Source: Pseudomonas syringae (GTDB lineage: Bacteria; Pseudomonadota; Gammaproteobacteria; Pseudomonadales; Pseudomonadaceae). From it: a stretch of DNA of 64,000 nucleotides. Shown here one piece after another: positions 1 through 64,000 of this stretch. The position numbers and the translations under genes are program-made. How positions within the stretch are numbered: the first letter of the stretch is position 1; every line of letters starts with the position of its first letter. The notes under the pieces are model-generated. The model had not been told where the DNA came from. It saw nothing but the letters and a program-made list of their open reading frames with translations, and did no database searches. The DNA is taken from the NCBI RefSeq assembly GCF_021605415.1, contig NZ_WKEQ01000003.1:62001-126000 (forward strand). The letters are read 5' to 3'.

Positions 1-2592
1 CTCGCCGTCCTCGCTGTCGACGGTGCGGTGCCCCAATTCTTTCAACTGCCAGCACAGCAGCAGGCGATTGACCGGATGGTCGTCCACCACCAGGATATCC
101 AGCGGTCGCGACCGGGACGGCTCCGCGTCACTTTGTTCGCGGCTCAATGGCAGTGCCGTCAGGGTTTGCACTTCAAGCCGTATTTCAATCCGCGTGCCCT
201 GCCCCGGCTCGCTGTCGAGGTGCAATTGCCCGCCCATCATTTCGCACAGCGCTCGGCTGATCACCAATCCGAGCCCGGAGCCCTTTTGCGCCGAGTGAGG
301 GTCATTGCCGACTTGAACGAATGGGCTGAACAGACGCTGACGATCCTCGCGGCTGATGCCGACGCCGCTGTCTTCAACGATCAGGCTGACCGCCAGATGC
401 CCTTCCCGCATCCTCGTAATCTGCAACATCAGGCTGACTTCGCCGCGCTCGGTGAACTTGATCGCATTGCTCAGCAGATTGGAGAGTACCTGCTTGAAGC
501 GCGTGGCATCGATGAGTACATCAACGTCGCTGCCCGAATCGCAATCAATGCGCCACAGCAGACCTTTCTGCCGTGCGAGGCCTTCAAACACCCGCCCCAC
601 CGACGTCACCGTCGCCTGCAAATTGGCCCGCTGTGGTGCCAGCGATAAATGCCCGGATTCGATGCGCGCAATGTCAAGAATATCGCCGATCAGCGCCAGC
701 AATTGCTGCGCGGCGTCGCCAGCCAGCTCAATCGCCACGCGGTCGGTGACGCCCTGTTCCGCACGTTTGAGTGCCAGTTCCAGCATGCCGATCAAAGCAT
801 TCATCGGCGTGCGGATCTCATGGCTCATGGTTGCCAGAAACGTGGTCTTGGCACGATTGGCGTCGTCGGCGGCATCGACGGCCTCTTGCAGTTGCAGCAA
901 CCATTGCTGGCGCTGACGAATCTGCCGTCGCTGATAGCCGATCCAGCCCAGCGCCACCAGCAGCAGTCCGCCCGCCGCCGCGAACCCCTGCAGAATTTCC
1001 CGGCGATGACGCAGCCAGTAACTGTCATCGACCACCACATCATGGCTCCAGCGCTCCACCAGATCGTCCATTTCCTGAGGTGCAATATTCAACAGTGCCT
1101 TGCTCAGGATCGAGTGCAGTTGCGGCGCTGACGGCAGGGTGGCCATTGCGATGCGGGCGGGTTGATCGCCGACGGTGCTGACAATTCGCAATCGTTCGCG
1201 GTAATGGCGGGTGATCAGGTAACGCGCCACCAGCAGCGAACTCAACGTCGCGTCCGCCTGGCCATTGACGATCAGGGCCATCCCCTCGGCCGGGCTGCGC
1301 ACCTCGATCATCCGCGCATCCGGCACTCGTTGCGCAATGTACCCACGCAGCGGGTGTCCGCGATAAACCGCCAGGCGCTTGCCGGCCAGATCGTCAAGCG
1401 TGCGCGGACTTTGCGCGGGCGAACCGCTGACCAGCACAAACGGGTTGTTCAGATACGCCCGGGTAAAGCGCAGTTCGGCTTCACGCTCGCTGCTCGGCGT
1501 CACCACCGGCAACACATCCAGCTCGCCGGCCTTGAGCTGCTCAATCTGCCGATCCAGCGATTGCCCGCGCACGACTTCGAATTTCAGACTGCTGCGCTGG
1601 GCAATCAGGCCGAGCAGCTGCGCGGTCAATCCACTGAAGCGGCCATCGGCATCAAAAAACGTCAACGGCGCAAAGTCGTCGATGGCACCGATGCGAATCA
1701 CCGGATGATCGGCCAGCCAGCGTTCCTCGCCGGCGCTCAAGCGCACCCTGGCCTGAGCCGCCATGTCGGCACGCCCGGCGCTCCAGCGTTGTTCAATAAT
1801 TTGGCGTTGATCCAGCGCAATTGCCGCCAGCGCCGTGTCGACGAGACGCTTCAAACGCTCGTTATTACGCGCCAGGGCGAAAGCAAACGGGCTGGCATCG
1901 AGGCCGGACGCGCCGACCAGTTGCACGTCGTTGCGGTAGTTGGTGTTGATCAGGTAATTGGCGCTGATGAAATCGCCCAGATAGACGTTGTCTGTACCGA
2001 AAGCCACTGCCCCCAATGCATCCATCGCTGAAGCATAACGCTGCAAGCTGGCCTCGGGGTAAAAGGCCTGCACGACGTCCAACGGCAGATAGTCTTCGAC
2101 CATGGCGATCCGTTTGCCGGCCAGATCCGCCGGTAGCGTCTCGTCCGGGCGGGTCGCCAGCATCGGCTGGTCTTCCGCGTAAGCGAGGGACAGGATGATG
2201 TGTGGATCGGCGGCCTCGAAACTGTTCGAGGTGCCCAGCAGATCCAGGTCTCCCCGCTTGAGGGCCGCAATCGCGGCTTCTCGGGTCCGGTAGCGTAGCG
2301 CCTCGATCCGCAAGCCCAACAGCCCCGCCACCTGGTCGGCGTAATCGGCGGTCAGCCCTTCCAGATCCTGATGGTTGCGTGTGACTTCGAACGGCGGATA
2401 GTCCGGCCCCGACACACCGAGCCGCAATACCGAACGACGCTGCAACCACTGCCGATCGCGGCCATCCAGCCGGATCTGGACATTCTCCGGCCCGGCCCTC
2501 GGCAGCAAATTCAGCGCTTGCGGCCTGTCGTCGGCCTGCGCTTGTGCGACGAGCCACATCAGCAGCGCTAGAGCGAACCGGCGTAGCGCCAT
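1..2592 (-). CDS. BvgS/EvgS-like hybrid sensor histidine kinase, 3' end outside window
   Basis: The reading frame is open from an ATG at 2592 to the window edge (864 codons), so the C-terminus is missing. Translation by eye gives a signal peptide (residues 1-19, ending AQA), two tandem periplasmic SBP_bac_3-type domains (about 35-260 and 275-515), one membrane segment near 530-552, a HisKA domain with the H-box MSHEIRTPMNA (phospho-acceptor His591), a HATPase_c domain (N-box LSNLLSNAIKF, G-boxes DSGVGIS and GSGLGLVISR), and the start of a receiver domain (ILVVDDHPVN, about residue 832). Family members usually continue with the rest of the receiver and often an Hpt domain. Double Venus-flytrap sensors of this kind sense small ligands in the periplasm; the ligand here is unknown. 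The start lies 10 bp after the stop of the response-regulator gene, so the two are probably co-transcribed. Confidence 0.9.
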   Translation of the reverse strand, partial: MALRRFALALLMWLVAQAQADDRPQALNLLPRAGPENVQIRLDGRDRQWLQRRSVLRLGVSGPDYPPFEVTRNHQDLEGLTADYADQVAGLLGLRIEALRYRTREAAIAALKRGDLDLLGTSNSFEAADPHIILSLAYAEDQPMLATRPDETLPADLAGKRIAMVEDYLPLDVVQAFYPEASLQRYASAMDALGAVAFGTDNVYLGDFISANYLINTNYRNDVQLVGASGLDASPFAFALARNNERLKRLVDTALAAIALDQRQIIEQRWSAGRADMAAQARVRLSAGEERWLADHPVIRIGAIDDFAPLTFFDADGRFSGLTAQLLGLIAQRSSLKFEVVRGQSLDRQIEQLKAGELDVLPVVTPSSEREAELRFTRAYLNNPFVLVSGSPAQSPRTLDDLAGKRLAVYRGHPLRGYIAQRVPDARMIEVRSPAEGMALIVNGQADATLSSLLVARYLITRHYRERLRIVSTVGDQPARIAMATLPSAPQLHSILSKALLNIAPQEMDDLVERWSHDVVVDDSYWLRHRREILQGFAAAGGLLLVALGWIGYQRRQIRQRQQWLLQLQEAVDAADDANRAKTTFLATMSHEIRTPMNALIGMLELALKRAEQGVTDRVAIELAGDAAQQLLALIGDILDIARIESGHLSLAPQRANLQATVTSVGRVFEGLARQKGLLWRIDCDSGSDVDVLIDATRFKQVLSNLLSNAIKFTERGEVSLMLQITRMREGHLAVSLIVEDSGVGISREDRQRLFSPFVQVGNDPHSAQKGSGLGLVISRALCEMMGGQLHLDSEPGQGTRIEIRLEVQTLTALPLSREQSDAEPSRSRPLDILVVDDHPVNRLLLCWQLKELGHRTVDSEDGE

Positions 2593-2602
2593 GGCTGGCG
2601 GC

Positions 2603-3229
2603 TCAGATCAAGTGATTGCGCGTGGCAAAGTCGCGCAAATGCACGGTCGATCCCACGCCGAGCTTGGTCATCAGCCGATGTTTGTAAGTGCTGACGGTTT
2701 TGATGCTCAAGATCATCAATTCGGCAATATCCTTGTTGGCCATACCTTCGGCCAAATGAATAAAGATGCAGAGTTCACGGTCGGACAGCCGATCAATCAT
2801 CTGTTTTTCACTGAGCTGCAGCGTGCCCATCGCGCCGGTGCTCATGGCCGGGCTGGTGAAATACGAATACCCGCTATCCAGCGCCCGGACTGCGTTACGC
2901 AATTGCTCCAGCTCGTTGGTTTTGGTGACATAACCCATGGCGCCAGCCCGCAGGCAGCGCTCTTGATAAAACGCCGGTTCGTAGGAGGTAAACACCAGAA
3001 CCCGGCACGTCAGTTCATTGGCCTTGATTCGTGCCAACACCTCGAGCCCGTCCAGCCCAGGCAAATGCAAGTCGAGAATCACCAGTCGGGGCGTGTGCTC
3101 GCGCAGCATCGATATGACTTCGTTGCCGCTGGCGGCTTCCTGGATGCGTGTGTATTTTTCCTTTTCCAGAATCATCCTGACGGTAGCCCGCACCACCGGA
3201 TGATCGTCGGCAATCAGCGCTGACTTCAT
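2603..3229 (-). CDS. NarL/FixJ-family response regulator (BvgA/EvgA-like)
   Basis: The protein is about 208 residues. The N-terminal receiver has the acidic pair D-D at its start (ADDHP), a phospho-acceptor Asp in VILDLHLPG, a Thr in VFTSYEP and a Lys in YVTKTNE. The C-terminal LuxR-type helix-turn-helix (about 140-205) contains LSDRELCIFIHLAEG and NKDIAELMILSIKTVSTYKHRLM. A GTG at 3235 is in frame, but GGGAG sits 5 nt before the ATG at 3229, so 3229 is chosen. It lies directly upstream of the hybrid kinase and should be its cognate regulator. Targets are unknown; nothing seen links it to pyoverdine genes. Confidence 0.9.
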   Translation of the reverse strand: MKSALIADDHPVVRATVRMILEKEKYTRIQEAASGNEVISMLREHTPRLVILDLHLPGLDGLEVLARIKANELTCRVLVFTSYEPAFYQERCLRAGAMGYVTKTNELEQLRNAVRALDSGYSYFTSPAMSTGAMGTLQLSEKQMIDRLSDRELCIFIHLAEGMANKDIAELMILSIKTVSTYKHRLMTKLGVGSTVHLRDFATRNHLI

Positions 3230-3369
3230 GACCACTCCCAGTCCCCAAAGATGACGACGCGGCTTCGGGCCAGGCCAGTGGCACGACAGCCGCGCATCGA
3301 CTCTTGCACGGGAATGGCGACAAATCTACCTGTCAGACTTGACAGTTGCGCCGTTCGACAAAGTGTGAT

Positions 3370-3789
3370 TCATCCCTGGCATTGCCGCAGCCAGTGATAC
3401 GAATCAGCCGTAGTCAGCTGCGGCGGCTGGTCAACACAGGCCATCAACCGTGCGATTTCAGATGCGTCAGGAAGCTGTGCGGCAATGCTGCGAATGCCTG
3501 CTGCCGAGCCCACTGAGGTGGCCATTCTGTCGTTGTAGATCAGCGTATGGTGGACATGAGGACAATCCAGAAAATACTTCGCCAAGTCGAGCGCGCCCTG
3601 TGCCAGCGCAGCGTTGATGATTACCACGTCGAAGGATTGGCAGCCGTAATCCACCAGCGTCAACAGCTCGGACAGGTTCTGCACGGGCGCAACCCGGTAG
3701 TAGTCGAGGCGATTGAACAATCGCTCGATTTTCATCCGGTGAAAGTGTTCCCGATCTGCGATCAAGATGCGCAGGGCTTTGTTGGTCAT
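3370..3789 (-). CDS. Degenerate receiver-domain protein
   Basis: A 139-residue stand-alone protein with a CheY-like layout (RILIADREHFHRMKI, then FDVVIINAALAQG, then HHTLIYNDRM) and no output domain. Aligned with its neighbour regulator, the second acidic residue of the pocket is Arg (ADRE rather than ADDH), the phospho-acceptor position is Asn (VIINAAL rather than VILDLHL), and the Thr/Ser strand reads IYND. This suggests a pseudo-receiver that cannot be phosphorylated normally. The ATG at 3789 follows GGGAGG by 6 nt, so translation is likely. It lies upstream of the RR/kinase pair on the same strand, 140 bp away, and may modulate that system; this is inference. Confidence 0.75.
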   Translation of the reverse strand: MTNKALRILIADREHFHRMKIERLFNRLDYYRVAPVQNLSELLTLVDYGCQSFDVVIINAALAQGALDLAKYFLDCPHVHHTLIYNDRMATSVGSAAGIRSIAAQLPDASEIARLMACVDQPPQLTTADSYHWLRQCQG

Positions 3790-3991
3790 GATGTGCCTCC
3801 CGGTCGGTGGGGGTTTCAGGTGTGGAAAGCCTACGCAAGCTCAACGAAACGCTCTGTAGGACATTTCCTAAAAACACGTCGCCAATGCTGCCTGACGCCA
3901 CGTCGGTGCCATTCGCCAGAAAGTGGCGGGCAATCTCGGGGGCTACCGGAAGGGTTCATGACTGGATTTTCGGGGTGCAGCCGTGGCCCTA

Positions 3992-4055
3992 TTCGCGAGC
4001 AGGCTCGCTCCCACAAAGGAATGCATACCAAGGTGGGAGCGAGCCTGCTCGCGAA
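3992..4055. repeat. Inverted REP pair (REPIN-like)
   Basis: The arm TTCGCGAGCAGGCTCGCTCC (extending to CAC, 3992-4014) is repeated exactly in inverted orientation at 4033-4055 across an 18-base loop. This matches the common Pseudomonas REP type and lies between the receiver gene and pvdA, which are both on the minus strand. It may act as a weak terminator or boundary. The rest of 3790-4079 shows no coding signal. Confidence 0.85.
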
Positions 4056-4079
4056 GGCACCCTTTCAAGCGCCGGGGTT

Positions 4080-5417
4080 TTAGCTGGCAGTCGCCAACAA
4101 CAGATCCATCACCGAACGGCTGTGCCCACGGTTTTTGCCATGTTCGTACAGCGAGCCGGCAATCTCGTCCGCGCGGATCGGCAGGATCGACAGCAGTGTG
4201 TCGCTCAGACCGTGGCTGGCCTGGCAAAAGCCCTGCATGTACAGGCCGGCCTTGCAGCGCTCGTCGGTGATCAGTTTGTAGTTGCGATCAACCTCGAAGT
4301 CGCCCAGGTACTCTTCCAGCGGCGCCAGCAGTTTGCGGTGCATCTGCCGCTCGTAACCCGTCGCGAGCACCACGGCGTCATAGTTACGCACGGTGACTTC
4401 ACCCGTAGCGTTATTGCGCACCGCCAGTTCGATACCGTGCCCGGTGGCCGTGGCTTTTTCGACGGTGGTCAAGGTGCGGAACGCATGGCGGGCGATGCCC
4501 GAGACTTTCTGGCGATAGAAGATGCCGTAGATGCGTTCGATCAAATCGATGTCGACCACCGAGTAATTGGTGTTGTGGTATTCGTTGACCAGTCGCTCAC
4601 GCTCGGCATTGTTTTGCTGGAACACCAGGTCGGTGAACTCCGGCGAAAACACCTCGTTGACGAACGGACTGTCGTCCGCAGGCTTGAGTGCCGAGCCGCG
4701 CAGGATCATGTCGACCTGCACCGACGGGAACGAATCGTTCAGGTCGATGAAGGCTTCCGCCGCGCTCTGGCCGCCACCAATGATCGCAATGCTCATCGGC
4801 TGATTGTTCACACAAGGCTGCCCGGACATGGCCGACAAGTACTGCGAGTGATGGAACACCCGGGCATCGCCCTTCAGCGCTCTGAACGCCTCGGGAATAC
4901 GCGGTGTGCCGCCGGCGCTGACCACTACCGACCGGGTAGTACGCACATGTTGATGACCCTGGGCATCGCGGGAGATTACCCGTAGCGCTTCGACTTGCTG
5001 ACTATGCAGCACCGGTTCGATGGTCAGCACTTCCTCGCCATAGCGGCTTTGTTCAGTGAACTGCCCGGCGACCCAGCGCAGGTAGTCGTTGTACTCCATG
5101 CGGCACGGATAAAAGGTGCCGAGGTTGATGAAGTCCACCAGGCGACCGTGGTGCTTGAGGTAATTGACGAACGAGTACGCACTGGTCGGGTTGCGCAGGG
5201 TCACCAGATCCTTGAGGAAGGAAATCTGCAACTCGCTCTGGGTCGAGAGCGTGTTGCCGTGCCAGCTGTAATCAGCCTGCTTGTCGAGAAACAGTACATC
5301 CAGCTCGCCATGAGTCGGGCCGCGCTCTTGCAGGGCGATGGCCAGCGCCAGGTTCGAAGGGCCGAAACCGATGCCGATCAGGTCGTGAACGATGGGCGAT
5401 GCAATTGCCTGTGTCAT
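4080..5417 (-). CDS. pvdA: L-ornithine N5-monooxygenase
   Basis: PvdA hydroxylates the side-chain nitrogen of L-ornithine with FAD, NADPH and O2, giving the hydroxamate precursor of pyoverdine. The 445-residue protein shows the FAD motif GIGFGPSNLALA near the N-terminus, the substrate/FAD segment FLKDLVTLRNPTS, the NADPH motif IIGGGQSAAEAF and the ATGYER segment near residue 370. The open frame extends 17 codons upstream, but homologues begin MTQA, matching the ATG at 5417. A PvdS box lies at 5518-5541. OH-Orn is predicted for two NRPS modules in this window, which fits. No formyl- or acetyltransferase for OH-Orn is present nearby. Confidence 0.97.
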   Translation of the reverse strand: MTQAIASPIVHDLIGIGFGPSNLALAIALQERGPTHGELDVLFLDKQADYSWHGNTLSTQSELQISFLKDLVTLRNPTSAYSFVNYLKHHGRLVDFINLGTFYPCRMEYNDYLRWVAGQFTEQSRYGEEVLTIEPVLHSQQVEALRVISRDAQGHQHVRTTRSVVVSAGGTPRIPEAFRALKGDARVFHHSQYLSAMSGQPCVNNQPMSIAIIGGGQSAAEAFIDLNDSFPSVQVDMILRGSALKPADDSPFVNEVFSPEFTDLVFQQNNAERERLVNEYHNTNYSVVDIDLIERIYGIFYRQKVSGIARHAFRTLTTVEKATATGHGIELAVRNNATGEVTVRNYDAVVLATGYERQMHRKLLAPLEEYLGDFEVDRNYKLITDERCKAGLYMQGFCQASHGLSDTLLSILPIRADEIAGSLYEHGKNRGHSRSVMDLLLATAS

Positions 5418-5517
5418 TTCCAGTGTCCTCTGGATGAACCCCTCAACGGCGGGGAAGGAAAGCCTCAATGACCTGGCCGCCCGTCGAGCAGGACAGCAGG
5501 TCGTCTGTTGAGTAGGA

Positions 5518-5541
5518 ACGAGGACAGTGAAATAAAATTTA
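5518..5541 (-). promoter_or_regulatory. PvdS (iron-starvation sigma) box for pvdA
   Basis: Read on the minus strand this is TAAAT, 16 bases, then CGT, the pattern of PvdS-dependent promoters. It ends about 100 bp before the pvdA ATG and sits just past the end of the sigma-factor gene, giving pvdA its own promoter. Confidence 0.8.
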
Positions 5542-5552
5542 ACCGGGCAGGC

Positions 5553-6035
5553 TCAATGGGCATCCCATTGCTGGATCCGGTTACGGCAATGTTTCATGGC
5601 GTTGACGATGTGTTTTTCCACCAGCGCCTTGGAAATACCAAGGTGCTCGGCGATTTCCGGGTGGGACAGGCCTTCGATCTTGCGCAGCAAAAAACTTTCG
5701 CGGCACGGCGGCGATAATTCGCCCAAGGCACGCTGGAGCATTTCCACGCGCTGGCCGTGATCGAACGTGGCATGGGGCGAAGGGGTGAAGTAGCGCTCTT
5801 CGCTGTCGAGCACTTCCAGTGATTCGACCTGGCGCAAGGCGTTGCGTCGATGGCCGTCGACCACCAGATTAAGCGCAGTGCGATAAAGGAACGCGCGGGG
5901 TTGTTCGATGGGCGTGTCGCTGGAGCGCTCCAGCACTCGCAGATAGGCGTCATGCACCACATCTTCGGCAACCTCACGGTTGCCGAGTTTGGCGTTCAGG
6001 AAACACACCAACTCGCGATAGTAGTTTTCCAACAT
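5553..6035 (-). CDS. fpvI: FpvI-type ECF sigma factor
   Basis: A sigma-70 ECF protein of about 160 residues starting MLENYYRELVCFLN. Region 2 includes EVAEDVVHDAYLRVLE and AFLYRTALNLVVDGHRR; region 4 includes LSPPCRESFLLRKIEG and the helix-turn-helix HPEIAEHLGISKALVEKHI. It resembles the FecI/FpvI class rather than PvdS. FpvI directs receptor (fpvA) transcription when ferripyoverdine binding to FpvA releases its anti-sigma FpvR. No fpvR gene is seen in the window. The frame is open up to a GTG at 6077; the ATG at 6035 is chosen by analogy with FpvI length (about 159 aa), though its GGGAG is only 2 nt away. A Fur-like palindrome lies upstream. Confidence 0.78.
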   Translation of the reverse strand: MLENYYRELVCFLNAKLGNREVAEDVVHDAYLRVLERSSDTPIEQPRAFLYRTALNLVVDGHRRNALRQVESLEVLDSEERYFTPSPHATFDHGQRVEMLQRALGELSPPCRESFLLRKIEGLSHPEIAEHLGISKALVEKHIVNAMKHCRNRIQQWDAH

Positions 6036-6132
6036 GACTCCCGGCCGCACGGAGGCGGTTTCTGTCCTTGAGCGCACAGATCATTGCCCTGCGAAGGCAG
6101 TATCAAGATAGTGGCAATCTGAGGGGCGTAAT

Positions 6133-6147
6133 TTATAGTAATTCTCA
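6133..6147. promoter_or_regulatory. Candidate Fur box upstream of fpvI
   Basis: On the minus strand TGAGAATTACTATAA matches the Fur 7-1-7 pattern TGATAATNATTATCA at 11 of 14 defined positions. It lies about 100 bp before the fpvI start in an AT-rich stretch, where Fur control of a sigma gene is expected. Confidence 0.6.
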
Positions 6148-6223
6148 TATAGATTTAAAGTGCTGTTTAACATTGCCCGCTAAATAGTGCTGCGCTGTAG
6201 CTGTAACTTTCTGTTTCGGTACT

Positions 6224-6247
6224 TAAATTCCCTTCCGCCTTCGTCGT
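6224..6247 (+). promoter_or_regulatory. PvdS box for pvdR-pvdT-opmQ
   Basis: TAAAT, 16 bases, CGT on the plus strand, about 77 bp before the pvdR ATG. The neighbouring TTTACAGG is also found near other boxes of the set (compare the TTTTACAGG before pvdE). Confidence 0.85.
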
Positions 6248-6323
6248 TTACAGGACAGCTCCCCGTGTCTGTCGCGCCCAGCGGCAATGTTTAACGGGCC
6301 GAATTCACTGGCCGGACCCCTGC

Positions 6324-7496
6324 ATGAAACGTCCCCGCCCTGCCCGACGCACGCTGCTTGCCGCCCTTTGCGTGATTCCCGTTGCCGCTTATGCCGCCTG
6401 GCAAGTGATGCCGCCCGGTCGAGACCCGTTCGTTACCGTCCAGGTGACCCGTGGCGATATCGAAAGCAGCGTCACTGCACTCGGCACCTTGCAGCCACGC
6501 CGTTATGTGGACGTCGGCGCCCAGGCATCGGGACAGATCCAGAAGATCCATGTGGAAGTCGGCGACGTCGTCAAGGAAGGCCAGTTGCTCGTTGAAATCG
6601 ATCCCTCCACGCAAAAAGCCAAACTCGATGCCGGGCAGTTCTCGATTGAAAACCTCAAGGCGCAATTGCAGGAGCAGCGCGCTCAGAACGATCTGGCGAA
6701 ACAGAAATATCAACGCCAGCAAAACCTCGCGGCCGGCGGCGCCACCCGTGAAGAAGACGTGCAGACCGCCCGCGCCGAATTGAAGGCCACCCAGGCGCGC
6801 ATCGACATGTTCCAGGCGCAGATCCGCCAGGCTGAAGCCAGCCTGCGCAGCGATCAGGCCGAATTGGGCTACACGCGCATTTACGCGCCGATGGCCGGCA
6901 CGGTGGTCGCGCTGGATGCCCGGGAAGGCCAGACCCTCAATGCCCAGCAGCAAACGCCGCTGATCCTGCGCATCGCCAAACTCTCGCCGATGACCGTGTG
7001 GGCCGAGGTGTCGGAGGCCGATATCGGCCACGTCAAACCGGGCATGACCGCCTACTTCACCACGCTCAGCGGCGGCAACCGTCGCTGGAGCAGCACCGTG
7101 CGGCAGATTCTGCCGGTGCCGCCCAAGCCGCTGGATCAAACCAGCCAGGGTGGCGGCAGCCCTTCCAGCTCAAGCAAAAGCGGTAGCGCCCGGGTGGTGT
7201 TGTACACGGTGCTGCTCGACGTCGACAACGCCGACAACGCCTTAATGGCCGAAATGACCACGCAAGTTTTCTTTGTCGCCAATCAGGCCAACAACGTTCT
7301 CACGGCGCCGGTCGCCGCCCTGCAAGGCAGCGCCACAGCCAACCTGCAAACCGCTCAAGTCATGGCCGCCAATGGCGACATCCAGTCGCGCCAGGTGAAG
7401 ACCGGCATCAGCGATCGTTTGAAAGTGCAAATCGTCGAAGGCCTGGTCGAAGGTGATCACTTGTTGATCGGCCCGGTCGACGGCAGCGGGGGCTGA
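6324..7496 (+). CDS. pvdR: PvdR, periplasmic adaptor of the pyoverdine efflux pump
   Basis: A 390-residue MacA-like membrane-fusion protein. The N-terminus (MKRPRPARRTLLAALCVIPV) is a basic segment plus membrane anchor. The first biotinyl-lipoyl half motif lies near residues 60-95 (VDVGAQASGQIQKIHVEVGD), a coiled-coil hairpin follows at about 105-180 (rich in Q, K, E, A), and the second half is near 190-215 (IYAPMAGTVVALDAREGQ). With PvdT and OpmQ it exports newly made and recycled pyoverdine. It begins the three-gene operon behind a PvdS box; its stop is immediately followed by the pvdT ATG. The Shine-Dalgarno is weak. Confidence 0.93.
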   Translation: MKRPRPARRTLLAALCVIPVAAYAAWQVMPPGRDPFVTVQVTRGDIESSVTALGTLQPRRYVDVGAQASGQIQKIHVEVGDVVKEGQLLVEIDPSTQKAKLDAGQFSIENLKAQLQEQRAQNDLAKQKYQRQQNLAAGGATREEDVQTARAELKATQARIDMFQAQIRQAEASLRSDQAELGYTRIYAPMAGTVVALDAREGQTLNAQQQTPLILRIAKLSPMTVWAEVSEADIGHVKPGMTAYFTTLSGGNRRWSSTVRQILPVPPKPLDQTSQGGGSPSSSSKSGSARVVLYTVLLDVDNADNALMAEMTTQVFFVANQANNVLTAPVAALQGSATANLQTAQVMAANGDIQSRQVKTGISDRLKVQIVEGLVEGDHLLIGPVDGSGG

Positions 7497-9470
7497 ATGC
7501 AGACGCCTCTGATCGAGCTGCACGACATCCGCAAATCCTACGGCGGCGGTGACGCACCTGAAGTTCACGTGCTGCGTGGCATCGATCTGTCGATTCACGC
7601 TGGCGAATTCGTGGCGATTGTCGGCGCGTCCGGCTCCGGCAAATCGACCCTGATGAACATCCTCGGTTGCCTCGACCGGCCGACCGCTGGCCATTACCGT
7701 TTCGCCGGTGAAAACGTCGCGCAACTGGACAGCGACGAACTGGCCTGGCTGCGCCGCGAAGCGTTCGGGTTTGTGTTCCAGGGTTATCACCTGATCCCTT
7801 CCGGCTCGGCCCAGGAAAACGTCGAGATGCCGGCGATCTATGCCGGCACCCCCGCCGCCGAACGCCACGCCCGCGCGGCCGCCCTGCTCGATCGTCTCGG
7901 CCTGGCATCACGCACCGGCAACCGTCCGCATCAATTGTCCGGTGGTCAACAGCAACGGGTGTCTATCGCTCGGGCATTGATGAATGGCGGTCACATCATC
8001 CTCGCCGACGAACCCACCGGCGCCCTCGACAGCCACAGCGGCAAAGAAGTCATGGCGCTGCTCGACGAGCTGGCAAGCCAGGGCCACGTGGTGATCCTTA
8101 TCACGCACGATCGCGAAGTGGCGGCCCGGGCCAAACGCATCATCGAAATCAGCGACGGCGAGATCATCAGCGACAGCGCCCGGGACAATCCCGACGCCCA
8201 GGCCAGCGCCAACCCCGGCGCCCTGCAAGCCGTCGATCTGCGCAAACGCCTGAGCGAAGGTGCCGAGGCTACCGGGGCCTGGAAAGGCGAACTGGTAGAC
8301 GCATTGCACGCCGCGTGGCGAGTGATGTGGATCAACCGTTTCCGTACCGCGCTGACGCTGCTCGGGATCATCATCGGCGTTGCATCGGTGGTGGTGATGC
8401 TCGCGGTCGGCGAAGGCAGCAAGCGCCAGGTCATGGCGCAAATGGGCGCGTTCGGCTCGAACATCATTTACCTGAGTGGCTGGGCACCCAATCCGCGCAC
8501 GCCGCCGGGAGTCGTCACCCTCGACGATGTACGTGCGTTGGCGAGCCTGCCGCAAGTGCAACGGATCATGCCGGTCAATGGCGCTGAAGCCGGCGTGCGT
8601 TTCGGCAATGCCGACCACATGAGTTATGTCGGCGGCAACGACACGAACTTCCCGGCGATCTTCAACTGGCCGGTGGTTCTAGGCAGTTACTTCACCGAGG
8701 CCGATGAACAGAACGCCGCCGCTGTCGCCGTGATCGGCCACAAGGTTCGCACCCAACTGCTCAAAGACATACCCAATCCCATCGGCCAATACATCCTGAT
8801 CGAGAACGTGCCGTTTCAGGTCGTCGGGGTGCTGGCGGAAAAAGGCGCCAGCTCCGGCGACTCGGACAGTGACAACCGCATCGCGATTCCGTATTCGGCC
8901 GCCAGTGTCCGTTTGTTCGGCACCCGTGATCCGGAATACGTCGCCATTGCGGCCGCCGATGCACGCAAGGTCAAGGACGCCGAAACCGCCATCGAACAAT
9001 TGATGTTGCGTCTGCACAACGGCAAAAAGGACTTCGAGCTGACCAACAACGCGGCGATGATCCAGGCCGAAGCGCGCACGCAAAATACCCTGTCGCTGAT
9101 GCTCGGTTCGATTGCCGCGATTTCGCTGCTGGTCGGTGGCATCGGGGTGATGAACATCATGTTGATGACCGTACGTGAACGCACCCGCGAGATCGGCATC
9201 CGCATGGCCACCGGCGCCCGCCAGCGCGACATACTGCGTCAGTTCCTCACCGAAGCGGTGATGCTTTCGGTGGTCGGCGGGATCGCCGGCATTGCCCTGG
9301 CGCTGGTCGTCGGTGGCGTGCTGATTCTCAGTGAAGTCGCCGTGGCGTTTTCGCTGATGGCAGTGCTCGGTGCTTTTGGTTGCGCCCTCGTGACCGGTGT
9401 CGTCTTCGGCTTCATGCCGGCCCGCAAAGCCGCCCGGCTCGACCCGGTCACGGCCCTTACCAGTGAATGA
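7497..9470 (+). CDS. pvdT: PvdT, MacB-type ABC efflux permease/ATPase
   Basis: A 657-residue fused ABC transporter subunit. The N-terminal ATPase has Walker A (GASGSGKST), signature [10 protein letters not shown] and Walker [13 protein letters not shown]. The C-terminal half has a first transmembrane segment ([19 protein letters not shown]), a periplasmic MacB_PCD domain with the family motif LGSNxx (here FGSNIIYL), and three C-terminal membrane segments of the FtsX type. It powers the PvdR-OpmQ pump. The ATG directly follows the pvdR TGA, so coupling is likely. Confidence 0.95.
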
Positions 9471-9477
9471 TCGATCT

Positions 9478-10875
9478 ATGAAACCGCGTCTCAGCCTGTT
9501 GACCGTGTGCCTGATGATCAGTGCTTGCGGCAGCCCTGTTCAGCGCCCTGACAGCGGCGTGCAACCGCCCGAATCCTGGCAATCGCCCCAGAGCGCCAGC
9601 AGCATAGGGCGCAATAATCCGCAGTGGTGGACGCAATTCGGCAGCCCGCAACTCAACCGCTTGATCGAAGAGGCGCAAGTCGGCAGTTTCGACCTCGCCG
9701 CTGCCGCAGCGCGGGTGCGCCAGGCGCAGGCAGGCACGGTGATCGCCGGTGCTGATTTGTTGCCTGAAATCAAAGGCGCGGCGAATGCCAATCGACAGAA
9801 ATTGCTGCGCGGAAGCGGCTACAGCCAACTGGACACCGACAGCGACGACGACGCGGTGGACTATTTCGACGCCAACCTTAGCGCGAGTTACGAACTGGAT
9901 TTCTGGGGCGGCAATCGAGCGGCAAGGGACAGCGCGCAATTTACCCTGCAGGCCAGTGAATTTGACCGGGCGACCGTCGAACTGACCCTGCTGGGAAGCG
10001 TTGCCGATGCCTATGCAAAAACACTGTCCTTGCGCGAGCAAAAACGCATTGCCGAGCTGAATCTGGCCAACGCGCAGAGCGTCCTGAAACTGGTGCAGAC
10101 CCGCTTCGATTCAGGCTCGGCAACGGCGCTGGAACTGGCGCAACAGAAAAGTCTGGTGGCTGCGCAACAAAGGCAATTGCCGTTGGTGCGGCAACAGGCT
10201 CAGGAGGCAGACATCACACTGGCCGCCCTGCTCGGCCGGCCGGTGCAGACACTCTCCGCCAGCAACGAAACATTCGATCAACTGCAGTGGCCCGTCATCA
10301 ATGCCGGGTTGCCGAGCGAACTGCTCAGTCGCCGCCCCGACATCGCCAAAGCCGAAGCGCAACTCCAAGCCGCCGAGGCAGACATCACCGTGGCGCGCGC
10401 CGCCATGCTGCCGGCCGTGACCCTGAGCGCGACGCTGGGAAGCGGCTCCAACCAGATGGATGATCTGCTGCGTAGCCCTTTCTATAACCTGACCGGCGGA
10501 TTGATCGCGCCGATCTTCAACAACGGGCGCCTGGCCGCCGAACGAGACAAGGCCACCGCCCGCCAGGAAGAACTGCTGGAAACCTATCGCGGCGCAATCA
10601 TCAACGGCTTCGCCGACGTCGAAAAAGCCCTCAGCAGCATTCGCGGCCTCGATGAACAGCGCCAGTGGCAAACGGAAGAACTGAACCAGGCCCAGACCGC
10701 GTTCAACATTGCCCAAAGCCGCTACGAGGCTGGTGCCGAAGACCTGCTGACCGTGCTGGAAACCCAGCGCACGCTGTATTCAGCGCAGGATCAAAACGTG
10801 CAACTAAGCCTCGCGCGCTTGCAAGCCAGCATTGCTTTGTACAAGGCATTGGGCGGAGGCTGGCAAGCCCCCTGA
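9478..10875 (+). CDS. opmQ: OpmQ, outer-membrane factor of the pyoverdine pump
   Basis: A 465-residue TolC/NodT-type outer-membrane lipoprotein. The ATG at 9478 is chosen because it gives a lipoprotein signal (LSLLTVCLMISAC, with Cys at about 17); the frame also runs 27 codons further upstream into pvdT. Two OEP repeats are visible, each containing long heptad-like helices and LxxxR/ALA-rich segments (LAAAAARVRQAQAGTV; FNIAQSRYEAGAEDLLTVLE). It starts 7 bp after the pvdT stop and completes the tripartite pump. Confidence 0.93.
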   Translation: MKPRLSLLTVCLMISACGSPVQRPDSGVQPPESWQSPQSASSIGRNNPQWWTQFGSPQLNRLIEEAQVGSFDLAAAAARVRQAQAGTVIAGADLLPEIKGAANANRQKLLRGSGYSQLDTDSDDDAVDYFDANLSASYELDFWGGNRAARDSAQFTLQASEFDRATVELTLLGSVADAYAKTLSLREQKRIAELNLANAQSVLKLVQTRFDSGSATALELAQQKSLVAAQQRQLPLVRQQAQEADITLAALLGRPVQTLSASNETFDQLQWPVINAGLPSELLSRRPDIAKAEAQLQAAEADITVARAAMLPAVTLSATLGSGSNQMDDLLRSPFYNLTGGLIAPIFNNGRLAAERDKATARQEELLETYRGAIINGFADVEKALSSIRGLDEQRQWQTEELNQAQTAFNIAQSRYEAGAEDLLTVLETQRTLYSAQDQNVQLSLARLQASIALYKALGGGWQAP

Positions 10876-10888
10876 CACGCGCCACCGC

Positions 10889-10913
10889 TTTCGCGAGCAA
10901 GCTCCGCTCCCAC
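10889..10913. repeat. Single REP-like element
   Basis: The segment TTTCGCGAGCAAGCTCCGCT followed by CCCAC is of the same family as the pair at 3992-4055. It lies between the convergent ends of opmQ and pvdP. Confidence 0.7.
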
Positions 10914-10945
10914 GGGTTTGTGCATATTCAGGCACACCGCAAACT

Positions 10946-12565
10946 TCACGCCTGGCGGGTTTTCGGCTTCAGATTGCGTGCATACCATGGCCGTTGCGGT
11001 ACGCGGCGGAACCAGCCTTCGAGTTTTTCCTCGTCTTCGACAAAGGTGATGCGCAACGCCAGTTTCATGGTTTCCGGATCCATTTCTACTGACTTGCCAG
11101 GGAGTAATCCCGGTGTCGTGTTGCAGCCATGCGTGCTCGGGCCGAGCCACGGATCGTCGATCTCGACCCAGCGCCCCGGCGCGAACCACTGCACGCCGTT
11201 GACCTCCAGTCGGCTGACCTGCCCCGGATGAAAGCGTTCGTGGGCGCGAAACCAGTCTTCAATGCGCTCATCGATCCACGCATGAAAATGCCAGAACACC
11301 GGGTTCACGTGGGAGGAAAACGGGTCGCCAAGAAAGTCGTTTTCAGGATTGAACCAACGCGCGGCAAAATCCGCCGGATCCCGCGCAAACGGCACCGGCT
11401 GGCCGTTGGAAGGATCGCGCGGCACCGACGCCCAACGCATGTGCAACCAATCGTGCAGCCCCAGCTCCACTTCGGAACCGAACTGGCCCAGGGTCAGCTT
11501 CGACAAATACTGCGGATCGCGGTACTGCGATTCCCACACCTCGAAGTTGCTCTGATACGTCTCGGCAGTCTTGATATCGCTGACCCATTGACTGAACTCG
11601 TCATCGCCCTCGGCTATCCAGGTCGGCGGCAATGAGGTGCCGTCGTGGTTATCGAAATAACGGACAAAACCCTGACGATCTCGCAGCAGTTCCGGTTGCG
11701 GCAACGGGAAAAACCGCCACGCCGGCAGATCCTGCATGGAACGCGCGGTGCCGAGCATGTGCCGGTGCATAAAAAAGAAATCGACCCCGGAACCGTTGCG
11801 GTCCTTGCGCGGACCGCGCGCGTCACGTTCCTTGTTACGCGGCCCGGGCTGCCAGCCGAGACCGCGCAGCGCATCGTGTTTTTCCTTGGACAGCCGGTGC
11901 CATTTGTCCCGCGTGGCATGCCAGAGCTGATGGAACAGGCGATGCTCGGGCGACACCAGCCAGGCGAGTAATGTCGCGTTCAATCCGGCCCGCTCCCTCG
12001 CTTCGGGAAACAGACACTTCACCGCGATGAAACGGTTGTCCTGCGCCGGCAAGGCCAATGGGCGATCCAGACGCTCAACCGAGCCACTCAGCGTACCGCT
12101 GCCGGCATTGCCGAATCCGGCCCAGACCTCGTCCAGACTCATGTTCAACTGGTAATCGACGCTGCCGTCGTTACCCAACAGTCGCCAACTCAGTTTTGCC
12201 GCGTCGGCAGCGGCCAGATCTCCGAGAACGCGGTAACGCGGCGGTTCAACAGAGCGCAACCGTTCTGGCGTGTCGATAAAACCGCACACCGCCCGCCCCT
12301 TTTGACCAATGTCCAGAAGCACTTCCAGCCCCTCGACCGGCAGCCCTTGCAGACCCGCGTCATGCCCCTCGAAACGAATCCGCCAGACCCCGCGCAAACT
12401 GTTCGCCAAACGTTGCCCGGCCACGCTGGCGACGTCGAAGGAAGCCTCCCCCGGGGTGATCGTCGGATCCGGCTGCGTCCATTCACGATGCCCGAACCAA
12501 GCTGCCGGCACTGCTGCGCCGGTCAGTGCCAGGCCCGCCATGAACCATCGTCGAGAAATCTTCAT
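10946..12565 (-). CDS. pvdP: PvdP, periplasmic tyrosinase of chromophore maturation
   Basis: A 539-residue copper enzyme that oxidises the D-Tyr/Dab unit of ferribactin to build the pyoverdine chromophore in the periplasm. The N-terminus has a Tat signal (SRRWFMAGLALTGAAVPAAW). A novel N-terminal beta domain comes first, and His-rich tyrosinase-type segments follow (HRLFHQLWHATRDKWH; FFMHRHMLGTARS; SHVNPVFWHFHAWIDERIED). In the P. aeruginosa enzyme a C-terminal Tyr blocks the copper site; Tyr528 in the C-terminal segment RPWYARN is a possible equivalent. It is transcribed divergently from pvdM, with its own PvdS box at 12610-12633. Confidence 0.95.
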   Translation of the reverse strand: MKISRRWFMAGLALTGAAVPAAWFGHREWTQPDPTITPGEASFDVASVAGQRLANSLRGVWRIRFEGHDAGLQGLPVEGLEVLLDIGQKGRAVCGFIDTPERLRSVEPPRYRVLGDLAAADAAKLSWRLLGNDGSVDYQLNMSLDEVWAGFGNAGSGTLSGSVERLDRPLALPAQDNRFIAVKCLFPEARERAGLNATLLAWLVSPEHRLFHQLWHATRDKWHRLSKEKHDALRGLGWQPGPRNKERDARGPRKDRNGSGVDFFFMHRHMLGTARSMQDLPAWRFFPLPQPELLRDRQGFVRYFDNHDGTSLPPTWIAEGDDEFSQWVSDIKTAETYQSNFEVWESQYRDPQYLSKLTLGQFGSEVELGLHDWLHMRWASVPRDPSNGQPVPFARDPADFAARWFNPENDFLGDPFSSHVNPVFWHFHAWIDERIEDWFRAHERFHPGQVSRLEVNGVQWFAPGRWVEIDDPWLGPSTHGCNTTPGLLPGKSVEMDPETMKLALRITFVEDEEKLEGWFRRVPQRPWYARNLKPKTRQA

Positions 12566-12609
12566 TGCCCTACCTTGTCAGCCGTGAAGCAGGCTTTATC
12601 CAAGCTAGA

Positions 12610-12633
12610 ACGTTTGTTGCCCGGACAAATTTA
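12610..12633 (-). promoter_or_regulatory. PvdS box for pvdP
   Basis: TAAAT-N16-CGT on the minus strand, 45 bp before the pvdP ATG. It is one of two divergent boxes only 30 bp apart in the pvdP/pvdM spacer. Confidence 0.85.
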
Positions 12634-12663
12634 ACGGCCTATCCGGCCATTCTCCGGCCCCAC

Positions 12664-12687
12664 TAAATTTGCCGCCCCGTCGGTCGT
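12664..12687 (+). promoter_or_regulatory. PvdS box for pvdM-pvdN-pvdO
   Basis: TAAAT-N16-CGT on the plus strand, about 62 bp before the chosen pvdM start. Confidence 0.85.
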
Positions 12688-12749
12688 TCTTTCCAGATAG
12701 CAACGGCCTATGCGCCTGCACCTCGACGGCGAACCTGACTGAGATGGCA

Positions 12750-14120
12750 ATGACAAAACCACGTTCGAAAAAGGCTCTTTACATCGGCCTGCCACTGGCC
12801 CTGGCAATCAGCGCCGGCGCCGGTTTTGCAGCCTGGGACATTTGGTTCAAAGACGACCTCGGCTACGCGCCCAAAGTCGTGAAACAGGCAGACGAGCTGC
12901 ACGAACACATGCTCTCTTTCGACAGCCACGTCAGCCTGATGCAGAACTTCGGCACCGCCGGCAATGAGGCCGACAAGGACGGCGATGGCCAGTTCGATCT
13001 GGTCAAGGCCAATCGTGGACGCTTGTCCGGCGCGGCGCTGACGATCTTCGGCTGGCCAGAAATCTGGAACGGCGCCAACGCCCCGCACAAGCCCACCGCC
13101 GGGTTCGTCGAGGAGGCGCGCAATCAGCAGGAAATCCGCTACAAAATCATTTCCGGCATGGTGCGCGATTACCCCAACCAGGTTGCGATTGCCTACACCG
13201 CCGACGACTTCCGCCGCCTGCACGGCGAGGGCAAATTCGCGATTTTCATCAGCATGCTCAATGCCTATCCGCTGGGCCACGACCTGAACCGGCTGGACCT
13301 GTGGGCCGCACGCGGCATGCGCATGTTCGGCTTCAGCTACATCGGCAACAACGACTGGGCCGACTCGTCTCGCCCATTGCCGTTCCTCAACGATTCGCCG
13401 GACGCCCTCGACGGCCTCTCGGACATCGGCAAACAAGCGGTCAAACGCCTGAACGATCTCGGCGTGATCATCGACGTGTCGCAGATGTCGACCAAGGCGC
13501 TCGAACAAGTCGCGCAGCTGAGTCGCACGCCGATGGTGGCCTCGCATTCCGCGCCACGGGCGATGGTGGATATTCCACGCAACCTCAGTGACAAGGAAAT
13601 GCAACTGATCAAGCACAGCGGCGGCGTGGTGCAGATCGTCGCGTTCTCGCAATACCTGCGTCCGTTAACCCAAAGCACGCAAAACAAGCTCAACGAACTG
13701 CGCGCTGAATTCGGCCTGCCGCCGCTGCCCAATCTGGCGATGGCGCTAATGCCCGGCGACCCGATCATTTCCGCGTGGTCGGAACAGAAGTTCGGCCAGT
13801 ACGCCAGCCGTCTCTACGCAATCCTCGAAGAGGAGCCGAAGGCCAGCCTCAAGGATCTGGGCGATGCCATCGACTACACCGTCAGAAAAATCGGCATCGA
13901 CCATGTCGGCATCAGTTCCGATTTCAACGAGGGCGGCGGCGTCAAAGGCTGGGAAAACGTCGGGCAGATTCGCAACGTGACCGCCGAACTGTTGTCACGC
14001 GGCTACTCCGAAGCGGACATCGCCAAACTCTGGGGCGGCAACTTCCTGCGGGTCTGGGATCAGGTCGAGAAATCGGCGAAACCGGCGCTGGCCACCGCTC
14101 GGGACACCGCCAAGCCATGA
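12750..14120 (+). CDS. pvdM: PvdM, periplasmic dipeptidase-like maturation protein
   Basis: About 456 residues with an N-terminal membrane/signal segment (ALYIGLPLALAISAGAGFAA) and the membrane dipeptidase (peptidase M19) fold: FDSHVSLM near the start replaces the zinc motif usually containing HxD, and later segments include IDVSQMS, VASHSAPRA, and IGIDHVGISSDFNEGGG. In Pseudomonas PvdM is needed in the periplasm for ferribactin oxidation rather than for known peptide cleavage. Two ATGs are possible (12744, 12750); GAG lies 6 nt before the second. Its stop overlaps the pvdN start (ATGA). Confidence 0.93.
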   Translation: MTKPRSKKALYIGLPLALAISAGAGFAAWDIWFKDDLGYAPKVVKQADELHEHMLSFDSHVSLMQNFGTAGNEADKDGDGQFDLVKANRGRLSGAALTIFGWPEIWNGANAPHKPTAGFVEEARNQQEIRYKIISGMVRDYPNQVAIAYTADDFRRLHGEGKFAIFISMLNAYPLGHDLNRLDLWAARGMRMFGFSYIGNNDWADSSRPLPFLNDSPDALDGLSDIGKQAVKRLNDLGVIIDVSQMSTKALEQVAQLSRTPMVASHSAPRAMVDIPRNLSDKEMQLIKHSGGVVQIVAFSQYLRPLTQSTQNKLNELRAEFGLPPLPNLAMALMPGDPIISAWSEQKFGQYASRLYAILEEEPKASLKDLGDAIDYTVRKIGIDHVGISSDFNEGGGVKGWENVGQIRNVTAELLSRGYSEADIAKLWGGNFLRVWDQVEKSAKPALATARDTAKP

Positions 14121-15397
14121 GCAATCGTCGTGATTTCCTGAAACAGGCCGGCATCGTTGCTGCCGCATTGCCGCTCGGTGCGAGCCTGCAAAACGTGGCC
14201 AGCGCATCGTCCATCGCCCCGCTGCCGCGCAACAAATGGGCGCAGTTGCAACAGCTGTTCGATCAGGATCCGAGCTACCTGCACTTCTCCAATTTCCTCG
14301 TCACCACCCACCCGAAACCGGTGCGTGAGGCCATCGAAATGCATCGCGCCGAGCTGGATAAAAACCCCGGCATGGCGATGGACTGGGATCTGGGCGTCAC
14401 CGAAAAACGCGAAGAAGCCGTGCGCGTCTGGGCCGGCAAGTATTTGCAGGCGGATGCCCGCCAGATCGCCCTGACCGGCAGCACCACCGAAGGTTTGACG
14501 ATGATCTACGGCGGCGTGCATGTGCGCGCCGATCAGGAAATCCTCACCACCGCGCACGAACACTATGCGACGCACACGATTCTCGACCTGCGCACCCAAC
14601 GCGAAGGCACCCGCGTGCGCAAGATTCGCCTGTTCGATGACCCGCAAAAGATCAGCCAGGACGACTTGCTCGCCCGCATTGATGACGCCATCCGCCCCGA
14701 GACCCGGGTGCTCGGCATGTGCTGGGTGCATTCGGGCAGCGGTGTGAAACTGCCGCTCGCCGCCATCGGCGCGCTTGTCGACAAACACAACCGTGGGCGC
14801 AACGATGCCGATCGCATCATTTATGTGGTCGACGGCGTACACGGTTTTGGTGTGGAAGACCTGAGTTTCCCGGCGATGAACTGCGATTTCTTCATCGCCG
14901 GCACGCACAAATGGATGTTCGGCCCACGCGGTACCGGCATCGTGTGCAGCCGCACCCGCGAAGTGAAGTACGTTACGCCGATCATCCCGACGTTTTCCGA
15001 GGCCGAGCATTTTTCCAAGACCATGACGCCGGGCGGCTATCACGCTTTCGAACACCGCTGGGCGCTGGGTGAAGCCTTCAAATTGCACCTGCAACTGGGC
15101 AAGGCCGAGGTGCAGGCGCGGATTCATGAACTCAACCGCTATTTGAAAACACGCCTGCAACAACGCCCGCCAATCGAACTGGTGACGCCGTTGAGCCCCG
15201 AGTTTTCCGCAGGCTTCACATTCTTTCGGGTCAAGGGCCAGGACAGCGACAAAATCGCCGCCCACTTGATGGCCAACCGCGTGGTGGCCGATGCCGTCAA
15301 CCGCGACGTGGGCCCGGTGATCCGCACGGCGCCGGGGCTGCTCAACAGCGAAGCGCAAATCGACCGCTTGCTGGCGGTGCTCGACCAGAGCCTGTGA
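14117..15397 (+). CDS. pvdN: PvdN, PLP-dependent enzyme modifying the chromophore side chain
   Basis: A 426-residue aminotransferase class V-like protein. A Tat signal (NRRDFLKQAGIVAAALPLGA) directs it folded to the periplasm. The PLP-binding Lys265 lies in FIAGTHKWMFGPRGTG, and the cofactor Asp in IYVVDGVHGFG. PvdN converts the N-terminal glutamate side chain of pyoverdine into succinamide; its presence suggests this strain can make the succinamide form. The ATG overlaps the pvdM TGA, so the two are translationally coupled. Long minus-strand frames here are shadows. Confidence 0.95.
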   Translation: MSNRRDFLKQAGIVAAALPLGASLQNVASASSIAPLPRNKWAQLQQLFDQDPSYLHFSNFLVTTHPKPVREAIEMHRAELDKNPGMAMDWDLGVTEKREEAVRVWAGKYLQADARQIALTGSTTEGLTMIYGGVHVRADQEILTTAHEHYATHTILDLRTQREGTRVRKIRLFDDPQKISQDDLLARIDDAIRPETRVLGMCWVHSGSGVKLPLAAIGALVDKHNRGRNDADRIIYVVDGVHGFGVEDLSFPAMNCDFFIAGTHKWMFGPRGTGIVCSRTREVKYVTPIIPTFSEAEHFSKTMTPGGYHAFEHRWALGEAFKLHLQLGKAEVQARIHELNRYLKTRLQQRPPIELVTPLSPEFSAGFTFFRVKGQDSDKIAAHLMANRVVADAVNRDVGPVIRTAPGLLNSEAQIDRLLAVLDQSL

Positions 15398-15434
15398 GCC
15401 CGAGCGATTCCTTTACCTTTGATCGAGACCGAAG

Positions 15435-16343
15435 ATGAACCGCGAACTGCACCGTTTTTCCTTGAGGGCGTTACCGACACTGGCGCTCGCCACCCTCGCT
15501 GCCGGCTTGTTCTCGACGTCGGCACCGGCCGCCACGCCGCCCGTGCCGGGCAAGGTGTTTAAGGACTGCAAGGATTGCCCGGAAATGGTCGTGCTGCCCA
15601 CCGGCACGTTCACCATGGGCACGCCTGAAGATGAAGTCGGCCGTGAGCCGGACGAAGGGCCGCTGCACCCGGTCACTTTCGCCAAGCCACTGGCAATCAG
15701 CCGCTTCCCGATTCTCAAAGGCCAGTGGGACGCCTACCTCAGCGACACCGGCTACAAGATGCCGGACGGGGATGAACGCCCGGGCCGCGCCTGCAAGGCC
15801 GGGATTCCCGACTACCAGGGCAGCGATCCGCGCAAGCAATACACCGACAGACACCCGGCGGTGTGCATGGACTATCCCGAGGTGGAAGCCTACGTCGCGT
15901 GGCTGTCGAAGAAGACAGGCAAACAGTATCGGCTGGTCAGCGAATCACTGCGTGAGTACGCGGCCCGTGGCGGCACGACCGGCCCGTTTCCTTTCCCGTT
16001 CGACGAGGGCAAGGAATACAGCATCGCCCGACACGCCAATACCTATGGCGCCGCTGATGGCTACAACTTCACCGCACCGGCCGGCAGCTTCCCGGCCAAC
16101 GCGTTTGGCGTGTACGACATGCACGGCAACATCTACGAGTGGACTGCCGACTGCTACAACGAAAACTACGTCGGCGCCCCGAGCGATGGCAGCGCCTGGC
16201 AGACCGGCAAGTGCGACATCCGCCGCATTCGTGGCAACGACTGGGGCGAAGCACCGGTGTTCTCGCGCTCCGGCAATCGCAACGCCACCTACACCGACAC
16301 GCGCGGTGACTGGATAGGCTTGCGCGTCGCCCGGGATCTGTAA
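15435..16343 (+). CDS. pvdO: PvdO, formylglycine-generating-enzyme-like maturation protein
   Basis: A 302-residue periplasmic protein with a Sec signal (ending SAPAA, about residue 33) and a single FGE-sulfatase domain: VVLPTGTFTMGTPEDEVG, HPVTFAKPLAISRFPI, YRLVSESLREYAARGG, FGVYDMHGNIYEWTADCY and the C-terminal RSGNRNATYTDTRGDWIGLR. PvdO is required for a late oxidation step from ferribactin to pyoverdine. It follows pvdN by 37 bp in the same operon. Confidence 0.93.
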   Translation: MNRELHRFSLRALPTLALATLAAGLFSTSAPAATPPVPGKVFKDCKDCPEMVVLPTGTFTMGTPEDEVGREPDEGPLHPVTFAKPLAISRFPILKGQWDAYLSDTGYKMPDGDERPGRACKAGIPDYQGSDPRKQYTDRHPAVCMDYPEVEAYVAWLSKKTGKQYRLVSESLREYAARGGTTGPFPFPFDEGKEYSIARHANTYGAADGYNFTAPAGSFPANAFGVYDMHGNIYEWTADCYNENYVGAPSDGSAWQTGKCDIRRIRGNDWGEAPVFSRSGNRNATYTDTRGDWIGLRVARDL

Positions 16344-16354
16344 ACGCGCGCGGC

Positions 16355-16378
16355 TAAATTAACCTTCCCTTCAGTCGT
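16355..16378 (+). promoter_or_regulatory. PvdS box for pvdE
   Basis: TAAAT-N16-CGT followed by TTTTACAGG, in the pvdO-pvdE spacer, about 108 bp before the pvdE ATG. It shows that pvdE can be expressed apart from pvdMNO. Confidence 0.85.
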
Positions 16379-16485
16379 TTTACAGGTGGGCGCGATCCGA
16401 TGCATCGCGCCACCGCCCTCTATGTCACCCAGGCCACACCCGCGACCGATGCCGGGCCCGGCCACTCTTCAAGCAGGGAACCTCC

Positions 16486-18135
16486 ATGAGCAAACCAACA
16501 CGCGGGGTGATCAATGAATTGTTCGCCCTGCTCAAACCCTTTCGCCTGATCGTCATCGGCTCGATTCTGCTCGGCATGATCGGTGGCCTCAGCGTTACGG
16601 CATTGCTGGCGACGATCAACAACGTCCTGCACGCCGAGGCAGGCCTGACCAACACCGTGGTGGGGATCTTCGCCGGGCTGTGTCTGCTGGCGCTGGTGAG
16701 CTCGATTTTTTCCGACATCGGCACCAACTGGGTCGGCCAGCACATCATTGCCAGACTGCGTAAAGAGCTGGGTGAAAAAGTGCTGTCGGCGCCCATCGAG
16801 CAAATCGAACGCTACCGCAGCCATCGACTGATTCCGGTGCTGACCCATGATGTCGACACCATCAGCGATTTCGCCTTCGCCTTCGCCCCGCTGGCCATTT
16901 CCCTGACCGTGACCCTGGCGTGCATGGGCTATCTGGCGATGCTGTCGTTGCCAATGTTTCTGATGATGGTCGTGGCGATCGCCATCGGCACCGTCATTCA
17001 ATACATCGCCCGTGGACGCGGCATGCAAGGTTTCATGAAGGCCCGCGACTACGAAGACGAATTGCAAAAGCACTACCACGCCGTTGCCGAGGGTGCCAAG
17101 GAACTGCGTATCCACCGCCCGCGCCGCCAGCGCATGTTCGTGTCCGGCATCGAAGGCACCGCCAACCGGATTTGCGCCACCCAGGTGCGTTCGGTGAACA
17201 TTTTCGTCGTCGCCAAAACCCTTGGTTCGATGCTGTTCTTCGTGGTGATCGGCTTGGCGTTGGCCATGCAATCGCTGTGGCCGAACGCCGACAAGGCCGT
17301 GATGAGCGGCTTTGTGCTGGTGCTGTTGTACATGAAGGGCCCGCTGGAACATTTGATTGCCACGCTGCCGATTGTCAGCCGCGCGCAAGTTGCGTTCCGC
17401 CGCATCGCCGACCTGTCCGAACAGTTTTCGTCACCGGAGCCGCACTTGCTGCTCAACCATAAGACGGAAAAAGCCACGCCGGTTCACACCCTGGAACTCA
17501 CCGATGTTTCTTACAGTTTCCCCGCCGTGGAAGGCAGCAAGCCGTTCCGTCTGGGGCCGGTGAATCTGAAGATCGAGCAAGGCGACATCATTTTCATCGT
17601 CGGTGAAAACGGCTGTGGCAAAACCACGCTGATCAAGCTGTTGCTCGGCCTTTATGCACCGCAACAGGGTGAGATTCGTCTGAACGACCGGGCCGTCACT
17701 GCCGTCACCCGTGATGATTATCGCCAGTTGTTCACCACGATTTTCGCCGACTACTACCTGTTCGACGATGTGGTGCAAGGCGACACCCATATCCCTGAAG
17801 ACGCCAACCAATACCTGCAACGCCTGGAGATCGCGCACAAGGTCAGCGTGCGCGACGGCGCGTTCACCACCACCGATTTGTCCACCGGGCAGCGCAAGCG
17901 TCTGGCACTGGTCAATGCGTGGCTGGAAGAACGCCCGGTGCTGGTGTTCGACGAATGGGCGGCTGACCAGGATCCGACATTCCGGCGGATTTTCTACACC
18001 GAACTGCTGCCGGATCTGAAGCGTCTGGGCAAAACCATCATCGTCATTTCCCACGACGATCGTTACTTCGATGTCGCCGATCAACTGGTGCGTATGGAGT
18101 CCGGAAACGTCATCACCGAGCTGCAACCTGCCTGA
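16486..18135 (+). CDS. pvdE: PvdE, ABC exporter for ferribactin
   Basis: A 549-residue cyclic-peptide-type ABC half transporter: six membrane segments in the first ~290 residues (for example FRLIVIGSILLGMIGGL and LAISLTVTLACMGYLAML), then the ATPase with Walker A VGENGCGKTT, a non-canonical signature LSTGQRKRLALVNA and Walker B PVLVFDEWAADQD. It moves the acylated, immature peptide from cytoplasm to periplasm, where PvdP, PvdO, PvdN and PvdM act. It is the last gene of the plus-strand maturation block before fpvA. Confidence 0.96.
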   Translation: MSKPTRGVINELFALLKPFRLIVIGSILLGMIGGLSVTALLATINNVLHAEAGLTNTVVGIFAGLCLLALVSSIFSDIGTNWVGQHIIARLRKELGEKVLSAPIEQIERYRSHRLIPVLTHDVDTISDFAFAFAPLAISLTVTLACMGYLAMLSLPMFLMMVVAIAIGTVIQYIARGRGMQGFMKARDYEDELQKHYHAVAEGAKELRIHRPRRQRMFVSGIEGTANRICATQVRSVNIFVVAKTLGSMLFFVVIGLALAMQSLWPNADKAVMSGFVLVLLYMKGPLEHLIATLPIVSRAQVAFRRIADLSEQFSSPEPHLLLNHKTEKATPVHTLELTDVSYSFPAVEGSKPFRLGPVNLKIEQGDIIFIVGENGCGKTTLIKLLLGLYAPQQGEIRLNDRAVTAVTRDDYRQLFTTIFADYYLFDDVVQGDTHIPEDANQYLQRLEIAHKVSVRDGAFTTTDLSTGQRKRLALVNAWLEERPVLVFDEWAADQDPTFRRIFYTELLPDLKRLGKTIIVISHDDRYFDVADQLVRMESGNVITELQPA

Positions 18136-18160
18136 TTGTGAAAATTTCGTAAAAAAAATG

Positions 18161-18194
18161 CGTTGAGCCTTTCCGGTTTTCAAAAGGCTCAACG
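18161..18194. terminator. 12-bp stem-loop between pvdE and fpvA
   Basis: CGTTGAGCCTTT is repeated inverted as AAAGGCTCAACG with a 10-base loop. No clear T-run follows, so it could be a pvdE terminator, an mRNA-stabilising hairpin or part of the fpvA leader. The AT-rich sequence just upstream (GAAAATTTCGTAAAAAAAAT) and the partly Fur-like ATAGAAATCGTTCTC at 18211-18225 are possible fpvA control sites. Confidence 0.6.
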
Positions 18195-18251
18195 TCTTAC
18201 TTACAGTTAATAGAAATCGTTCTCAGTCAACACTTGAAGAGTAGAAGAACA

Positions 18252-20711
18252 ATGCCCGCACCACACGGACTCCACCCGCTCGCCAAGGCTCTGCTGATCC
18301 GCCACTCCTTCCGCCCGACCCTCCCAGCCCTTTGTGCGCTGGCCTTTGCCCTGCCCATGGTCGGCCAGGCACAAGCTGCAGCCGTAGCGATCAATATTCC
18401 TGCACAGTCGCTGGGGAGCGCACTGCAGGAATTCGGTCGCCAGACCAATCTGCAAGTGCTGTACAGCCCGGACGAAGTCAGCGGTCTGCGCAGCACTGCG
18501 GTCAGCGGCACGCTGGAACCCACGGCCGCCATCGCTCAACTGCTGCAAGGCACCGACATCGCCTACAGCGTTCAGGGCAACAACGTTGCACTGCGTTCAC
18601 GCGGCAACGGCGAAAGCCTCGATCTGGCCCCGACCAATATTTCCGCCGCTGCCGAATCGGCCTGGGGCCCGGTTGACGGCATCGTCGCCAAGCGCAGCGC
18701 GACCGGTTCGAAGACCGATACACCGCTGAACGAAATCCCGCAGACGATCAACGTCGTCACGCAAGACGAAATCCAGATGCGCGGTTCGAAGTCGGTTACT
18801 GAAGCGTTGCTCTACACGCCTGGCATGACCGGCGGTGGCTTTTCGGATCGGGTGAAGATTTTCGACGAGCCGACATCGCGCGGTTTCTCGCCGACGCCGC
18901 TGTACCTCGACGGCCTGCACATGCCTTACGGCGGCGGCAGCACCGGCGGTTCGCTGCAGATCGACCCGTACACCCTGGAGCGCATCGAAGTGCTCAAAGG
19001 CCCGGCGTCGGTGCTTTACGGTCAGAACCAGCCCGGCGGTATCGTCAACATGGTCAGCAAGCGCCCGACCGCCACCCCGCTACACGAAGTGAAGATCGGC
19101 GGCGGCAGCTACGACCGCAAATACGGTGCCTTCGACTTCGGCGGCCCGATCGACGATCAAGGCGAGTTTCTGTATCGCCTGACCGGTGTGGTCAATGACA
19201 GCGATTCGGCGATCGATTACGCCAGTCAGAACCGCATGTTGCTCGCGCCGAGCCTGACCTGGCTGCCGAACGATCGCACCAGCATCACCGTGTTCGGTCA
19301 GTACCAGAAAGATCATGACGTACCGGAAGCCCAGGGCCTGCCGGCCAACGGCACGGTGTATCGCAGCGAAGCCGGGCGCATCAGTCGCAGCCTGTTCATC
19401 GGCGAGCCGGACGTGAACAAATACCACCGCGAACAATTCGTCGTCGGCTACGAAATCGCCCACGAGCTCAACGACATCTGGACGCTCAAGCAGAACGCCC
19501 GTTACGCCGACGTCAACGACCAGTATGTGGCGCCGTTGCACGGCTATTCGTTCTCGACCAACCCGGCCACCGGCCTCGACGACGGCAGCTATCAGAGCCG
19601 CTATGCCGTCGACTGGTCGCAGCACAACAAGGTCTACGGCATCGATAACATCGCCCAGGCCAAGTTCAAGACCGCCGATATCGATCACACCGTCCTGCTG
19701 GGCGTGGATTACTACCACTTCAGTTCCGACTTCCTCGGCCTGTACGATCGCACCGCCTCGAGCATCGACCTGTACAACCCGGTGTATGGCGGCGAAATCA
19801 ACTTCCGCCAGCCGTACAAGTGGGACAACACCATCAAGCAGACCGGCCTGTACGCTCAGGATCAACTGCGCTGGAACCAATGGTTCCTGACCCTTGGCGG
19901 TCGCTACGACTTCGCCGAGACCGACAACAAGCAACCGCTGACCAACGGCCACTCGAACCAGAAGGACGAGAAGTTCACCGGTCGTGCCGGCCTGGGTTAT
20001 GAGTTCGACAACGGCGTGACGCCGTACATCAGCTACGCCGAATCGTTCCTGCCGCAAACCGGTACTGACATGAGCGGCAGCGCGTTCGAACCGACCACCG
20101 GCAAGCAGTACGAAGTCGGCATCAAGTACGAGCCGACCTCCATCGACGGCTTCATTCAGTTGTCCGCTTACCAGATCGACCAGGACAACATGCTCACCTC
20201 CGACCTCAACAACCCGGGTTTCAGCACCCAGAGCGGCACCGTGCGTTCTCGCGGTGTAGAACTGGAAGGCAAAGTCAACGTCACCCAGAACCTGCGAGTG
20301 CTGGCGTCGGTGTCGCGTAACCAGACCAAGTGGGAAAAGGATAACGACGGTCGTGAAGGTCGCACCTTGGCCATGCGTCCACCGCTGACGGCGTCGGCGT
20401 GGGTCAACTACGACTTCGACATTTCTACCGCGCTGGCCGGTTTCGGCATGGGCCTGGGCGCACGTTATGTGCGCAGCAGCTACGGCTCGGATTATGAGTC
20501 GGACTCTTTCCAGATCCCGTCGTACACCGTGTATGACGCCATGGTCTCCTACGACCTGGAAAAATCGCCGCTGCACGTCAAAGGCGTGAAGCTGCAAGCC
20601 AACCTGCAAAACCTTACCGACGAGAAGTACGTCGCCGCGTGCAACAGCACCCTCGACTGCTACTACGGCGAAGGCCGCACCATGACGGCCGACGTGACCT
20701 ACAACTGGTAA
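18252..20711 (+). CDS. fpvA: FpvA, TonB-dependent ferripyoverdine receptor/transducer
   Basis: An 819-residue outer-membrane receptor. After a long signal peptide (cleavage near AQAAAV) comes the STN signalling domain (INIPAQSLGSALQEFGRQTN; LYSPDEVSGL), used to signal through FpvR to FpvI/PvdS. The plug domain has NEIPQTINVVTQDEIQMRG and VLKGPASVLYGQNQPGG; the barrel runs to the C-terminal aromatic residue (VTYNW). Start at the ATG 18252 after AGAAGAA; an in-frame TTG at 18234 exists. Receptor and NRPSs usually co-evolve, so specificity should match the peptide made here. No PvdS box was found, consistent with FpvI control. Confidence 0.93.
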   Translation: MPAPHGLHPLAKALLIRHSFRPTLPALCALAFALPMVGQAQAAAVAINIPAQSLGSALQEFGRQTNLQVLYSPDEVSGLRSTAVSGTLEPTAAIAQLLQGTDIAYSVQGNNVALRSRGNGESLDLAPTNISAAAESAWGPVDGIVAKRSATGSKTDTPLNEIPQTINVVTQDEIQMRGSKSVTEALLYTPGMTGGGFSDRVKIFDEPTSRGFSPTPLYLDGLHMPYGGGSTGGSLQIDPYTLERIEVLKGPASVLYGQNQPGGIVNMVSKRPTATPLHEVKIGGGSYDRKYGAFDFGGPIDDQGEFLYRLTGVVNDSDSAIDYASQNRMLLAPSLTWLPNDRTSITVFGQYQKDHDVPEAQGLPANGTVYRSEAGRISRSLFIGEPDVNKYHREQFVVGYEIAHELNDIWTLKQNARYADVNDQYVAPLHGYSFSTNPATGLDDGSYQSRYAVDWSQHNKVYGIDNIAQAKFKTADIDHTVLLGVDYYHFSSDFLGLYDRTASSIDLYNPVYGGEINFRQPYKWDNTIKQTGLYAQDQLRWNQWFLTLGGRYDFAETDNKQPLTNGHSNQKDEKFTGRAGLGYEFDNGVTPYISYAESFLPQTGTDMSGSAFEPTTGKQYEVGIKYEPTSIDGFIQLSAYQIDQDNMLTSDLNNPGFSTQSGTVRSRGVELEGKVNVTQNLRVLASVSRNQTKWEKDNDGREGRTLAMRPPLTASAWVNYDFDISTALAGFGMGLGARYVRSSYGSDYESDSFQIPSYTVYDAMVSYDLEKSPLHVKGVKLQANLQNLTDEKYVAACNSTLDCYYGEGRTMTADVTYNW

Positions 20712-20731
20712 CACGCTCAGCGCAAAACAAG

Positions 20732-20754
20732 ACGCCGGCATTTCCGGCGTTTTT
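20732..20754 (+). terminator. Rho-independent terminator of fpvA
   Basis: ACGCCGG, a 5-base loop, CCGGCGT and a T-run, 21 bp after the fpvA stop. Confidence 0.85.
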
Positions 20755-20774
20755 GTGTCTGTGGTTTGCAACAA

Positions 20775-20807
20775 GATCAAAAGATCGCAGCCTGCGGCAG
20801 CTCCTGC
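20775..20807. repeat. GATC-type palindromic repeat, half element
   Basis: The segment beginning GATCAAAAGATCGCAGCCTG and continuing CGGCAGCTCCTGC recurs at 58953, 61487-61565 and 62193-62264. It lies between the convergent fpvA and hydrolase genes. Confidence 0.8.
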
Positions 20808-20817
20808 AAGGGCGGTC

Positions 20818-21777
20818 TTACTCGGCCGCAAACACCCGCAACAGACGCTCGGCGATAAGCTGCTGCGCTTCTTCGGCCTCGTCGATGATCGCGCCCATGC
20901 GCATGAAATCGTGGGTCATGCCTTCATACACCTTCAACTCCACTTCAACGCCCGCCTCGCGCAGATGCCGCGCATACGCCACGCCTTCATCGTGCAGCGG
21001 ATCGCATTGCGCCAGCACCAGCAGCGCCGGCGCCATGCCTTGATTGATTGACGCCAGCAATGGCGAAAACCGTGGATCGAGACGATCACTCGCCTCGCGC
21101 TGATAGTGCGCGTAGAACCAGTTCAACGATTCCTTCTCCAGCAGATACCCCTCCCCGAAACGCTCAATGGACGGCGTGGCGCGACTGGCATCGGTCACCG
21201 GATAAATCAGCACCTGCAAGCGTGGCCGCACAGGCGCGTCGGCCAGTTCTGCGGCGAGCACCGTCGCCAGGCTGCCGCCGACACTGTCACCGGCAATCGC
21301 CAATCGAGAAGCGTCGATGCCCAGATCTGCGGCGCTGGCCACCAGCCAATCCCAGGCATCCCGGGCGTCATCGGCGGCGGTCGGAAAGCGAAACGCCGGC
21401 GCCAACCGATACGCCACCGACAGCACCACGCAATCGGCCATGACCGCCAGCGCACGACACAATGAATCATGGGAATCGAGACTGCCGACCACATAACCGC
21501 CGCCATGGAAATACAACAACGCCGGGCGTCCGGCGCCGGGTACCAAAGGGTGATTGCTGTAGATCCGCGCGTTCAGGCGCGAGCCGTCGCGCACCGGCAG
21601 TTGCAGGTCATCGACCCGTGCGATGTCTTCGCCGCCGGCGTCCATCAACAGCGACGACTGATCGAATTGTTCGCGTGCCTGCTCCGGGCTCAGCTCGTGC
21701 ATGGCCACGCGTTTACCACTGGCCCGGCCATTGCCGACCAATTCCAGGAATGCGGCGATATCAGGGTTCAACGACAT
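20818..21777 (-). CDS. HSL-family alpha/beta hydrolase in the pyoverdine NRPS operon
   Basis: A 319-residue hormone-sensitive-lipase-type carboxylesterase. The oxyanion motif YFHGGGYV, nucleophile GDSVGG, catalytic Asp in AQCDPLHDEG and His in GMTHDFMRM are all in place, so it should be active. There is no signal peptide, so it is cytoplasmic. GGAG lies 7 nt before the ATG. It starts 53 bp after the stop of pvdD on the same strand, with no visible terminator between, so it probably belongs to the pvdI-pvdD transcript. Its substrate is unknown: it could hydrolyse misprimed or intermediate thioesters, cleave an acyl chain, or act on the siderophore. Confidence 0.88.
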   Translation of the reverse strand: MSLNPDIAAFLELVGNGRASGKRVAMHELSPEQAREQFDQSSLLMDAGGEDIARVDDLQLPVRDGSRLNARIYSNHPLVPGAGRPALLYFHGGGYVVGSLDSHDSLCRALAVMADCVVLSVAYRLAPAFRFPTAADDARDAWDWLVASAADLGIDASRLAIAGDSVGGSLATVLAAELADAPVRPRLQVLIYPVTDASRATPSIERFGEGYLLEKESLNWFYAHYQREASDRLDPRFSPLLASINQGMAPALLVLAQCDPLHDEGVAYARHLREAGVEVELKVYEGMTHDFMRMGAIIDEAEEAQQLIAERLLRVFAAE

Positions 21778-21830
21778 TCAAATTCTCCAGGCCACCTGGG
21801 CACCTCACGATGCCCGGGCGCACGTTACAT

Positions 21831-24800
21831 TCAGGACAGGGCTACAGGTTCAACGATCTCGCCGAGCATTTCTTCAGCCTCGGACAGGAAGGTTTCATCC
21901 CGGGGGATCTGGAAATGCCCGCAATCGAGCCACTCACCGCCCATGCCCGGCAGTTCGAGTTGCGCAGCCAGCTGCGCCGCTTCCGCCTCACGACCCAGCG
22001 TCCACCAGCACACCGGCGCAACCGTCAGCGGAGCACAACGATCAAGCTTGAGCGACAACTGCTTGAGCCGCCGCGCCACGCTGAACACATGAGCCAATTC
22101 ATCGGCGCCCAGTGCCACGTAGGTCGAAGCGCCCCGCTCGGCTTGCATTGCGGCAGCGAACAGTGCGCGCAGATTCTGCGGTGTCTCGTCGCCGTCGATG
22201 CGTAAACCTTGTGCAGCGTCCGGCAGCGTCACCTTCAGGAAATCACGCAGATCCGTTTGCCAGTCATCCACCGCTCCAGCGTCGACATCCGCCGACGGTA
22301 CGAAGCTGTCCACCAGTCCGACGAACTTGACCTGTTCACCGGCGCGTTCCAGTTGCGCCGCCATCAGCATCGCCAACGTCCCGCCCAGCGACCAGCCCAA
22401 CAGGCGATAAGGCCCGTGCGGTTGCTTCTCGCGGATTTGCGCAACGTAATCGCTCGCCATGCTTTGCAACGACGTAGCGTTGAACGCCGGATCCAGCAGC
22501 ATCCGCGACTGGATCGCCAGGACTTGGCGTTGACCGCTCAAGCGACGGGCCAGCGGCTCGTAATCGAACACCGTGCCGAACCCTGCGTGAATGCAGAACA
22601 GCGGCGCAACGCCTTTGACTTCGGCGTTCATCGCCAGCAACCCGGAGGTTTTTTGCACGCCGCCCTGAACACTGGCGACCAGTTCGCCGATGCTCGGTTT
22701 CTGCATCAGGTCGCGCAATTTCAGGCTCAAACCCTGCGCCTTGAGCGCACGGCTGCGCGCCACCACTTGCAGGCTGAGAATCGAGTCACCGCCCAACTCG
22801 AAAAAGTTATCGGTGATGCCGACGCGCTCGACTTTGAGCACCTCGCGCCAGATCTTCGCCAAGGCCTGTTCCAGTTCGGTCACGGGAGCCGCGTAAACCT
22901 CGCGCGGTTGTGCCTCGGGGTCCGGCAATGCCTTGCGGTCGAGTTTGCCGTTGGGTGTCAGCGGCATGCGCTCAAGCAACATCAGGTGCGCAGGCACCAT
23001 GTAATCCGGCAGGCTGGCCTTCAGTTGCGCGCGCAGTCGCTCGCACAAACCTTCTTGGGCAGCGTCGGCGTTTGCCAGCACATAGCCGATCAATTGCTTG
23101 CCGCTGGCGCCTTCGCGGGCGACCACGGCCGCATCGCGTACACCGGTCTGCTGCTTGAGGCGCGCTTCGATTTCACCCAGCTCGATGCGGAAGCCCCGGA
23201 TCTTCACCTGATGGTCGATGCGCCCGAGGTAGTCGACCGTGCCGTCCTCGCGCTGGCGAACCAGGTCGCCGGTGCGATACAGGCGGCTGCCGTCGCTGCT
23301 GAACGGGTTGGCAACAAATCGCTCGGCGGTGCCGCTCGCGCGTCCCAGATAACCCCGGGCCAGAGCACCGCCGAGGTACAGTTCACCGGCCATGCCGACG
23401 GGCAACGGATTGAGGTCGTGATCGAGCACGTAACCGCTGCGCTCGCCCACCACGCGGCCGATTGGCGCATAGGCAGCACCGCATTGATCGGCGGCACCGG
23501 CCTTCCAGATCAGTGGCGTAACCACGGTTTCGGTCGGGCCGTAGCCGTTGATGATGTACTGCGGCTTGAGCGCACGCTTGGCCAGTTCGAAACTCGCCAC
23601 CGGCACTGCGTCGCCACCAAAACAGTAGATCCGCACTGCTGGCGGGTTGCCGTGTTGCTCGGCGTGCTCGGCCAATTGCTGCAAGTACACCGGCGGAAAC
23701 GCCGCCACGGTGACGCCGTGCTCGTGCATCGCCAGATACGTCTGCTCGGCCGTCCACAAACTGTCGTCGCGAAGCAACAACCGCGTACCGTGGGTCAGCG
23801 TGGTCAGCCAGCGTTCATGAGCACCGTCAAAGGCGAACGACATGAAGTGCAACTCACAATCGGCCGCGCTCATTTCATAGCGCTCACCGATGGCCTGGCA
23901 GTGCATCGCCAGCGGCCCGTGTGCCACGCCGACACCTTTGGGCAAACCGGTGGAACCCGAGGTGTAAATCACATACGCCAGGTTGCCCGACTGCACCGAC
24001 ACCGGCGGCGCCGTCGTCGGCAGCGCGCTCAAATCCAGTTGATCGAGCGCCAGCACATGCAGATTGTTCTGCGCCGGCATCACCTGTTCCAGGCTCGAAT
24101 CACTGAGCAGCAAGGCGATGCCGGAATCGCGCATCAGGTAGCTCAAGCGTTCACGCGGATACGTGGCATCCAGCGGCACGTAGGCACCGCCAGCCTTCAG
24201 CACGGCGAGCAGCGCGACAATCATGTTTTCGCTGCGCGGCAATGCCACGCCGACCCGCACTTCCGGGCCGACGCCTTCGGCGATCAACGCATGTGCCAGA
24301 CGATTGGCCCGGGCGTCGATCAGGCCGTAGCTGAACGCTTCGCCATTGAAAATCACAGCGATAGCGTCCGCGTGCTGCGCAGCCCAATGGGCAATACGTT
24401 GGTGCACCGGCGGCGTGTTTGACGACTCGGCGATCAGCGCCGTTTTCGCCACTTGCCCGGTCGGCAAACCGATCCGCCCCAGCGGTTGTGCCGCGTCCTG
24501 CGCCAGGGCAACAAGCAGACCTTCCATGTTGCTGCGGATGCCTTCCACAGTGGCCCGGTCGAAGTGCTCGCGCAGGAACATGTATTCGATCACCAGCCCT
24601 TCTTCCAGCGTGACCATCAAGTCCATCGGGAAGTTGGTCAGCCCGGCATTGTTGATCTCGCCGAATGTCAGCGAGTCGTCGCGCCACTCGCGCAGCGTCT
24701 GATCAATCGGGTGGTTTTCGAAGACGATAATGCTGTCGAATAACGATTGCCCGGCACGCCCGCCCCAACGCTGTACGTCGGTGAGCGGGGTGTATTCCCG

Positions 24801-25849
24801 CTCGCGCATTTCCAGGTTGAAGTCCTGCAACTCGCGCAACCACTGGCCGACCGGTTGTTCGGCCGGCACGTCCTTGATCACCGGCAAGGTATTGATGAAC
24901 AGGCCGAGGATCGATTCCGACGCCGGCAGGCTCCCCGGACGCCCGGCGACGGTCGCCCCGAACGCCACGCAACGCTGACCGCTGTAACGGCTGAGCAGCA
25001 TCAGCCACGCGCCTTGCACCAAGGTGTTGAGGGTGATTTGTTGTGACTGGGCAAATGCTTTGAGCTGTTCAGTGCGCTGTTCGCCCAAACGGCTGTACAG
25101 CGCTTCGTGACCGCGACCGTCACCTGTGCGCGCGATGGCGTCGGCCAGATAAGTCGGCTCATCGAGCGACGCCAAATGCTGACGCCAGAAACCTTCGCTG
25201 GCATTGGCATCCTGCTGTTGCAGCCAGTTGATGTAGCGGCGATACGGCACCGCCTCCGCCAACACCTTGCCGGAATACTGATTGAGCACTTCACCGATCA
25301 GCTGCGAACTGCTCCAGCCGTCGATCAGGATGTGGTGATACGTCCAGATCAATTGATGGCTGTCATCACTCACCCGCACCAGCGTCAGGCGTTGCAGCGG
25401 CGGGCAATCGAGATCGAAACCCTTGGCCCTTTCGCTGTCGGCCAGCGCTTGCAAGGCTTGCGCCGAACAATCGCGGTCACGCCAGTCGAGCACGCTGATC
25501 GGCAATGGCGGATCGGCGAGCACGAACTGCAACGGCTCAGCCAGATCCTGCCAGAGAAAACCGGTACGCAGGATGTCATGGCGGCGGCTGACCGTTTCCC
25601 AGGCGTCTTTCAGGCGCATCGGCTCAAGCCCCTGCACCGGCACGCTCAACTGGTTGATGTAGAGATCGGCTTGCGGCGAATTCAGGCCAAGGAACAACAT
25701 GCCCTGCTGCATCGGCGACAAGCGGTACAGACCGTCGAGCTGCCCCTCAGGCAGCGGCAACGCGGCCACTTGCGCCTCGTTCAAACCGTGCAGCGGCATG
25801 TCTGCCAGCGCCGTCACCGGAGCCGACGAACTGCCACCGGCCTGCACAC
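21831..25849 (-). other. pvdD module 4: C-A(OH-Orn proposed)-T-TE
   Basis: Approximate limits. The condensation domain is D-acceptor-like (YRLSPMQQGMLFLGL; HHILIDGWS). The code D-G-E-A-Y-F-G-V-T (FDGAHER; VAAFPPVY; IYCFGGDA; NGYGPTETVVT) is identical to that of pvdI module 2; Glu at the third position suits a basic side chain. The thioesterase (about 22640-21831) could release the peptide by cyclising terminal OH-Orn. Confidence 0.7.
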
Positions 25850-28800
25850 GCAAGGCCAATAGCTGGATGGTCGGTTGCTGGAACAGGTCTTTCGGACTCA
25901 GTTCGAGCCCTTGCTGGCGGGCACGGCTGACCACTTGAATCGACACAATCGAGTCACCGCCCAGCGCAAAGAAACTGTCTGTGGTGCTGATGCGCTCCAG
26001 GCCCAGCACGTCCTTCCAGATCGCCACCAGCGCTTGCTCGGTCTCATTGACCGGTTCGACGTGCTGCTGCGAAGCGGTCAGTTCCACCACCGGCAAGCGC
26101 TTGCGATCCAGTTTGCCGTTCGGGCTCAGCGGCATCTGCGCCAGCCACACGCGGTGCGTGGGCACCATGTAATCGGGCAACGTCATGGCGAGCCAGGTCG
26201 ACAATTCGTCGTGCAGCCCGGCAGTGTCCGTAAGTGTCGACGCCTGCGTCGGCACCAGATAGGCGACCAGTTGCTGAGTCCCCAGCACTTCGGCGGCCAC
26301 GACCACGGCTTCGCGCACAGCGGCATGTTTGAGCAGACGCGCTTCGATCTCACCGAGCTCGATCCGCAAACCACGGATTTTCACCTGATGGTCGATGCGG
26401 CCCATGTACTCCAGCTCAGCGCCGTCGCGCTGACGGATCAAGTCACCGGTGCGGTACATGCGCTCGCCGTGGGTGGCCAACGGATCCGGCACAAACTTCT
26501 CCGCCGTCAGCCCCGGACGTGCCAGATAACCGCGAGTGATACCCGCCCCGGACAGGTACAACTCGGCACAAACGCCCTGCGGCGCCGCATGCAGATCGGC
26601 ATCGAGCAGATGACTCGCGGTGAAATCGAGCGCCCGGCCGATACGCGCCTGGCCACCCGCAGTGCGGCGCGTCCAGGTCGAATAGGTGGTGTCTTCCGAT
26701 GGGCCGTACAGGTCGTAGACATGCTCGACTGTCGCCTGCTGATACAGCGCGTCCACCAAGGGTTGCTTGAGCGGTTCACCGGCCAGATTGATGATGCGCA
26801 CGCTTGGCGGAATCTGCCCGGCACGCTGCAACCCGGCAATCGCCGACGGTACGGTGTTGATCAGACGCACTTGATCGCGCGCCGGCAGGAGCGGCAGTTC
26901 CAGCGCATTGCGCGCGATGATCAACGAGCCGCCATTGGCCAGTGTGACAAACAGCTCCCACACCGACAGGTCGAAGCACACCGACGTCGATGCGAGCACA
27001 CCGCAAATATCGTCACGGCTGTAAACCCGCGCCGACCAGTCGATCAAGGCCATGACATTGCGGTGAGCGATGGCCACGCCTTTCGGCAGGCCGGTCGAGC
27101 CCGAGGTGTAAATCACATACGCGAGGTTGTCCGGCGTGACCGATGTCTGCGGCGCTGTGGCCGGATAGTCGCCCAGCCACTTCGCCGCCTCGTCCATCAA
27201 CACCACTTGGGTGTCCGGCTCCAGCGTCAAGGACGCAGCGACCGCCTGTTCGGTCAGCAGCACTTGCGCACGGCTGTCCTTGAGCATGTATGCCACGCGA
27301 TCCGCCGGGTAATCCGGATCCAGCGGCACATAGGCACCACCTGCCTTGAACACCGCGAGCAGCGCAATCAGCAACTGCTCGGAACGCTGCATCGCCACGC
27401 CCACGCGCACTTCCGCACCGACGCCCAGCGCGATCAGTCGGTGCGCCACGCGGTTGGCCTGCGCATCGAGTTCGGCGTAGGTCAGTTGCGTATCGGCAAA
27501 CGTCACCGCCAACGCCTCGGGCGTCTCGGCCACTTGTCGGGCAATCGCTTGATGGATGCACTGGTCAGTGACGAAACGCTCGCCGGCCGGTGAAAGCGGC
27601 GCCTCGATCAGGCTCAACTCGCCCAACGCACGCTCGCCCGATTCGACCATCTGGCTCAACAACCGCTGCACCTGCACACCGAGTTGCGCCACGCTGTTGG
27701 CGGTGAAACTGTCGCACTGGTAACTGAAGTGCATCGACAGTTCGCTGCCCAGATGCACCAGCAAGGTCAACGGGTAATTGGTCTGTTCGTGGTTGCCGAT
27801 TTCGCCGAAGCGCAGATCCTGCGGTGCGCCCTCTTCCAGCGCCTGGGACACCGGGTAGTTCTCGAACACCAGAATGTTGTCGAACAGCGCTTCACCGGTT
27901 TGCCCGGCCCAGCGCTGAATGTCGAACAACGGCGTGTGTTCATGCTCGCGAAGCGTCACGTTTTGCGCCTGCACGCTTTGCAGCCATTGACCGACGCTGT
28001 GCTCCGAACGCGGGGTGGCAATCACCGGCAGCGTGTTGATGAAGAGGCCGATCTGCTGCTCGACGCCCTTGAGTTCAGTCGGTCGACCGGCGACGGTGGC
28101 GCCGAACGCCACGGTCTGCTGGCCGGTCAGGCGCTGCAACAACAGCAGCCAAGCGGCCTGGATCACAGTGTTGAGGGTGACTTTTTGCTGGCGGGCGAAC
28201 TCGCCCAACTGGCGGGTCTGCCCGGCGCTCAGGGAACAGTAATGCTCGCCATGACCTTCGCGGGATTCATCGCCACGCTGCCCTTGAACGGCCTGGGCCA
28301 GACGAGTCGGCGCCGGCAGATCGGCCAGTTGCGTGAGCCAGTATTGCTCGCTGGCCTGGGCGTCCTGACGTTGCAACCATTCGATGTAATCGCGATAACG
28401 TCCGGCCAGCGCCTGCACCACCGCGCCGCTGTAGCGCTGCAACACTTCGCCGAGCAACTGCGAGTTGCTCCAGCCGTCCATCAGGATGTGATGGTTGGTG
28501 TAAATCAGGTGGCAACGCTGGTCATCCAGACGCACCACAACCATGCGCAGCAGCGGGCCTCGGGCCAGGTCGAAACCTTGTGCTTGCTCGCGGGATGCGA
28601 GGGCGTCCAGCGCGGCTTGGGTGTCGTTGTGTCCGCGCCAGTCGAGCACACTGAACGGCATGTCCAGTTGCTTGTGTACCACTTGCACCGGGCGCTCGAC
28701 GTTCCCTTGCCAAACGAAACTCGTGCGCAAAATGTCGTGGTTATCCACCGCCGCTTGCCAGGCCTGCTGGAAGCGCTGCGGGTCGAGGCCTTCGACGTCG

Positions 28801-31800
28801 AGCCGCACCTGATTGATGTAATCGCCAGTGGCTTGCTCGTAGAGGCTGTGGAACAACATGCCTTGCTGCATCGCCGACAGCGGATAAATATCAGCGATCT
28901 GTTGCGCCGGCAGCGGCAGGGAATCGAGTTGCGCCTGCGCCAGACCGGCCAGCGGGAAGTCCGAAGGCGTCAGGCCTTCAACGCCCGGCGTCAGGCAATG
29001 AGCGATCAACGCCGCCAGCTCCTCGGCGTATTCCTCGGCCAGACGCTCAATGACGGCGCTGTCAAAACGTTCCGAACTGAATGTCCAGCCGACGCGCAAT
29101 TCGCCGCCATACACCTGACCATTGAGGGTCAGCCAGTTGCCCAGCGGTGCATCCGGGCTCTGATCGAGACCGGCGTTTTCCGGTGCCGGCGCGAACAGCG
29201 CGCCGTCGTCGCCGGCAAAGCTGCCATCGAACTGGCCGAGGTAGTTGAAGGTGATGCGCGGTGTCGGCAGCGACCGCAGGCTTTGTTGCGCATCGGCAGA
29301 GCCCAGATACCGCAAGGCACCGAAGCCGATGCCTTTATTCGGGATGGCGCGCAGTTGCTCCTTGATCTGCTTGATCGAATCGCCGGGCAACGCAGCCGGG
29401 GTCAGGCGCACCGGGAACAGACTGGTGAACCAGCCGACGGTGCGGGTCAGGTCGACGTCGTCGAACAGCGCTTCGCGGCCATGGCCTTCGAGCTGGATCA
29501 GGGTCGATGCCTGGCCGCTCCAGCGTCCGATCACCCGCGCCAGTGCGGTCAGCAACAGATCGTTGACCTGAGTGCGATAAGCCGCTGGCGCTTCTTGAAG
29601 CAATTGTCGGGTCAGCTCTGTGCCCAGGCGCGTCTGCACCGTGTGCGCCAGACGATTGTGTTGGCCGGCGTCCTCGCGCATGCACGGCAGATCCGTGTCA
29701 ACGCCGCTCAGACAGGCTTGCCAATACGCCACTTCTGCCTGCAACGCCGGGCCGTTGGCGTAGCGCTGCAAATGCTCGCTCCAGTCCTTGAAGGCACTGG
29801 TTTTCGACGGCAGCTGCAATGGCTGATGGTCGAGCAATTGCTGATAAGCGTTTTGCAAATCCTCAAGCAAAATCCGCCACGACACACCGTCCACCGCCAG
29901 GTGATGGATCACCAGCAACAGGCGCTGGCTGCCGTCGGCCAGATGGGCCAGCACTGCACGCAGCAACGGGCCGCTTTGCAGGTCGAGGCTGCGCTGGGCG
30001 CGGTTGCCCAACGCCTCGAGCGCTGCGGCATCAGCGACGTTTTCACGCCACAATAACGCCTCAGAAACGTCCTCAGCGGCACGGTGGCCAGCCCGCCACT
30101 CACCCTCGTGTCGGGTGAAACTCAGGCGCAAGGCATCGTGATGAACCACCAGCGCACGCAGCACGTGTTCGACCTTCTCGGCGTCCAGCGCTTCGCGGGG
30201 TTTGAACAAAACCGACTGGTTCCAGTGATGACGCTCGGGGATTTCATCGTCGAAGAACTGCTGTTGAATCGGCAGCAACAACGCCGCGCCCGTCACCGCC
30301 TCTTGATCGACAGACGACTCGCGCTCGCCGATCTGCGCCACGAGGGCCAGACGCGCAATGGTCTGGTGCTGGAACAGATCTTTTGGATTGAGCTGAATGC
30401 CGGCCTGGCGCGCTCGGCTGACCACTTGAATCGAAATGATCGAGTCGCCGCCCAGCTCGAAGAAGTTGTCGTTGAGGCCCACTTGCGGCAGCTTCAACAC
30501 GTCTTGCCAGATCTCGGCCAGGCGTTGTTCCAGTTCACTTTGCGGCGCTTGATAAGCCAGTTGCGCCTGACTGGCGTCCGGGGACGGCAAGGCGTTGCGA
30601 TTGAGTTTGCCGTTGGCGGTCAACGGCAATTGATCCAGCAACAGCAGGTGCGCCGGCACCATGTGATCCGGCAGGCTGGCTTTGAGTCGGGCCCGAACCT
30701 CGTCGCGCCACTGGCCCTGTCTTTGCGCATCTGCGTCAAGCAATTGGGCATCGCTTGGCACCAGATACGCCACCAGTTGCTGACCGCTGAGGCCCGGTTG
30801 CGCCAGCACGACGGCCTGGCGAATCGTCGCTTGGTCGAGCAGTTGTGCTTCGATCTCACCCAGTTCGATACGGAAGCCGCGAATCTTCACTTGGTGGTCG
30901 ATGCGGCCGATGTATTCGATCACGCCGTCGGCGCGATAGCGCGCCAGATCGCCGGTGCGGTACAGACGACCGCCGTCGGCGCCGAACGGATCGGGAATGA
31001 AGCGCAGGGTTGTCAGGTCGGCACGGTTCAGATAACCGCGAGCCAGCCCCGCCCGGCCAACGTACAACTCACCGATGCAACCTTTCGCGACCGGGTTCAG
31101 ATCACCGTCGAGCAAGTACCACGACAGATCCGCGATCGGCTCGCCAATCGGGCTGCTGGCGTCGCGGTGCAGATCGGCCATCGACAACGGTCGGTAGGTG
31201 ACGTGCACGGTGGTTTCGGTGATGCCGTACATGTTGATCAGTTGCGGCGCCTGATCGCCAAAACGTTCGAACCAGGGTCGCAGGCTCTTGACCTCCAGCG
31301 CCTCGCCGCCGAACACCACGTAGCGCAGCGATCCTTGATCCGCCGCATGCTGCGCAGCGCACGCCACTTGCATCAATTGCTTGAACGCCGACGGCGTCTG
31401 GTTGAGCACGGTGATGCCTTCGCGGCAGAGCAACGCATGAAAATCTTCCGGCGAACGGCTCACCTCGTAAGACACCACCACCAGTTTGCCGCCGTACAGC
31501 AGCGCGCCGAAAATCTCCCAGACCGAGAAGTCGAAGGCGTAGGAATGGAACAGACTCCAGACATCCTGCGCGCCAAAGTCGAACCACGCGGCGGTGGCTT
31601 CGAACAGTCGCAATACGTTGCGATGGGCAAGTAACGTGCCCTTCGGCTGGCCGGTCGAACCCGAGGTGTAGATCACATAGGCCAGGTTGTCCGGGCTCAT
31701 GCTCACCTGCGGATTGCTCTCGCTGTAGCCTTCGAGGCCGTCGCGCTCCTGCTCGAGCATCAGGCTGCGCACCGAGTCCGGCACCGGCAACCGCCCGAGC

Positions 31801-34800
31801 AAATGGCTCTGGGTCAATAACAGGCCAATGCCGCTGTCGCCGATCATGTAGGCCAGACGGTCTTCGGGATACGTCGGGTCAAGTGGCACGTAAGCACCGC
31901 CCGCCTTAAGGATCGCCAGCAGGCCGACGAGCATGTCCAGGCTGCGCTCTACCGCGAGCCCGACGCGCACGTCCGGCGCTACGGCGCTGTCGATCAGCTT
32001 GTGGGCCAACTGGTTGGCGCGGGCATTCAGCTCGCCGTAACTCAGGGTCTGTTCGCCGAAGGTCACGGCAATCGCCTGTGGCGCGGCAGCGGCTTGAGCT
32101 TCGATCAATTCATGCAGGCACCGGTCGCCCATGAAATCGGCAACCGCCGGATTCCATTGCAACAAGGTGGCCTGGCGTTCGGCGGCACTTTGCACAGGCA
32201 ACTCGGCAATGCGTTGCCCGCAGTCGGCGACGATGCCGTGCAGCAGGTTCGTCCAGTGTTCGGTCAGACGCGCGATGGTCTCGGCGTCGAACAGGTCAGT
32301 GGCGTAAGTCAGTTCGGCCCAGACGTTATCCGTCGATTCAAAGGTGTCGAGGGTCAAGTCGAATTGCGCCGTATTGGCAGCCCAGTGCAATCCTTCGATG
32401 TCGATCTGCGGCAGGCGCGTCGCACCTTCGGCACGACGGGCCTGGCTCTGGTGGTTGTGCAGCACTTGAAACAGTGGGCTGTGGCTCAGGCTGCGCTCCG
32501 GTTGCAGCGCGTCGACCAATTGCTCGAACGGCAGATCTTGATGGGCCTGGGCGCCGAGCACGGTGTTTTTCACTTGCTGCAACAGGCTGCGGAAGGTCTG
32601 CTGGCTATCGAATTCGGCTTTGAGCACTTGGGTGTTGACGAAGAAACCGATCAGGCCTTCGGTCTCGACCCGATGACGGTTGGCCACCGGCACGCCGACG
32701 CGGATGTCGGTCTGCCCGCTGTAGCGATGCAACAGGGTCTGGAAGGACGCCAGCAACAGTGCGAACAACGTGACGTTTTCGCGTTGCGCGACCTGTTTGA
32801 GGCCGGCGGCCAGTTCAGCAGTGACCGGGATTTCCCGGCGCGCACCGCGATAGCTTTGTTCGGCCGGACGCGGACGATCCGTCGGCAATTCCAGCAACGG
32901 TTGATCGCCGTCACCCAGTTGCGCCGTCCAGTAACTCAACTGACGCTCGCGCTCACCGGCGTCCATCCACTGGCGCTGCCAGACGGCGTAGTCGGCGTAC
33001 TGCACCGGCAACGCCGGCAGTTGCACGGTCTGCCCCTGACTGAATGCGGCGTACAGCGCGATCAACTCATTGACCATCACGCTCATCGACCAGCCATCGG
33101 AGACGATGTGGTGCAAGGTGATAATCAGCGCATGGTCATCGGCGGCCAGACGCAGCAGTTTGATCCGCAGCAACGGGCCTTGCTGGAGGTCGAACAAGTG
33201 CAGGGTTTCTTCGGCGACCAGCGCTTGCAGCGCGCTCTCATCCAGATTTTCCGCGACTGTTTGCACCTGAATATCCAGCGCTGCCGTGGCCTGAATCACT
33301 TGCAGGGTCTGCCCGTTTTCCTCAATGAAGCATGTGCGCAGGGTTTCGTGCCGAGCGATCAAGGCGTCGAAGCTTTGCTGCAACGCCGACAGGTGCAGCT
33401 CACCGCGCAAGCGCAAGGCCGCCGGCACGTGGTAAGCGGTGCTGAGGGGATCAAGTTGCCAGAGGAACCACTGACGTTCCTGGGCGTAGGACAGCGCCAG
33501 CGGTTGCGAACGCGGCAACGACACAATCGACGGTTCCCGCTGCGCCTGTTCGACACCAAGGGCCGCGACGAAATCTTCCAGAGTGCTGTGCTCGAACAGC
33601 GTGCGCAGCGGCACTTGCACGTTCAGCGCCTGACGCACTCGCGAGACGACCTGCGTCACCAGCAACGAGTGGCCGCCCAGTTCGAAGAAATTGTCGCCCA
33701 GGCCGACTTGCTCAAGTTTGAGCACCCGCTGCCAGATCCCGGCGACGGTGTGCTGCGTGGCGGTCTGCGGGGCAACATAAGCTGACTGCAACAGGCTGGC
33801 GTCGGGGGCCGGCAAGGCTTTGCGATCGACTTTGCCGTTCGGTGTCAGCGGCAGTTGCGCAAGGAACAACAGGTGCGCCGGCACCATGTATTCCGGCAGT
33901 TCAGCCTTGAGGCGGGCCTTGAGTTCGGCGCGCAGTGCGGCTTCGCCCTCGGCATCCGGCACCTCGCCGCTGGCGGCTACGACGTAGCCGACCAGTTGCG
34001 CGCCGGTGGGGCCGTCCTGCGCGACGACCACCGTTTCGCGAACGCTGTCGAGTGCGAGCAAACGTGCTTCGATTTCGCCGAGTTCGATACGGAAACCGCG
34101 GATTTTCACCTGATGGTCGATCCGCCCGATGTACTCGATCACACCCTCGGCGCGATAACGGGTCAGGTCGCCGGTGCGGTACAGGCGGTTGCCGGTACTG
34201 GAAAACGGATCGGGTACAAAGCGTTCGGCGGTCAATGCCGGACGCTGAAAATAGCCACGAGCGAGGCCTTCACCACCGATGAGCAATTCCCCCGGTGCGC
34301 CGGGCGGATTGAGCTCAAGGTCGCTGCCCAGAATGTACAACGCTGTGTTGTCGATGGGCGTGCCGAGGAATGGCTGGCTGTTTTCGATGCTGAGCGCATG
34401 TTGCGCCGACCAGATCGTGGTCTCGGTCGGGCCATAGAGGTTCCAGACGTTCGGCGACAGCGCGAGCATGCGCCGCGCCAGTTCATGCGAGAGCGCTTCG
34501 CCGCCGCAGAGGAACGTGCGCCCGGTCAGGATCGAGGCGAATTCATTGTCGAGCAGCATGCGCCAGGTCGACGGCGTGGCTTGCAGAATGCTCACGGCGT
34601 GGCGCTCGATCAGTTCGAGCACCGCTTGCGGATCCTGATGCACGTCTTTGCCGGTCAGCACCACACAGGCGCCGGCCAGCAGCGGGGCATAAATTTCCAG
34701 GCCGAAAATATCGAAGGAGAACGTGGTCAACGACAGCATGCGGTCGTGGGCGGCCATACCCGGCTGCTCGACCATGCTCGCGACAAAGTTGCTCAGGGCC

Positions 34801-36842
34801 GCGTGGCGCACCATTACGCCTTTCGGCTTGCCGGTGGAGCCGGAGGTATAAATCGTATAGGCCAGATGCTCGCCATCGACGGCGACGTCCGGCGCACGCT
34901 GCGGGTAGGCCGCGAGCGATCCGTCAGGCTGGTCCAGCAACACGGTCTTGAGCCCCGCCGGGATCGGCAGTTGTGCTTGCAAATGGCGCTGAGTCAGCAG
35001 CCATTCGATGCCGCTGTCCTCGATCATGTACGCCAGTCGATCCTGCGGGTACGCCGGATCCAGCGGTACGTAAGCGCCGCCGGCCTTGAGGATCGCCAGC
35101 AGGCCGATGATCATCTGCGCGCTGCGTTCGACGGCAATGCCGACCAGCCGATCCGGGCCGACGCCGGACGCGATCAGTGCATGCGCCAGTTGATTGGCCC
35201 GGGCATCCAGTTCGCCGTAGGTCAGCACGTCGTCGTCAATGATCAGCGCGGTCGCATCGGGCGTGTGCAGCGCTTGCGCTGCAATGCGCTGATGCACACC
35301 CGGCGCCGCAGCGCCGTGATCCCCCGCGCGCGACCAGTCTTGCAGCATCAACCGCTGTTCACTGGATTCAAGCAACGGCAGTTCACCGATGCGCCGGGTC
35401 GGCGCGCTGACGATGCCTTGCAGCAGGTTCAGCCAGTGACGGGCCAGACGCTCGACGGTTTGCGCTCTGAACAAGTCGGTGGCGTAGGTCAGTTCGGCGG
35501 CAACGCCTGTGCCCGATTCATAGGTGCCGAGGGTCAGGTCGAACTGCGCGGTACGCCCTTCCCACGCGACATCTTCGACGCTCAGTTGCGGCAACTGCAC
35601 CTGGCGTTGACGCTGAGCCTGATCGTTCAGCGCCTGATGGTTGTACATCACCTGGAACACCGGACTGTGGCTCAGGCTGCGCTCCGGTTGCAGGGCTTCG
35701 ATCAATTGTTCGAACGGCAAATCCTGATGTGCCTGGGCGGCCATCGCCGAGTGCTTGACCTGCGCCAGCAAATCGGTGAACGGCAGTTGCCCGTGCACCT
35801 CAGCGCTCAGCACCTGGGTGTTGACGAAGAAGCCGATCAAGCCTTCGGTTTCCACACGATTGCGGTTGGCCGTCGGCACGCCGACGCGAATCTGCGGCTG
35901 GCCGCTGTAGCGATGCAGCAAGGCCTGGAACGACGCCAGTAACACCATGAACAGGCTCGCGCCTTGTTGTTGCGCAAGCTGCTTGAGCGCCTCGCCGAGC
36001 GCCGCCGGAAAATCGAGTTGCAGTCGGGCACCGCGCAGGCTTTGCACCGCCGGGCGCGGATAATCGATCGGCAACTCGAGCACCGGTTGCTCGCCGCCCA
36101 GAGTCTTGACCCAGTAGGCCAGTTGCCGCTCACGCTCGCCGGCCTCCAGCCAGTGACGCTGCCAGATCGCGTAGTCGGCGTATTGCACCTCCAGCGCTGG
36201 CAGATTCAAGGGCTGACCGCCAGTGTCAGCGGCGTAATGCTGGATCAGCTCGCCGACCAGCACGTTGATCGACCAGCCATCGGAGATGATGTGGTGTTGG
36301 ATCAGCGCCAGCACATGATCGTCTTCGCCGATTTTGAGCAACGACACTCGCAACAACGGGCCCTGTTGCAGATCGAACGGGCGCGCGGTTTCGCTTTCGA
36401 CGAAGGCCTTGATCGCCGCTTGCGCACCGGCGTCATCCAGGTCTGCCGCCAGTGTTTCGAAGCCGATGTTCAACGGCATCTGCGGATGGATCACTTGGCA
36501 CATTTGCTCGCCCTGCGCGACGAACGTGGTGCGCAAACTGTCGTGGCGAGCGACCACGGCATTGAAGCTGCGCTCCAGCGCCGCGATGTCCAACCGGCCC
36601 TTGAGGCGCAAGGCGCTGGGGATGTGATAAGCGCTGCTGTGCGGATCCATTTCCCACAGGAACAGCTGCCGCTCCTGGGCGTAAGACAGCGGGATTGCCT
36701 CGAAGCCGCTGCGCGTTTGCGGAATCGGCAGATGAGCCGGCGAGACGCCCTCTTCGAGCATCTTTTCCAGGTACAGCTTGCGTTTGTCCAGCGGCAGAGT
36801 GATAAAGCGCTTGGCAATCCTCAAAGCAACACTCTTGTCCAT
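21831..36842 (-). CDS. pvdD: PvdD-like terminal pyoverdine NRPS (4 modules + TE)
   Basis: A 5003-residue synthetase reading C-A-T / C-A-T-E / C-A-T / C-A-T-TE. Approximate residues: C1 50-480, A1 510-1010, T1 1020-1090; C2 1110-1540, A2 1570-2080, T2 2100-2170, E 2190-2620; C3 2660-3090, A3 3120-3600, T3 3640-3700; C4 3720-4150, A4 4180-4650, T4 4660-4720, TE 4750-5000. The adenylation codes read by eye are DILQLGLIW (Gly), DFWNVGMVH (Thr), DLWNNALTY (Ala) and DGEAYFGVT (proposed OH-Orn). The TE nucleophile is Ser4818 in GWSLGG. The ATG overlaps the stop of the upstream NRPS (TGATG), which gives tight coupling. T3 is of the epimerase-associated type (LGGDS) but no E domain follows. The gene may correspond to PvdJ+PvdD of other strains. 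Confidence 0.9.
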   Translation of the reverse strand: MDKSVALRIAKRFITLPLDKRKLYLEKMLEEGVSPAHLPIPQTRSGFEAIPLSYAQERQLFLWEMDPHSSAYHIPSALRLKGRLDIAALERSFNAVVARHDSLRTTFVAQGEQMCQVIHPQMPLNIGFETLAADLDDAGAQAAIKAFVESETARPFDLQQGPLLRVSLLKIGEDDHVLALIQHHIISDGWSINVLVGELIQHYAADTGGQPLNLPALEVQYADYAIWQRHWLEAGERERQLAYWVKTLGGEQPVLELPIDYPRPAVQSLRGARLQLDFPAALGEALKQLAQQQGASLFMVLLASFQALLHRYSGQPQIRVGVPTANRNRVETEGLIGFFVNTQVLSAEVHGQLPFTDLLAQVKHSAMAAQAHQDLPFEQLIEALQPERSLSHSPVFQVMYNHQALNDQAQRQRQVQLPQLSVEDVAWEGRTAQFDLTLGTYESGTGVAAELTYATDLFRAQTVERLARHWLNLLQGIVSAPTRRIGELPLLESSEQRLMLQDWSRAGDHGAAAPGVHQRIAAQALHTPDATALIIDDDVLTYGELDARANQLAHALIASGVGPDRLVGIAVERSAQMIIGLLAILKAGGAYVPLDPAYPQDRLAYMIEDSGIEWLLTQRHLQAQLPIPAGLKTVLLDQPDGSLAAYPQRAPDVAVDGEHLAYTIYTSGSTGKPKGVMVRHAALSNFVASMVEQPGMAAHDRMLSLTTFSFDIFGLEIYAPLLAGACVVLTGKDVHQDPQAVLELIERHAVSILQATPSTWRMLLDNEFASILTGRTFLCGGEALSHELARRMLALSPNVWNLYGPTETTIWSAQHALSIENSQPFLGTPIDNTALYILGSDLELNPPGAPGELLIGGEGLARGYFQRPALTAERFVPDPFSSTGNRLYRTGDLTRYRAEGVIEYIGRIDHQVKIRGFRIELGEIEARLLALDSVRETVVVAQDGPTGAQLVGYVVAASGEVPDAEGEAALRAELKARLKAELPEYMVPAHLLFLAQLPLTPNGKVDRKALPAPDASLLQSAYVAPQTATQHTVAGIWQRVLKLEQVGLGDNFFELGGHSLLVTQVVSRVRQALNVQVPLRTLFEHSTLEDFVAALGVEQAQREPSIVSLPRSQPLALSYAQERQWFLWQLDPLSTAYHVPAALRLRGELHLSALQQSFDALIARHETLRTCFIEENGQTLQVIQATAALDIQVQTVAENLDESALQALVAEETLHLFDLQQGPLLRIKLLRLAADDHALIITLHHIVSDGWSMSVMVNELIALYAAFSQGQTVQLPALPVQYADYAVWQRQWMDAGERERQLSYWTAQLGDGDQPLLELPTDRPRPAEQSYRGARREIPVTAELAAGLKQVAQRENVTLFALLLASFQTLLHRYSGQTDIRVGVPVANRHRVETEGLIGFFVNTQVLKAEFDSQQTFRSLLQQVKNTVLGAQAHQDLPFEQLVDALQPERSLSHSPLFQVLHNHQSQARRAEGATRLPQIDIEGLHWAANTAQFDLTLDTFESTDNVWAELTYATDLFDAETIARLTEHWTNLLHGIVADCGQRIAELPVQSAAERQATLLQWNPAVADFMGDRCLHELIEAQAAAAPQAIAVTFGEQTLSYGELNARANQLAHKLIDSAVAPDVRVGLAVERSLDMLVGLLAILKAGGAYVPLDPTYPEDRLAYMIGDSGIGLLLTQSHLLGRLPVPDSVRSLMLEQERDGLEGYSESNPQVSMSPDNLAYVIYTSGSTGQPKGTLLAHRNVLRLFEATAAWFDFGAQDVWSLFHSYAFDFSVWEIFGALLYGGKLVVVSYEVSRSPEDFHALLCREGITVLNQTPSAFKQLMQVACAAQHAADQGSLRYVVFGGEALEVKSLRPWFERFGDQAPQLINMYGITETTVHVTYRPLSMADLHRDASSPIGEPIADLSWYLLDGDLNPVAKGCIGELYVGRAGLARGYLNRADLTTLRFIPDPFGADGGRLYRTGDLARYRADGVIEYIGRIDHQVKIRGFRIELGEIEAQLLDQATIRQAVVLAQPGLSGQQLVAYLVPSDAQLLDADAQRQGQWRDEVRARLKASLPDHMVPAHLLLLDQLPLTANGKLNRNALPSPDASQAQLAYQAPQSELEQRLAEIWQDVLKLPQVGLNDNFFELGGDSIISIQVVSRARQAGIQLNPKDLFQHQTIARLALVAQIGERESSVDQEAVTGAALLLPIQQQFFDDEIPERHHWNQSVLFKPREALDAEKVEHVLRALVVHHDALRLSFTRHEGEWRAGHRAAEDVSEALLWRENVADAAALEALGNRAQRSLDLQSGPLLRAVLAHLADGSQRLLLVIHHLAVDGVSWRILLEDLQNAYQQLLDHQPLQLPSKTSAFKDWSEHLQRYANGPALQAEVAYWQACLSGVDTDLPCMREDAGQHNRLAHTVQTRLGTELTRQLLQEAPAAYRTQVNDLLLTALARVIGRWSGQASTLIQLEGHGREALFDDVDLTRTVGWFTSLFPVRLTPAALPGDSIKQIKEQLRAIPNKGIGFGALRYLGSADAQQSLRSLPTPRITFNYLGQFDGSFAGDDGALFAPAPENAGLDQSPDAPLGNWLTLNGQVYGGELRVGWTFSSERFDSAVIERLAEEYAEELAALIAHCLTPGVEGLTPSDFPLAGLAQAQLDSLPLPAQQIADIYPLSAMQQGMLFHSLYEQATGDYINQVRLDVEGLDPQRFQQAWQAAVDNHDILRTSFVWQGNVERPVQVVHKQLDMPFSVLDWRGHNDTQAALDALASREQAQGFDLARGPLLRMVVVRLDDQRCHLIYTNHHILMDGWSNSQLLGEVLQRYSGAVVQALAGRYRDYIEWLQRQDAQASEQYWLTQLADLPAPTRLAQAVQGQRGDESREGHGEHYCSLSAGQTRQLGEFARQQKVTLNTVIQAAWLLLLQRLTGQQTVAFGATVAGRPTELKGVEQQIGLFINTLPVIATPRSEHSVGQWLQSVQAQNVTLREHEHTPLFDIQRWAGQTGEALFDNILVFENYPVSQALEEGAPQDLRFGEIGNHEQTNYPLTLLVHLGSELSMHFSYQCDSFTANSVAQLGVQVQRLLSQMVESGERALGELSLIEAPLSPAGERFVTDQCIHQAIARQVAETPEALAVTFADTQLTYAELDAQANRVAHRLIALGVGAEVRVGVAMQRSEQLLIALLAVFKAGGAYVPLDPDYPADRVAYMLKDSRAQVLLTEQAVAASLTLEPDTQVVLMDEAAKWLGDYPATAPQTSVTPDNLAYVIYTSGSTGLPKGVAIAHRNVMALIDWSARVYSRDDICGVLASTSVCFDLSVWELFVTLANGGSLIIARNALELPLLPARDQVRLINTVPSAIAGLQRAGQIPPSVRIINLAGEPLKQPLVDALYQQATVEHVYDLYGPSEDTTYSTWTRRTAGGQARIGRALDFTASHLLDADLHAAPQGVCAELYLSGAGITRGYLARPGLTAEKFVPDPLATHGERMYRTGDLIRQRDGAELEYMGRIDHQVKIRGLRIELGEIEARLLKHAAVREAVVVAAEVLGTQQLVAYLVPTQASTLTDTAGLHDELSTWLAMTLPDYMVPTHRVWLAQMPLSPNGKLDRKRLPVVELTASQQHVEPVNETEQALVAIWKDVLGLERISTTDSFFALGGDSIVSIQVVSRARQQGLELSPKDLFQQPTIQLLALRVQAGGSSSAPVTALADMPLHGLNEAQVAALPLPEGQLDGLYRLSPMQQGMLFLGLNSPQADLYINQLSVPVQGLEPMRLKDAWETVSRRHDILRTGFLWQDLAEPLQFVLADPPLPISVLDWRDRDCSAQALQALADSERAKGFDLDCPPLQRLTLVRVSDDSHQLIWTYHHILIDGWSSSQLIGEVLNQYSGKVLAEAVPYRRYINWLQQQDANASEGFWRQHLASLDEPTYLADAIARTGDGRGHEALYSRLGEQRTEQLKAFAQSQQITLNTLVQGAWLMLLSRYSGQRCVAFGATVAGRPGSLPASESILGLFINTLPVIKDVPAEQPVGQWLRELQDFNLEMREREYTPLTDVQRWGGRAGQSLFDSIIVFENHPIDQTLREWRDDSLTFGEINNAGLTNFPMDLMVTLEEGLVIEYMFLREHFDRATVEGIRSNMEGLLVALAQDAAQPLGRIGLPTGQVAKTALIAESSNTPPVHQRIAHWAAQHADAIAVIFNGEAFSYGLIDARANRLAHALIAEGVGPEVRVGVALPRSENMIVALLAVLKAGGAYVPLDATYPRERLSYLMRDSGIALLLSDSSLEQVMPAQNNLHVLALDQLDLSALPTTAPPVSVQSGNLAYVIYTSGSTGLPKGVGVAHGPLAMHCQAIGERYEMSAADCELHFMSFAFDGAHERWLTTLTHGTRLLLRDDSLWTAEQTYLAMHEHGVTVAAFPPVYLQQLAEHAEQHGNPPAVRIYCFGGDAVPVASFELAKRALKPQYIINGYGPTETVVTPLIWKAGAADQCGAAYAPIGRVVGERSGYVLDHDLNPLPVGMAGELYLGGALARGYLGRASGTAERFVANPFSSDGSRLYRTGDLVRQREDGTVDYLGRIDHQVKIRGFRIELGEIEARLKQQTGVRDAAVVAREGASGKQLIGYVLANADAAQEGLCERLRAQLKASLPDYMVPAHLMLLERMPLTPNGKLDRKALPDPEAQPREVYAAPVTELEQALAKIWREVLKVERVGITDNFFELGGDSILSLQVVARSRALKAQGLSLKLRDLMQKPSIGELVASVQGGVQKTSGLLAMNAEVKGVAPLFCIHAGFGTVFDYEPLARRLSGQRQVLAIQSRMLLDPAFNATSLQSMASDYVAQIREKQPHGPYRLLGWSLGGTLAMLMAAQLERAGEQVKFVGLVDSFVPSADVDAGAVDDWQTDLRDFLKVTLPDAAQGLRIDGDETPQNLRALFAAAMQAERGASTYVALGADELAHVFSVARRLKQLSLKLDRCAPLTVAPVCWWTLGREAEAAQLAAQLELPGMGGEWLDCGHFQIPRDETFLSEAEEMLGEIVEPVALS
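25850..28979 (-). other. pvdD module 3: C-A(Ala)-T, epimerase absent
   Basis: Approximate limits. The condensation domain is of the D-acceptor type (YPLSAMQQGMLFHSL; HHILMDGWS). The code D-L-W-N-N-A-L-T-Y is close to the Ala code DLFNNALTY. The carrier is FFALGGDS, the type normally followed by an epimerase, but the sequence goes straight into the next condensation domain. Confidence 0.7.
28980..33559 (-). other. pvdD module 2: C-A(Thr)-T-E, giving D-allo-Thr
   Basis: Approximate limits. The code D-F-W-N-V-G-M-V-H (FDFSVWE; VLNQTPS; YVVFGGEA; NMYGITETTVH) is one substitution from the known Thr code. The carrier has LGGDS and a full epimerase domain follows (HHLAVDGVSWR), so L-Thr should become D-allo-Thr. 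Confidence 0.85.
33560..36842 (-). other. pvdD module 1: C-A(Gly)-T
   Basis: Approximate module limits. The condensation domain is of the L-acceptor kind (LSYAQERQLFLWEMD; HHIISDGWS). The code D-I-L-Q-L-G-L-I-W (FDIFGLE; SILQATPS; FLCGGEA; NLYGPTETTIW) equals the canonical Gly code. The carrier has LGGHS and no epimerase follows. Confidence 0.85.
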
Positions 36843-39800
36843 CAGACTTCCTCCATATCGTCAAGCAGGGCTTCCAGCTTGCTCAGTTTCTGTTCGTTGA
36901 TTGCCCCGCCTCCGGTATCGAGTCGAGCGACAAAGTCGCGCAGGACGGGGTGCTGGAATAACAGTTGCGGGGTCAGCGTCAGGCCCAGTTCCAGGGCAAT
37001 GCGCGACACCACGTTGACCGCCAGCAGCGAGTGCCCGCCCAGTTCGAAGAAGTGATCGTTCAGGCCGATGCGCTCCACGCCGAGCACTGGCTGCCAGATC
37101 GCCGCGACCTGCTGCTCAAGCTCACTCTGCGGCGCGACATACGCGGCCTGCATCTGGCTGGCATCCACCGCTGGCAAGGCCTTGCGGTCGAGTTTGCCGT
37201 TGGGGGTCAATGGCAATTGCTCAAGAAACAGCAGATGCGCGGGAATCATGTAGTCAGGTAACGAAGACTTGAGGGCAGTCTTTAGTCCTTCGCGCAGTTG
37301 CCGCTGCGCTTCGCCGTCTTTCCCGACCAGTAACGGCGCGACCACATACGCCACCAGTTGCGCGCCTGCTTCGTCATCGATGGCCAGCACGGCCGCTTCG
37401 GTGACGGTCGGTTGTGCCAGCAGGCACGCTTCGATCTCACCGAGCTCGATTCGGTAACCACGGATTTTCACTTGATGGTCGATGCGGCCCATGTACTCCA
37501 GCTCAGCGTCGTCGCGCTGACGGATCAGGTCGCCAGTGCGGTACAGACGCTCGCCGCTGGCGGCAAACGGATTGGGCACAAACTTCTCCGCCGTCAGCGC
37601 CGCACGGCCCAGATAACCGCGCGTGATGCCGGCACCCGCCAAGTACAACTCCGCCGAGACGCCCAGCGGCACCGGTTGCAGATCGGCGTCGAGCAAGTGA
37701 CTGGCGCTGTGGTCGAGGACCCGGCCGATGCGCGGCTGACCGCCGGCGCAGCGACGCGTCCAGGTCGAATAAGTGGTGTCTTCCGACGGGCCGTACAGGT
37801 CGAACACCTGTTCGACGCTCGGCTGTTGATACAACGCTTCCACCAGCCCCTGCTTGAGCGGCTCACCGGCCAGATTGATGATGCGCACGCTCGGCGGAAT
37901 CTGCCCGGCCCGTTGCAGCGCGGCAATGGCCGACGGTACGGTGTTGATCAGGCGTACCTGATTGCGCGCCGGCAGTTGCGGCAACTCCAGCGCATTGCGC
38001 GCGATGATCAGCGAACCGCCGTTGGCCAGCGTGACGAACAGCTCCCACACCGACAGATCGAAGCACACCGAGGTCGAGGCCAATACGCCCTGAATGTCGT
38101 CGCGGCAGTACACCCGCGCCGACCAGTCGATCAGCGCCATGACATTGCGATGAGCGATGGCCACGCCTTTCGGCAAACCGGTGGAACCGGAGGTGTAGAT
38201 CACATAGGCGAGGTTGTCCGGGTTGACCGGCGTTTGCGGCGCGGTGGCCGGGTAGTCGCCGAGCCAGGCCTGCGCGTGATCCATCAACACCACGTGGGTC
38301 GGCGCCGTCAGGGTCAAGGTCGCGGCCACCGCTTGCTCGGTCAGCAACACGGGCGCACGACTGTCCGCCAGCATGTACGCCACGCGGTCGGCCGGGTAAT
38401 CCGGATCCAGCGGCACATAAGCGCCACCGGCCTTGAACACCGCCAGCAAAGCGATCAACAGTTGCTCGGAGCGCGGCATCGCAACACCCACGCGCACTTC
38501 CGGGCCGACGCCCAGGGCGACCAACTTGTGCGCCACGCGGTTGGCGCGGGCATCGAGTTCGGCGTAGGTCAGTCGGGTCGTGCCGAAGGTTACCGCCAGG
38601 GCATCCGGCGCCTCGGCGACTTGTCGCGCAATTGCCTGATGAATGCACTGCTCGGTGACGAAACGCTCGGCGACCGGCAGTGCCTGCGCGTCGATCAGGC
38701 TCAGCTCACTCAAAGAGCGCTCGCCCGCCTCGCTCATCTGCCGCAACAACTGCTGCAAATGCCGGCCCAGTTGCGCCACGCTGTCGGCTGCAAAGCTGTC
38801 GCGCTGATAGCTGAAATGCACCGACAACTCGCGGCCCATGTGTACCAGCAGCGTCAGCGGATAGTTGGTTTGTTCCTGATTGACCACCGCGCCAAAGCGC
38901 AGCCCTTCTGGCGCACCTTGCTCAAGCGCCTCGGCAATCGGGTAGTTCTCGAACACCATCAGGCTGTCGAACAGCGCGTCACCGCCCTGCCCGGCCCAGC
39001 GCTGAATGTCCGCCAGCGGCGTGTGCTCGAACTCGCGCGAGGCCAGATTGTGCGCCTGCACCTCTTGCAGCCAGCTCGCCAGACTCTGCTGGGCACGCGG
39101 CGTGGCGATCACCGGCAGTGTGTTGATGAACAAACCGATCTGCGCCTCGGCACCCGGCAAGTCGGCCGGACGCCCGGCGACCGTTGCGCCGAACGCCACG
39201 CAGTCCTTGCCGGTATAACGCTGCAACAGCAACAGCCAGGCCGCTTGCACCAACGTGTTGACGGTGACTTTCGAGGCGCGGGCAAACTCGCCCAGACGCA
39301 GCGTCAGCTCAGCATCGAGCACTTGATAATGATCGCCGTAACCGAGCTGCGCCGAATCCGCTCGCGCGATGGCATGGGCCAGACGCGTCGGTTCTTGCAG
39401 GTCGCCCAGTGTCGCCAGCCAGTAGCGTTCGGCGCCCGCGGCATCCTGACGTTGCAGCCAGCCGATGTAGTCGCGATATCGACCCGCCGGACGCGCCACC
39501 GCGTCGCCGCGATAGTGCTGCAAGACTTCGCCAAGCAACTGCGCGCTGCTCCAGCCGTCCATGAGGATGTGGTGGTTGGTGTAGATCAAGTGATGGCGAT
39601 CGGTTGCGGTGCGCACCAGCACCAGACGCAGCAGCGGCGCACAGGTCAAATCCAGACCCTGCGCCCGCTCCTCGTCGGCCACCGCTTGCAACGCGGCCTC
39701 CAGATCAATGCGGCCACTCCAGTCGAGCACGCTGAACGGCACCTCGACCTGACGTTGCACCACTTGCACCGGTTGCGGCAGATCACCCTGCCAAAAGAAC

Positions 39801-40059
39801 CCGGTGCGCAGAATGTCATGGGCATCCACCGCCGCTTGCCACGCCGCGCGGAACCGCTGCGGATCGACGCCATCGACGTCCAGACGCATCTGGTTGATGT
39901 AATCGCCATTGCCGTGTTCGAGCAGCGTGTGGAACAGCATGCCCTGTTGCATCGGCGACAGTGGATAGATGTCATCAATGGTGTGCGGTGCCGGCACCAG
40001 CGCGTCGAGTTGCGCCTGGGACAGTTGCGCCAGCGGGAAGTCCGATGGCGTCACGCCTC
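36842..40059 (-). other. pvdI module 3: C-A(Ala)-T
   Basis: Approximate limits. D-acceptor condensation domain (YPLSPMQQGMLFHTL) after the module-2 epimerase. Code D-L-W-N-N-A-L-T-Y, the same as pvdD module 3. Here the carrier is FFELGGHS, the type without an epimerase. Confidence 0.75.
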
Positions 40060-43000
40060 GGTTGGCGCTGTCGCCGCAATGCTCGATCAGCGCAGTCAGC
40101 TCTTGCAGGAAATCATCGGCCAGACCCTGGATGGTCGCCGCGTCGAACATCTCGCCGCTGAACGTCCAGCTCAGATCCAGTTCGCCACCGAACACCTTGC
40201 CGTTGAGGGCCAATGGGCTGCCCAATGGCCCCTGCAGGTTGAGCTCGGCGCCGCCGGGCTCGCCGCTCGGCACAAACAGCGCATCGTCGGCGGCATCGAA
40301 ACTGCCGTCGAACTGGCCGAGATAGTTGAACGTCAGTTGCGGCGTCGGCAAGTCTTGCAGCGCCTGACGCGCCGCCGTATCGCCCAGATGTGCGAGGGCA
40401 CCGAAGCCGATACCTTTGTTCGGAATCGCCCGCAGTTGTTCCTTGATCTGCTTCAGCGAAGCGCCCAGCTCCGCCGCCGGGGTCAGACGCGCCGGGAACA
40501 CGCTGGTGAACCAGCCGACAGTGCGGGTCAGGTCGATGTGCCCGAACAGGTCTTCGCGACCATGCCCTTCGAGCTGCACCAGCACGCTGTCATCACCGCT
40601 CCAGCGCACCATCGCCCGCGCCAGCGCGGTCAGCAGCAGGTCGTTGACCTGCGTGCGATACGCCGCCGGGGCTTGTTGCAACAGGCGTCGGGTCAGGCTT
40701 TTGTCCAACTGGCTGCGAATCGACAGCGCCATGCTGTGTTGCTGTCCGCCGTCGGGACGATCACACGGCAACAACCCTGATGCGCCTTGCAACTGCTGCT
40801 GCCAGAAGCCCGGTTCAGACTGCAATTGTGCACTCGCCGCGTACCCTTCAAGTGCCTGCGTCCAAGCCTTCACTGAACTGGTTTTCGCCGGCAGTTGCAC
40901 CGCCGCGCCAGCCACAATTTGCCGATAAGCGCTTTGCAGATCCTCGAACAGAATCCGCCACGACACGCCATCGACGACCAGGTGATGAACGATCAGCAAC
41001 AAGCGCTGACTGCCATCCGCCAGGTTCGCCAGCACCGCACGCAGCAGTGAGCCGCGGTTCAATTTCAGACTGCGCTGGGCCTCTTCAGCCAACGCTTCGA
41101 GGGCGGCGCCATCGGCCACCTCGGCGTGCCAGACAATGCCGTCGCCTGTGTGGGCGTCGATTTCGGCGTACTGCGCCGTCCAGCCTTGGGCCTGTTCGAC
41201 AAACTCAAGACGCAAGCTGTCGTGATGCACGACCAGCGCCCGCAACGCCTGCTCCAGCGCATGAACGTCCAGCGTCTGGGTCGGTTTGAGCATCACCGAC
41301 TGGTTCCAGTGGTGCCGATCCGGAATCGCCTGGGCAAAGAATTGCTGATGGATCGGCAACAGCGCCGTGACGCCGGTCACCGCTTGCTGATCGATCAGTT
41401 GCAGCGGCTCGCCGGTCTGCACCACCAAGGCCAATGCCTGGATGGTCTGGTGCTCGAACAAGTCTTTCGGGGTGAAGCGCAAACCGGCCTGCCGCGCACG
41501 GCTGACCACCTGAATCGAGATGATCGAATCGCCGCCCAACTCGAAGAAGTTGTCGCTGACACCGACCTGTTCGAGCTTGAGCACGTCCTGCCAGATCGTT
41601 GCCAGTTGCTGCTCCAGCGCTGTGTGTGGCGCGGTGTAGGTGTGTTGCAGTTGGCTGACATCAGGTTTGGGCAGGTTCTTGCGATCAAGCTTGCCGTTCG
41701 GCGTCAGGGGCATGCGTTCCAGACGCAGCACGTAGGCCGGCACCATGTGCGCCGGCAGTGTTGCCTTGAGTTGCGCACGCAGATCCTCAGCAAAATCAGC
41801 GCGTGCTGAGTCTCCCACCACATACGCCACCAAACGCTTGCCGCTGCCGGCGCTGCTTTCCTGGGCCACGACCACGGCTTCACGCACGCCATCAAGGGCT
41901 TGCAGGCTGGCTTCGACTTCGCCGAGCTCAATGCGGAAACCGCGAATCTTCACCTGATTGTCAATGCGGTCCAGGTAGTCGAACATGCCGTCGGTGCGCA
42001 GGCGCACCAGGTCGCCGGTGCGATACAGCAAGCCGCCGGCACTGAACGGATCCGCTACAAAACGCTCGGCGGTCAGCCCCGGACGGTTGAGATAACCGCG
42101 CGCCAGACCGTTGCCGCCCAGGTACAACTCACCGGCCATGCCTTGCGGCAACAGGTTCATATCAGCATCGAGCACGTAAGCGCTGCGGTCGCCGATGCGG
42201 CTGCCGATTGGCGCATACGCGGCGCCGCATGACACCTCGCGTCCGGCCTTCCAGATCAGGGGCGTGACCACGGTTTCGGTCGGGCCGTAGCCGTTGATGA
42301 TGAAGTCGGGATTCAGTGCGCGTTTGACCCGCTCGAAACTGGCGTTCGCCACCGCATCGCCGCCAAAGCAATAGATCCGCACCTTCGGCGGATGGCCGAC
42401 GCGCTCGGCGTGTTCGGCCAGTTGTTGCAGGTACACCGGCGGGAACGCGACCACAGTCACGCCGTGTTCGATCATCGCGTTGTAGGTCTGCTCCGGTGTC
42501 CACAGGCTGTCGTCGCGGATCAGCAGCGACGCACCGTGGGTCAGGCTGGTCAGCCAGCGTTCATGGGCGCCATCGAAGGCGAACGACATGAAGTGGAATT
42601 CGCAGTCGCTGTCGCGCATTTCATAGCGCTGACCGATGGCCTGACAGTGCATCGCCAACGGGCCGTGGGCGACGCTGACGCCTTTCGGGTTGCCAGTGGA
42701 ACCGGATGTGTAAATCACGTAGGCGAGGTTCTGCGGATCGAGCTGCACGTGCGGCGCTGTGATCGGCATGCCCCGCAGATCAAGGCGATCGAGTTCCAGC
42801 AATGGCACCGACTCCGCCACCGGCAATTGCGCCGAGACCGACGAATCGCTGAGCAACAGCGCCAGCCCCGAATCTTCGATCAGGTACGCCAGCCGTTCAC
42901 GGGGATAAGCGGTGTCCAGCGGCACATACGCACCACCGGCCTTGAGCACTGCGAGCAATGCGACGATCACCCCTTCGCTGCGCGGCAATGCCACGCCCAC

Positions 43001-46000
43001 CCGAGTTTCCGCGCCGACGCCACGGGCGATCAAGGCGTGGGCCAGTTGATTGGCGCGCCGGTCGATCTCGCCATAACTGAAGTGTTGGCCGTTGAAAATT
43101 ACCGCCGTGCGCGGTGGACGTTCGGCGGCCAGCGCGGCAAAACGCTGATGCACGGCGACGTCGGTCGGGTACGGTTGCGGCCGGTTGGCAGCCACTTGCC
43201 GGGCATGCTCGTCGGCGCTGGCCAGTGCGATTTCGCCGAGTTTGCGCGTGGCGGACACCGTGAACTGCTCGAGCAGTTGCAACAGGTGGGCATTGATCCC
43301 TTCGATAATCGTCGGTGCAAACTGGCTGCGCGCGAAGCTGTAGTGCAACGCCAAATGCTGGCCGAGGGTCACGGCCACGCTCAAACCGTAGTGAGTCTGT
43401 TCCTGATTGATCACCTCGCCAAACACCACGCCCTGCCCGCTGCCTTGCTGCAAGGCCTGGGCAATCGGGTAGTTCTCGAACACCAGAATGTTGTCGAACA
43501 GCGCCTCACCGCCCTGCCCCGCCCAACGCTGAATGTCCGCCAGCGGCGTGTGCTCGAAGTCGCGCAGACCGAGGTTCTGCGCCTGCACCGCTTGCAGCCA
43601 GTCACCGACGGTCTGATCCGGGCGCGGCGTGCCGATCACCGGCAAGGTGTTGATGAACAGACCGACCTGCTGCTCGATCCCCGGCAGAGCCGCCGGACGC
43701 CCGGCCACTGTCGCACCGAACGCCACGGTTTCATGACCGGTGTAGCGTTGCAGCAACAACAGCCACGCCGCTTGCACCAAAGTGTTGACCGTGACTTTTT
43801 GCTGGCGGGCGAAAGCTTCCAAAGCCTGCGTGCGCGGCACGTCGAGGGTCTGGTAATGGTCGCCATGACCGCTCTGGTCGTCGTCAGAGGAAGCAACGCG
43901 GGCCAGTCGGGTCGGCTCTTGCAGGGAGGCCAGTTGAGTGTTCCAGAAATCCTGACTCATCTGGCCGTCCTGACGCTGCAACCAGGCGATGTAATCGCGA
44001 TAACGGCCACCGGCACTCGCTGGCGTACGACCGCTGTAACGCTGCATGACTTCGCCGAGCAACTGCGAGTTGCTCCAGCCGTCCATAAGGATGTGGTGAT
44101 GGGTGTAAATCAGATGCCACTGATCGGCGGCGGTTTGCACCAGCACCAGACGCAGCAACGGTGCACGGCTCAAGTCGAAGCCCTGTCGACGCTCGGCGTC
44201 GGCCAGCGCGGCGAGTGCTTGCGCAGAGTCGTTCTGCTCACGCCAGTCGAGCGCGGTGAATGGCAGTTGCACCTGCTTGTGAACGATCTGCGCCGGTTGC
44301 GCCAGCTCGCCCTGCCACACGAAGCCGCTGCGCAGAATGTCCTGGGCATCCACCGTGGCCTGCCACGCCGCGCGGAAACGCTCGACATCAAGCCCCTGCA
44401 CGTCGACGCGCAACTGGTTGACGTATTCGCCCGCCGCTTGCTCGTACAACGTATGGAACAACAAACCCTGCTGCATCGGCGACAACGGGTACAGGTCATC
44501 GAGCTGGCCGGCCGGCACTGGCAGATCGTCAAGCTGCGTCTGAGTGATCTGCGCCAACGGGAAGTCCGACGGCGTGGTTTGCGGCACCTCCAATGTGCAG
44601 CAATGTTCGATCAATGCACCCAGTTCGACGGCGTATCGGTCGACCAGACGCTGCACGGTCGCGCTGTCGAACATCTCGCGACTGAAAGCCCAGCTCATTG
44701 ACAGTTCGCCACCGTACACTTGGCCTTCGACCGTCAGCCAGTTGGCCAGCGGCGCCGACGGATCCTGCGCCACGCCGCTGCCTTCGGTGGACGGCACGAA
44801 CAGCGCCGCCTCGTCGAATTGGCGGTCGAACTGCCCGAGATAGTTGAACGTAATGCGCGCTGGCGGCAGATCTGCCAGCGCGGCGCGCACCGACGGCGCA
44901 GCCAGATGGCGCAACACGCCATAACCCAGGCCTTTGTCCGGCACAGCGCGCAGTTGCTCCTTGATCGATTTGATCGAACCGTCGAGGTCGGCGGTGCGGG
45001 TCAGGTTGACCGCGAACAGGCTGGTGAACCAGCCAACGGTGCGGGTCAGGTCGATGTCATCGAACAGGTCTTCGCGGCCATGACCTTCCAGCTCGATCAG
45101 CGCGCCCGGTTGCCCGCTCCAGTGGCTGATCGTGCGCGTCAATGCGGTGAGCAGCAAATCACTGACCTGAGTGCGATACGCCGCCGGCGCCTGTTGCAAC
45201 AGTTGTCGGGTGCGTTCGGCGTCCAGACGCCATTCGATTTTTTGCCCGTGGATGTTTTCCAGGCTGCCGTCAGGGCGATCGCATGGCAGATCCCGCGCAT
45301 TGCGATGCTGCGCCTGCCAGTACGCCAACTGGCCGTCGAAGCGTGCGGCGTCTTCACTCAAACGCTCGGTCCAGCGCTGGAACGCAGTGGTCTTGGCCGG
45401 CAGCTGCACGCCGCCGCCCGCCGTCAGTTGTTCGTAGGCTTGCTGCAAATCTTCGAGCAGTACGCGCCAGGAAACCCCGTCCACCACCAGGTGATGAACG
45501 ATCAGCGCCAGACGCTGGCTGCCGTCGGCCAGATTGACCAGCATGGCGCGCAACAGCGGCCCGTTTTGCAGGTCGAGACTGCGCTGTGCCGCGTCGCACA
45601 GCGCGGTCAATTGTTCGGCGGACTCGGCGTTGCGCTGCCACAGCTCAGCGGTTTGCACCCATGGCCCGTGGATTTGCTGCCAGCCTTCAGGGCTGTCGAC
45701 AAAGCGCAGGCGCAAGGCGTCGTGATGGTTGATCACCCGGGTCAGCGCTGCATCCAGCCATTGCGCATTCAACGGCTCGCGAGGAGTCAGCAGCAGCGAC
45801 TGGTTCCAGTGCTCGCGGGAGGCCATCGGCCGTGTGAAGAAATCTTGCTGGATCGGCCCGAGCAGCGCTGCGCCCGTCACCGGCCCTTGATCCACCGCGC
45901 GGGTGGCGTCGAGTGTGGCAATCGACGCCAGACTGCGCACGGTCTGGTACTGGAACAAGTCCCGTGGGCTGATACGAATCCCGGCCTGTCGCGCCCGGCT

Positions 46001-49000
46001 GACCACTTGAATGGAAATGATCGAGTCACCGCCCAGCTCGAAAAAGTTGTCTTCGAGGCCGACGCGTTCCAGCCCGAGCACGTCCTGCCAGATCTCGGCG
46101 AGGGCGACTTGCACGGCATCCTGCGGCGCGACAAAGGTCTGCTGTGGCGCGGCCTCGGGTTGTGGCAAGGCTTTGCGATCCAGTTTGCCGTTGGCGGTGA
46201 CCGGCAATTGGGCCAGGGTCATCAAGTGAGTCGGCACCATGTATTCCGGCAGGCTACCAAGCAGCCAGGCTTTGACGTCCTGCTGCCATTGCTCGGCGGG
46301 ACTGGCTTTTTCCAGCACCAGATAGGCCACCAGATGCTTGCCGTCCTGCACCAGCACCACCGCCTCGCGCACCAGCGGGTGCTGCATCAGGCGGGCTTCG
46401 ATTTCACCGAGTTCGATGCGCAGACCGCGCAGCTTCACCTGATGATCGAGACGGCCGAGGTATTCGATCACCCCGTCAGCACGCTGGCGAACAAGGTCAC
46501 CGGTGCGATACAGGCGTGCGCCGTCATGGAACGGGCACGGCACAAAACGCTCGGCGGTCAGTGCCGGGCGGCGGTGATAACTGCGCGCCAGACCGGCGCC
46601 ACCCAGGTACAACTCACCTGCCACGCCATGTGGCACCAGCAACAACTGCGCATCCAGAACATGGGTGCGCAGGTTAGCGATCGGCTCACCGATCGGCACG
46701 CTGTCCGCGCCTTCGTCGACGCAAGTCCAGTGGGTGACGTCGATGGCCGCTTCGGTCGGGCCGTACAAGTTGAACAGGCCGGCGTCCGGCAGCTTTGCAA
46801 AGACTTGCTGTTGCGCATCCAGCGGCAGCGCTTCACCGCTGCAAACAATGCGTTTGAGCCCAGTGCATGCCTCAACGCCTGGCTCATGAATGAAGGCTTG
46901 CAACATTGACGGCACGAAGTGCAGCGTGCTGATGCCGTGGTGGTTGATGGTGTCGATCAGTTGCAGCGGATCGCGATGGGCGCCCGGCGCTGCCACCACC
47001 AGGCGCGCACCGGTCATCAGCGGCCAGAAAAACTCCCACACCGACACGTCGAAACTGAACGGGGTTTTCTGCAATACCGCGTCGCTGTCGTCCAGGCCAT
47101 AGGCCTGTTGCATCCAGCACAAACGGTTGACCAGCGCTGCGTGACTGTTGCCCGCCCCTTTGGGTTTGCCGGTGGAACCGGAGGTGTAAATCACATAGGC
47201 AAGGTTCAGTGGATCGATCGCCACATCGGGACGATGGTCACTGTAGCGATCCAGCCAGCCGTCGGCCTGATCGAGGGTAATGATGTTGACGCCCGCCGCC
47301 GGCAGCGCTGCCAGTAACGACGTTTGAGTCAGCAGCATTTGAATACCGCTGTCTTCGACCATGTAGGCCAGACGATCCTGCGGATACTCCGGATCCAGCG
47401 GCACATAAGCGCCGCCGGCCTTGTGAATCGCCAACAGGCCCACAACCATTTCCAGCGAGCGCTCGACGCAGATGCCGACCAGACTGTCCGGCCCTACGCC
47501 CTGCTCGCGCAACAAATGCGCGAGACGGTTGGCCCGTGCATCGAGCTGCGCGTAGCTCAGGGTTTGCTCAGCAAAGGTCAGCGCCGGAGCCTCCGGCGTG
47601 CGCGACACCTGCGCTTCGATCAGTTGATGCATGCACTGCCCGGTCGGGTATACCTCGCGGGTGTCGTTCCATGTGTGTACGAGCGTGTGTTGCTCGTCGG
47701 CCTCCAGCATCGCCAGCTCACCGATTCGCTGATCGGGGTCGGCGATCATCGCGCTCAGCAGGCGCAGCCAGTGACGGGCCATGCGCTCGACGGTCGCGGC
47801 TGAAAACAGGTCGTTGGCGTAGGTCAGCGCGGCGTGCAGCTTGCCGGCCTTTTCGTAAGTGTCGAGGGTCAGGTCGAATTGCGTGGTGCGGCTTTGCCAC
47901 TCGATCATCCCCAGCGCCAGGCCGGAAGCGGTGCTGACCGTGGTGATGTCGGCGACTTGCGGCTGATGGTTGTACATCACCTGGAACAGCGGCGTGTGGC
48001 TGAGGCTGCGTTCCAGTTTCAGCGCTTCGACCAGCCGCTCGAACGGCAGATCCTGATGGGCCTGGGCACCGAGCGAGGTTTCCTTGACCGCACGCAGCAG
48101 GTCGGCGACACGGGTCTGACCGTGCAGTTGTGTGCGCAGCACCTGAGTATTGACGAAGAAGCCGATCAGGCCTTCGATCTCGTCGCGGTTACGGTTGGCG
48201 ATGGGCACCCCGACGCGGATGTCCTGCTGCCCGGTGTAGCGATGCAGCAAGACGTTGAACGCGCCAAGCAGCAACATGAACAGCGTGACGCCATGTTGTT
48301 GCGCCGCGCTGCGCAATTGCTCGGCCAGCGCACCGTCAATGGCGAACTCATGGCGGGTGCCGCGATAGCTCGGCATGGCCGGGCGCGGCAGATCGGTCGG
48401 CAGCTCCAGCACCGGGTGCTCATCGCCCAATTGCGCCTGCCAGTATTCCAGTTGTCGCGCCTGCTCGCCGGCTTCAAGCCAGCGGCGCTGCCACAGCGCG
48501 TAGTCGCTGTACTGGATCGGCAACGCCGCCAGTTGCGGCGACCGTCCTGCCTCATGGGCGTCGTAGCAACGGATGAATTCGTCGATCAACACGTTCATCG
48601 ACCAGCCGTCCGAGACGATGTGATGCAACGTCAGCAGCAGCACGTGTTGCTGTTCATCGAGCTTGAGCAACTTGACCCGCAACAACGGGCCGATGCCCAG
48701 ATCGAACGGCAGCAGTGATTGCTGCTCGGCCGCTGCGACCACGGCGTGTTCGCGCTCGGTGGCCGGCAACGCGGTGAAATCCACGTGATCGATGATCAGC
48801 GGCGCCTCGGTCGGCACTTGTAGCAAGCTGTCGTCGGCCTGACGCTGGAACACCGTGCGCAGGGTTTCATGACGTGCCACCAGACTGGCGAACGCCGCCT
48901 CCAGCGCATCCAGATCCAAACGCCCGGTCAGGCGCACCGCGCCCGGCAAGTTGTAGGCGCCGCTCTGCGAATCCAGTTGCCAGAGAAACCACATGCGCTG

Positions 49001-49168
49001 CTGCGCGTAGGACAACGCCTGGCGGTCATGCGCCTCGACGCCTTGAGGAATCGGAAAACGGGCGAAGTCCACGCCCTCCTTGTGCAACGCCGCGAGGAAC
49101 ATCTGGCGCTTTTCCAGGGGCAACCCGATAAACCGGCGAGCAAGTTTCAAGGAGTCTTCAGCATTCAT
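36842..49168 (-). CDS. pvdI: PvdI-like pyoverdine NRPS (3 modules)
   Basis: A 4108-residue synthetase reading C-A-T-E / C-A-T-E / C-A-T. Approximate residues: C1 50-480, A1 500-1000, T1 1010-1080, E1 1100-1530; C2 1560-2000, A2 2030-2530, T2 2550-2620, E2 2640-3035; C3 3060-3540, A3 3560-4010, T3 4030-4090. The codes are DVWHVSLID (Ser), DGEAYFGVT (proposed OH-Orn) and DLWNNALTY (Ala). C1 is of the L-acceptor type (LSYAQQRMWFLWQLD), as expected after the L-Dab that ends PvdL. The short C-terminal tail after T3 (about 20 residues, acidic, EALLDDMEEV) is probably a docking element for the next NRPS. A PvdS box with CTAAT lies 57 bp upstream. The name follows position and role; strains differ in how modules are shared between pvdI and pvdJ. 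Confidence 0.88.
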   Translation of the reverse strand: MNAEDSLKLARRFIGLPLEKRQMFLAALHKEGVDFARFPIPQGVEAHDRQALSYAQQRMWFLWQLDSQSGAYNLPGAVRLTGRLDLDALEAAFASLVARHETLRTVFQRQADDSLLQVPTEAPLIIDHVDFTALPATEREHAVVAAAEQQSLLPFDLGIGPLLRVKLLKLDEQQHVLLLTLHHIVSDGWSMNVLIDEFIRCYDAHEAGRSPQLAALPIQYSDYALWQRRWLEAGEQARQLEYWQAQLGDEHPVLELPTDLPRPAMPSYRGTRHEFAIDGALAEQLRSAAQQHGVTLFMLLLGAFNVLLHRYTGQQDIRVGVPIANRNRDEIEGLIGFFVNTQVLRTQLHGQTRVADLLRAVKETSLGAQAHQDLPFERLVEALKLERSLSHTPLFQVMYNHQPQVADITTVSTASGLALGMIEWQSRTTQFDLTLDTYEKAGKLHAALTYANDLFSAATVERMARHWLRLLSAMIADPDQRIGELAMLEADEQHTLVHTWNDTREVYPTGQCMHQLIEAQVSRTPEAPALTFAEQTLSYAQLDARANRLAHLLREQGVGPDSLVGICVERSLEMVVGLLAIHKAGGAYVPLDPEYPQDRLAYMVEDSGIQMLLTQTSLLAALPAAGVNIITLDQADGWLDRYSDHRPDVAIDPLNLAYVIYTSGSTGKPKGAGNSHAALVNRLCWMQQAYGLDDSDAVLQKTPFSFDVSVWEFFWPLMTGARLVVAAPGAHRDPLQLIDTINHHGISTLHFVPSMLQAFIHEPGVEACTGLKRIVCSGEALPLDAQQQVFAKLPDAGLFNLYGPTEAAIDVTHWTCVDEGADSVPIGEPIANLRTHVLDAQLLLVPHGVAGELYLGGAGLARSYHRRPALTAERFVPCPFHDGARLYRTGDLVRQRADGVIEYLGRLDHQVKLRGLRIELGEIEARLMQHPLVREAVVLVQDGKHLVAYLVLEKASPAEQWQQDVKAWLLGSLPEYMVPTHLMTLAQLPVTANGKLDRKALPQPEAAPQQTFVAPQDAVQVALAEIWQDVLGLERVGLEDNFFELGGDSIISIQVVSRARQAGIRISPRDLFQYQTVRSLASIATLDATRAVDQGPVTGAALLGPIQQDFFTRPMASREHWNQSLLLTPREPLNAQWLDAALTRVINHHDALRLRFVDSPEGWQQIHGPWVQTAELWQRNAESAEQLTALCDAAQRSLDLQNGPLLRAMLVNLADGSQRLALIVHHLVVDGVSWRVLLEDLQQAYEQLTAGGGVQLPAKTTAFQRWTERLSEDAARFDGQLAYWQAQHRNARDLPCDRPDGSLENIHGQKIEWRLDAERTRQLLQQAPAAYRTQVSDLLLTALTRTISHWSGQPGALIELEGHGREDLFDDIDLTRTVGWFTSLFAVNLTRTADLDGSIKSIKEQLRAVPDKGLGYGVLRHLAAPSVRAALADLPPARITFNYLGQFDRQFDEAALFVPSTEGSGVAQDPSAPLANWLTVEGQVYGGELSMSWAFSREMFDSATVQRLVDRYAVELGALIEHCCTLEVPQTTPSDFPLAQITQTQLDDLPVPAGQLDDLYPLSPMQQGLLFHTLYEQAAGEYVNQLRVDVQGLDVERFRAAWQATVDAQDILRSGFVWQGELAQPAQIVHKQVQLPFTALDWREQNDSAQALAALADAERRQGFDLSRAPLLRLVLVQTAADQWHLIYTHHHILMDGWSNSQLLGEVMQRYSGRTPASAGGRYRDYIAWLQRQDGQMSQDFWNTQLASLQEPTRLARVASSDDDQSGHGDHYQTLDVPRTQALEAFARQQKVTVNTLVQAAWLLLLQRYTGHETVAFGATVAGRPAALPGIEQQVGLFINTLPVIGTPRPDQTVGDWLQAVQAQNLGLRDFEHTPLADIQRWAGQGGEALFDNILVFENYPIAQALQQGSGQGVVFGEVINQEQTHYGLSVAVTLGQHLALHYSFARSQFAPTIIEGINAHLLQLLEQFTVSATRKLGEIALASADEHARQVAANRPQPYPTDVAVHQRFAALAAERPPRTAVIFNGQHFSYGEIDRRANQLAHALIARGVGAETRVGVALPRSEGVIVALLAVLKAGGAYVPLDTAYPRERLAYLIEDSGLALLLSDSSVSAQLPVAESVPLLELDRLDLRGMPITAPHVQLDPQNLAYVIYTSGSTGNPKGVSVAHGPLAMHCQAIGQRYEMRDSDCEFHFMSFAFDGAHERWLTSLTHGASLLIRDDSLWTPEQTYNAMIEHGVTVVAFPPVYLQQLAEHAERVGHPPKVRIYCFGGDAVANASFERVKRALNPDFIINGYGPTETVVTPLIWKAGREVSCGAAYAPIGSRIGDRSAYVLDADMNLLPQGMAGELYLGGNGLARGYLNRPGLTAERFVADPFSAGGLLYRTGDLVRLRTDGMFDYLDRIDNQVKIRGFRIELGEVEASLQALDGVREAVVVAQESSAGSGKRLVAYVVGDSARADFAEDLRAQLKATLPAHMVPAYVLRLERMPLTPNGKLDRKNLPKPDVSQLQHTYTAPHTALEQQLATIWQDVLKLEQVGVSDNFFELGGDSIISIQVVSRARQAGLRFTPKDLFEHQTIQALALVVQTGEPLQLIDQQAVTGVTALLPIHQQFFAQAIPDRHHWNQSVMLKPTQTLDVHALEQALRALVVHHDSLRLEFVEQAQGWTAQYAEIDAHTGDGIVWHAEVADGAALEALAEEAQRSLKLNRGSLLRAVLANLADGSQRLLLIVHHLVVDGVSWRILFEDLQSAYRQIVAGAAVQLPAKTSSVKAWTQALEGYAASAQLQSEPGFWQQQLQGASGLLPCDRPDGGQQHSMALSIRSQLDKSLTRRLLQQAPAAYRTQVNDLLLTALARAMVRWSGDDSVLVQLEGHGREDLFGHIDLTRTVGWFTSVFPARLTPAAELGASLKQIKEQLRAIPNKGIGFGALAHLGDTAARQALQDLPTPQLTFNYLGQFDGSFDAADDALFVPSGEPGGAELNLQGPLGSPLALNGKVFGGELDLSWTFSGEMFDAATIQGLADDFLQELTALIEHCGDSANRGVTPSDFPLAQLSQAQLDALVPAPHTIDDIYPLSPMQQGMLFHTLLEHGNGDYINQMRLDVDGVDPQRFRAAWQAAVDAHDILRTGFFWQGDLPQPVQVVQRQVEVPFSVLDWSGRIDLEAALQAVADEERAQGLDLTCAPLLRLVLVRTATDRHHLIYTNHHILMDGWSSAQLLGEVLQHYRGDAVARPAGRYRDYIGWLQRQDAAGAERYWLATLGDLQEPTRLAHAIARADSAQLGYGDHYQVLDAELTLRLGEFARASKVTVNTLVQAAWLLLLQRYTGKDCVAFGATVAGRPADLPGAEAQIGLFINTLPVIATPRAQQSLASWLQEVQAHNLASREFEHTPLADIQRWAGQGGDALFDSLMVFENYPIAEALEQGAPEGLRFGAVVNQEQTNYPLTLLVHMGRELSVHFSYQRDSFAADSVAQLGRHLQQLLRQMSEAGERSLSELSLIDAQALPVAERFVTEQCIHQAIARQVAEAPDALAVTFGTTRLTYAELDARANRVAHKLVALGVGPEVRVGVAMPRSEQLLIALLAVFKAGGAYVPLDPDYPADRVAYMLADSRAPVLLTEQAVAATLTLTAPTHVVLMDHAQAWLGDYPATAPQTPVNPDNLAYVIYTSGSTGLPKGVAIAHRNVMALIDWSARVYCRDDIQGVLASTSVCFDLSVWELFVTLANGGSLIIARNALELPQLPARNQVRLINTVPSAIAALQRAGQIPPSVRIINLAGEPLKQGLVEALYQQPSVEQVFDLYGPSEDTTYSTWTRRCAGGQPRIGRVLDHSASHLLDADLQPVPLGVSAELYLAGAGITRGYLGRAALTAEKFVPNPFAASGERLYRTGDLIRQRDDAELEYMGRIDHQVKIRGYRIELGEIEACLLAQPTVTEAAVLAIDDEAGAQLVAYVVAPLLVGKDGEAQRQLREGLKTALKSSLPDYMIPAHLLFLEQLPLTPNGKLDRKALPAVDASQMQAAYVAPQSELEQQVAAIWQPVLGVERIGLNDHFFELGGHSLLAVNVVSRIALELGLTLTPQLLFQHPVLRDFVARLDTGGGAINEQKLSKLEALLDDMEEV
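40060..44579 (-). other. pvdI module 2: C-A(OH-Orn proposed)-T-E, giving a D residue
   Basis: Approximate limits. The condensation domain is of the D-acceptor type (YPLSPMQQGLLFHTL), matching the upstream epimerase. The code D-G-E-A-Y-F-G-V-T is identical to pvdD module 4. Carrier LGGDS; epimerase motif HHLVVDGVSWR. The product is probably the N5-acylated D-hydroxyornithine of the side chain. Confidence 0.7.
44580..49168 (-). other. pvdI module 1: C-A(Ser)-T-E, giving D-Ser
   Basis: Approximate limits. The code D-V-W-H-V-S-L-I-D (FDVSVWE; TLHFVPSM; IVCSGEAL; NLYGPTEAAID) is two substitutions from the EntF Ser code DVWHFSLVD. Carrier LGGDS; epimerase motif HHLVVDGVSWR. Confidence 0.88.
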
Positions 49169-49224
49169 TTCTTAGCATCCGGATTCAGTAGGCAGGAAGC
49201 ACAAAGGCACGTCGTCCCTATAAA

Positions 49225-49248
49225 ACGAATCCAGACCGGAAAAATTAG
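49225..49248 (-). promoter_or_regulatory. PvdS box for pvdI-pvdD
   Basis: On the minus strand CTAAT-N16-CGT followed by TTTATAGG, 57 bp before the pvdI ATG. One base departs from TAAAT. Confidence 0.7.
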
Positions 49249-49313
49249 CGATGAGAACGACTATCAGGCGGGAGATGAAACGGTTGTTTTGTGCAGGTGT
49301 TCGGCGTTTGAAG

Positions 49314-50048
49314 TCAGGCCATCGCGGTCAGCGCATGGCGCCGATGGTGCACGACCAGTTGATCCTTGATCACGCGCAGCACTTTGGCTTCGTGCTCATG
49401 AATGAAGAAGTGTCCGCCCGCCAACATGTCCACGGAAAAGCTGCCGCGAGTCTCCTGGCTCCAGCCGATCAGTTGTTCGGTGGTGGCCCGGTCGGCCTTG
49501 CCGCCGAGCACATGCACCGGGCAGTCAAGCAGTGGCCGCTGCAACGGCTGGAACGTGCCGCACAGCTGAAAATCGGCGCGCAGGATCGGCAAGGTCAGGC
49601 TCATCAGTTCTTCGTTGGCGAGCACTTCTTCGCTGGTGCCGTTGAGCGTGCGCAGTTGGTCGATCAACTCGGCATCGGTTTTCGGGTCGGCAAAACCCCG
49701 ATCGTAATCGGCACGCAGGGTCGGCGCTGCGGTGCCCGAGGCAAACAGCGCCACCGGCTCAGGGCAACCGAGCGCGCGCAGGGCGTGAGCGATTTCGCAG
49801 GCGAGCAGTGCGCCCAGGCTGTGGCCGAACAAGGCATACGGCGCCTTCAATGTCGGGCGCAGTTCCTTGGCCAATTGCATGGCCAGCGTGCGCATGTCGG
49901 TGTGCAGCGGTTCGCCGTAGCGCGCGCCGCGCCCGGGCAATTCCACGGGTTGCAGTTGCAGCCACTGGGGCAATTTCGGCCGCCAGCGGCTGTAGACCAT
50001 GGCGCTGGCACCGGAATAGGGCAGGCACAATAGAGTCAGCTTGGTCAC
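49314..50048 (-). CDS. pvdG: PvdG-like type II thioesterase
   Basis: A stand-alone alpha/beta-hydrolase thioesterase of about 244 residues: LLCLPYSGASAMVYSRW near the start, PVELPGRGARYGEP, nucleophile FGHSLGALLACE, and the C-terminal His in AGGHFFIHEH. Such enzymes clear misprimed carrier domains of the NRPSs. The frame opens at a TTG (50078), but GAGGGA lies 6 nt before the GTG at 50048, giving MTKLTLLCLPYSG. It lies 145 bp upstream of pvdI on the same strand with a separate PvdS-like box. In P. aeruginosa pvdG sits near pvdL/pvdS instead. Confidence 0.85.
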   Translation of the reverse strand: MTKLTLLCLPYSGASAMVYSRWRPKLPQWLQLQPVELPGRGARYGEPLHTDMRTLAMQLAKELRPTLKAPYALFGHSLGALLACEIAHALRALGCPEPVALFASGTAAPTLRADYDRGFADPKTDAELIDQLRTLNGTSEEVLANEELMSLTLPILRADFQLCGTFQPLQRPLLDCPVHVLGGKADRATTEQLIGWSQETRGSFSVDMLAGGHFFIHEHEAKVLRVIKDQLVVHHRRHALTAMA

Positions 50049-50083
50049 CACGCGTCCCTCGGAAAATTCGTCTGTCAAAAGAA

Positions 50084-50108
50084 ACGGTTCGCCGGGCCGG
50101 CAAATTAG
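50084..50108 (-). promoter_or_regulatory. Degenerate PvdS box for pvdG
   Basis: On the minus strand CTAAT, 17 bases, CGT: one base and one spacing step from the consensus. It is 35 bp from the pvdG start and only 11 bp from a perfect divergent box. Confidence 0.55.
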
Positions 50109-50119
50109 TCGTCGCGTCT

Positions 50120-50143
50120 TAAATTCCGTTCGTAAGCGCTCGT
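50120..50143 (+). promoter_or_regulatory. PvdS box for the SCP2-cupin gene
   Basis: TAAAT-N16-CGT on the plus strand, 37 bp before the GTG start at 50181. The match is exact. Confidence 0.85.
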
Positions 50144-50180
50144 TACCTGTTCAGGCCAAAACCAACAACGAGGCGTCACC

Positions 50181-51314
50181 GTGGATCTGCAGACCATCCT
50201 GGGTAAACTGTTCGCCAATGCCGGCGCCGTCGGTATCGAAGGCGTGTTCCAATTCGTGTTCGGCCCGCATCAGGCCTACTGGTCGGAGATCAAGGGCAGC
50301 AGCCACACCGAGCCCGGCCGGCATGCGGCCCCCGACGTGACCATTGAAGTCGCCGAGCGGGATTTTCTCGGGATCATGGGCGGCATGGCCAATGTCGAGG
50401 AATTGTTCGCCAGCGGTCGCTTGAAGATCGGCGGCAACATGGGCCTGGCGACGTTGTTGCCGCAGATCATCGACCACGCCCGACACGGCGGCGCTGCGGT
50501 GGAAAAGGTCGACATGAACAAGCGCTATCCGACCCCGCCGCGCTTCAGCGAAAAACTCACGGCCGGCTTGCCGACCCAGTTCACGGTAGAGCGCCGGCCG
50601 CGCGATGAGTTGTCGGTCAGTGAATTCAAGGCGCGCTATCTGCCTCACGGCATTCCCGTGGTGATCGGCAATGCGTTGCAGGACTGGCCGCTGTTCAAGC
50701 TCAGCCGGGAAGAATCGCTGGTGCATTTCGCCGAACTGCAAGGCATCACCCGCCACGGCGACTACGTGAAGAAAACCTTCTCCACGGAGCGTGATTTCCG
50801 CTCCACGTCGATGGCCGATTTCATTGCCTCGCTGGATAACCCGGCGCCAAAACGCGCGGACGGCGAGCCACCGGCCTACATGGGTAACAACATCCTGCCG
50901 GCGCAGTTGATCGAACAGATCAAATACCCGCCCTATTTCGACGCCTCATTATTCATTCCTCCACGGATCTGGATCGGACCCAAAGGCACCCTCACCCCAC
51001 TGCACCGCGACGACACCGACAACCTGTTCGCCCAGGTCTGGGGCCAGAAAAAATTCACCCTCGCCGCGCCACATCACCGCCAAGCACTGGGCACCTGGTC
51101 GACGGCGCCCAAAGGTGGGCTGGACGGCTGCGACTTCAATCCGGATGCGCCGGACTACGACCGCTTCCCCAGCGCCCGCGACGTGACCTTCCTGCGCGTG
51201 ACACTGGAGGCCGGCGATCTGCTGTTTTTACCTGAAGGCTGGTTTCACCAGGTGGAATCGGTGTCCACCTCCCTGTCGGTCAATTTCTGGGTCAATTCAG
51301 CAAGGGGCTGGTAA
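50181..51314 (+). CDS. SCP2-cupin (JmjC-like) Fe(II)/2-oxoglutarate dioxygenase, PvdS-linked
   Basis: A 377-residue two-domain protein. Residues 1-105 look like an SCP2 sterol-carrier-type lipid-binding domain (VTIEVAERDFLGIMGG; FASGRLKIGGNMGLATLLPQ). Residues 130-377 are a cupin_8/JmjC-type hydroxylase: GIPVVIGNALQDWPLF, IWIGPKGTLTPLHRDDTDNL with the metal ligands His275 and Asp277, KFTLAAPHH, and GDLLFLPEGWFHQV with His356. The catalytic triad looks intact. The start is GTG, with GAGG 7 nt upstream. It has a perfect PvdS box and diverges from pvdG, so it should be made under iron starvation. It is not one of the standard pvd enzymes known to me. It might hydroxylate a pyoverdine residue, an acyl chain or a lipid; the substrate is unknown. 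Confidence 0.8.
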   Translation: MDLQTILGKLFANAGAVGIEGVFQFVFGPHQAYWSEIKGSSHTEPGRHAAPDVTIEVAERDFLGIMGGMANVEELFASGRLKIGGNMGLATLLPQIIDHARHGGAAVEKVDMNKRYPTPPRFSEKLTAGLPTQFTVERRPRDELSVSEFKARYLPHGIPVVIGNALQDWPLFKLSREESLVHFAELQGITRHGDYVKKTFSTERDFRSTSMADFIASLDNPAPKRADGEPPAYMGNNILPAQLIEQIKYPPYFDASLFIPPRIWIGPKGTLTPLHRDDTDNLFAQVWGQKKFTLAAPHHRQALGTWSTAPKGGLDGCDFNPDAPDYDRFPSARDVTFLRVTLEAGDLLFLPEGWFHQVESVSTSLSVNFWVNSARGW

Positions 51315-51360
51315 AACCGAGACCGCCGACACCTCACATTGATATCGCCTCAGCGAACGC

Positions 51361-51436
51361 CTTCGCGAGCAAGCCCGGCTTCCACAGGGATCCAGGCTGT
51401 ACTCAAAACCTGTGGGAGCTGGCTTGCCAGCGAAGA
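51361..51436. repeat. Imperfect inverted REP pair
   Basis: CTTCGCGAGCAAGCCCGGCT plus TCCACAGG at 51361 faces CCTGTGGGAGCTGGCTTGCC plus AGCGAAG ending at 51436. It lies between the convergent cupin and MFS genes. Confidence 0.8.
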
Positions 51437-51497
51437 GGCCGGGACGTTCACCATCAATGGTGCCGGGACGAACACGCTCGTCCCCATCAGGATGTGT

Positions 51498-52670
51498 TTA
51501 TTTGAGATGGCGAAAGCTCTGTACCGCCGTGCCGAGCACCACGGCTCCGGCAACGAGCGCCAGCCAGAATCCGCTACGCGCGCCGAACGCATCCACCAAC
51601 GCCCCTGAACCCGCCGCGCCGATGGCCACGCCGATGCTCAAACCGGTTATCAGCCAGGTCAGGCCTTCGGTGAGTTTGGCTGGCGGCACGATGCGTTCGA
51701 CCAGTGCCATGGCGACAATCAAGGTCGGCGAGAAGAACAGCCCGGCGATAAACACTGCTGCCGACAAGCCGACAATATTACTCGCCAGCAACAGCGGCAG
51801 CGTTGTCACCGCCGTCGCCACGCCGCCATACAGGAACAGTCGCGGCAACGGCAGTTTCGAACGCATCGCGCCAAACGCGATACCGGCCAGGCACGAACCA
51901 ATCGCATAAACCGATAACACAATGCTCGCCGCGGCCGGTTGGCCCTGCTGCTGGGCGAACGCCACGCTGACCACATCGATCACGCCGACAATGACGCCCA
52001 TGGCCGTCATCAACAGCATCAACAGAAGCATGTCCGGCGAGCGAATGATCGAGCCCTGATGTTCGGCCACATGTGCATGGATTGGCGGCTCGGTGCTGCG
52101 CTGCGCGACAAACGCAGTGACGCCGATTGCCAGCATCAGTAACGCCGCCAGCGGCCCGGCCTCGGGAAACGCCACCACGCACAACCCCACGGACAGCGGC
52201 GGGCCAACGATGAAGCAGACTTCATCGAGCACTGACTCCAGCGCATACGCCGTCTGCAATTGCGGCTGGCCCCGATAGATTTCGGTCCAGCGCGCCCGCA
52301 CCATCGCCGACATGCTCGGCATGCAACCGGCCAGCGCGGCGAACACGAACAGCGTCCAGTGCGGCGCCTGCAAACGCGTGCACAGCAACAACATCAACAG
52401 TGCCCCGCCACCGATCAATGCCGACACCGGCAAGATCCGCCCCTGGCCGAAGCGATCCACCAGCCGCGACACCTGCGGTGCGCAAAACGCCGTGGCCAAC
52501 GCGAATGTCGCCGCCACGCCACCCGCCAGGCTGTAGCCGCCCTTGAGTTGCGCGAGCATGGTGATCACGCCGATGCCGGTCATGGAAATCGGCATGCGCG
52601 CGACCATCCCGGCGGCGACAAAAGCCCGGGCGCCGGGCGCGTTGAACAGTTCGCGATAAGGGTTTGCCAT
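51498..52670 (-). CDS. MFS transporter
   Basis: A 390-residue major-facilitator protein with about 12 hydrophobic segments and the N-terminal-half loop motif SRLVDRFGQGR between helices 2 and 3; the middle loop (about 190-215) is rich in His, Glu and Arg. The ATG at 52670 (MANPYRELF) is chosen because the open frame further upstream lacks hydrophobic or RBS support; GAGG lies 8 nt before it. It resembles drug/sugar efflux-type MFS proteins. It lies at the edge of the pyoverdine locus, but no good PvdS box was found, so a siderophore role is not supported. Confidence 0.85.
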   Translation of the reverse strand: MANPYRELFNAPGARAFVAAGMVARMPISMTGIGVITMLAQLKGGYSLAGGVAATFALATAFCAPQVSRLVDRFGQGRILPVSALIGGGALLMLLLCTRLQAPHWTLFVFAALAGCMPSMSAMVRARWTEIYRGQPQLQTAYALESVLDEVCFIVGPPLSVGLCVVAFPEAGPLAALLMLAIGVTAFVAQRSTEPPIHAHVAEHQGSIIRSPDMLLLMLLMTAMGVIVGVIDVVSVAFAQQQGQPAAASIVLSVYAIGSCLAGIAFGAMRSKLPLPRLFLYGGVATAVTTLPLLLASNIVGLSAAVFIAGLFFSPTLIVAMALVERIVPPAKLTEGLTWLITGLSIGVAIGAAGSGALVDAFGARSGFWLALVAGAVVLGTAVQSFRHLK

Positions 52671-52749
52671 CGGTGCAGCCTCAACAAGGGAGTGCACGGT
52701 GCCATAAACGCTGGAGCCTCGACAAATCCGGAACCCGCTCACGGAGACT

Positions 52750-52774
52750 CGTTCCCACGTTCTGCATGGGAACG
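52750..52774. repeat. Short palindrome (REP-like)
   Basis: CGTTCCCA and TGGGAACG flank a 9-base centre. This is a widespread Pseudomonas intergenic palindrome type, here between the divergent MFS and SDR genes. Confidence 0.65.
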
Positions 52775-52871
52775 ATCATTGCCGGGATGTCGATCTTTTC
52801 ATATTTGCCCGTGAACTCTCGTCGGCCGCCATCAGTCAGCTAGGTAAGCCCTCAACCCAGGCGCGATCCGC

Positions 52872-53672
52872 ATGCATATTTCCCTCGCCCGCCAAGTGGC
52901 ACTGGTCACCGGCGCCAGCTCCGGCATCGGTTTCGGCACTGCCAAAGCCCTCGCCGCCGCCGGTGCCGCCGTGGTCATTAACTACCACAGCAATGCCGAA
53001 CCGGCCGAAGCCCTCGCCCGGCAAATCATCGCCGACGGTGGCCAGGCCATTGCCGTCGGCGCCGATGTGTCGAAAGAAGACGACGTCGAACGGCTGTTCG
53101 CCAAGACCGTCGACACTTTCGGCAGCCTCGACATTCTGGTGGCCAACTCCGGCCTGCAAAAGGACGCCGCGGCTGTGGATATGACGCTTGAAGACTGGAA
53201 CACCGTGATCAACGTCAACCTCACCGGCCAGTTCCTCTGTGCCCGTGCCGCCCTGCGTATCTTCAACCGCCAGGGCATTCGCGAAGGCGTGTCCCGATCT
53301 GCTGGAAAAATCATTCACACGAGCTCGGTACACCAGCGCATTCCGTGGGCCGGCCACGTCAATTACGCCGCGTCCAAGGGCGGCGTCGACCAGTTGATGC
53401 AAACCCTCGCCCAAGAAGTCAGCCACCAGCGCATCCGCATCAACAGCATTGCGCCAGGGGCAATTCGCACCGGCATCAACGAAGAACAGACCCAAGGCTC
53501 GGCCGAGGAAAAACTCCTCGAACTGATCCCCTACGCCCGCATTGGCGACGTCGACGATGTCGCCAATGCGGTGGTATTCCTCGCCTCCGACGCGGCGGAC
53601 TACATCGTCGGCACCACCCTTTTCATCGACGGGGGCATGAGCCTCTATCCGGAGTTTCGCGGCAATGGCTGA
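52872..53672 (+). CDS. SDR oxidoreductase, glucose 1-dehydrogenase-like
   Basis: A 266-residue classical short-chain dehydrogenase. The cofactor motif TGASSGIGFG is at about 14-23, the NSG motif at VANSGLQ, the catalytic Ser in IIHTSSVHQ and the Tyr-Lys pair in NYAASKGG. The C-terminal PGAIRTGIN and FIDGGMSLYPEF resemble glucose 1-dehydrogenases. It overlaps the downstream GH15 gene by 8 bp, so the two form an operon, probably for trehalose/glucose-type sugar metabolism. Confidence 0.88.
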   Translation: MHISLARQVALVTGASSGIGFGTAKALAAAGAAVVINYHSNAEPAEALARQIIADGGQAIAVGADVSKEDDVERLFAKTVDTFGSLDILVANSGLQKDAAAVDMTLEDWNTVINVNLTGQFLCARAALRIFNRQGIREGVSRSAGKIIHTSSVHQRIPWAGHVNYAASKGGVDQLMQTLAQEVSHQRIRINSIAPGAIRTGINEEQTQGSAEEKLLELIPYARIGDVDDVANAVVFLASDAADYIVGTTLFIDGGMSLYPEFRGNG

Positions 53673-55491
53673 GCATCAACCCGAACGACAAAGTGCCATC
53701 GATGCCCACGGCATCATCGGCGACATGCGCAGCGCGGCGCTGATTAACGACAAAGGCAGCGTGGATTTTTTCTGCTGGCCGGAATTCGACAGCCCGACGA
53801 TTTTCTGTTCACTGCTCGACACCCCCGATGCCGGAATTTTCCAGTTATCGCCGCAGTTGAAGGATGCCCGCCGTGAACAGATTTACCTGCCCGACACCAA
53901 CGTCCTGTTGACCCGTTGGCTGAGCGACAGCGCAGTGGTGGAAGTCACTGACCTGTTGCCGATCAGCGAACATGACGACGATCTGCCGCTGTTGATGCGC
54001 CGGGTGCGAGTCGTCCACGGCGAGGCTACGTTTCATATGTGCTGCGCCGTGAAGCACGACTACGCCCGCGCCGACACGCGCGCGCGGCTGGATGACAGCA
54101 CCGTGATCTTTAGCGCGGCCGGGCAGCCGTCGTTGCGACTGACGTCCGATCAGGAACTGCGTATCGACAATGATGCAGCCGTCGCCGCGTTTACGTTGAA
54201 ACAGGGCGAAGGCGCCGAGTTCCTGCTGGGAGCTGAAGACGATCCACGTTTCGTCGAGGGCGCGGCGCAACTGTGCGTGGAGCGCACGTTGAAGTTCTGG
54301 CGCGACTGGATTCATCAGTCCAACTACCGCGGTCGCTGGCGCGAAACGGTCAATCGCTCGGCCCTGGCGCTGAAGCTGCTGACCTCGCGCAAGCATGGCG
54401 CCATTATCGCGGCCGCCACGTTCGGCTTGCCGGAAGCCGTCGGTGGCGAGCGCAACTGGGACTATCGCTACACTTGGATCCGCGACGCCTCATTCACCGT
54501 GTACGCATTCATGCGCCTGGGGTTCGTCGAAGAGGCCAACGCCTACATGCGTTGGGTGCGCGGCCGAGTCAGCGACTGCCACGCCAAACCGATGAAAATC
54601 GACATCCTCTATGCCGTCGACGGCCGCAATGAACTACCTGAGACTGAACTCACCCACTTGTCTGGCCACGGCGGCGCCAAACCTGTGCGCATTGGCAATC
54701 AGGCCTACGACCAGATCCAGCTCGACATCTTTGGCGAATTGATGGACGCGGTTTATCTGGTCAACAAGTATGGCGATGCGATTTCCCACCAAGGCTGGAA
54801 ACACGCGCAGGAAGTGGTCGATCAGGTTTGTGAGACCTGGCACACCGAAGACGTCGGCATCTGGGAAATGCGCGGCGAAAAGCATCATTTTCTACATTCG
54901 CGACTGATGTGCTGGGTAGCACTGGATCGGGCCATTCGTTTGGCGTCCAAGCGCTCGTTGCCGGCACCGTTCGAGCGTTGGGATAAAACGCGCCAAGCAA
55001 TCTACGCTGATATCTGGGAAAACTTCTGGAACGAAGAGCTCGGGCATTTTGTGCAGTACAAGGGCGGCACTGCCCTCGACGGCTCGATGCTGCTGATGCC
55101 GCTGGTGCGGTTTGTTGCCGCCAAAGATCCGCGCTGGCTATCGACGCTGGAAGCCATCGAAAAAAATCTGGTGCGCGACGGCATGGTCTATCGCTATCGC
55201 AACAGCGATGCCGACATCGACGGTTTGCCGGGCACCGAAGGCGCCTTTGTAGCGTGTTCGTTCTGGTACGTCGAATGCCTGGCCCGGGCCGGACGCCTGG
55301 AAAAGGCCCATCTGGAATTCGAACAGCTGCTGCGCTACGCCAACCCGCTGGGCTTGTACGCCGAAGAATTCGACAGCCATGCGCGGCATCTGGGCAACAC
55401 GCCACAAGCGCTGTCGCATCTGGCGTTGATCAGCGCGGCGACCTTTCTGGATCGGCAGCTGAGCGGCGACAAACCCGTCTGGCAGCCGTGA
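53665..55491 (+). CDS. Glycoside hydrolase family 15 protein (glucoamylase/trehalase-like)
   Basis: A 608-residue cytoplasmic protein without a signal peptide. The N-terminal beta-sandwich includes GDMRSAALINDKGSVDFFCW; the (alpha/alpha)6 barrel includes ERNWDYRYTWIRDASFTVYA, VGIWEMRGEKHHFLHSRLM and the C-terminal LPGTEGAFVACSFW. These match bacterial GH15 enzymes acting on alpha-glucosides such as trehalose or malto-oligosaccharides; the exact substrate cannot be read. The start overlaps the SDR stop, consistent with translational coupling. The spacer 55492-55755 shows no further gene. Confidence 0.88.
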   Translation: MAEHQPERQSAIDAHGIIGDMRSAALINDKGSVDFFCWPEFDSPTIFCSLLDTPDAGIFQLSPQLKDARREQIYLPDTNVLLTRWLSDSAVVEVTDLLPISEHDDDLPLLMRRVRVVHGEATFHMCCAVKHDYARADTRARLDDSTVIFSAAGQPSLRLTSDQELRIDNDAAVAAFTLKQGEGAEFLLGAEDDPRFVEGAAQLCVERTLKFWRDWIHQSNYRGRWRETVNRSALALKLLTSRKHGAIIAAATFGLPEAVGGERNWDYRYTWIRDASFTVYAFMRLGFVEEANAYMRWVRGRVSDCHAKPMKIDILYAVDGRNELPETELTHLSGHGGAKPVRIGNQAYDQIQLDIFGELMDAVYLVNKYGDAISHQGWKHAQEVVDQVCETWHTEDVGIWEMRGEKHHFLHSRLMCWVALDRAIRLASKRSLPAPFERWDKTRQAIYADIWENFWNEELGHFVQYKGGTALDGSMLLMPLVRFVAAKDPRWLSTLEAIEKNLVRDGMVYRYRNSDADIDGLPGTEGAFVACSFWYVECLARAGRLEKAHLEFEQLLRYANPLGLYAEEFDSHARHLGNTPQALSHLALISAATFLDRQLSGDKPVWQP

Positions 55492-55755
55492 TATTCGCCA
55501 GAGGCTGTCAGATATTTACGCTTCACAGACTGTTTGCAGGATTTTGCCCACGGCATTCGGGAGCAGCGTCAATCTGCTCCCCCCAATAATCAAGGCGCGG
55601 AGCCTACACCTCTGCAACAAACCCCGAGTAAACCCTATCCTGCAACTTGCACTTACACCCGGAAATACCTTGTTGCCAGCAGTTACATCCCTCCCCTACC
55701 ATCCAGCGCAACGGGCACAGCGGAGCTGTCCACAACCCGAATTCAAGGAACCGGA

Positions 55756-56145
55756 ATGACCCGACACGTCCACCGCCCCATCGACTCGCCCTTGCGCACC
55801 GGCCTGACCCGCGCCCAATTGTGGGAAGCCGACGACAAAGGCCTGATCAAATGCTGGGAAATCGGCCGCCAGCGCGCCAGCCGCTTCCCCGAACTCGCCC
55901 AACGCTGCCTCGCCAGTGAACTGCCGGTGCTCGGCTGGAAAGGAGGCGTCAGCCGCAGCCTGAAAAAACTCGAGAAATACGGCTCCCTCAAATACCTCGC
56001 CCAATGGCAGGGCTTGCGCGGGGAAGATCTGGACATCGATCTGGATGAAGAACAGGTAATGACGTGTTCACGGACGAAAATGGTCGTGACGTTCACGCCG
56101 GATCGGACGAAGTATTTCAATCAGGTGGAGCAAACCGAGACCTGA
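55756..56145 (+). CDS. Conserved-looking small protein, function unknown
   Basis: A 129-residue soluble, charged protein (TRHVHRPIDSPLRTGLTRAQ; KCWEIGRQRASRFPELAQRC). I do not recognise the family. The start is set at the ATG preceded by AAGGAA at 5 nt; the open frame extends further upstream but into a low-quality coding stretch. It has two Cys in its first half and a Lys/Arg-rich middle (SRSLKKLEKYGSLKYLAQWQ), which may bind nucleic acid; that is only a guess. It stands alone between GH15 and the GlxA-type regulator. Confidence 0.65.
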   Translation: MTRHVHRPIDSPLRTGLTRAQLWEADDKGLIKCWEIGRQRASRFPELAQRCLASELPVLGWKGGVSRSLKKLEKYGSLKYLAQWQGLRGEDLDIDLDEEQVMTCSRTKMVVTFTPDRTKYFNQVEQTET

Positions 56146-56298
56146 CTTAGCGTCGGCACCGTTCCTGGCAATACCAACGGGCATTGATTCGGCCGTCTGC
56201 GTAGGGGAATTCAGGCGTGCACCGTCGAAAAACCAGCTGTCGGACAAACAGATTTCCAGTGCTCGTTCAGATTTTTTTCACGATGACTGGAGGCTGTT

Positions 56299-57279
56299 TC
56301 AGGCTGGAAGCTTATCCGCAGCCCCTACCGAAAACCGCTCCCGGTACGCCTGCGGCGTCACACCGATGGCCCTCAGAAAACTGCGGCGTAAGGTCTCTTC
56401 GCTGCCGAAGCCGCAATTGGCCGCGACCCGTTTGACCGGCAGGCCAGTGTCGCTGAGCAGACGGCGGGCGGTTTCAACGCGGATCAGTTCGATGGCGCGG
56501 GCCGGGGTCTGGCCGGTGTCGGCGCGGTAGTGGCGCACGAAGCTGCGTTCGCTCATGCCGGCCTGTTCGGCGAGGGTCGGGATGCCGAGGTCGCGGTTAA
56601 GGTTTTCGCTGATCCAGGCGTGGAGGTCGTCGAAGCGGTTGCCCTGTTTTTGCAGTGACAGGGTGACACTGAATTGCGACTGGCCGCCCGGCCGCTTAAG
56701 GAACACCACCAGTTGCCGGGCGACGTCCAGGGCCATGTCGCGGCCGAGGTCGTCTTCGACCATGGCCAGTGCAAGGTCGATACCGGCGGTGACGCCGGCG
56801 GACGTCCACACCGGGCCGTCGTTGATGAAGATCGGGTTGGGTTCGACGTGCAGGCTCGGATGTTCGCGGGCGAGTTGCTCGCAGCGCGTCCAGTGGGTCA
56901 CGACGCGGCGACCGTCGAGCCAGCCGCTGGCTGCGAGCAGAAATGCCCCGGTACACACCGATGCCACGCGGCGGCAGCTTGCCGCGTATTCGCGCACCCA
57001 GTTCACCAGCGACGGATCCTCTGCCGCCGCGTAAACGCCCCAGCCACCGGAGATGATCAGGGTGTCGCCTGGATCTTGCGGCAACGGGTCGGCCAACACC
57101 GCCAACCCCGCCGACGACATCACCGCCCCGCCGCCGCAGGCAATCACCGTCGGCGCGTATGGCGCGGGCACACCTTGTTGGCGGGCGATGTCATTGGCCG
57201 AGGCGAACACTTGCAAGGGTCCGGTGACGTCGAGCAATTGCAGGTTGGCGAACGCGAGAACGTGGATGGCTTTAGGCAT
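56299..57279 (-). CDS. GlxA-family transcriptional regulator (DJ-1/PfpI + AraC)
   Basis: About 326 residues: an N-terminal DJ-1/PfpI domain (IHVLAFANLQLLDVTGPLQV; SGGWGVYAA; VASVCTGAFLLAASG with the nucleophile-elbow Cys) and a C-terminal AraC-type domain with two helix-turn-helices (IPTLAEQAGMSERSFVRHYR; VKRVAANCGFGSEETLRRSF). The ATG at 57279 is preferred; an in-frame ATG at 57309 exists. It is transcribed away from the DJ-1-family gene inhA and probably regulates it. Relatives respond to small nitrogenous compounds such as arginine or betaine; the ligand here is unknown. Confidence 0.88.
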   Translation of the reverse strand: MPKAIHVLAFANLQLLDVTGPLQVFASANDIARQQGVPAPYAPTVIACGGGAVMSSAGLAVLADPLPQDPGDTLIISGGWGVYAAAEDPSLVNWVREYAASCRRVASVCTGAFLLAASGWLDGRRVVTHWTRCEQLAREHPSLHVEPNPIFINDGPVWTSAGVTAGIDLALAMVEDDLGRDMALDVARQLVVFLKRPGGQSQFSVTLSLQKQGNRFDDLHAWISENLNRDLGIPTLAEQAGMSERSFVRHYRADTGQTPARAIELIRVETARRLLSDTGLPVKRVAANCGFGSEETLRRSFLRAIGVTPQAYRERFSVGAADKLPA

Positions 57280-57367
57280 TTGGCGTAATCCGTGGGGTGA
57301 TTGGCGCATGCGCCAGAACCTACGCGCCTACAGTGGAGCCGTCCACCCCTTTCACTGGAGAAGCACC

Positions 57368-58054
57368 ATGGCGTTGCAGATCGGTTTTCTGTTGTTCCCG
57401 CAGGTTCAGCAACTGGATTTGACCGGGCCTTATGACGTGCTGGCGTCGCTGCCGGATGTGCAGGTTCATCTGGTCTGGAAAGACTTGGCGCCCATCACCG
57501 CGAGCACCGGTTTGATGCTGACGCCGACCGTTACGTTTGACGATTGCCCGGCGCTGGATGTGCTCTGCATTCCCGGCGGTTCAGGGGTCGGCCCGTTGAT
57601 GGAAGATGAGCCGACCCTGGCATTCATCCGTCAACAGGCCGCAGGCGCGCGTTATGTGACGTCGGTGTGTACGGGTTCGCTGGTGTTGGGCGCTGCCGGT
57701 TTGCTGCAAGGCAAACGCGCGACCACCCACTGGGCTTACCACGAACTGCTGCCGACGCTCGGCGCGATTGCAGTGAAGGATCGGGTGGTGCGTGACGGCA
57801 ATCTGTTTACCGGCGGCGGGATCACGGCCGGGATTGATTTCGCCCTGGTACTGGCTGAGGAACTGGTCGGCAAAGACACCGCGCAATTGGTGCAGCTGCA
57901 ACTGGAATACGCCCCCGCGCCGCCGTTTGATGCCGGCAGCCCGGAAACTGCGCCGGCCAGTGTCTTGACGGATGCCCGGAATCGGGCGGCAGGCTCCTTG
58001 AAAACCCGCACCGAATTCACTCAACGGGCGGCGGCACGCCTCAACCTGAGCTGA
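57368..58054 (+). CDS. inhA: Isonitrile hydratase-like DJ-1/PfpI protein
   Basis: A 228-residue protein of the same length as Pseudomonas isonitrile hydratase, which hydrates isonitriles to N-substituted formamides. The nucleophile Cys101 lies in TSVCTGSLVL; Asp17 in QQLDLTGP fits the family. GGAGAAGCACC precedes the ATG. It lies head-to-head with the GlxA-type regulator, 88 bp apart. Other DJ-1-family activities are possible, and no isonitrile biosynthesis gene is near. Confidence 0.8.
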   Translation: MALQIGFLLFPQVQQLDLTGPYDVLASLPDVQVHLVWKDLAPITASTGLMLTPTVTFDDCPALDVLCIPGGSGVGPLMEDEPTLAFIRQQAAGARYVTSVCTGSLVLGAAGLLQGKRATTHWAYHELLPTLGAIAVKDRVVRDGNLFTGGGITAGIDFALVLAEELVGKDTAQLVQLQLEYAPAPPFDAGSPETAPASVLTDARNRAAGSLKTRTEFTQRAAARLNLS

Positions 58055-58238
58055 CACTCACCCCCTGCGGCAGCTCTTACACGGGATGGGCGCAATCATT
58101 TAAACGCGATGCGGCACCGGTGTTTAAAGGACGCTTGCTGTTACGCCACATGGGCTACAACGTCTTGCGCCGTTACCTACGACTACGCCAGAATCCGCCG
58201 GCTTGTGCGTCTTGGGCACGGGTTTTATCGTTGGCCGG

Positions 58239-58255
58239 TCACTGAAAAACAGTGA
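58239..58255. repeat. Small hairpin in the leader region of the DUF6124-type gene
   Basis: TCACTG-AAAAA-CAGTGA. It begins the 230-bp structured stretch before the gene at 58467. The remainder of the 412-bp spacer, 58055-58238, shows no gene. Confidence 0.6.
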
Positions 58256-58332
58256 TCGGGTTTGGTAGCCCGCTTTTTCCACATGACGCATCGTGTCACC
58301 GATTCAGATGCTCTCCAGCATTTGTATCTAAT

Positions 58333-58412
58333 GGTGGCCATGCGTAGGGCGCCCTCGGGCGCGCCGGTATTTCCATGTGGGCCGGTCTACCAACCTTCGT
58401 ATGGCCGCCACC
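58333..58412 (+). promoter_or_regulatory. Candidate structured RNA leader
   Basis: An outer stem joins GGTGGCCATGCG (58333-58344) with CGTATGGCCGCCACC (58398-58412), with one bulge. Inside are a GC-rich hairpin GCGCCCTCGGGCGC and a CCGG/CCGG pairing. It ends 54 bases before the downstream ATG. Such structure with a conserved small gene suggests cis-acting RNA; no known riboswitch class was recognised. Confidence 0.5.
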
Positions 58413-58466
58413 CTTCGTTTGGTAGCGAGAGTGATGGCTCCTTTTAATACATATGGAGCTTCATCT

Positions 58467-58829
58467 ATGTTTAAACCAACACCCAACCCACCAATCACCG
58501 ATCCGGCCTCCCCCTACGAATCCCTTGATTCGCGAAAACTCAACGACGCCGCCGAACGTGCGCTCGATCATTACCTCAGTCCCCCCGCCGAGGTTATCGC
58601 CACTCACTACCAGGTCAGCACGATGTACCGCGTCGATCCAAAAACCGACACCGAATCCCTGCTCGCCAATGCCTGCGAAAACCTGTCGTCGGCCGCCGTC
58701 ATGCTGGGAAATTTCGCCGACCTGCTTGAAGGCCCCCATCGCAAAACCGCGCTCGGCATCGCCCAGGTCGTGATGCTCGGCGAACTGGCGGTGAATCAAG
58801 CGCTGGATAACGTCGAACCAACGCTGTAG
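58467..58829 (+). CDS. DUF6124-type small Pseudomonas protein
   Basis: A 120-residue protein (MFKPTPNPPITDPASPYESL near the start, then AAERALDHYLSP). It resembles a family found in many pseudomonads (DUF6124, formerly called DUF3077), of unknown function. The C-terminal half is helical with MLGNFADLLEG and QVVMLGELAVNQALD. It has no signal peptide or membrane segment. TGGAG lies 9 nt before the ATG. The structured leader upstream is its most notable feature. Confidence 0.75.
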   Translation: MFKPTPNPPITDPASPYESLDSRKLNDAAERALDHYLSPPAEVIATHYQVSTMYRVDPKTDTESLLANACENLSSAAVMLGNFADLLEGPHRKTALGIAQVVMLGELAVNQALDNVEPTL

Positions 58830-58833
58830 CCAA

Positions 58834-58943
58834 CAGGTAGGAGCCGGCAGTGCGACGATTCGATTTGTCCGCGAAGGCGTCGGTTCAGACGAAATCAATG
58901 TTGAATGTACTGGCCCTTTCGCGGACAAACCCCGGCTCCTGCA
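58834..58943. repeat. Two nested inverted repeats
   Basis: CAGGTAGGAGCCGG pairs with CCCCGGCTCCTG, and inside it GTCCGCGAAGG pairs with CCTTTCGCGGAC (with mismatches). This is a large REP-pair-like palindrome after the DUF6124-type gene, possibly serving as its terminator. Confidence 0.7.
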
Positions 58944-58952
58944 CGAAAATCA

Positions 58953-58986
58953 AAATCAAAAGATCGCAGCCTGCGGCGGCTCTTAC
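58953..58986. repeat. GATC-type palindromic repeat, half element
   Basis: AAATCAAAAGATCGCAGCCT then GCGGCGGCTCTTAC: another copy of the element at 20775, 61487 and 62193. Confidence 0.75.
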
Positions 58987-59025
58987 GGGTATAAAGCTGC
59001 TTCGTTGGCACATAAGGCTTTTCCC

Positions 59026-59817
59026 ATGACGACTTTGCCATGGCTCTATCTCGCAATGCTGAGCGTCGGTTACGCACTGGCGCTGTCGTACGGACAACTC
59101 GGTTGGCTGGCGCTGATTTCCGTGGGGTTGCTGGTGTTCGCCGCTTTCGCAGTGCGCCAGCAGATAGTGCCGGTTGCGCGGTTTCTCGGGCATGGATTGT
59201 TCATCGTTTTGGCGTTGGCCCTGGCCACGCATTGGCTGCCGGGGTTTTCCAACGGCCGGGCGATTGACCCGCAGCGCTTCACCGACAACGCCGTGCCGTT
59301 CGCGATGTATTTGAATCTCGACAAACCCTTGATCGGCTTCTGGCTGTTGCTGGTTTGCCCGTGGGTCGTTGGTCGCCGTTCACTAAGGCTTTCGGTTTAT
59401 GCAGCCGTGATGGCGTTGGCCCTCACGGCGGTTCTGGTGCTGGGCGGCGCAATCCTGTTGGGCGTGATTGCCTGGGCACCGAAGTGGCCGGATCAGTCGT
59501 GGATCTGGGTGCTGAACAATCTGCTGCTGGTGACGCTGGTCGAAGAGGCGCTGTTTCGCGGCTACCTACAGGGTGGTTTCAGCCGTCGCTTCAAAAACCT
59601 GCCTTACGGTGAAAACCTTGCGCTGTTGCTCGCCTCGCTGCTGTTCGGTGTGGCGCATGCCGGCGCGGGATGGACGTGGGTGTTGCTGGCGGGTCTGGCG
59701 GGCGTCGGCTATGGTCTGGCCTATCGGTTTGGCGGACTCGGCGCTGCCATCGCCACGCACTTCGGGCTGAACCTCTTACATTTCGGGCTGTTCAGCTACC
59801 CCATGCTCGCCGGATGA
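59026..59817 (+). CDS. CPBP-family intramembrane protease-like protein
   Basis: A 263-residue membrane protein with about eight hydrophobic segments. The diagnostic CPBP/Abi motifs are present: EEALFRGYLQGG (paired Glu and Arg), FGVAHAGAGW and the terminal HFGLNLLHF. Family members process prenylated or peptide substrates in the membrane, but this one's substrate is unknown. The ATG at 59026 is chosen over an in-frame TTG at 59005; AAGG lies 8 nt upstream. It stands alone between the DUF6124-type gene and aer. Confidence 0.85.
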   Translation: MTTLPWLYLAMLSVGYALALSYGQLGWLALISVGLLVFAAFAVRQQIVPVARFLGHGLFIVLALALATHWLPGFSNGRAIDPQRFTDNAVPFAMYLNLDKPLIGFWLLLVCPWVVGRRSLRLSVYAAVMALALTAVLVLGGAILLGVIAWAPKWPDQSWIWVLNNLLLVTLVEEALFRGYLQGGFSRRFKNLPYGENLALLLASLLFGVAHAGAGWTWVLLAGLAGVGYGLAYRFGGLGAAIATHFGLNLLHFGLFSYPMLAG

Positions 59818-59920
59818 GGCAAATCGTCGGTTTGCAACGGCGTACATGAAACTGAAAAAAAACTTCAATAAATAACTGACCTCGCCGACAACCTGTTACA
59901 GCCTTGCGGATCCAAACACC

Positions 59921-61486
59921 ATGCGTAACAACCAGCCCATTACACAACGCGAACGGACATTCCCGGCGCAACAACGGTTGATTTCCACGACCGACGCCAA
60001 AGGCGTGATCTCCTACTGCAACGACGCGTTTGTCGAGATCAGCGGGTTTTCGCGCGAGGAGCTGATCCGTGCGCCGCACAACCTGGTGCGTCACCCCGAC
60101 GTTCCGTCGGCGGTGTTTTCGCATATGTGGAGCACGCTGAAACAAGGCTTGCCATGGATGGGCATTGTCAAGAATCGCTGCGCCAACGGTGACCATTACT
60201 GGGTCAACGCCTATGTCACGCCGGTGTTCGATGGCAATCAGGTGGTCGGTTACGAGTCGGTGCGGATCAAACCCACCGCCGAACAGATCCAGCGTGCCGA
60301 AGCGCTTTATCAACGCATCAACCAGGGCAAATCGCCGATTCCGGGCACGGACAAATGGCTGCCGATCTTGCAGGACTGGCTGCCGTTCATTCTGGTCAGC
60401 CAGTTGAGCTTCATGATTGGCGCCACGTTGAATTCGCAATGGGGCTTCGCGCTCGCCGCCGCGCTGTCGGTGCCGCTGGGCCTGTTAGGTCTGCAATGGC
60501 AACAGCGTGGCCTCAAGCGCCTGCTGCGTCTGGCCGAACAGACGACATCCGACCCGCTGATTGCGCGGATGTACACCGACAGCCGTGGCGCGCAGGCGCG
60601 TCTGGAAATGTCGATTCTCAGCCAGGAAGCACGCCTGAAAACCTGCCTGACGCGTCTGCAGGACACCGCCGAGCACCTGACCGATCAGGCGAAACAGTCC
60701 GACGCTTTGGCGCACAACAGCTCCACCGGGCTGGAACGCCAGCGCGTGGAAACCGAACAGGTTGCCACCGCCGTCAACCAGATGGCCGCGACCACGCAGG
60801 AAGTGGCCAGCCACGTCCAGCGCACCGCCGACGCCACCCAGGAAGCCAATCGCCTGACCGGTCGCGGTCGCGACATCGCCGGGGAAACCCGCGACGCCAT
60901 CCAGCGCCTGTCGGTGGTGGTCGGTGAAACCGGTCAGACCGTGACGCAACTGGCCAAAGACAGCGACGAAATCGGCGGCGTGGTCGATGTGATCAAAGGC
61001 ATCGCCGACCAGACCAACCTGCTGGCACTCAACGCGGCCATCGAAGCGGCCCGGGCCGGCGAAATGGGCCGTGGTTTCGCTGTGGTCGCCGATGAAGTCC
61101 GTCAACTGGCGCAACGCACCAGCGAGTCGACCGGGCAGATCCACGCCCTGATCGCCAAGCTGCAACAGACTGCCAGCATCGCCGTGCAGACCATGGAGGC
61201 CGGACACCGTCAGGCTGAAGAAGGCGTGGCGCGGGTACTGGAAGCGGATCAGGCACTGGTCGGCATCAGCGAAGCGGTGGCCAACATCACCGACATGACC
61301 ACCCAGATCGCCGCCGCGACCGAAGAGCAAAGCGCTGTCGCGGAAGAAATCAGCCGCAACATCAGCAACATCTCGGAACTGGCGGATCAGACCTCGGAAC
61401 AGGCGCACAGCTCGGCGCTGCTGAGTGAAGAACTGACCAAAACCGCCAACACGCAGTATTCGTTGGTGGCGCGGTTTAACCGCTAA
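59921..61486 (+). CDS. aer: Aer-type aerotaxis receptor
   Basis: A 521-residue energy-taxis receptor. An N-terminal PAS domain ([38 protein letters not shown]) should bind FAD as in Aer. A hydrophobic hairpin (about 145-190; [18 protein letters not shown] and [14 protein letters not shown]) anchors it, followed by a HAMP-like segment and the chemotaxis signalling domain with the conserved hairpin tip [20 protein letters not shown]. Length and closeness to ccoN agree with the Pseudomonas arrangement, in which aer lies near the cbb3 oxidase genes. A GATC-type palindrome and terminator follow. Confidence 0.9.
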
Positions 61487-61565
61487 AAGCAAAAGATCGC
61501 AGCCTTCGGCAGCGCCTACACCCATCACCTGTAGACGTTGCCGCAGGCTGCGATCTTTTGATCTT
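61487..61565. repeat. GATC-type palindromic repeat, full inverted pair
   Basis: AAAAGATCGCAGCCTTCGGC at 61491 pairs with GCCGCAGGCTGCGATCTTTT near 61540-61559 around a short loop with CCTAC/GTAG. A long hairpin directly after aer. Confidence 0.85.
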
Positions 61566-61572
61566 GCTGCAA

Positions 61573-61604
61573 AAAACCCGGACAGCGAAAGCTTCCGGGT
61601 TTTT
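61573..61604 (+). terminator. Rho-independent terminator after aer
   Basis: AAAACCCGGA, a 10-base loop, TCCGGGTTTT and more T. It ends the aer transcript. The rest of the spacer to 61801 has no recognised gene. Confidence 0.85.
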
Positions 61605-61801
61605 GTTTACCGTCCAGAAATGCCATATACGTCCGGACGTTTTTGACGACACTCTTGCGGGCTACAGAACCTTGCGCCTTTGCCTACATCCTTCCCAGAA
61701 CGCACCTGCTTGTGCGGTTTAAGGCAGGGCTCTATCGTTTGCTGGTCAAAACTTATTCACATAAGCTGGTCAGCATGAATACATATCCTTCGGAGGCTCC
61801 G

Positions 61802-61948
61802 ATGGCCACCACCAGAAAAATCGACAAGCCTGAGAAGAAGGTCATTGCTGATGAACTGACCTTTCTTGATGTTCGGCAAGCCGCTCGGGATGGGCAGAAA
61901 GCATTCGATAAATTTGTGATCACTGGCAAGCTACCTATTAAAAAGTAG
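61802..61948 (+). CDS. Small putative antitoxin
   Basis: A 48-residue basic protein (ATTRKIDKPEKKVIADEL; ARDGQKAFDKFVITGKLP). GGAGG at 5 nt before the ATG makes this start convincing, although an upstream ATG at 61775 is in frame. It is followed 6 bp later by a YafO-like toxin fragment, and this arrangement suggests antitoxin then toxin. It is shorter than usual antitoxins and I do not recognise its family, so the role is inferred from context. Confidence 0.5.
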   Translation: MATTRKIDKPEKKVIADELTFLDVRQAARDGQKAFDKFVITGKLPIKK

Positions 61949-61954
61949 GTCTGG

Positions 61955-62164
61955 ATGCCAGCGGTAAAAATCTCTGCGCTGTTTGAACAAATCGACAACT
62001 GGCGGAATTTTGCCGCTCACTTTTATAACTACAAAATCTGCGGCGACTTACCTGCCGTTTTCGGACGAGACGAACGACTCGACCTCAGGGATATGCACCA
62101 CATTCATTTGGCAAGCAATCAGGCGACTCAAGCACGTTGGGCAAAAATCCATCGTCAGTATTGA
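61955..62164 (+). pseudogene. Truncated YafO-type toxin
   Basis: The 69-residue frame contains FYNYKICGDLPAVFGRDERL and HHIHLASN. These resemble E. coli YafO (FISYKRDGVLPDIFGRD, then HIHLANE), an mRNA interferase of roughly twice the length. The piece between GRD and HIHLA is about 10 residues shorter than in YafO, and the frame stops after AKIHRQY, where YafO continues for some 60 residues. A GATC-type palindrome begins 29 bp later, so the end was probably lost in a rearrangement there. The comparison is from memory; a shorter functional variant is possible. Confidence 0.5.
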
Positions 62165-62192
62165 CTTGGACACCCAGTAGGAAAGCAAAAAG

Positions 62193-62264
62193 CAAAAGAT
62201 CGCAGCCTTCGGCAGCGCATACACCAATCCCCTGCAGGAGCTGCCGCAGGCTGCGATCTTTTGA
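62193..62264. repeat. GATC-type palindromic repeat, full inverted pair
   Basis: CAAAAGATCGCAGCCTTCGG faces CCGCAGGCTGCGATCTTTTG around a 28-base centre. It is nearly the same as the copy after aer. Confidence 0.85.
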
Positions 62265-62313
62265 TCTTCCGTTTTTTTGCAATGTTGAAATCGATGTCGC
62301 CCGGCACATCGCA

Positions 62314-62332
62314 TTCGCGAGCAAGCTCGCGA
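62314..62332. repeat. Short REP palindrome
   Basis: TTCGCGAGCAAGCTCGCGA, of the same family as 3992-4055, just before the end of the hydrolase gene at 62359. Confidence 0.65.
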
Positions 62333-62358
62333 TGGGGCCGGCACTGCCAGCGCATGCT

Positions 62359-63036
62359 CTATTGAAGAAACGCCGCCACTCGCCCGGCCGCGGCAGCCAA
62401 ATGCTGCTCATGGGTAAACCCTGAAGCCTTGAGCGGCTTCAAATCGTGATCCCCCGCCACTAGCCAAAACACCTCGATGCTCGGTGACAACGCATACCGC
62501 TCAACCGCCTCGCGATTGCCCAGCGCATCCCGCTCACCCTGCACAATCAACGCTCGCGTTTTCAGCCCGGCCAAATGCTCGACCCGAGGTTTCTCCGGTT
62601 TGCCCACCGCGTAAAACGGATAGCCCAGGCACACCAGCGCATCCGCGCCCAACTCATCCGCCAGCAAACTGGCCATGCGCCCGCCCATGGACTTGCCGCC
62701 AATCGCCAGCGGCCCAGCGACATGGCGTCGCACTTGCGCATACACCTGGCGCCAGCATTCGAGCAGTTTCGGGGCCGGGTTAGGCGGCCGCTTACCGCCA
62801 TCGAGCCGACGTTGGGCCATATAGGGAAATTCGAAGCGCAGCACGTTGATGCCCTGTGCAGCGAGGCGCCCCGCCATGTCCGTCATCCAGTCACTGTCCA
62901 TCGGCGCGCCGGCACCATGGGCGAGGATCAGGGTGACCGATGCCTTGCCGGGCGACGCGTTCCATAACCATCCGTGATCCCGCACGCACTGCGCCCATTG
63001 ATCCCCGTCAATACCGGCCTTGTGCTGTTTGTCCAT
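62359..63036 (-). CDS. Alpha/beta hydrolase of the KANL3/Tex30-like group
   Basis: A 225-residue soluble hydrolase. The oxyanion/opening motif LILAHGAGAPMDSDWM, nucleophile IGGKSMGGRMAS, acidic residue in VQGERDALG and His in VAGDHDLKP complete the fold. The open frame runs upstream to 63141, but GAGG lies 5 nt before the ATG at 63036 (MDKQHKAG), and that upstream stretch is the ccoN promoter region. Substrate unknown. It is divergent from ccoN. Confidence 0.85.
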   Translation of the reverse strand: MDKQHKAGIDGDQWAQCVRDHGWLWNASPGKASVTLILAHGAGAPMDSDWMTDMAGRLAAQGINVLRFEFPYMAQRRLDGGKRPPNPAPKLLECWRQVYAQVRRHVAGPLAIGGKSMGGRMASLLADELGADALVCLGYPFYAVGKPEKPRVEHLAGLKTRALIVQGERDALGNREAVERYALSPSIEVFWLVAGDHDLKPLKASGFTHEQHLAAAAGRVAAFLQ

Positions 63037-63133
63037 GCTTGCCTCGCTTTTAGTCTGCCTATAACTCCAGACGCAGGGCGCGCTGCCTTTTTTGCAGGCG
63101 TGCGCACTTGCGCTGAACCGTGGATGGGGAACC

Positions 63134-64000
63134 ATGAACACTTCTATCAGTACCGCCTACAACTACAAGGTGGTCCGCCAATTCGCCATTATGACGGTGG
63201 TGTGGGGCATCGTCGGCATGGGGCTCGGGGTTTTTCTCGCGGCTCAATTGGTCTGGCCGCAGCTTAACTTCGATTTGCCCTGGACCAGTTTTGGCCGTCT
63301 GCGCCCGCTGCACACCAACGCGGTGATCTTCGCGTTCGGCGGCTGCGCACTGTTCGCCAGTTCGTTTTATTCGGTGCAACGCACCTGCCAGACGCAATTG
63401 TTTGCCCCGAAAATCGCCGCGTTCTGCTTCTGGGGCTGGCAGCTTGTCATCCTGCTGGCGGCCATCAGCCTGCCGCTGGGTTACACCAGTTCCAAGGAAT
63501 ACGCCGAACTGGAATGGCCGATCGACATTCTGATCACCATTGTCTGGGTCGCCTACGCCGTGGTGTTTTTCGGCACGATCATGCAACGCAAGACCAAACA
63601 CATTTATGTGGGTAACTGGTTTTTCGGCGCGTTCATCATCACCGTGGCGATTTTGCACATCGTCAACAACCTTGAATTGCCGGTGAGTTTCACCAAGTCC
63701 TACTCGGTGTATGCCGGTGCAACCGACGCGATGGTGCAGTGGTGGTACGGCCACAACGCCGTGGGCTTTTTCCTCACCGCCGGTTTCCTCGGGATGATGT
63801 ATTACTTCGTGCCGAAACAGGCCGAGCGTCCGGTGTACTCCTATCGCCTGTCCATCGTGCACTTCTGGGCGCTGATCACCCTGTACATCTGGGCCGGCCC
63901 GCACCACTTGCACTACACCGCGCTGCCGGACTGGGCACAGTCGCTGGGCATGGTGATGTCGCTGATCCTGCTGGCACCGAGTTGGGGCGGCATGATCAAC
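63134..64000 (+). CDS. ccoN: cbb3-type cytochrome c oxidase subunit I, 5' part
   Basis: The first 289 codons of CcoN, the catalytic heme b/heme b3-CuB subunit of the high-affinity terminal oxidase; the frame leaves the window open. Visible features: [20 protein letters not shown] at the start, [15 protein letters not shown] with a heme-ligand His, [20 protein letters not shown] and [16 protein letters not shown]. Multiple membrane helices are clear. GGGGAACC precedes the ATG. No TTGAT-N4-ATCAA Anr site was seen in the 97-bp spacer, which suggests the more constitutive cco-1 type operon. Confidence 0.95.

What the first reader, a model, noticed from the sequence alone, without database searches (positions are those of the whole stretch)
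50084..51314. SCP2-cupin dioxygenase gene with a perfect PvdS promoter: possible new pyoverdine-linked enzyme
The gene at 50181 encodes an SCP2-like lipid-binding domain fused to a cupin/JmjC-type hydroxylase with intact His275, Asp277 and His356. It has an exact TAAAT-N16-CGT box 37 bp upstream and diverges from pvdG. None of the residues predicted for this peptide needs a beta-hydroxyl group, so a role like Asp or His hydroxylation is not demanded. The SCP2 part hints at an acylated or membrane-bound substrate, such as the myristoylated pyoverdine precursor, or a lipid. Sequence features are seen; the substrate is inference.
Basis: partly seen in the sequence, partly recalled or inferred. 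Interest (0 to 1): 0.8.

Follow-up and report, generated by a model that had tools for sequence, protein, structure and literature searches.

The report
Hydroxylase for the pyoverdine side chain
A gene in the pyoverdine (iron-scavenging) cluster of a Pseudomonas genome encodes a lipid-carrier-type domain joined to a JmjC-type domain, and it is likely the missing enzyme that would put the hydroxyl group on the malamide side chain that some pyoverdines carry.

Summary
The gene at 50181-51314 (+) encodes SCP2 plus Cupin_8/JmjC, with H275, D277, H356 and three predicted 2-oxoglutarate residues invariant in 118 unique orthologues. An exact TAAAT-N16-CGT box ends 37 bp before the start, one of six in 64 kb (0.46 expected). 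The pyoverdine link is real: of 398 Pseudomonas genomes 83 carry the gene, and all 83 have pvdP, against 200 of 315 non-carriers. The box recurs at 71 of 79 loci. 114 of 120 unique orthologues lie beside a pvd gene or pyoverdine-like NRPS. My reading: the unidentified hydroxylase behind malamide/malate side chains (maker unknown). The NRPSs show no Asp or His module by eye. Three carrier strains with published masses show a +15.99 form, but so do 11 of the 13 strains in that table, so this test barely discriminates. Mechanism (inferred): SCP2 holds the myristoyl chain, JmjC hydroxylates the adjacent Glu. Against: no activity data; four carriers lack pvdN; absence from non-malamide strains untested by name; an Azotobacter-like genome without PvdN has it too, perhaps for azotobactin.

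The parts
50120..50143 (+). PvdS-type promoter box TAAAT-N16-CGT, 37 bp before the GTG start
   Evidence: conserved at 71 of 79 genus loci and 73 of 80 named loci (the two sets overlap)
50181..51314 (+). SCP2 + Cupin_8/JmjC protein, 377 aa
50181..50495 (+). SCP2-like N-terminal domain (residues 1-105 by eye; Pfam match 45-97)
   Evidence: AF2 elements
50622..51290 (+). Cupin_8/JmjC domain (residues 148-370)
50739..50813 (+). highly conserved segment, residues 187-211 (pLDDT under 50 over 188-208; several basic residues), possible substrate lid
   Evidence: conservation, pLDDT; lid role inferred
50994..50996 (+). T272, counterpart of a 2-oxoglutarate contact in FIH
   Evidence: invariant; correspondence to FIH read by eye and recalled
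51003..51011 (+). H275-R-D277, predicted Fe(II) ligands
51021..51023 (+). N281
   Evidence: invariant
51048..51050 (+). K290, predicted 2-oxoglutarate-binding lysine
   Evidence: invariant; correspondence to FIH K214 recalled
51246..51248 (+). H356, third predicted Fe(II) ligand
   Evidence: invariant
49314..50078 (-). pvdG-type thioesterase, divergent neighbour
   Evidence: Thioesterase family; the name pvdG rests on position and recall
50084..50107 (-). one-mismatch box TAATT-N16-CGT, probably for pvdG
   Evidence: role inferred
36842..49168 (-). NRPS, three modules (Ser, OHOrn-like, Ala-like by code)
   Evidence: codes read by eye
21831..36842 (-). NRPS, four modules plus TE (Gly, Thr, Ala-like, OHOrn-like by code)
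   Evidence: codes read by eye
14117..15397 (+). pvdN (class-V PLP enzyme, twin-arginine N-terminus)
   Evidence: the WCS358 counterpart is called PvdN by NF051467
12669..14120 (+). pvdM-type dipeptidase (Peptidase_M19); the listed TTG start overlaps a PvdS box, so the true start is probably further in
10946..12565 (-). pvdP tyrosinase (NF051454)
15435..16343 (+). pvdO (NF051459)

Best explanation
The protein pairs an SCP2 (lipid-carrier) domain with a JmjC domain that keeps the predicted iron- and 2-oxoglutarate-binding residues, and it is likely the unidentified hydroxylase that would add the hydroxyl of the malamide/malate side chain of some pyoverdines. Mechanism, all inferred: PvdS switches the gene on with the other pyoverdine genes. 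In the cytoplasm the SCP2 domain holds the myristoyl chain of the ferribactin precursor, so that the adjacent N-terminal Glu reaches the JmjC centre, which hydroxylates one of its methylenes with Fe(II), O2 and 2-oxoglutarate. After export and removal of the acyl chain by PvdQ, PvdN turns hydroxy-Glu into malamide, as it turns Glu into succinamide; hydrolysis gives malate. Shown: architecture, motif, box, linkage, and a +15.99 form in the three carrier strains whose masses are published (a form common in that table). Inferred: substrate, order of steps, cytoplasmic site.
Against: No activity, mutant or expression data were found or could be made here. The mass test barely discriminates: 11 of the 13 strains of Table 4 have a +15.99 pair (tolerance 0.025), eight of them with unchecked gene status (one P. 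fulva, one P. parafulva, six P. putida). Four of 83 carriers (G026, G149, G155, G181) have no PvdN at E 1e-40 and only 21-30% matches or none at E 1e-8; nor does Azotobacter-like G449. They could not make malamide by the known PvdN route. The review says that no hydroxylated glutamate intermediate has been found, which favours action on succinamide. No signal peptide is apparent by eye (no program run), whereas side-chain tailoring is periplasmic. The PvdN association among pvdP-positive genomes is weak (79 of 83 against 173 of 200, p 0.036). Gene absence in PAO1, A506, SBW25 and KT2440 was not checked by name; I only note that none of the 120 rows listed in each, nor of the 80 loci listed, is named P. 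aeruginosa, and one search also does not list NBRC 14164, a likely carrier. GB-1 makes malamide, but its gene content was not checked. Five orthologues on one long branch have no pvd gene in the DNA held.
Confidence: 0.55

Rival explanations
1. The enzyme takes part in forming the azotobactin-type chromophore (an extra five-membered ring) rather than, or besides, malamide.
For: Orthologues follow pvdP on the same strand in G449 and G437. G449 has a 5.37-Mb contig and three nifH matches above cut-off, and A. vinelandii is named for P0124. An NRPS cluster lies about 15 kb from the gene there, and no PvdN was found (best 29% identity). GB-1, MnB1, CFML 90-51 and P. fulva report both malic/malamide and azotobactin-type forms.
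Against: 79 of 83 carriers have PvdN. No azotobactin form is named for NBRC 14164 or 14671 in the passages seen. The cleavage chemistry is speculative.
Confidence: 0.2
2. It beta-hydroxylates an amino acid of the peptide (Asp or His), like SyrP-type enzymes.
For: Many pyoverdines carry OHAsp or OHHis; JmjC enzymes such as FIH hydroxylate Asn, Asp and His (recalled).
Against: This window's NRPSs show no Asp or His module by eye. GB-1 already has a SyrP homologue. The protein has no TauD match.
Confidence: 0.07
3. It hydroxylates the fatty acyl chain of the precursor or a membrane lipid during iron starvation, leaving no mark on the product.
For: The SCP2 domain suggests a lipid ligand; a PvdS-type box fits iron starvation.
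Against: Linkage is to pyoverdine genes; lipid genes were not searched for. The relatives with solved structures that I know act on peptides or tRNA (recalled).
Confidence: 0.1
4. It is a regulator or other accessory protein without catalysis, as the database name 'transcription factor jumonji' suggests.
For: Name on P0003.
Against: T272, H275, D277, N281, K290 and H356 are invariant in 118 unique orthologues; no DNA-binding family in Pfam at E 0.001.
Confidence: 0.06

Closest known systems
JMJD5, JMJD7 and FIH (JmjC/Cupin_8 hydroxylases)
   Different: N-terminal SCP2 domain, a highly conserved 187-211 segment, and pyoverdine linkage
PvdN and PtaA, periplasmic side-chain tailoring enzymes (PMC6206403)
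   Same: Would act on the same Glu-derived side chain; near pvdN in the P. putida group
   Different: PLP enzymes in the periplasm; this is a JmjC protein with no apparent signal peptide (by eye)
SyrP-type Asp hydroxylases of siderophore clusters
   Same: Iron-dependent hydroxylase in a pyoverdine cluster (predicted)
   Different: Other family (TauD type, recalled); no Asp module in this cluster by eye
SCP2 lipid-carrier domains
   Same: Pfam PF02036 above cut-off; SCP2 chains matched by sequence (best E 1.3e-7)
   Different: Fused to JmjC; in the class-level sample the six matching genomes other than the own one match only over part or all of the cupin half (274 genomes)

Membership tests
JmjC/Cupin_8 Fe(II)/2-oxoglutarate hydroxylases | HxD...H iron triad | tested here: met
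   H275, D277 and H356 invariant in 118 unique orthologues
JmjC/Cupin_8 Fe(II)/2-oxoglutarate hydroxylases | 2-oxoglutarate-binding Lys and Thr/Asn | tested here: met
   K290, T272 and N281 invariant; correspondence to FIH recalled
JmjC/Cupin_8 Fe(II)/2-oxoglutarate hydroxylases | double-stranded beta-helix fold | tested here: met
JmjC/Cupin_8 Fe(II)/2-oxoglutarate hydroxylases | 2-oxoglutarate-dependent hydroxylation | not testable with these tools
   needs purified enzyme
SCP2 lipid-carrier domain | Pfam PF02036 above curated cut-off | tested here: met
   35.9 bits against 21.3
SCP2 lipid-carrier domain | fold match to solved SCP2 domains | tested here: inconclusive
   the structural list was filled by JmjC chains
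SCP2 lipid-carrier domain | binds acyl chains | not testable with these tools
   needs binding assay
PvdS regulon | TAAAT-N16-CGT upstream, conserved | tested here: met
   71 of 79 loci
PvdS regulon | PvdS- and iron-dependent expression | not testable with these tools
   needs expression data
Pyoverdine side-chain tailoring enzymes | genetic linkage to pyoverdine genes | tested here: met
   114 of 120 unique orthologues beside a pvd gene or pyoverdine-like NRPS; 83 of 83 carriers with pvdP
Pyoverdine side-chain tailoring enzymes | co-occurrence with the modified side chain | tested here: inconclusive
   3 of 3 checked carriers show +15.99, but so do 11 of 13 strains in the table; non-carriers not checked by name
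Pyoverdine side-chain tailoring enzymes | changes the side chain | not testable with these tools
   needs mutant and LC-MS
SyrP/TauD-type Asp beta-hydroxylases | TauD domain | tested here: not met
   Pfam at E 0.001 finds Cupin_8, SCP2, JmjC_2 and JmjC only

The most novel reading that the evidence does not exclude
This SCP2-JmjC protein is the missing enzyme at the fork between malamide pyoverdines and azotobactins. It hydroxylates the carbon next to the chromophore amide in the acylated Glu of ferribactin; PvdN strains keep the side chain as malamide, while Azotobacter, without PvdN, cleaves it to make the azotobactin ring.
Probability: 0.22. Interest if true: 0.9.

Novelty: new variant of a known kind. 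Interest (0 to 1): 0.72.

Why it matters
The origin of the malamide/malate side chain is stated as unknown in two reviews, of 2018 and 2022. This gives one gene to delete, with a mass shift of 15.995 as the readout, in ordinary laboratory strains. If right, it adds a JmjC enzyme guided by a lipid-carrier domain to siderophore biosynthesis, moves the first side-chain step into the cytoplasm, and gives a genome marker that predicts which strains (83 of 283 pvdP-positive genomes sampled) make the hydroxylated form.

Tried and rejected
Beta-hydroxylation of Asp or His was rejected for this cluster, because the seven modules show no Asp or His code by eye. P. taiwanensis as a test case: it carries the gene (L184) and its pyoverdine is at m/z 1044, but by hand arithmetic OHHis with succinate and His with malate have the same mass, so it decides nothing. 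PvdN dependence was tested and is only weakly supported. Paper searches for pyoverdine with cupin (15 of 15 listed), pyoverdine with SCP2/JmjC/sterol carrier (20 of 357 listed) and 'transcription factor jumonji' with Pseudomonas or siderophore (15 of 14,254 listed) showed no title on this gene. These were judged from titles and abstract beginnings; of the list only PMC3597554 was opened for it (passages), and its cupin is in an anti-sigma factor. So I cannot say that nothing is in print. PMC11366639, PMC4509608, PMC7676072, PMC9925543 and PMC10707752 gave no side-chain data for carriers in the passages seen; PMC9925543 chose to look at succinate and succinamide forms. SCP2 folds did not appear in the 50 rows. 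The class-level search (274 genomes) found only cupin-half matches outside the own genome.

Full report
Observation. The ORF at 50181-51314 (+) has 377 residues. Pfam finds SCP2 (PF02036, 35.9 bits, cut-off 21.3) and Cupin_8 (PF13621, 128.8 bits, cut-off 27.4), with JmjC_2 above its cut-off and JmjC below it. The box TAAATTCCGTTCGTAAGCGCTCGT at 50120-50143 ends 37 bp before the GTG start. Six exact TAAAT-N16-CGT matches occur in 64 kb against 0.46 expected, and none of 100 shuffles reaches six; with one mismatch the pattern is near chance (25 against 18.2). Four of the other five boxes lie at or before the starts of genes that look like pvdR, pvdP, pvdM and pvdE (names for pvdR, pvdM and pvdE rest on family and recall); the gene at the fifth (5518, -) was not identified.

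Linkage. A search of 398 Pseudomonas genomes gave 86 with a match at E 1e-20. I left out three weak or partial ones (G103, G174, G209), which leaves 83 carriers; of these G034, G105 and G153 are broken or truncated, and G080 matches over residues 44-377 only. All 83 have pvdP (NF051454) against 200 of 315 non-carriers (G304, E 7.7e-4, not counted as having it). PvdN is present in 79 of 83 carriers and 173 of 200 pvdP-positive non-carriers (two weak matches not counted). Of 79 genus loci scored, 75 have a pvd gene or a pyoverdine-like NRPS in the DNA held, up to about 20 kb. Among 120 unique orthologues the neighbourhoods are pvdG 81, NRPS only 13, pvdN 12, pvdP 6, pvdG and pvdP 2, none found 6. 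In the NRPS-only class 12 of 13 lie within 331 bp of an NRPS resembling the window's; I did not check that those NRPSs make pyoverdine. A tree of 59 (20 of the 81 pvdG class kept) needs seven neighbourhood changes, the least possible being five. The box is present with spacer 16 at 71 of 79 genus loci and 73 of 80 named loci, mostly 36-37 bp before the start. No other forward spacer from 13 to 19 was found in the genus set; one spacer-13 match occurred in the named set. The two sets overlap. So the gene has moved around and stayed largely within pyoverdine loci with its own promoter.

In the P. putida group the gene is about 1.2 kb from pvdN, with an alpha/beta-hydrolase gene between (P. capeferrum WCS358, L174, NF051467). 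In the family sample (198 genomes, 19 genera) the only carriers outside Pseudomonas were G449 and G437. G449 has a contig of 5,366,370 bp and three nifH matches above the cut-off; the protein database names an A. vinelandii protein in this family, P0124. That G449 is A. vinelandii is my inference. There the gene follows pvdP, with pvdM, two pvdO genes and, about 15 kb away, an NRPS cluster; PvdN was not found (best 29% identity).

What it does. The window's NRPS A domains, read by eye, give Ser - OHOrn-like - Ala-like - Gly - Thr - Ala-like - OHOrn-like (code meanings recalled). No residue calls for a C-hydroxyl. The known C-hydroxylated part left is the side chain derived from Glu. The 2018 review (PMC6206403, passages) states that an unknown enzyme makes malamide, that PAO1 and A506 lack it, and that the hydroxyl position is unresolved. 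SBW25 has succinate or ketoglutarate (PMC2235872, passages). GB-1 has malic acid amide (PMC4019867, one section and passages).

Test with published masses (PMC12195549 Table 4, seen in passages; arithmetic, starting from the fragment mass in PMC8888394 Table 2, passages). Carriers: P. fulva NBRC 16637 1204.56 and 1220.55 (calculated 1204.559 and 1220.554); P. putida NBRC 14671 1342.58 and 1358.58 (peptide not assigned in the paper, so the meaning of the pair is open); P. putida NBRC 14164 1319.50, 1336.52 and 1352.52, spaced like imide, amide and amide +16.00. All three carriers show a +15.99 pair. But so do 11 of the 13 strains of that table (tolerance 0.025), these three included; NBRC 100650 (KT2440, recalled) and P. 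parafulva 16636 have none. Gene status of the other ten strains was not checked, so the test is one-sided and barely discriminates.

Mechanism (inferred). The precursor carries a myristoyl or myristoleoyl chain on Glu. An SCP2 domain could hold that chain and bring Glu to the JmjC centre. This would explain why a lipid-carrier domain sits on a hydroxylase in this cluster. It would also allow carriers without PvdN: the hydroxylation would come first, and what follows depends on the strain. The review's note that hydroxylated glutamate has never been found counts against this order.

Limits. No expression, mutant or biochemical data. Counts over related genomes are not independent. Five orthologues of the P. 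taiwanensis branch lie away from pvd genes in the DNA held and sit on a long branch; they may do something else.

Noticed in passing
L188:7222-8430 (-); L107 (G181) and L106 (G149) show the same spacing of pvdM, pvdP and pvdO: In a P. viridiflava genome (L188), the slot between pvdM and pvdO holds a membrane acyltransferase-like gene (HGSNAT_cat, PF07786) where pvdN would be expected, perhaps another side-chain modification. Identified in L188 only.
   Followed up: partly
L108 (G034), L086 and L166 (G105 / P. baetica), L110 (G153): Broken or truncated copies of the gene; the PvdS box is still present in L086, L108 and L110, as would fit a dispensable tailoring step.
   Followed up: partly
L102-L105, L187 (P. 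taiwanensis, guariconensis, shirazensis, reidholzensis and one unnamed): A long-branched clade of orthologues without pvd genes in the DNA held. L102-L105 keep the box, and L187 is not among the loci listed without it. Function may have changed.
   Followed up: partly
L184:14221-18822 (-): A 1533-aa protein with ToxA_N, LRR and NEL domains lies near the P. taiwanensis orthologue.
   Followed up: no
L202:13810-15638 (+): Two tandem pvdO-like genes beside pvdM and pvdP in the Azotobacter-like genome.
   Followed up: no
window 50048-50078: The pvdG start is probably a GTG inside the listed ORF, since the one-mismatch box at 50084-50107 (-) is very close to the listed TTG (by eye).
   Followed up: no
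window 51498-55491: MFS, SDR and GH15-like genes downstream recur beside the gene in many of the fluorescens-group loci.
   Followed up: no
window 20818-21777 (-): An alpha/beta-hydrolase after the NRPS genes is 45-48% identical to the one between pvdN and the SCP2-JmjC gene in the P. putida group.
   Followed up: no
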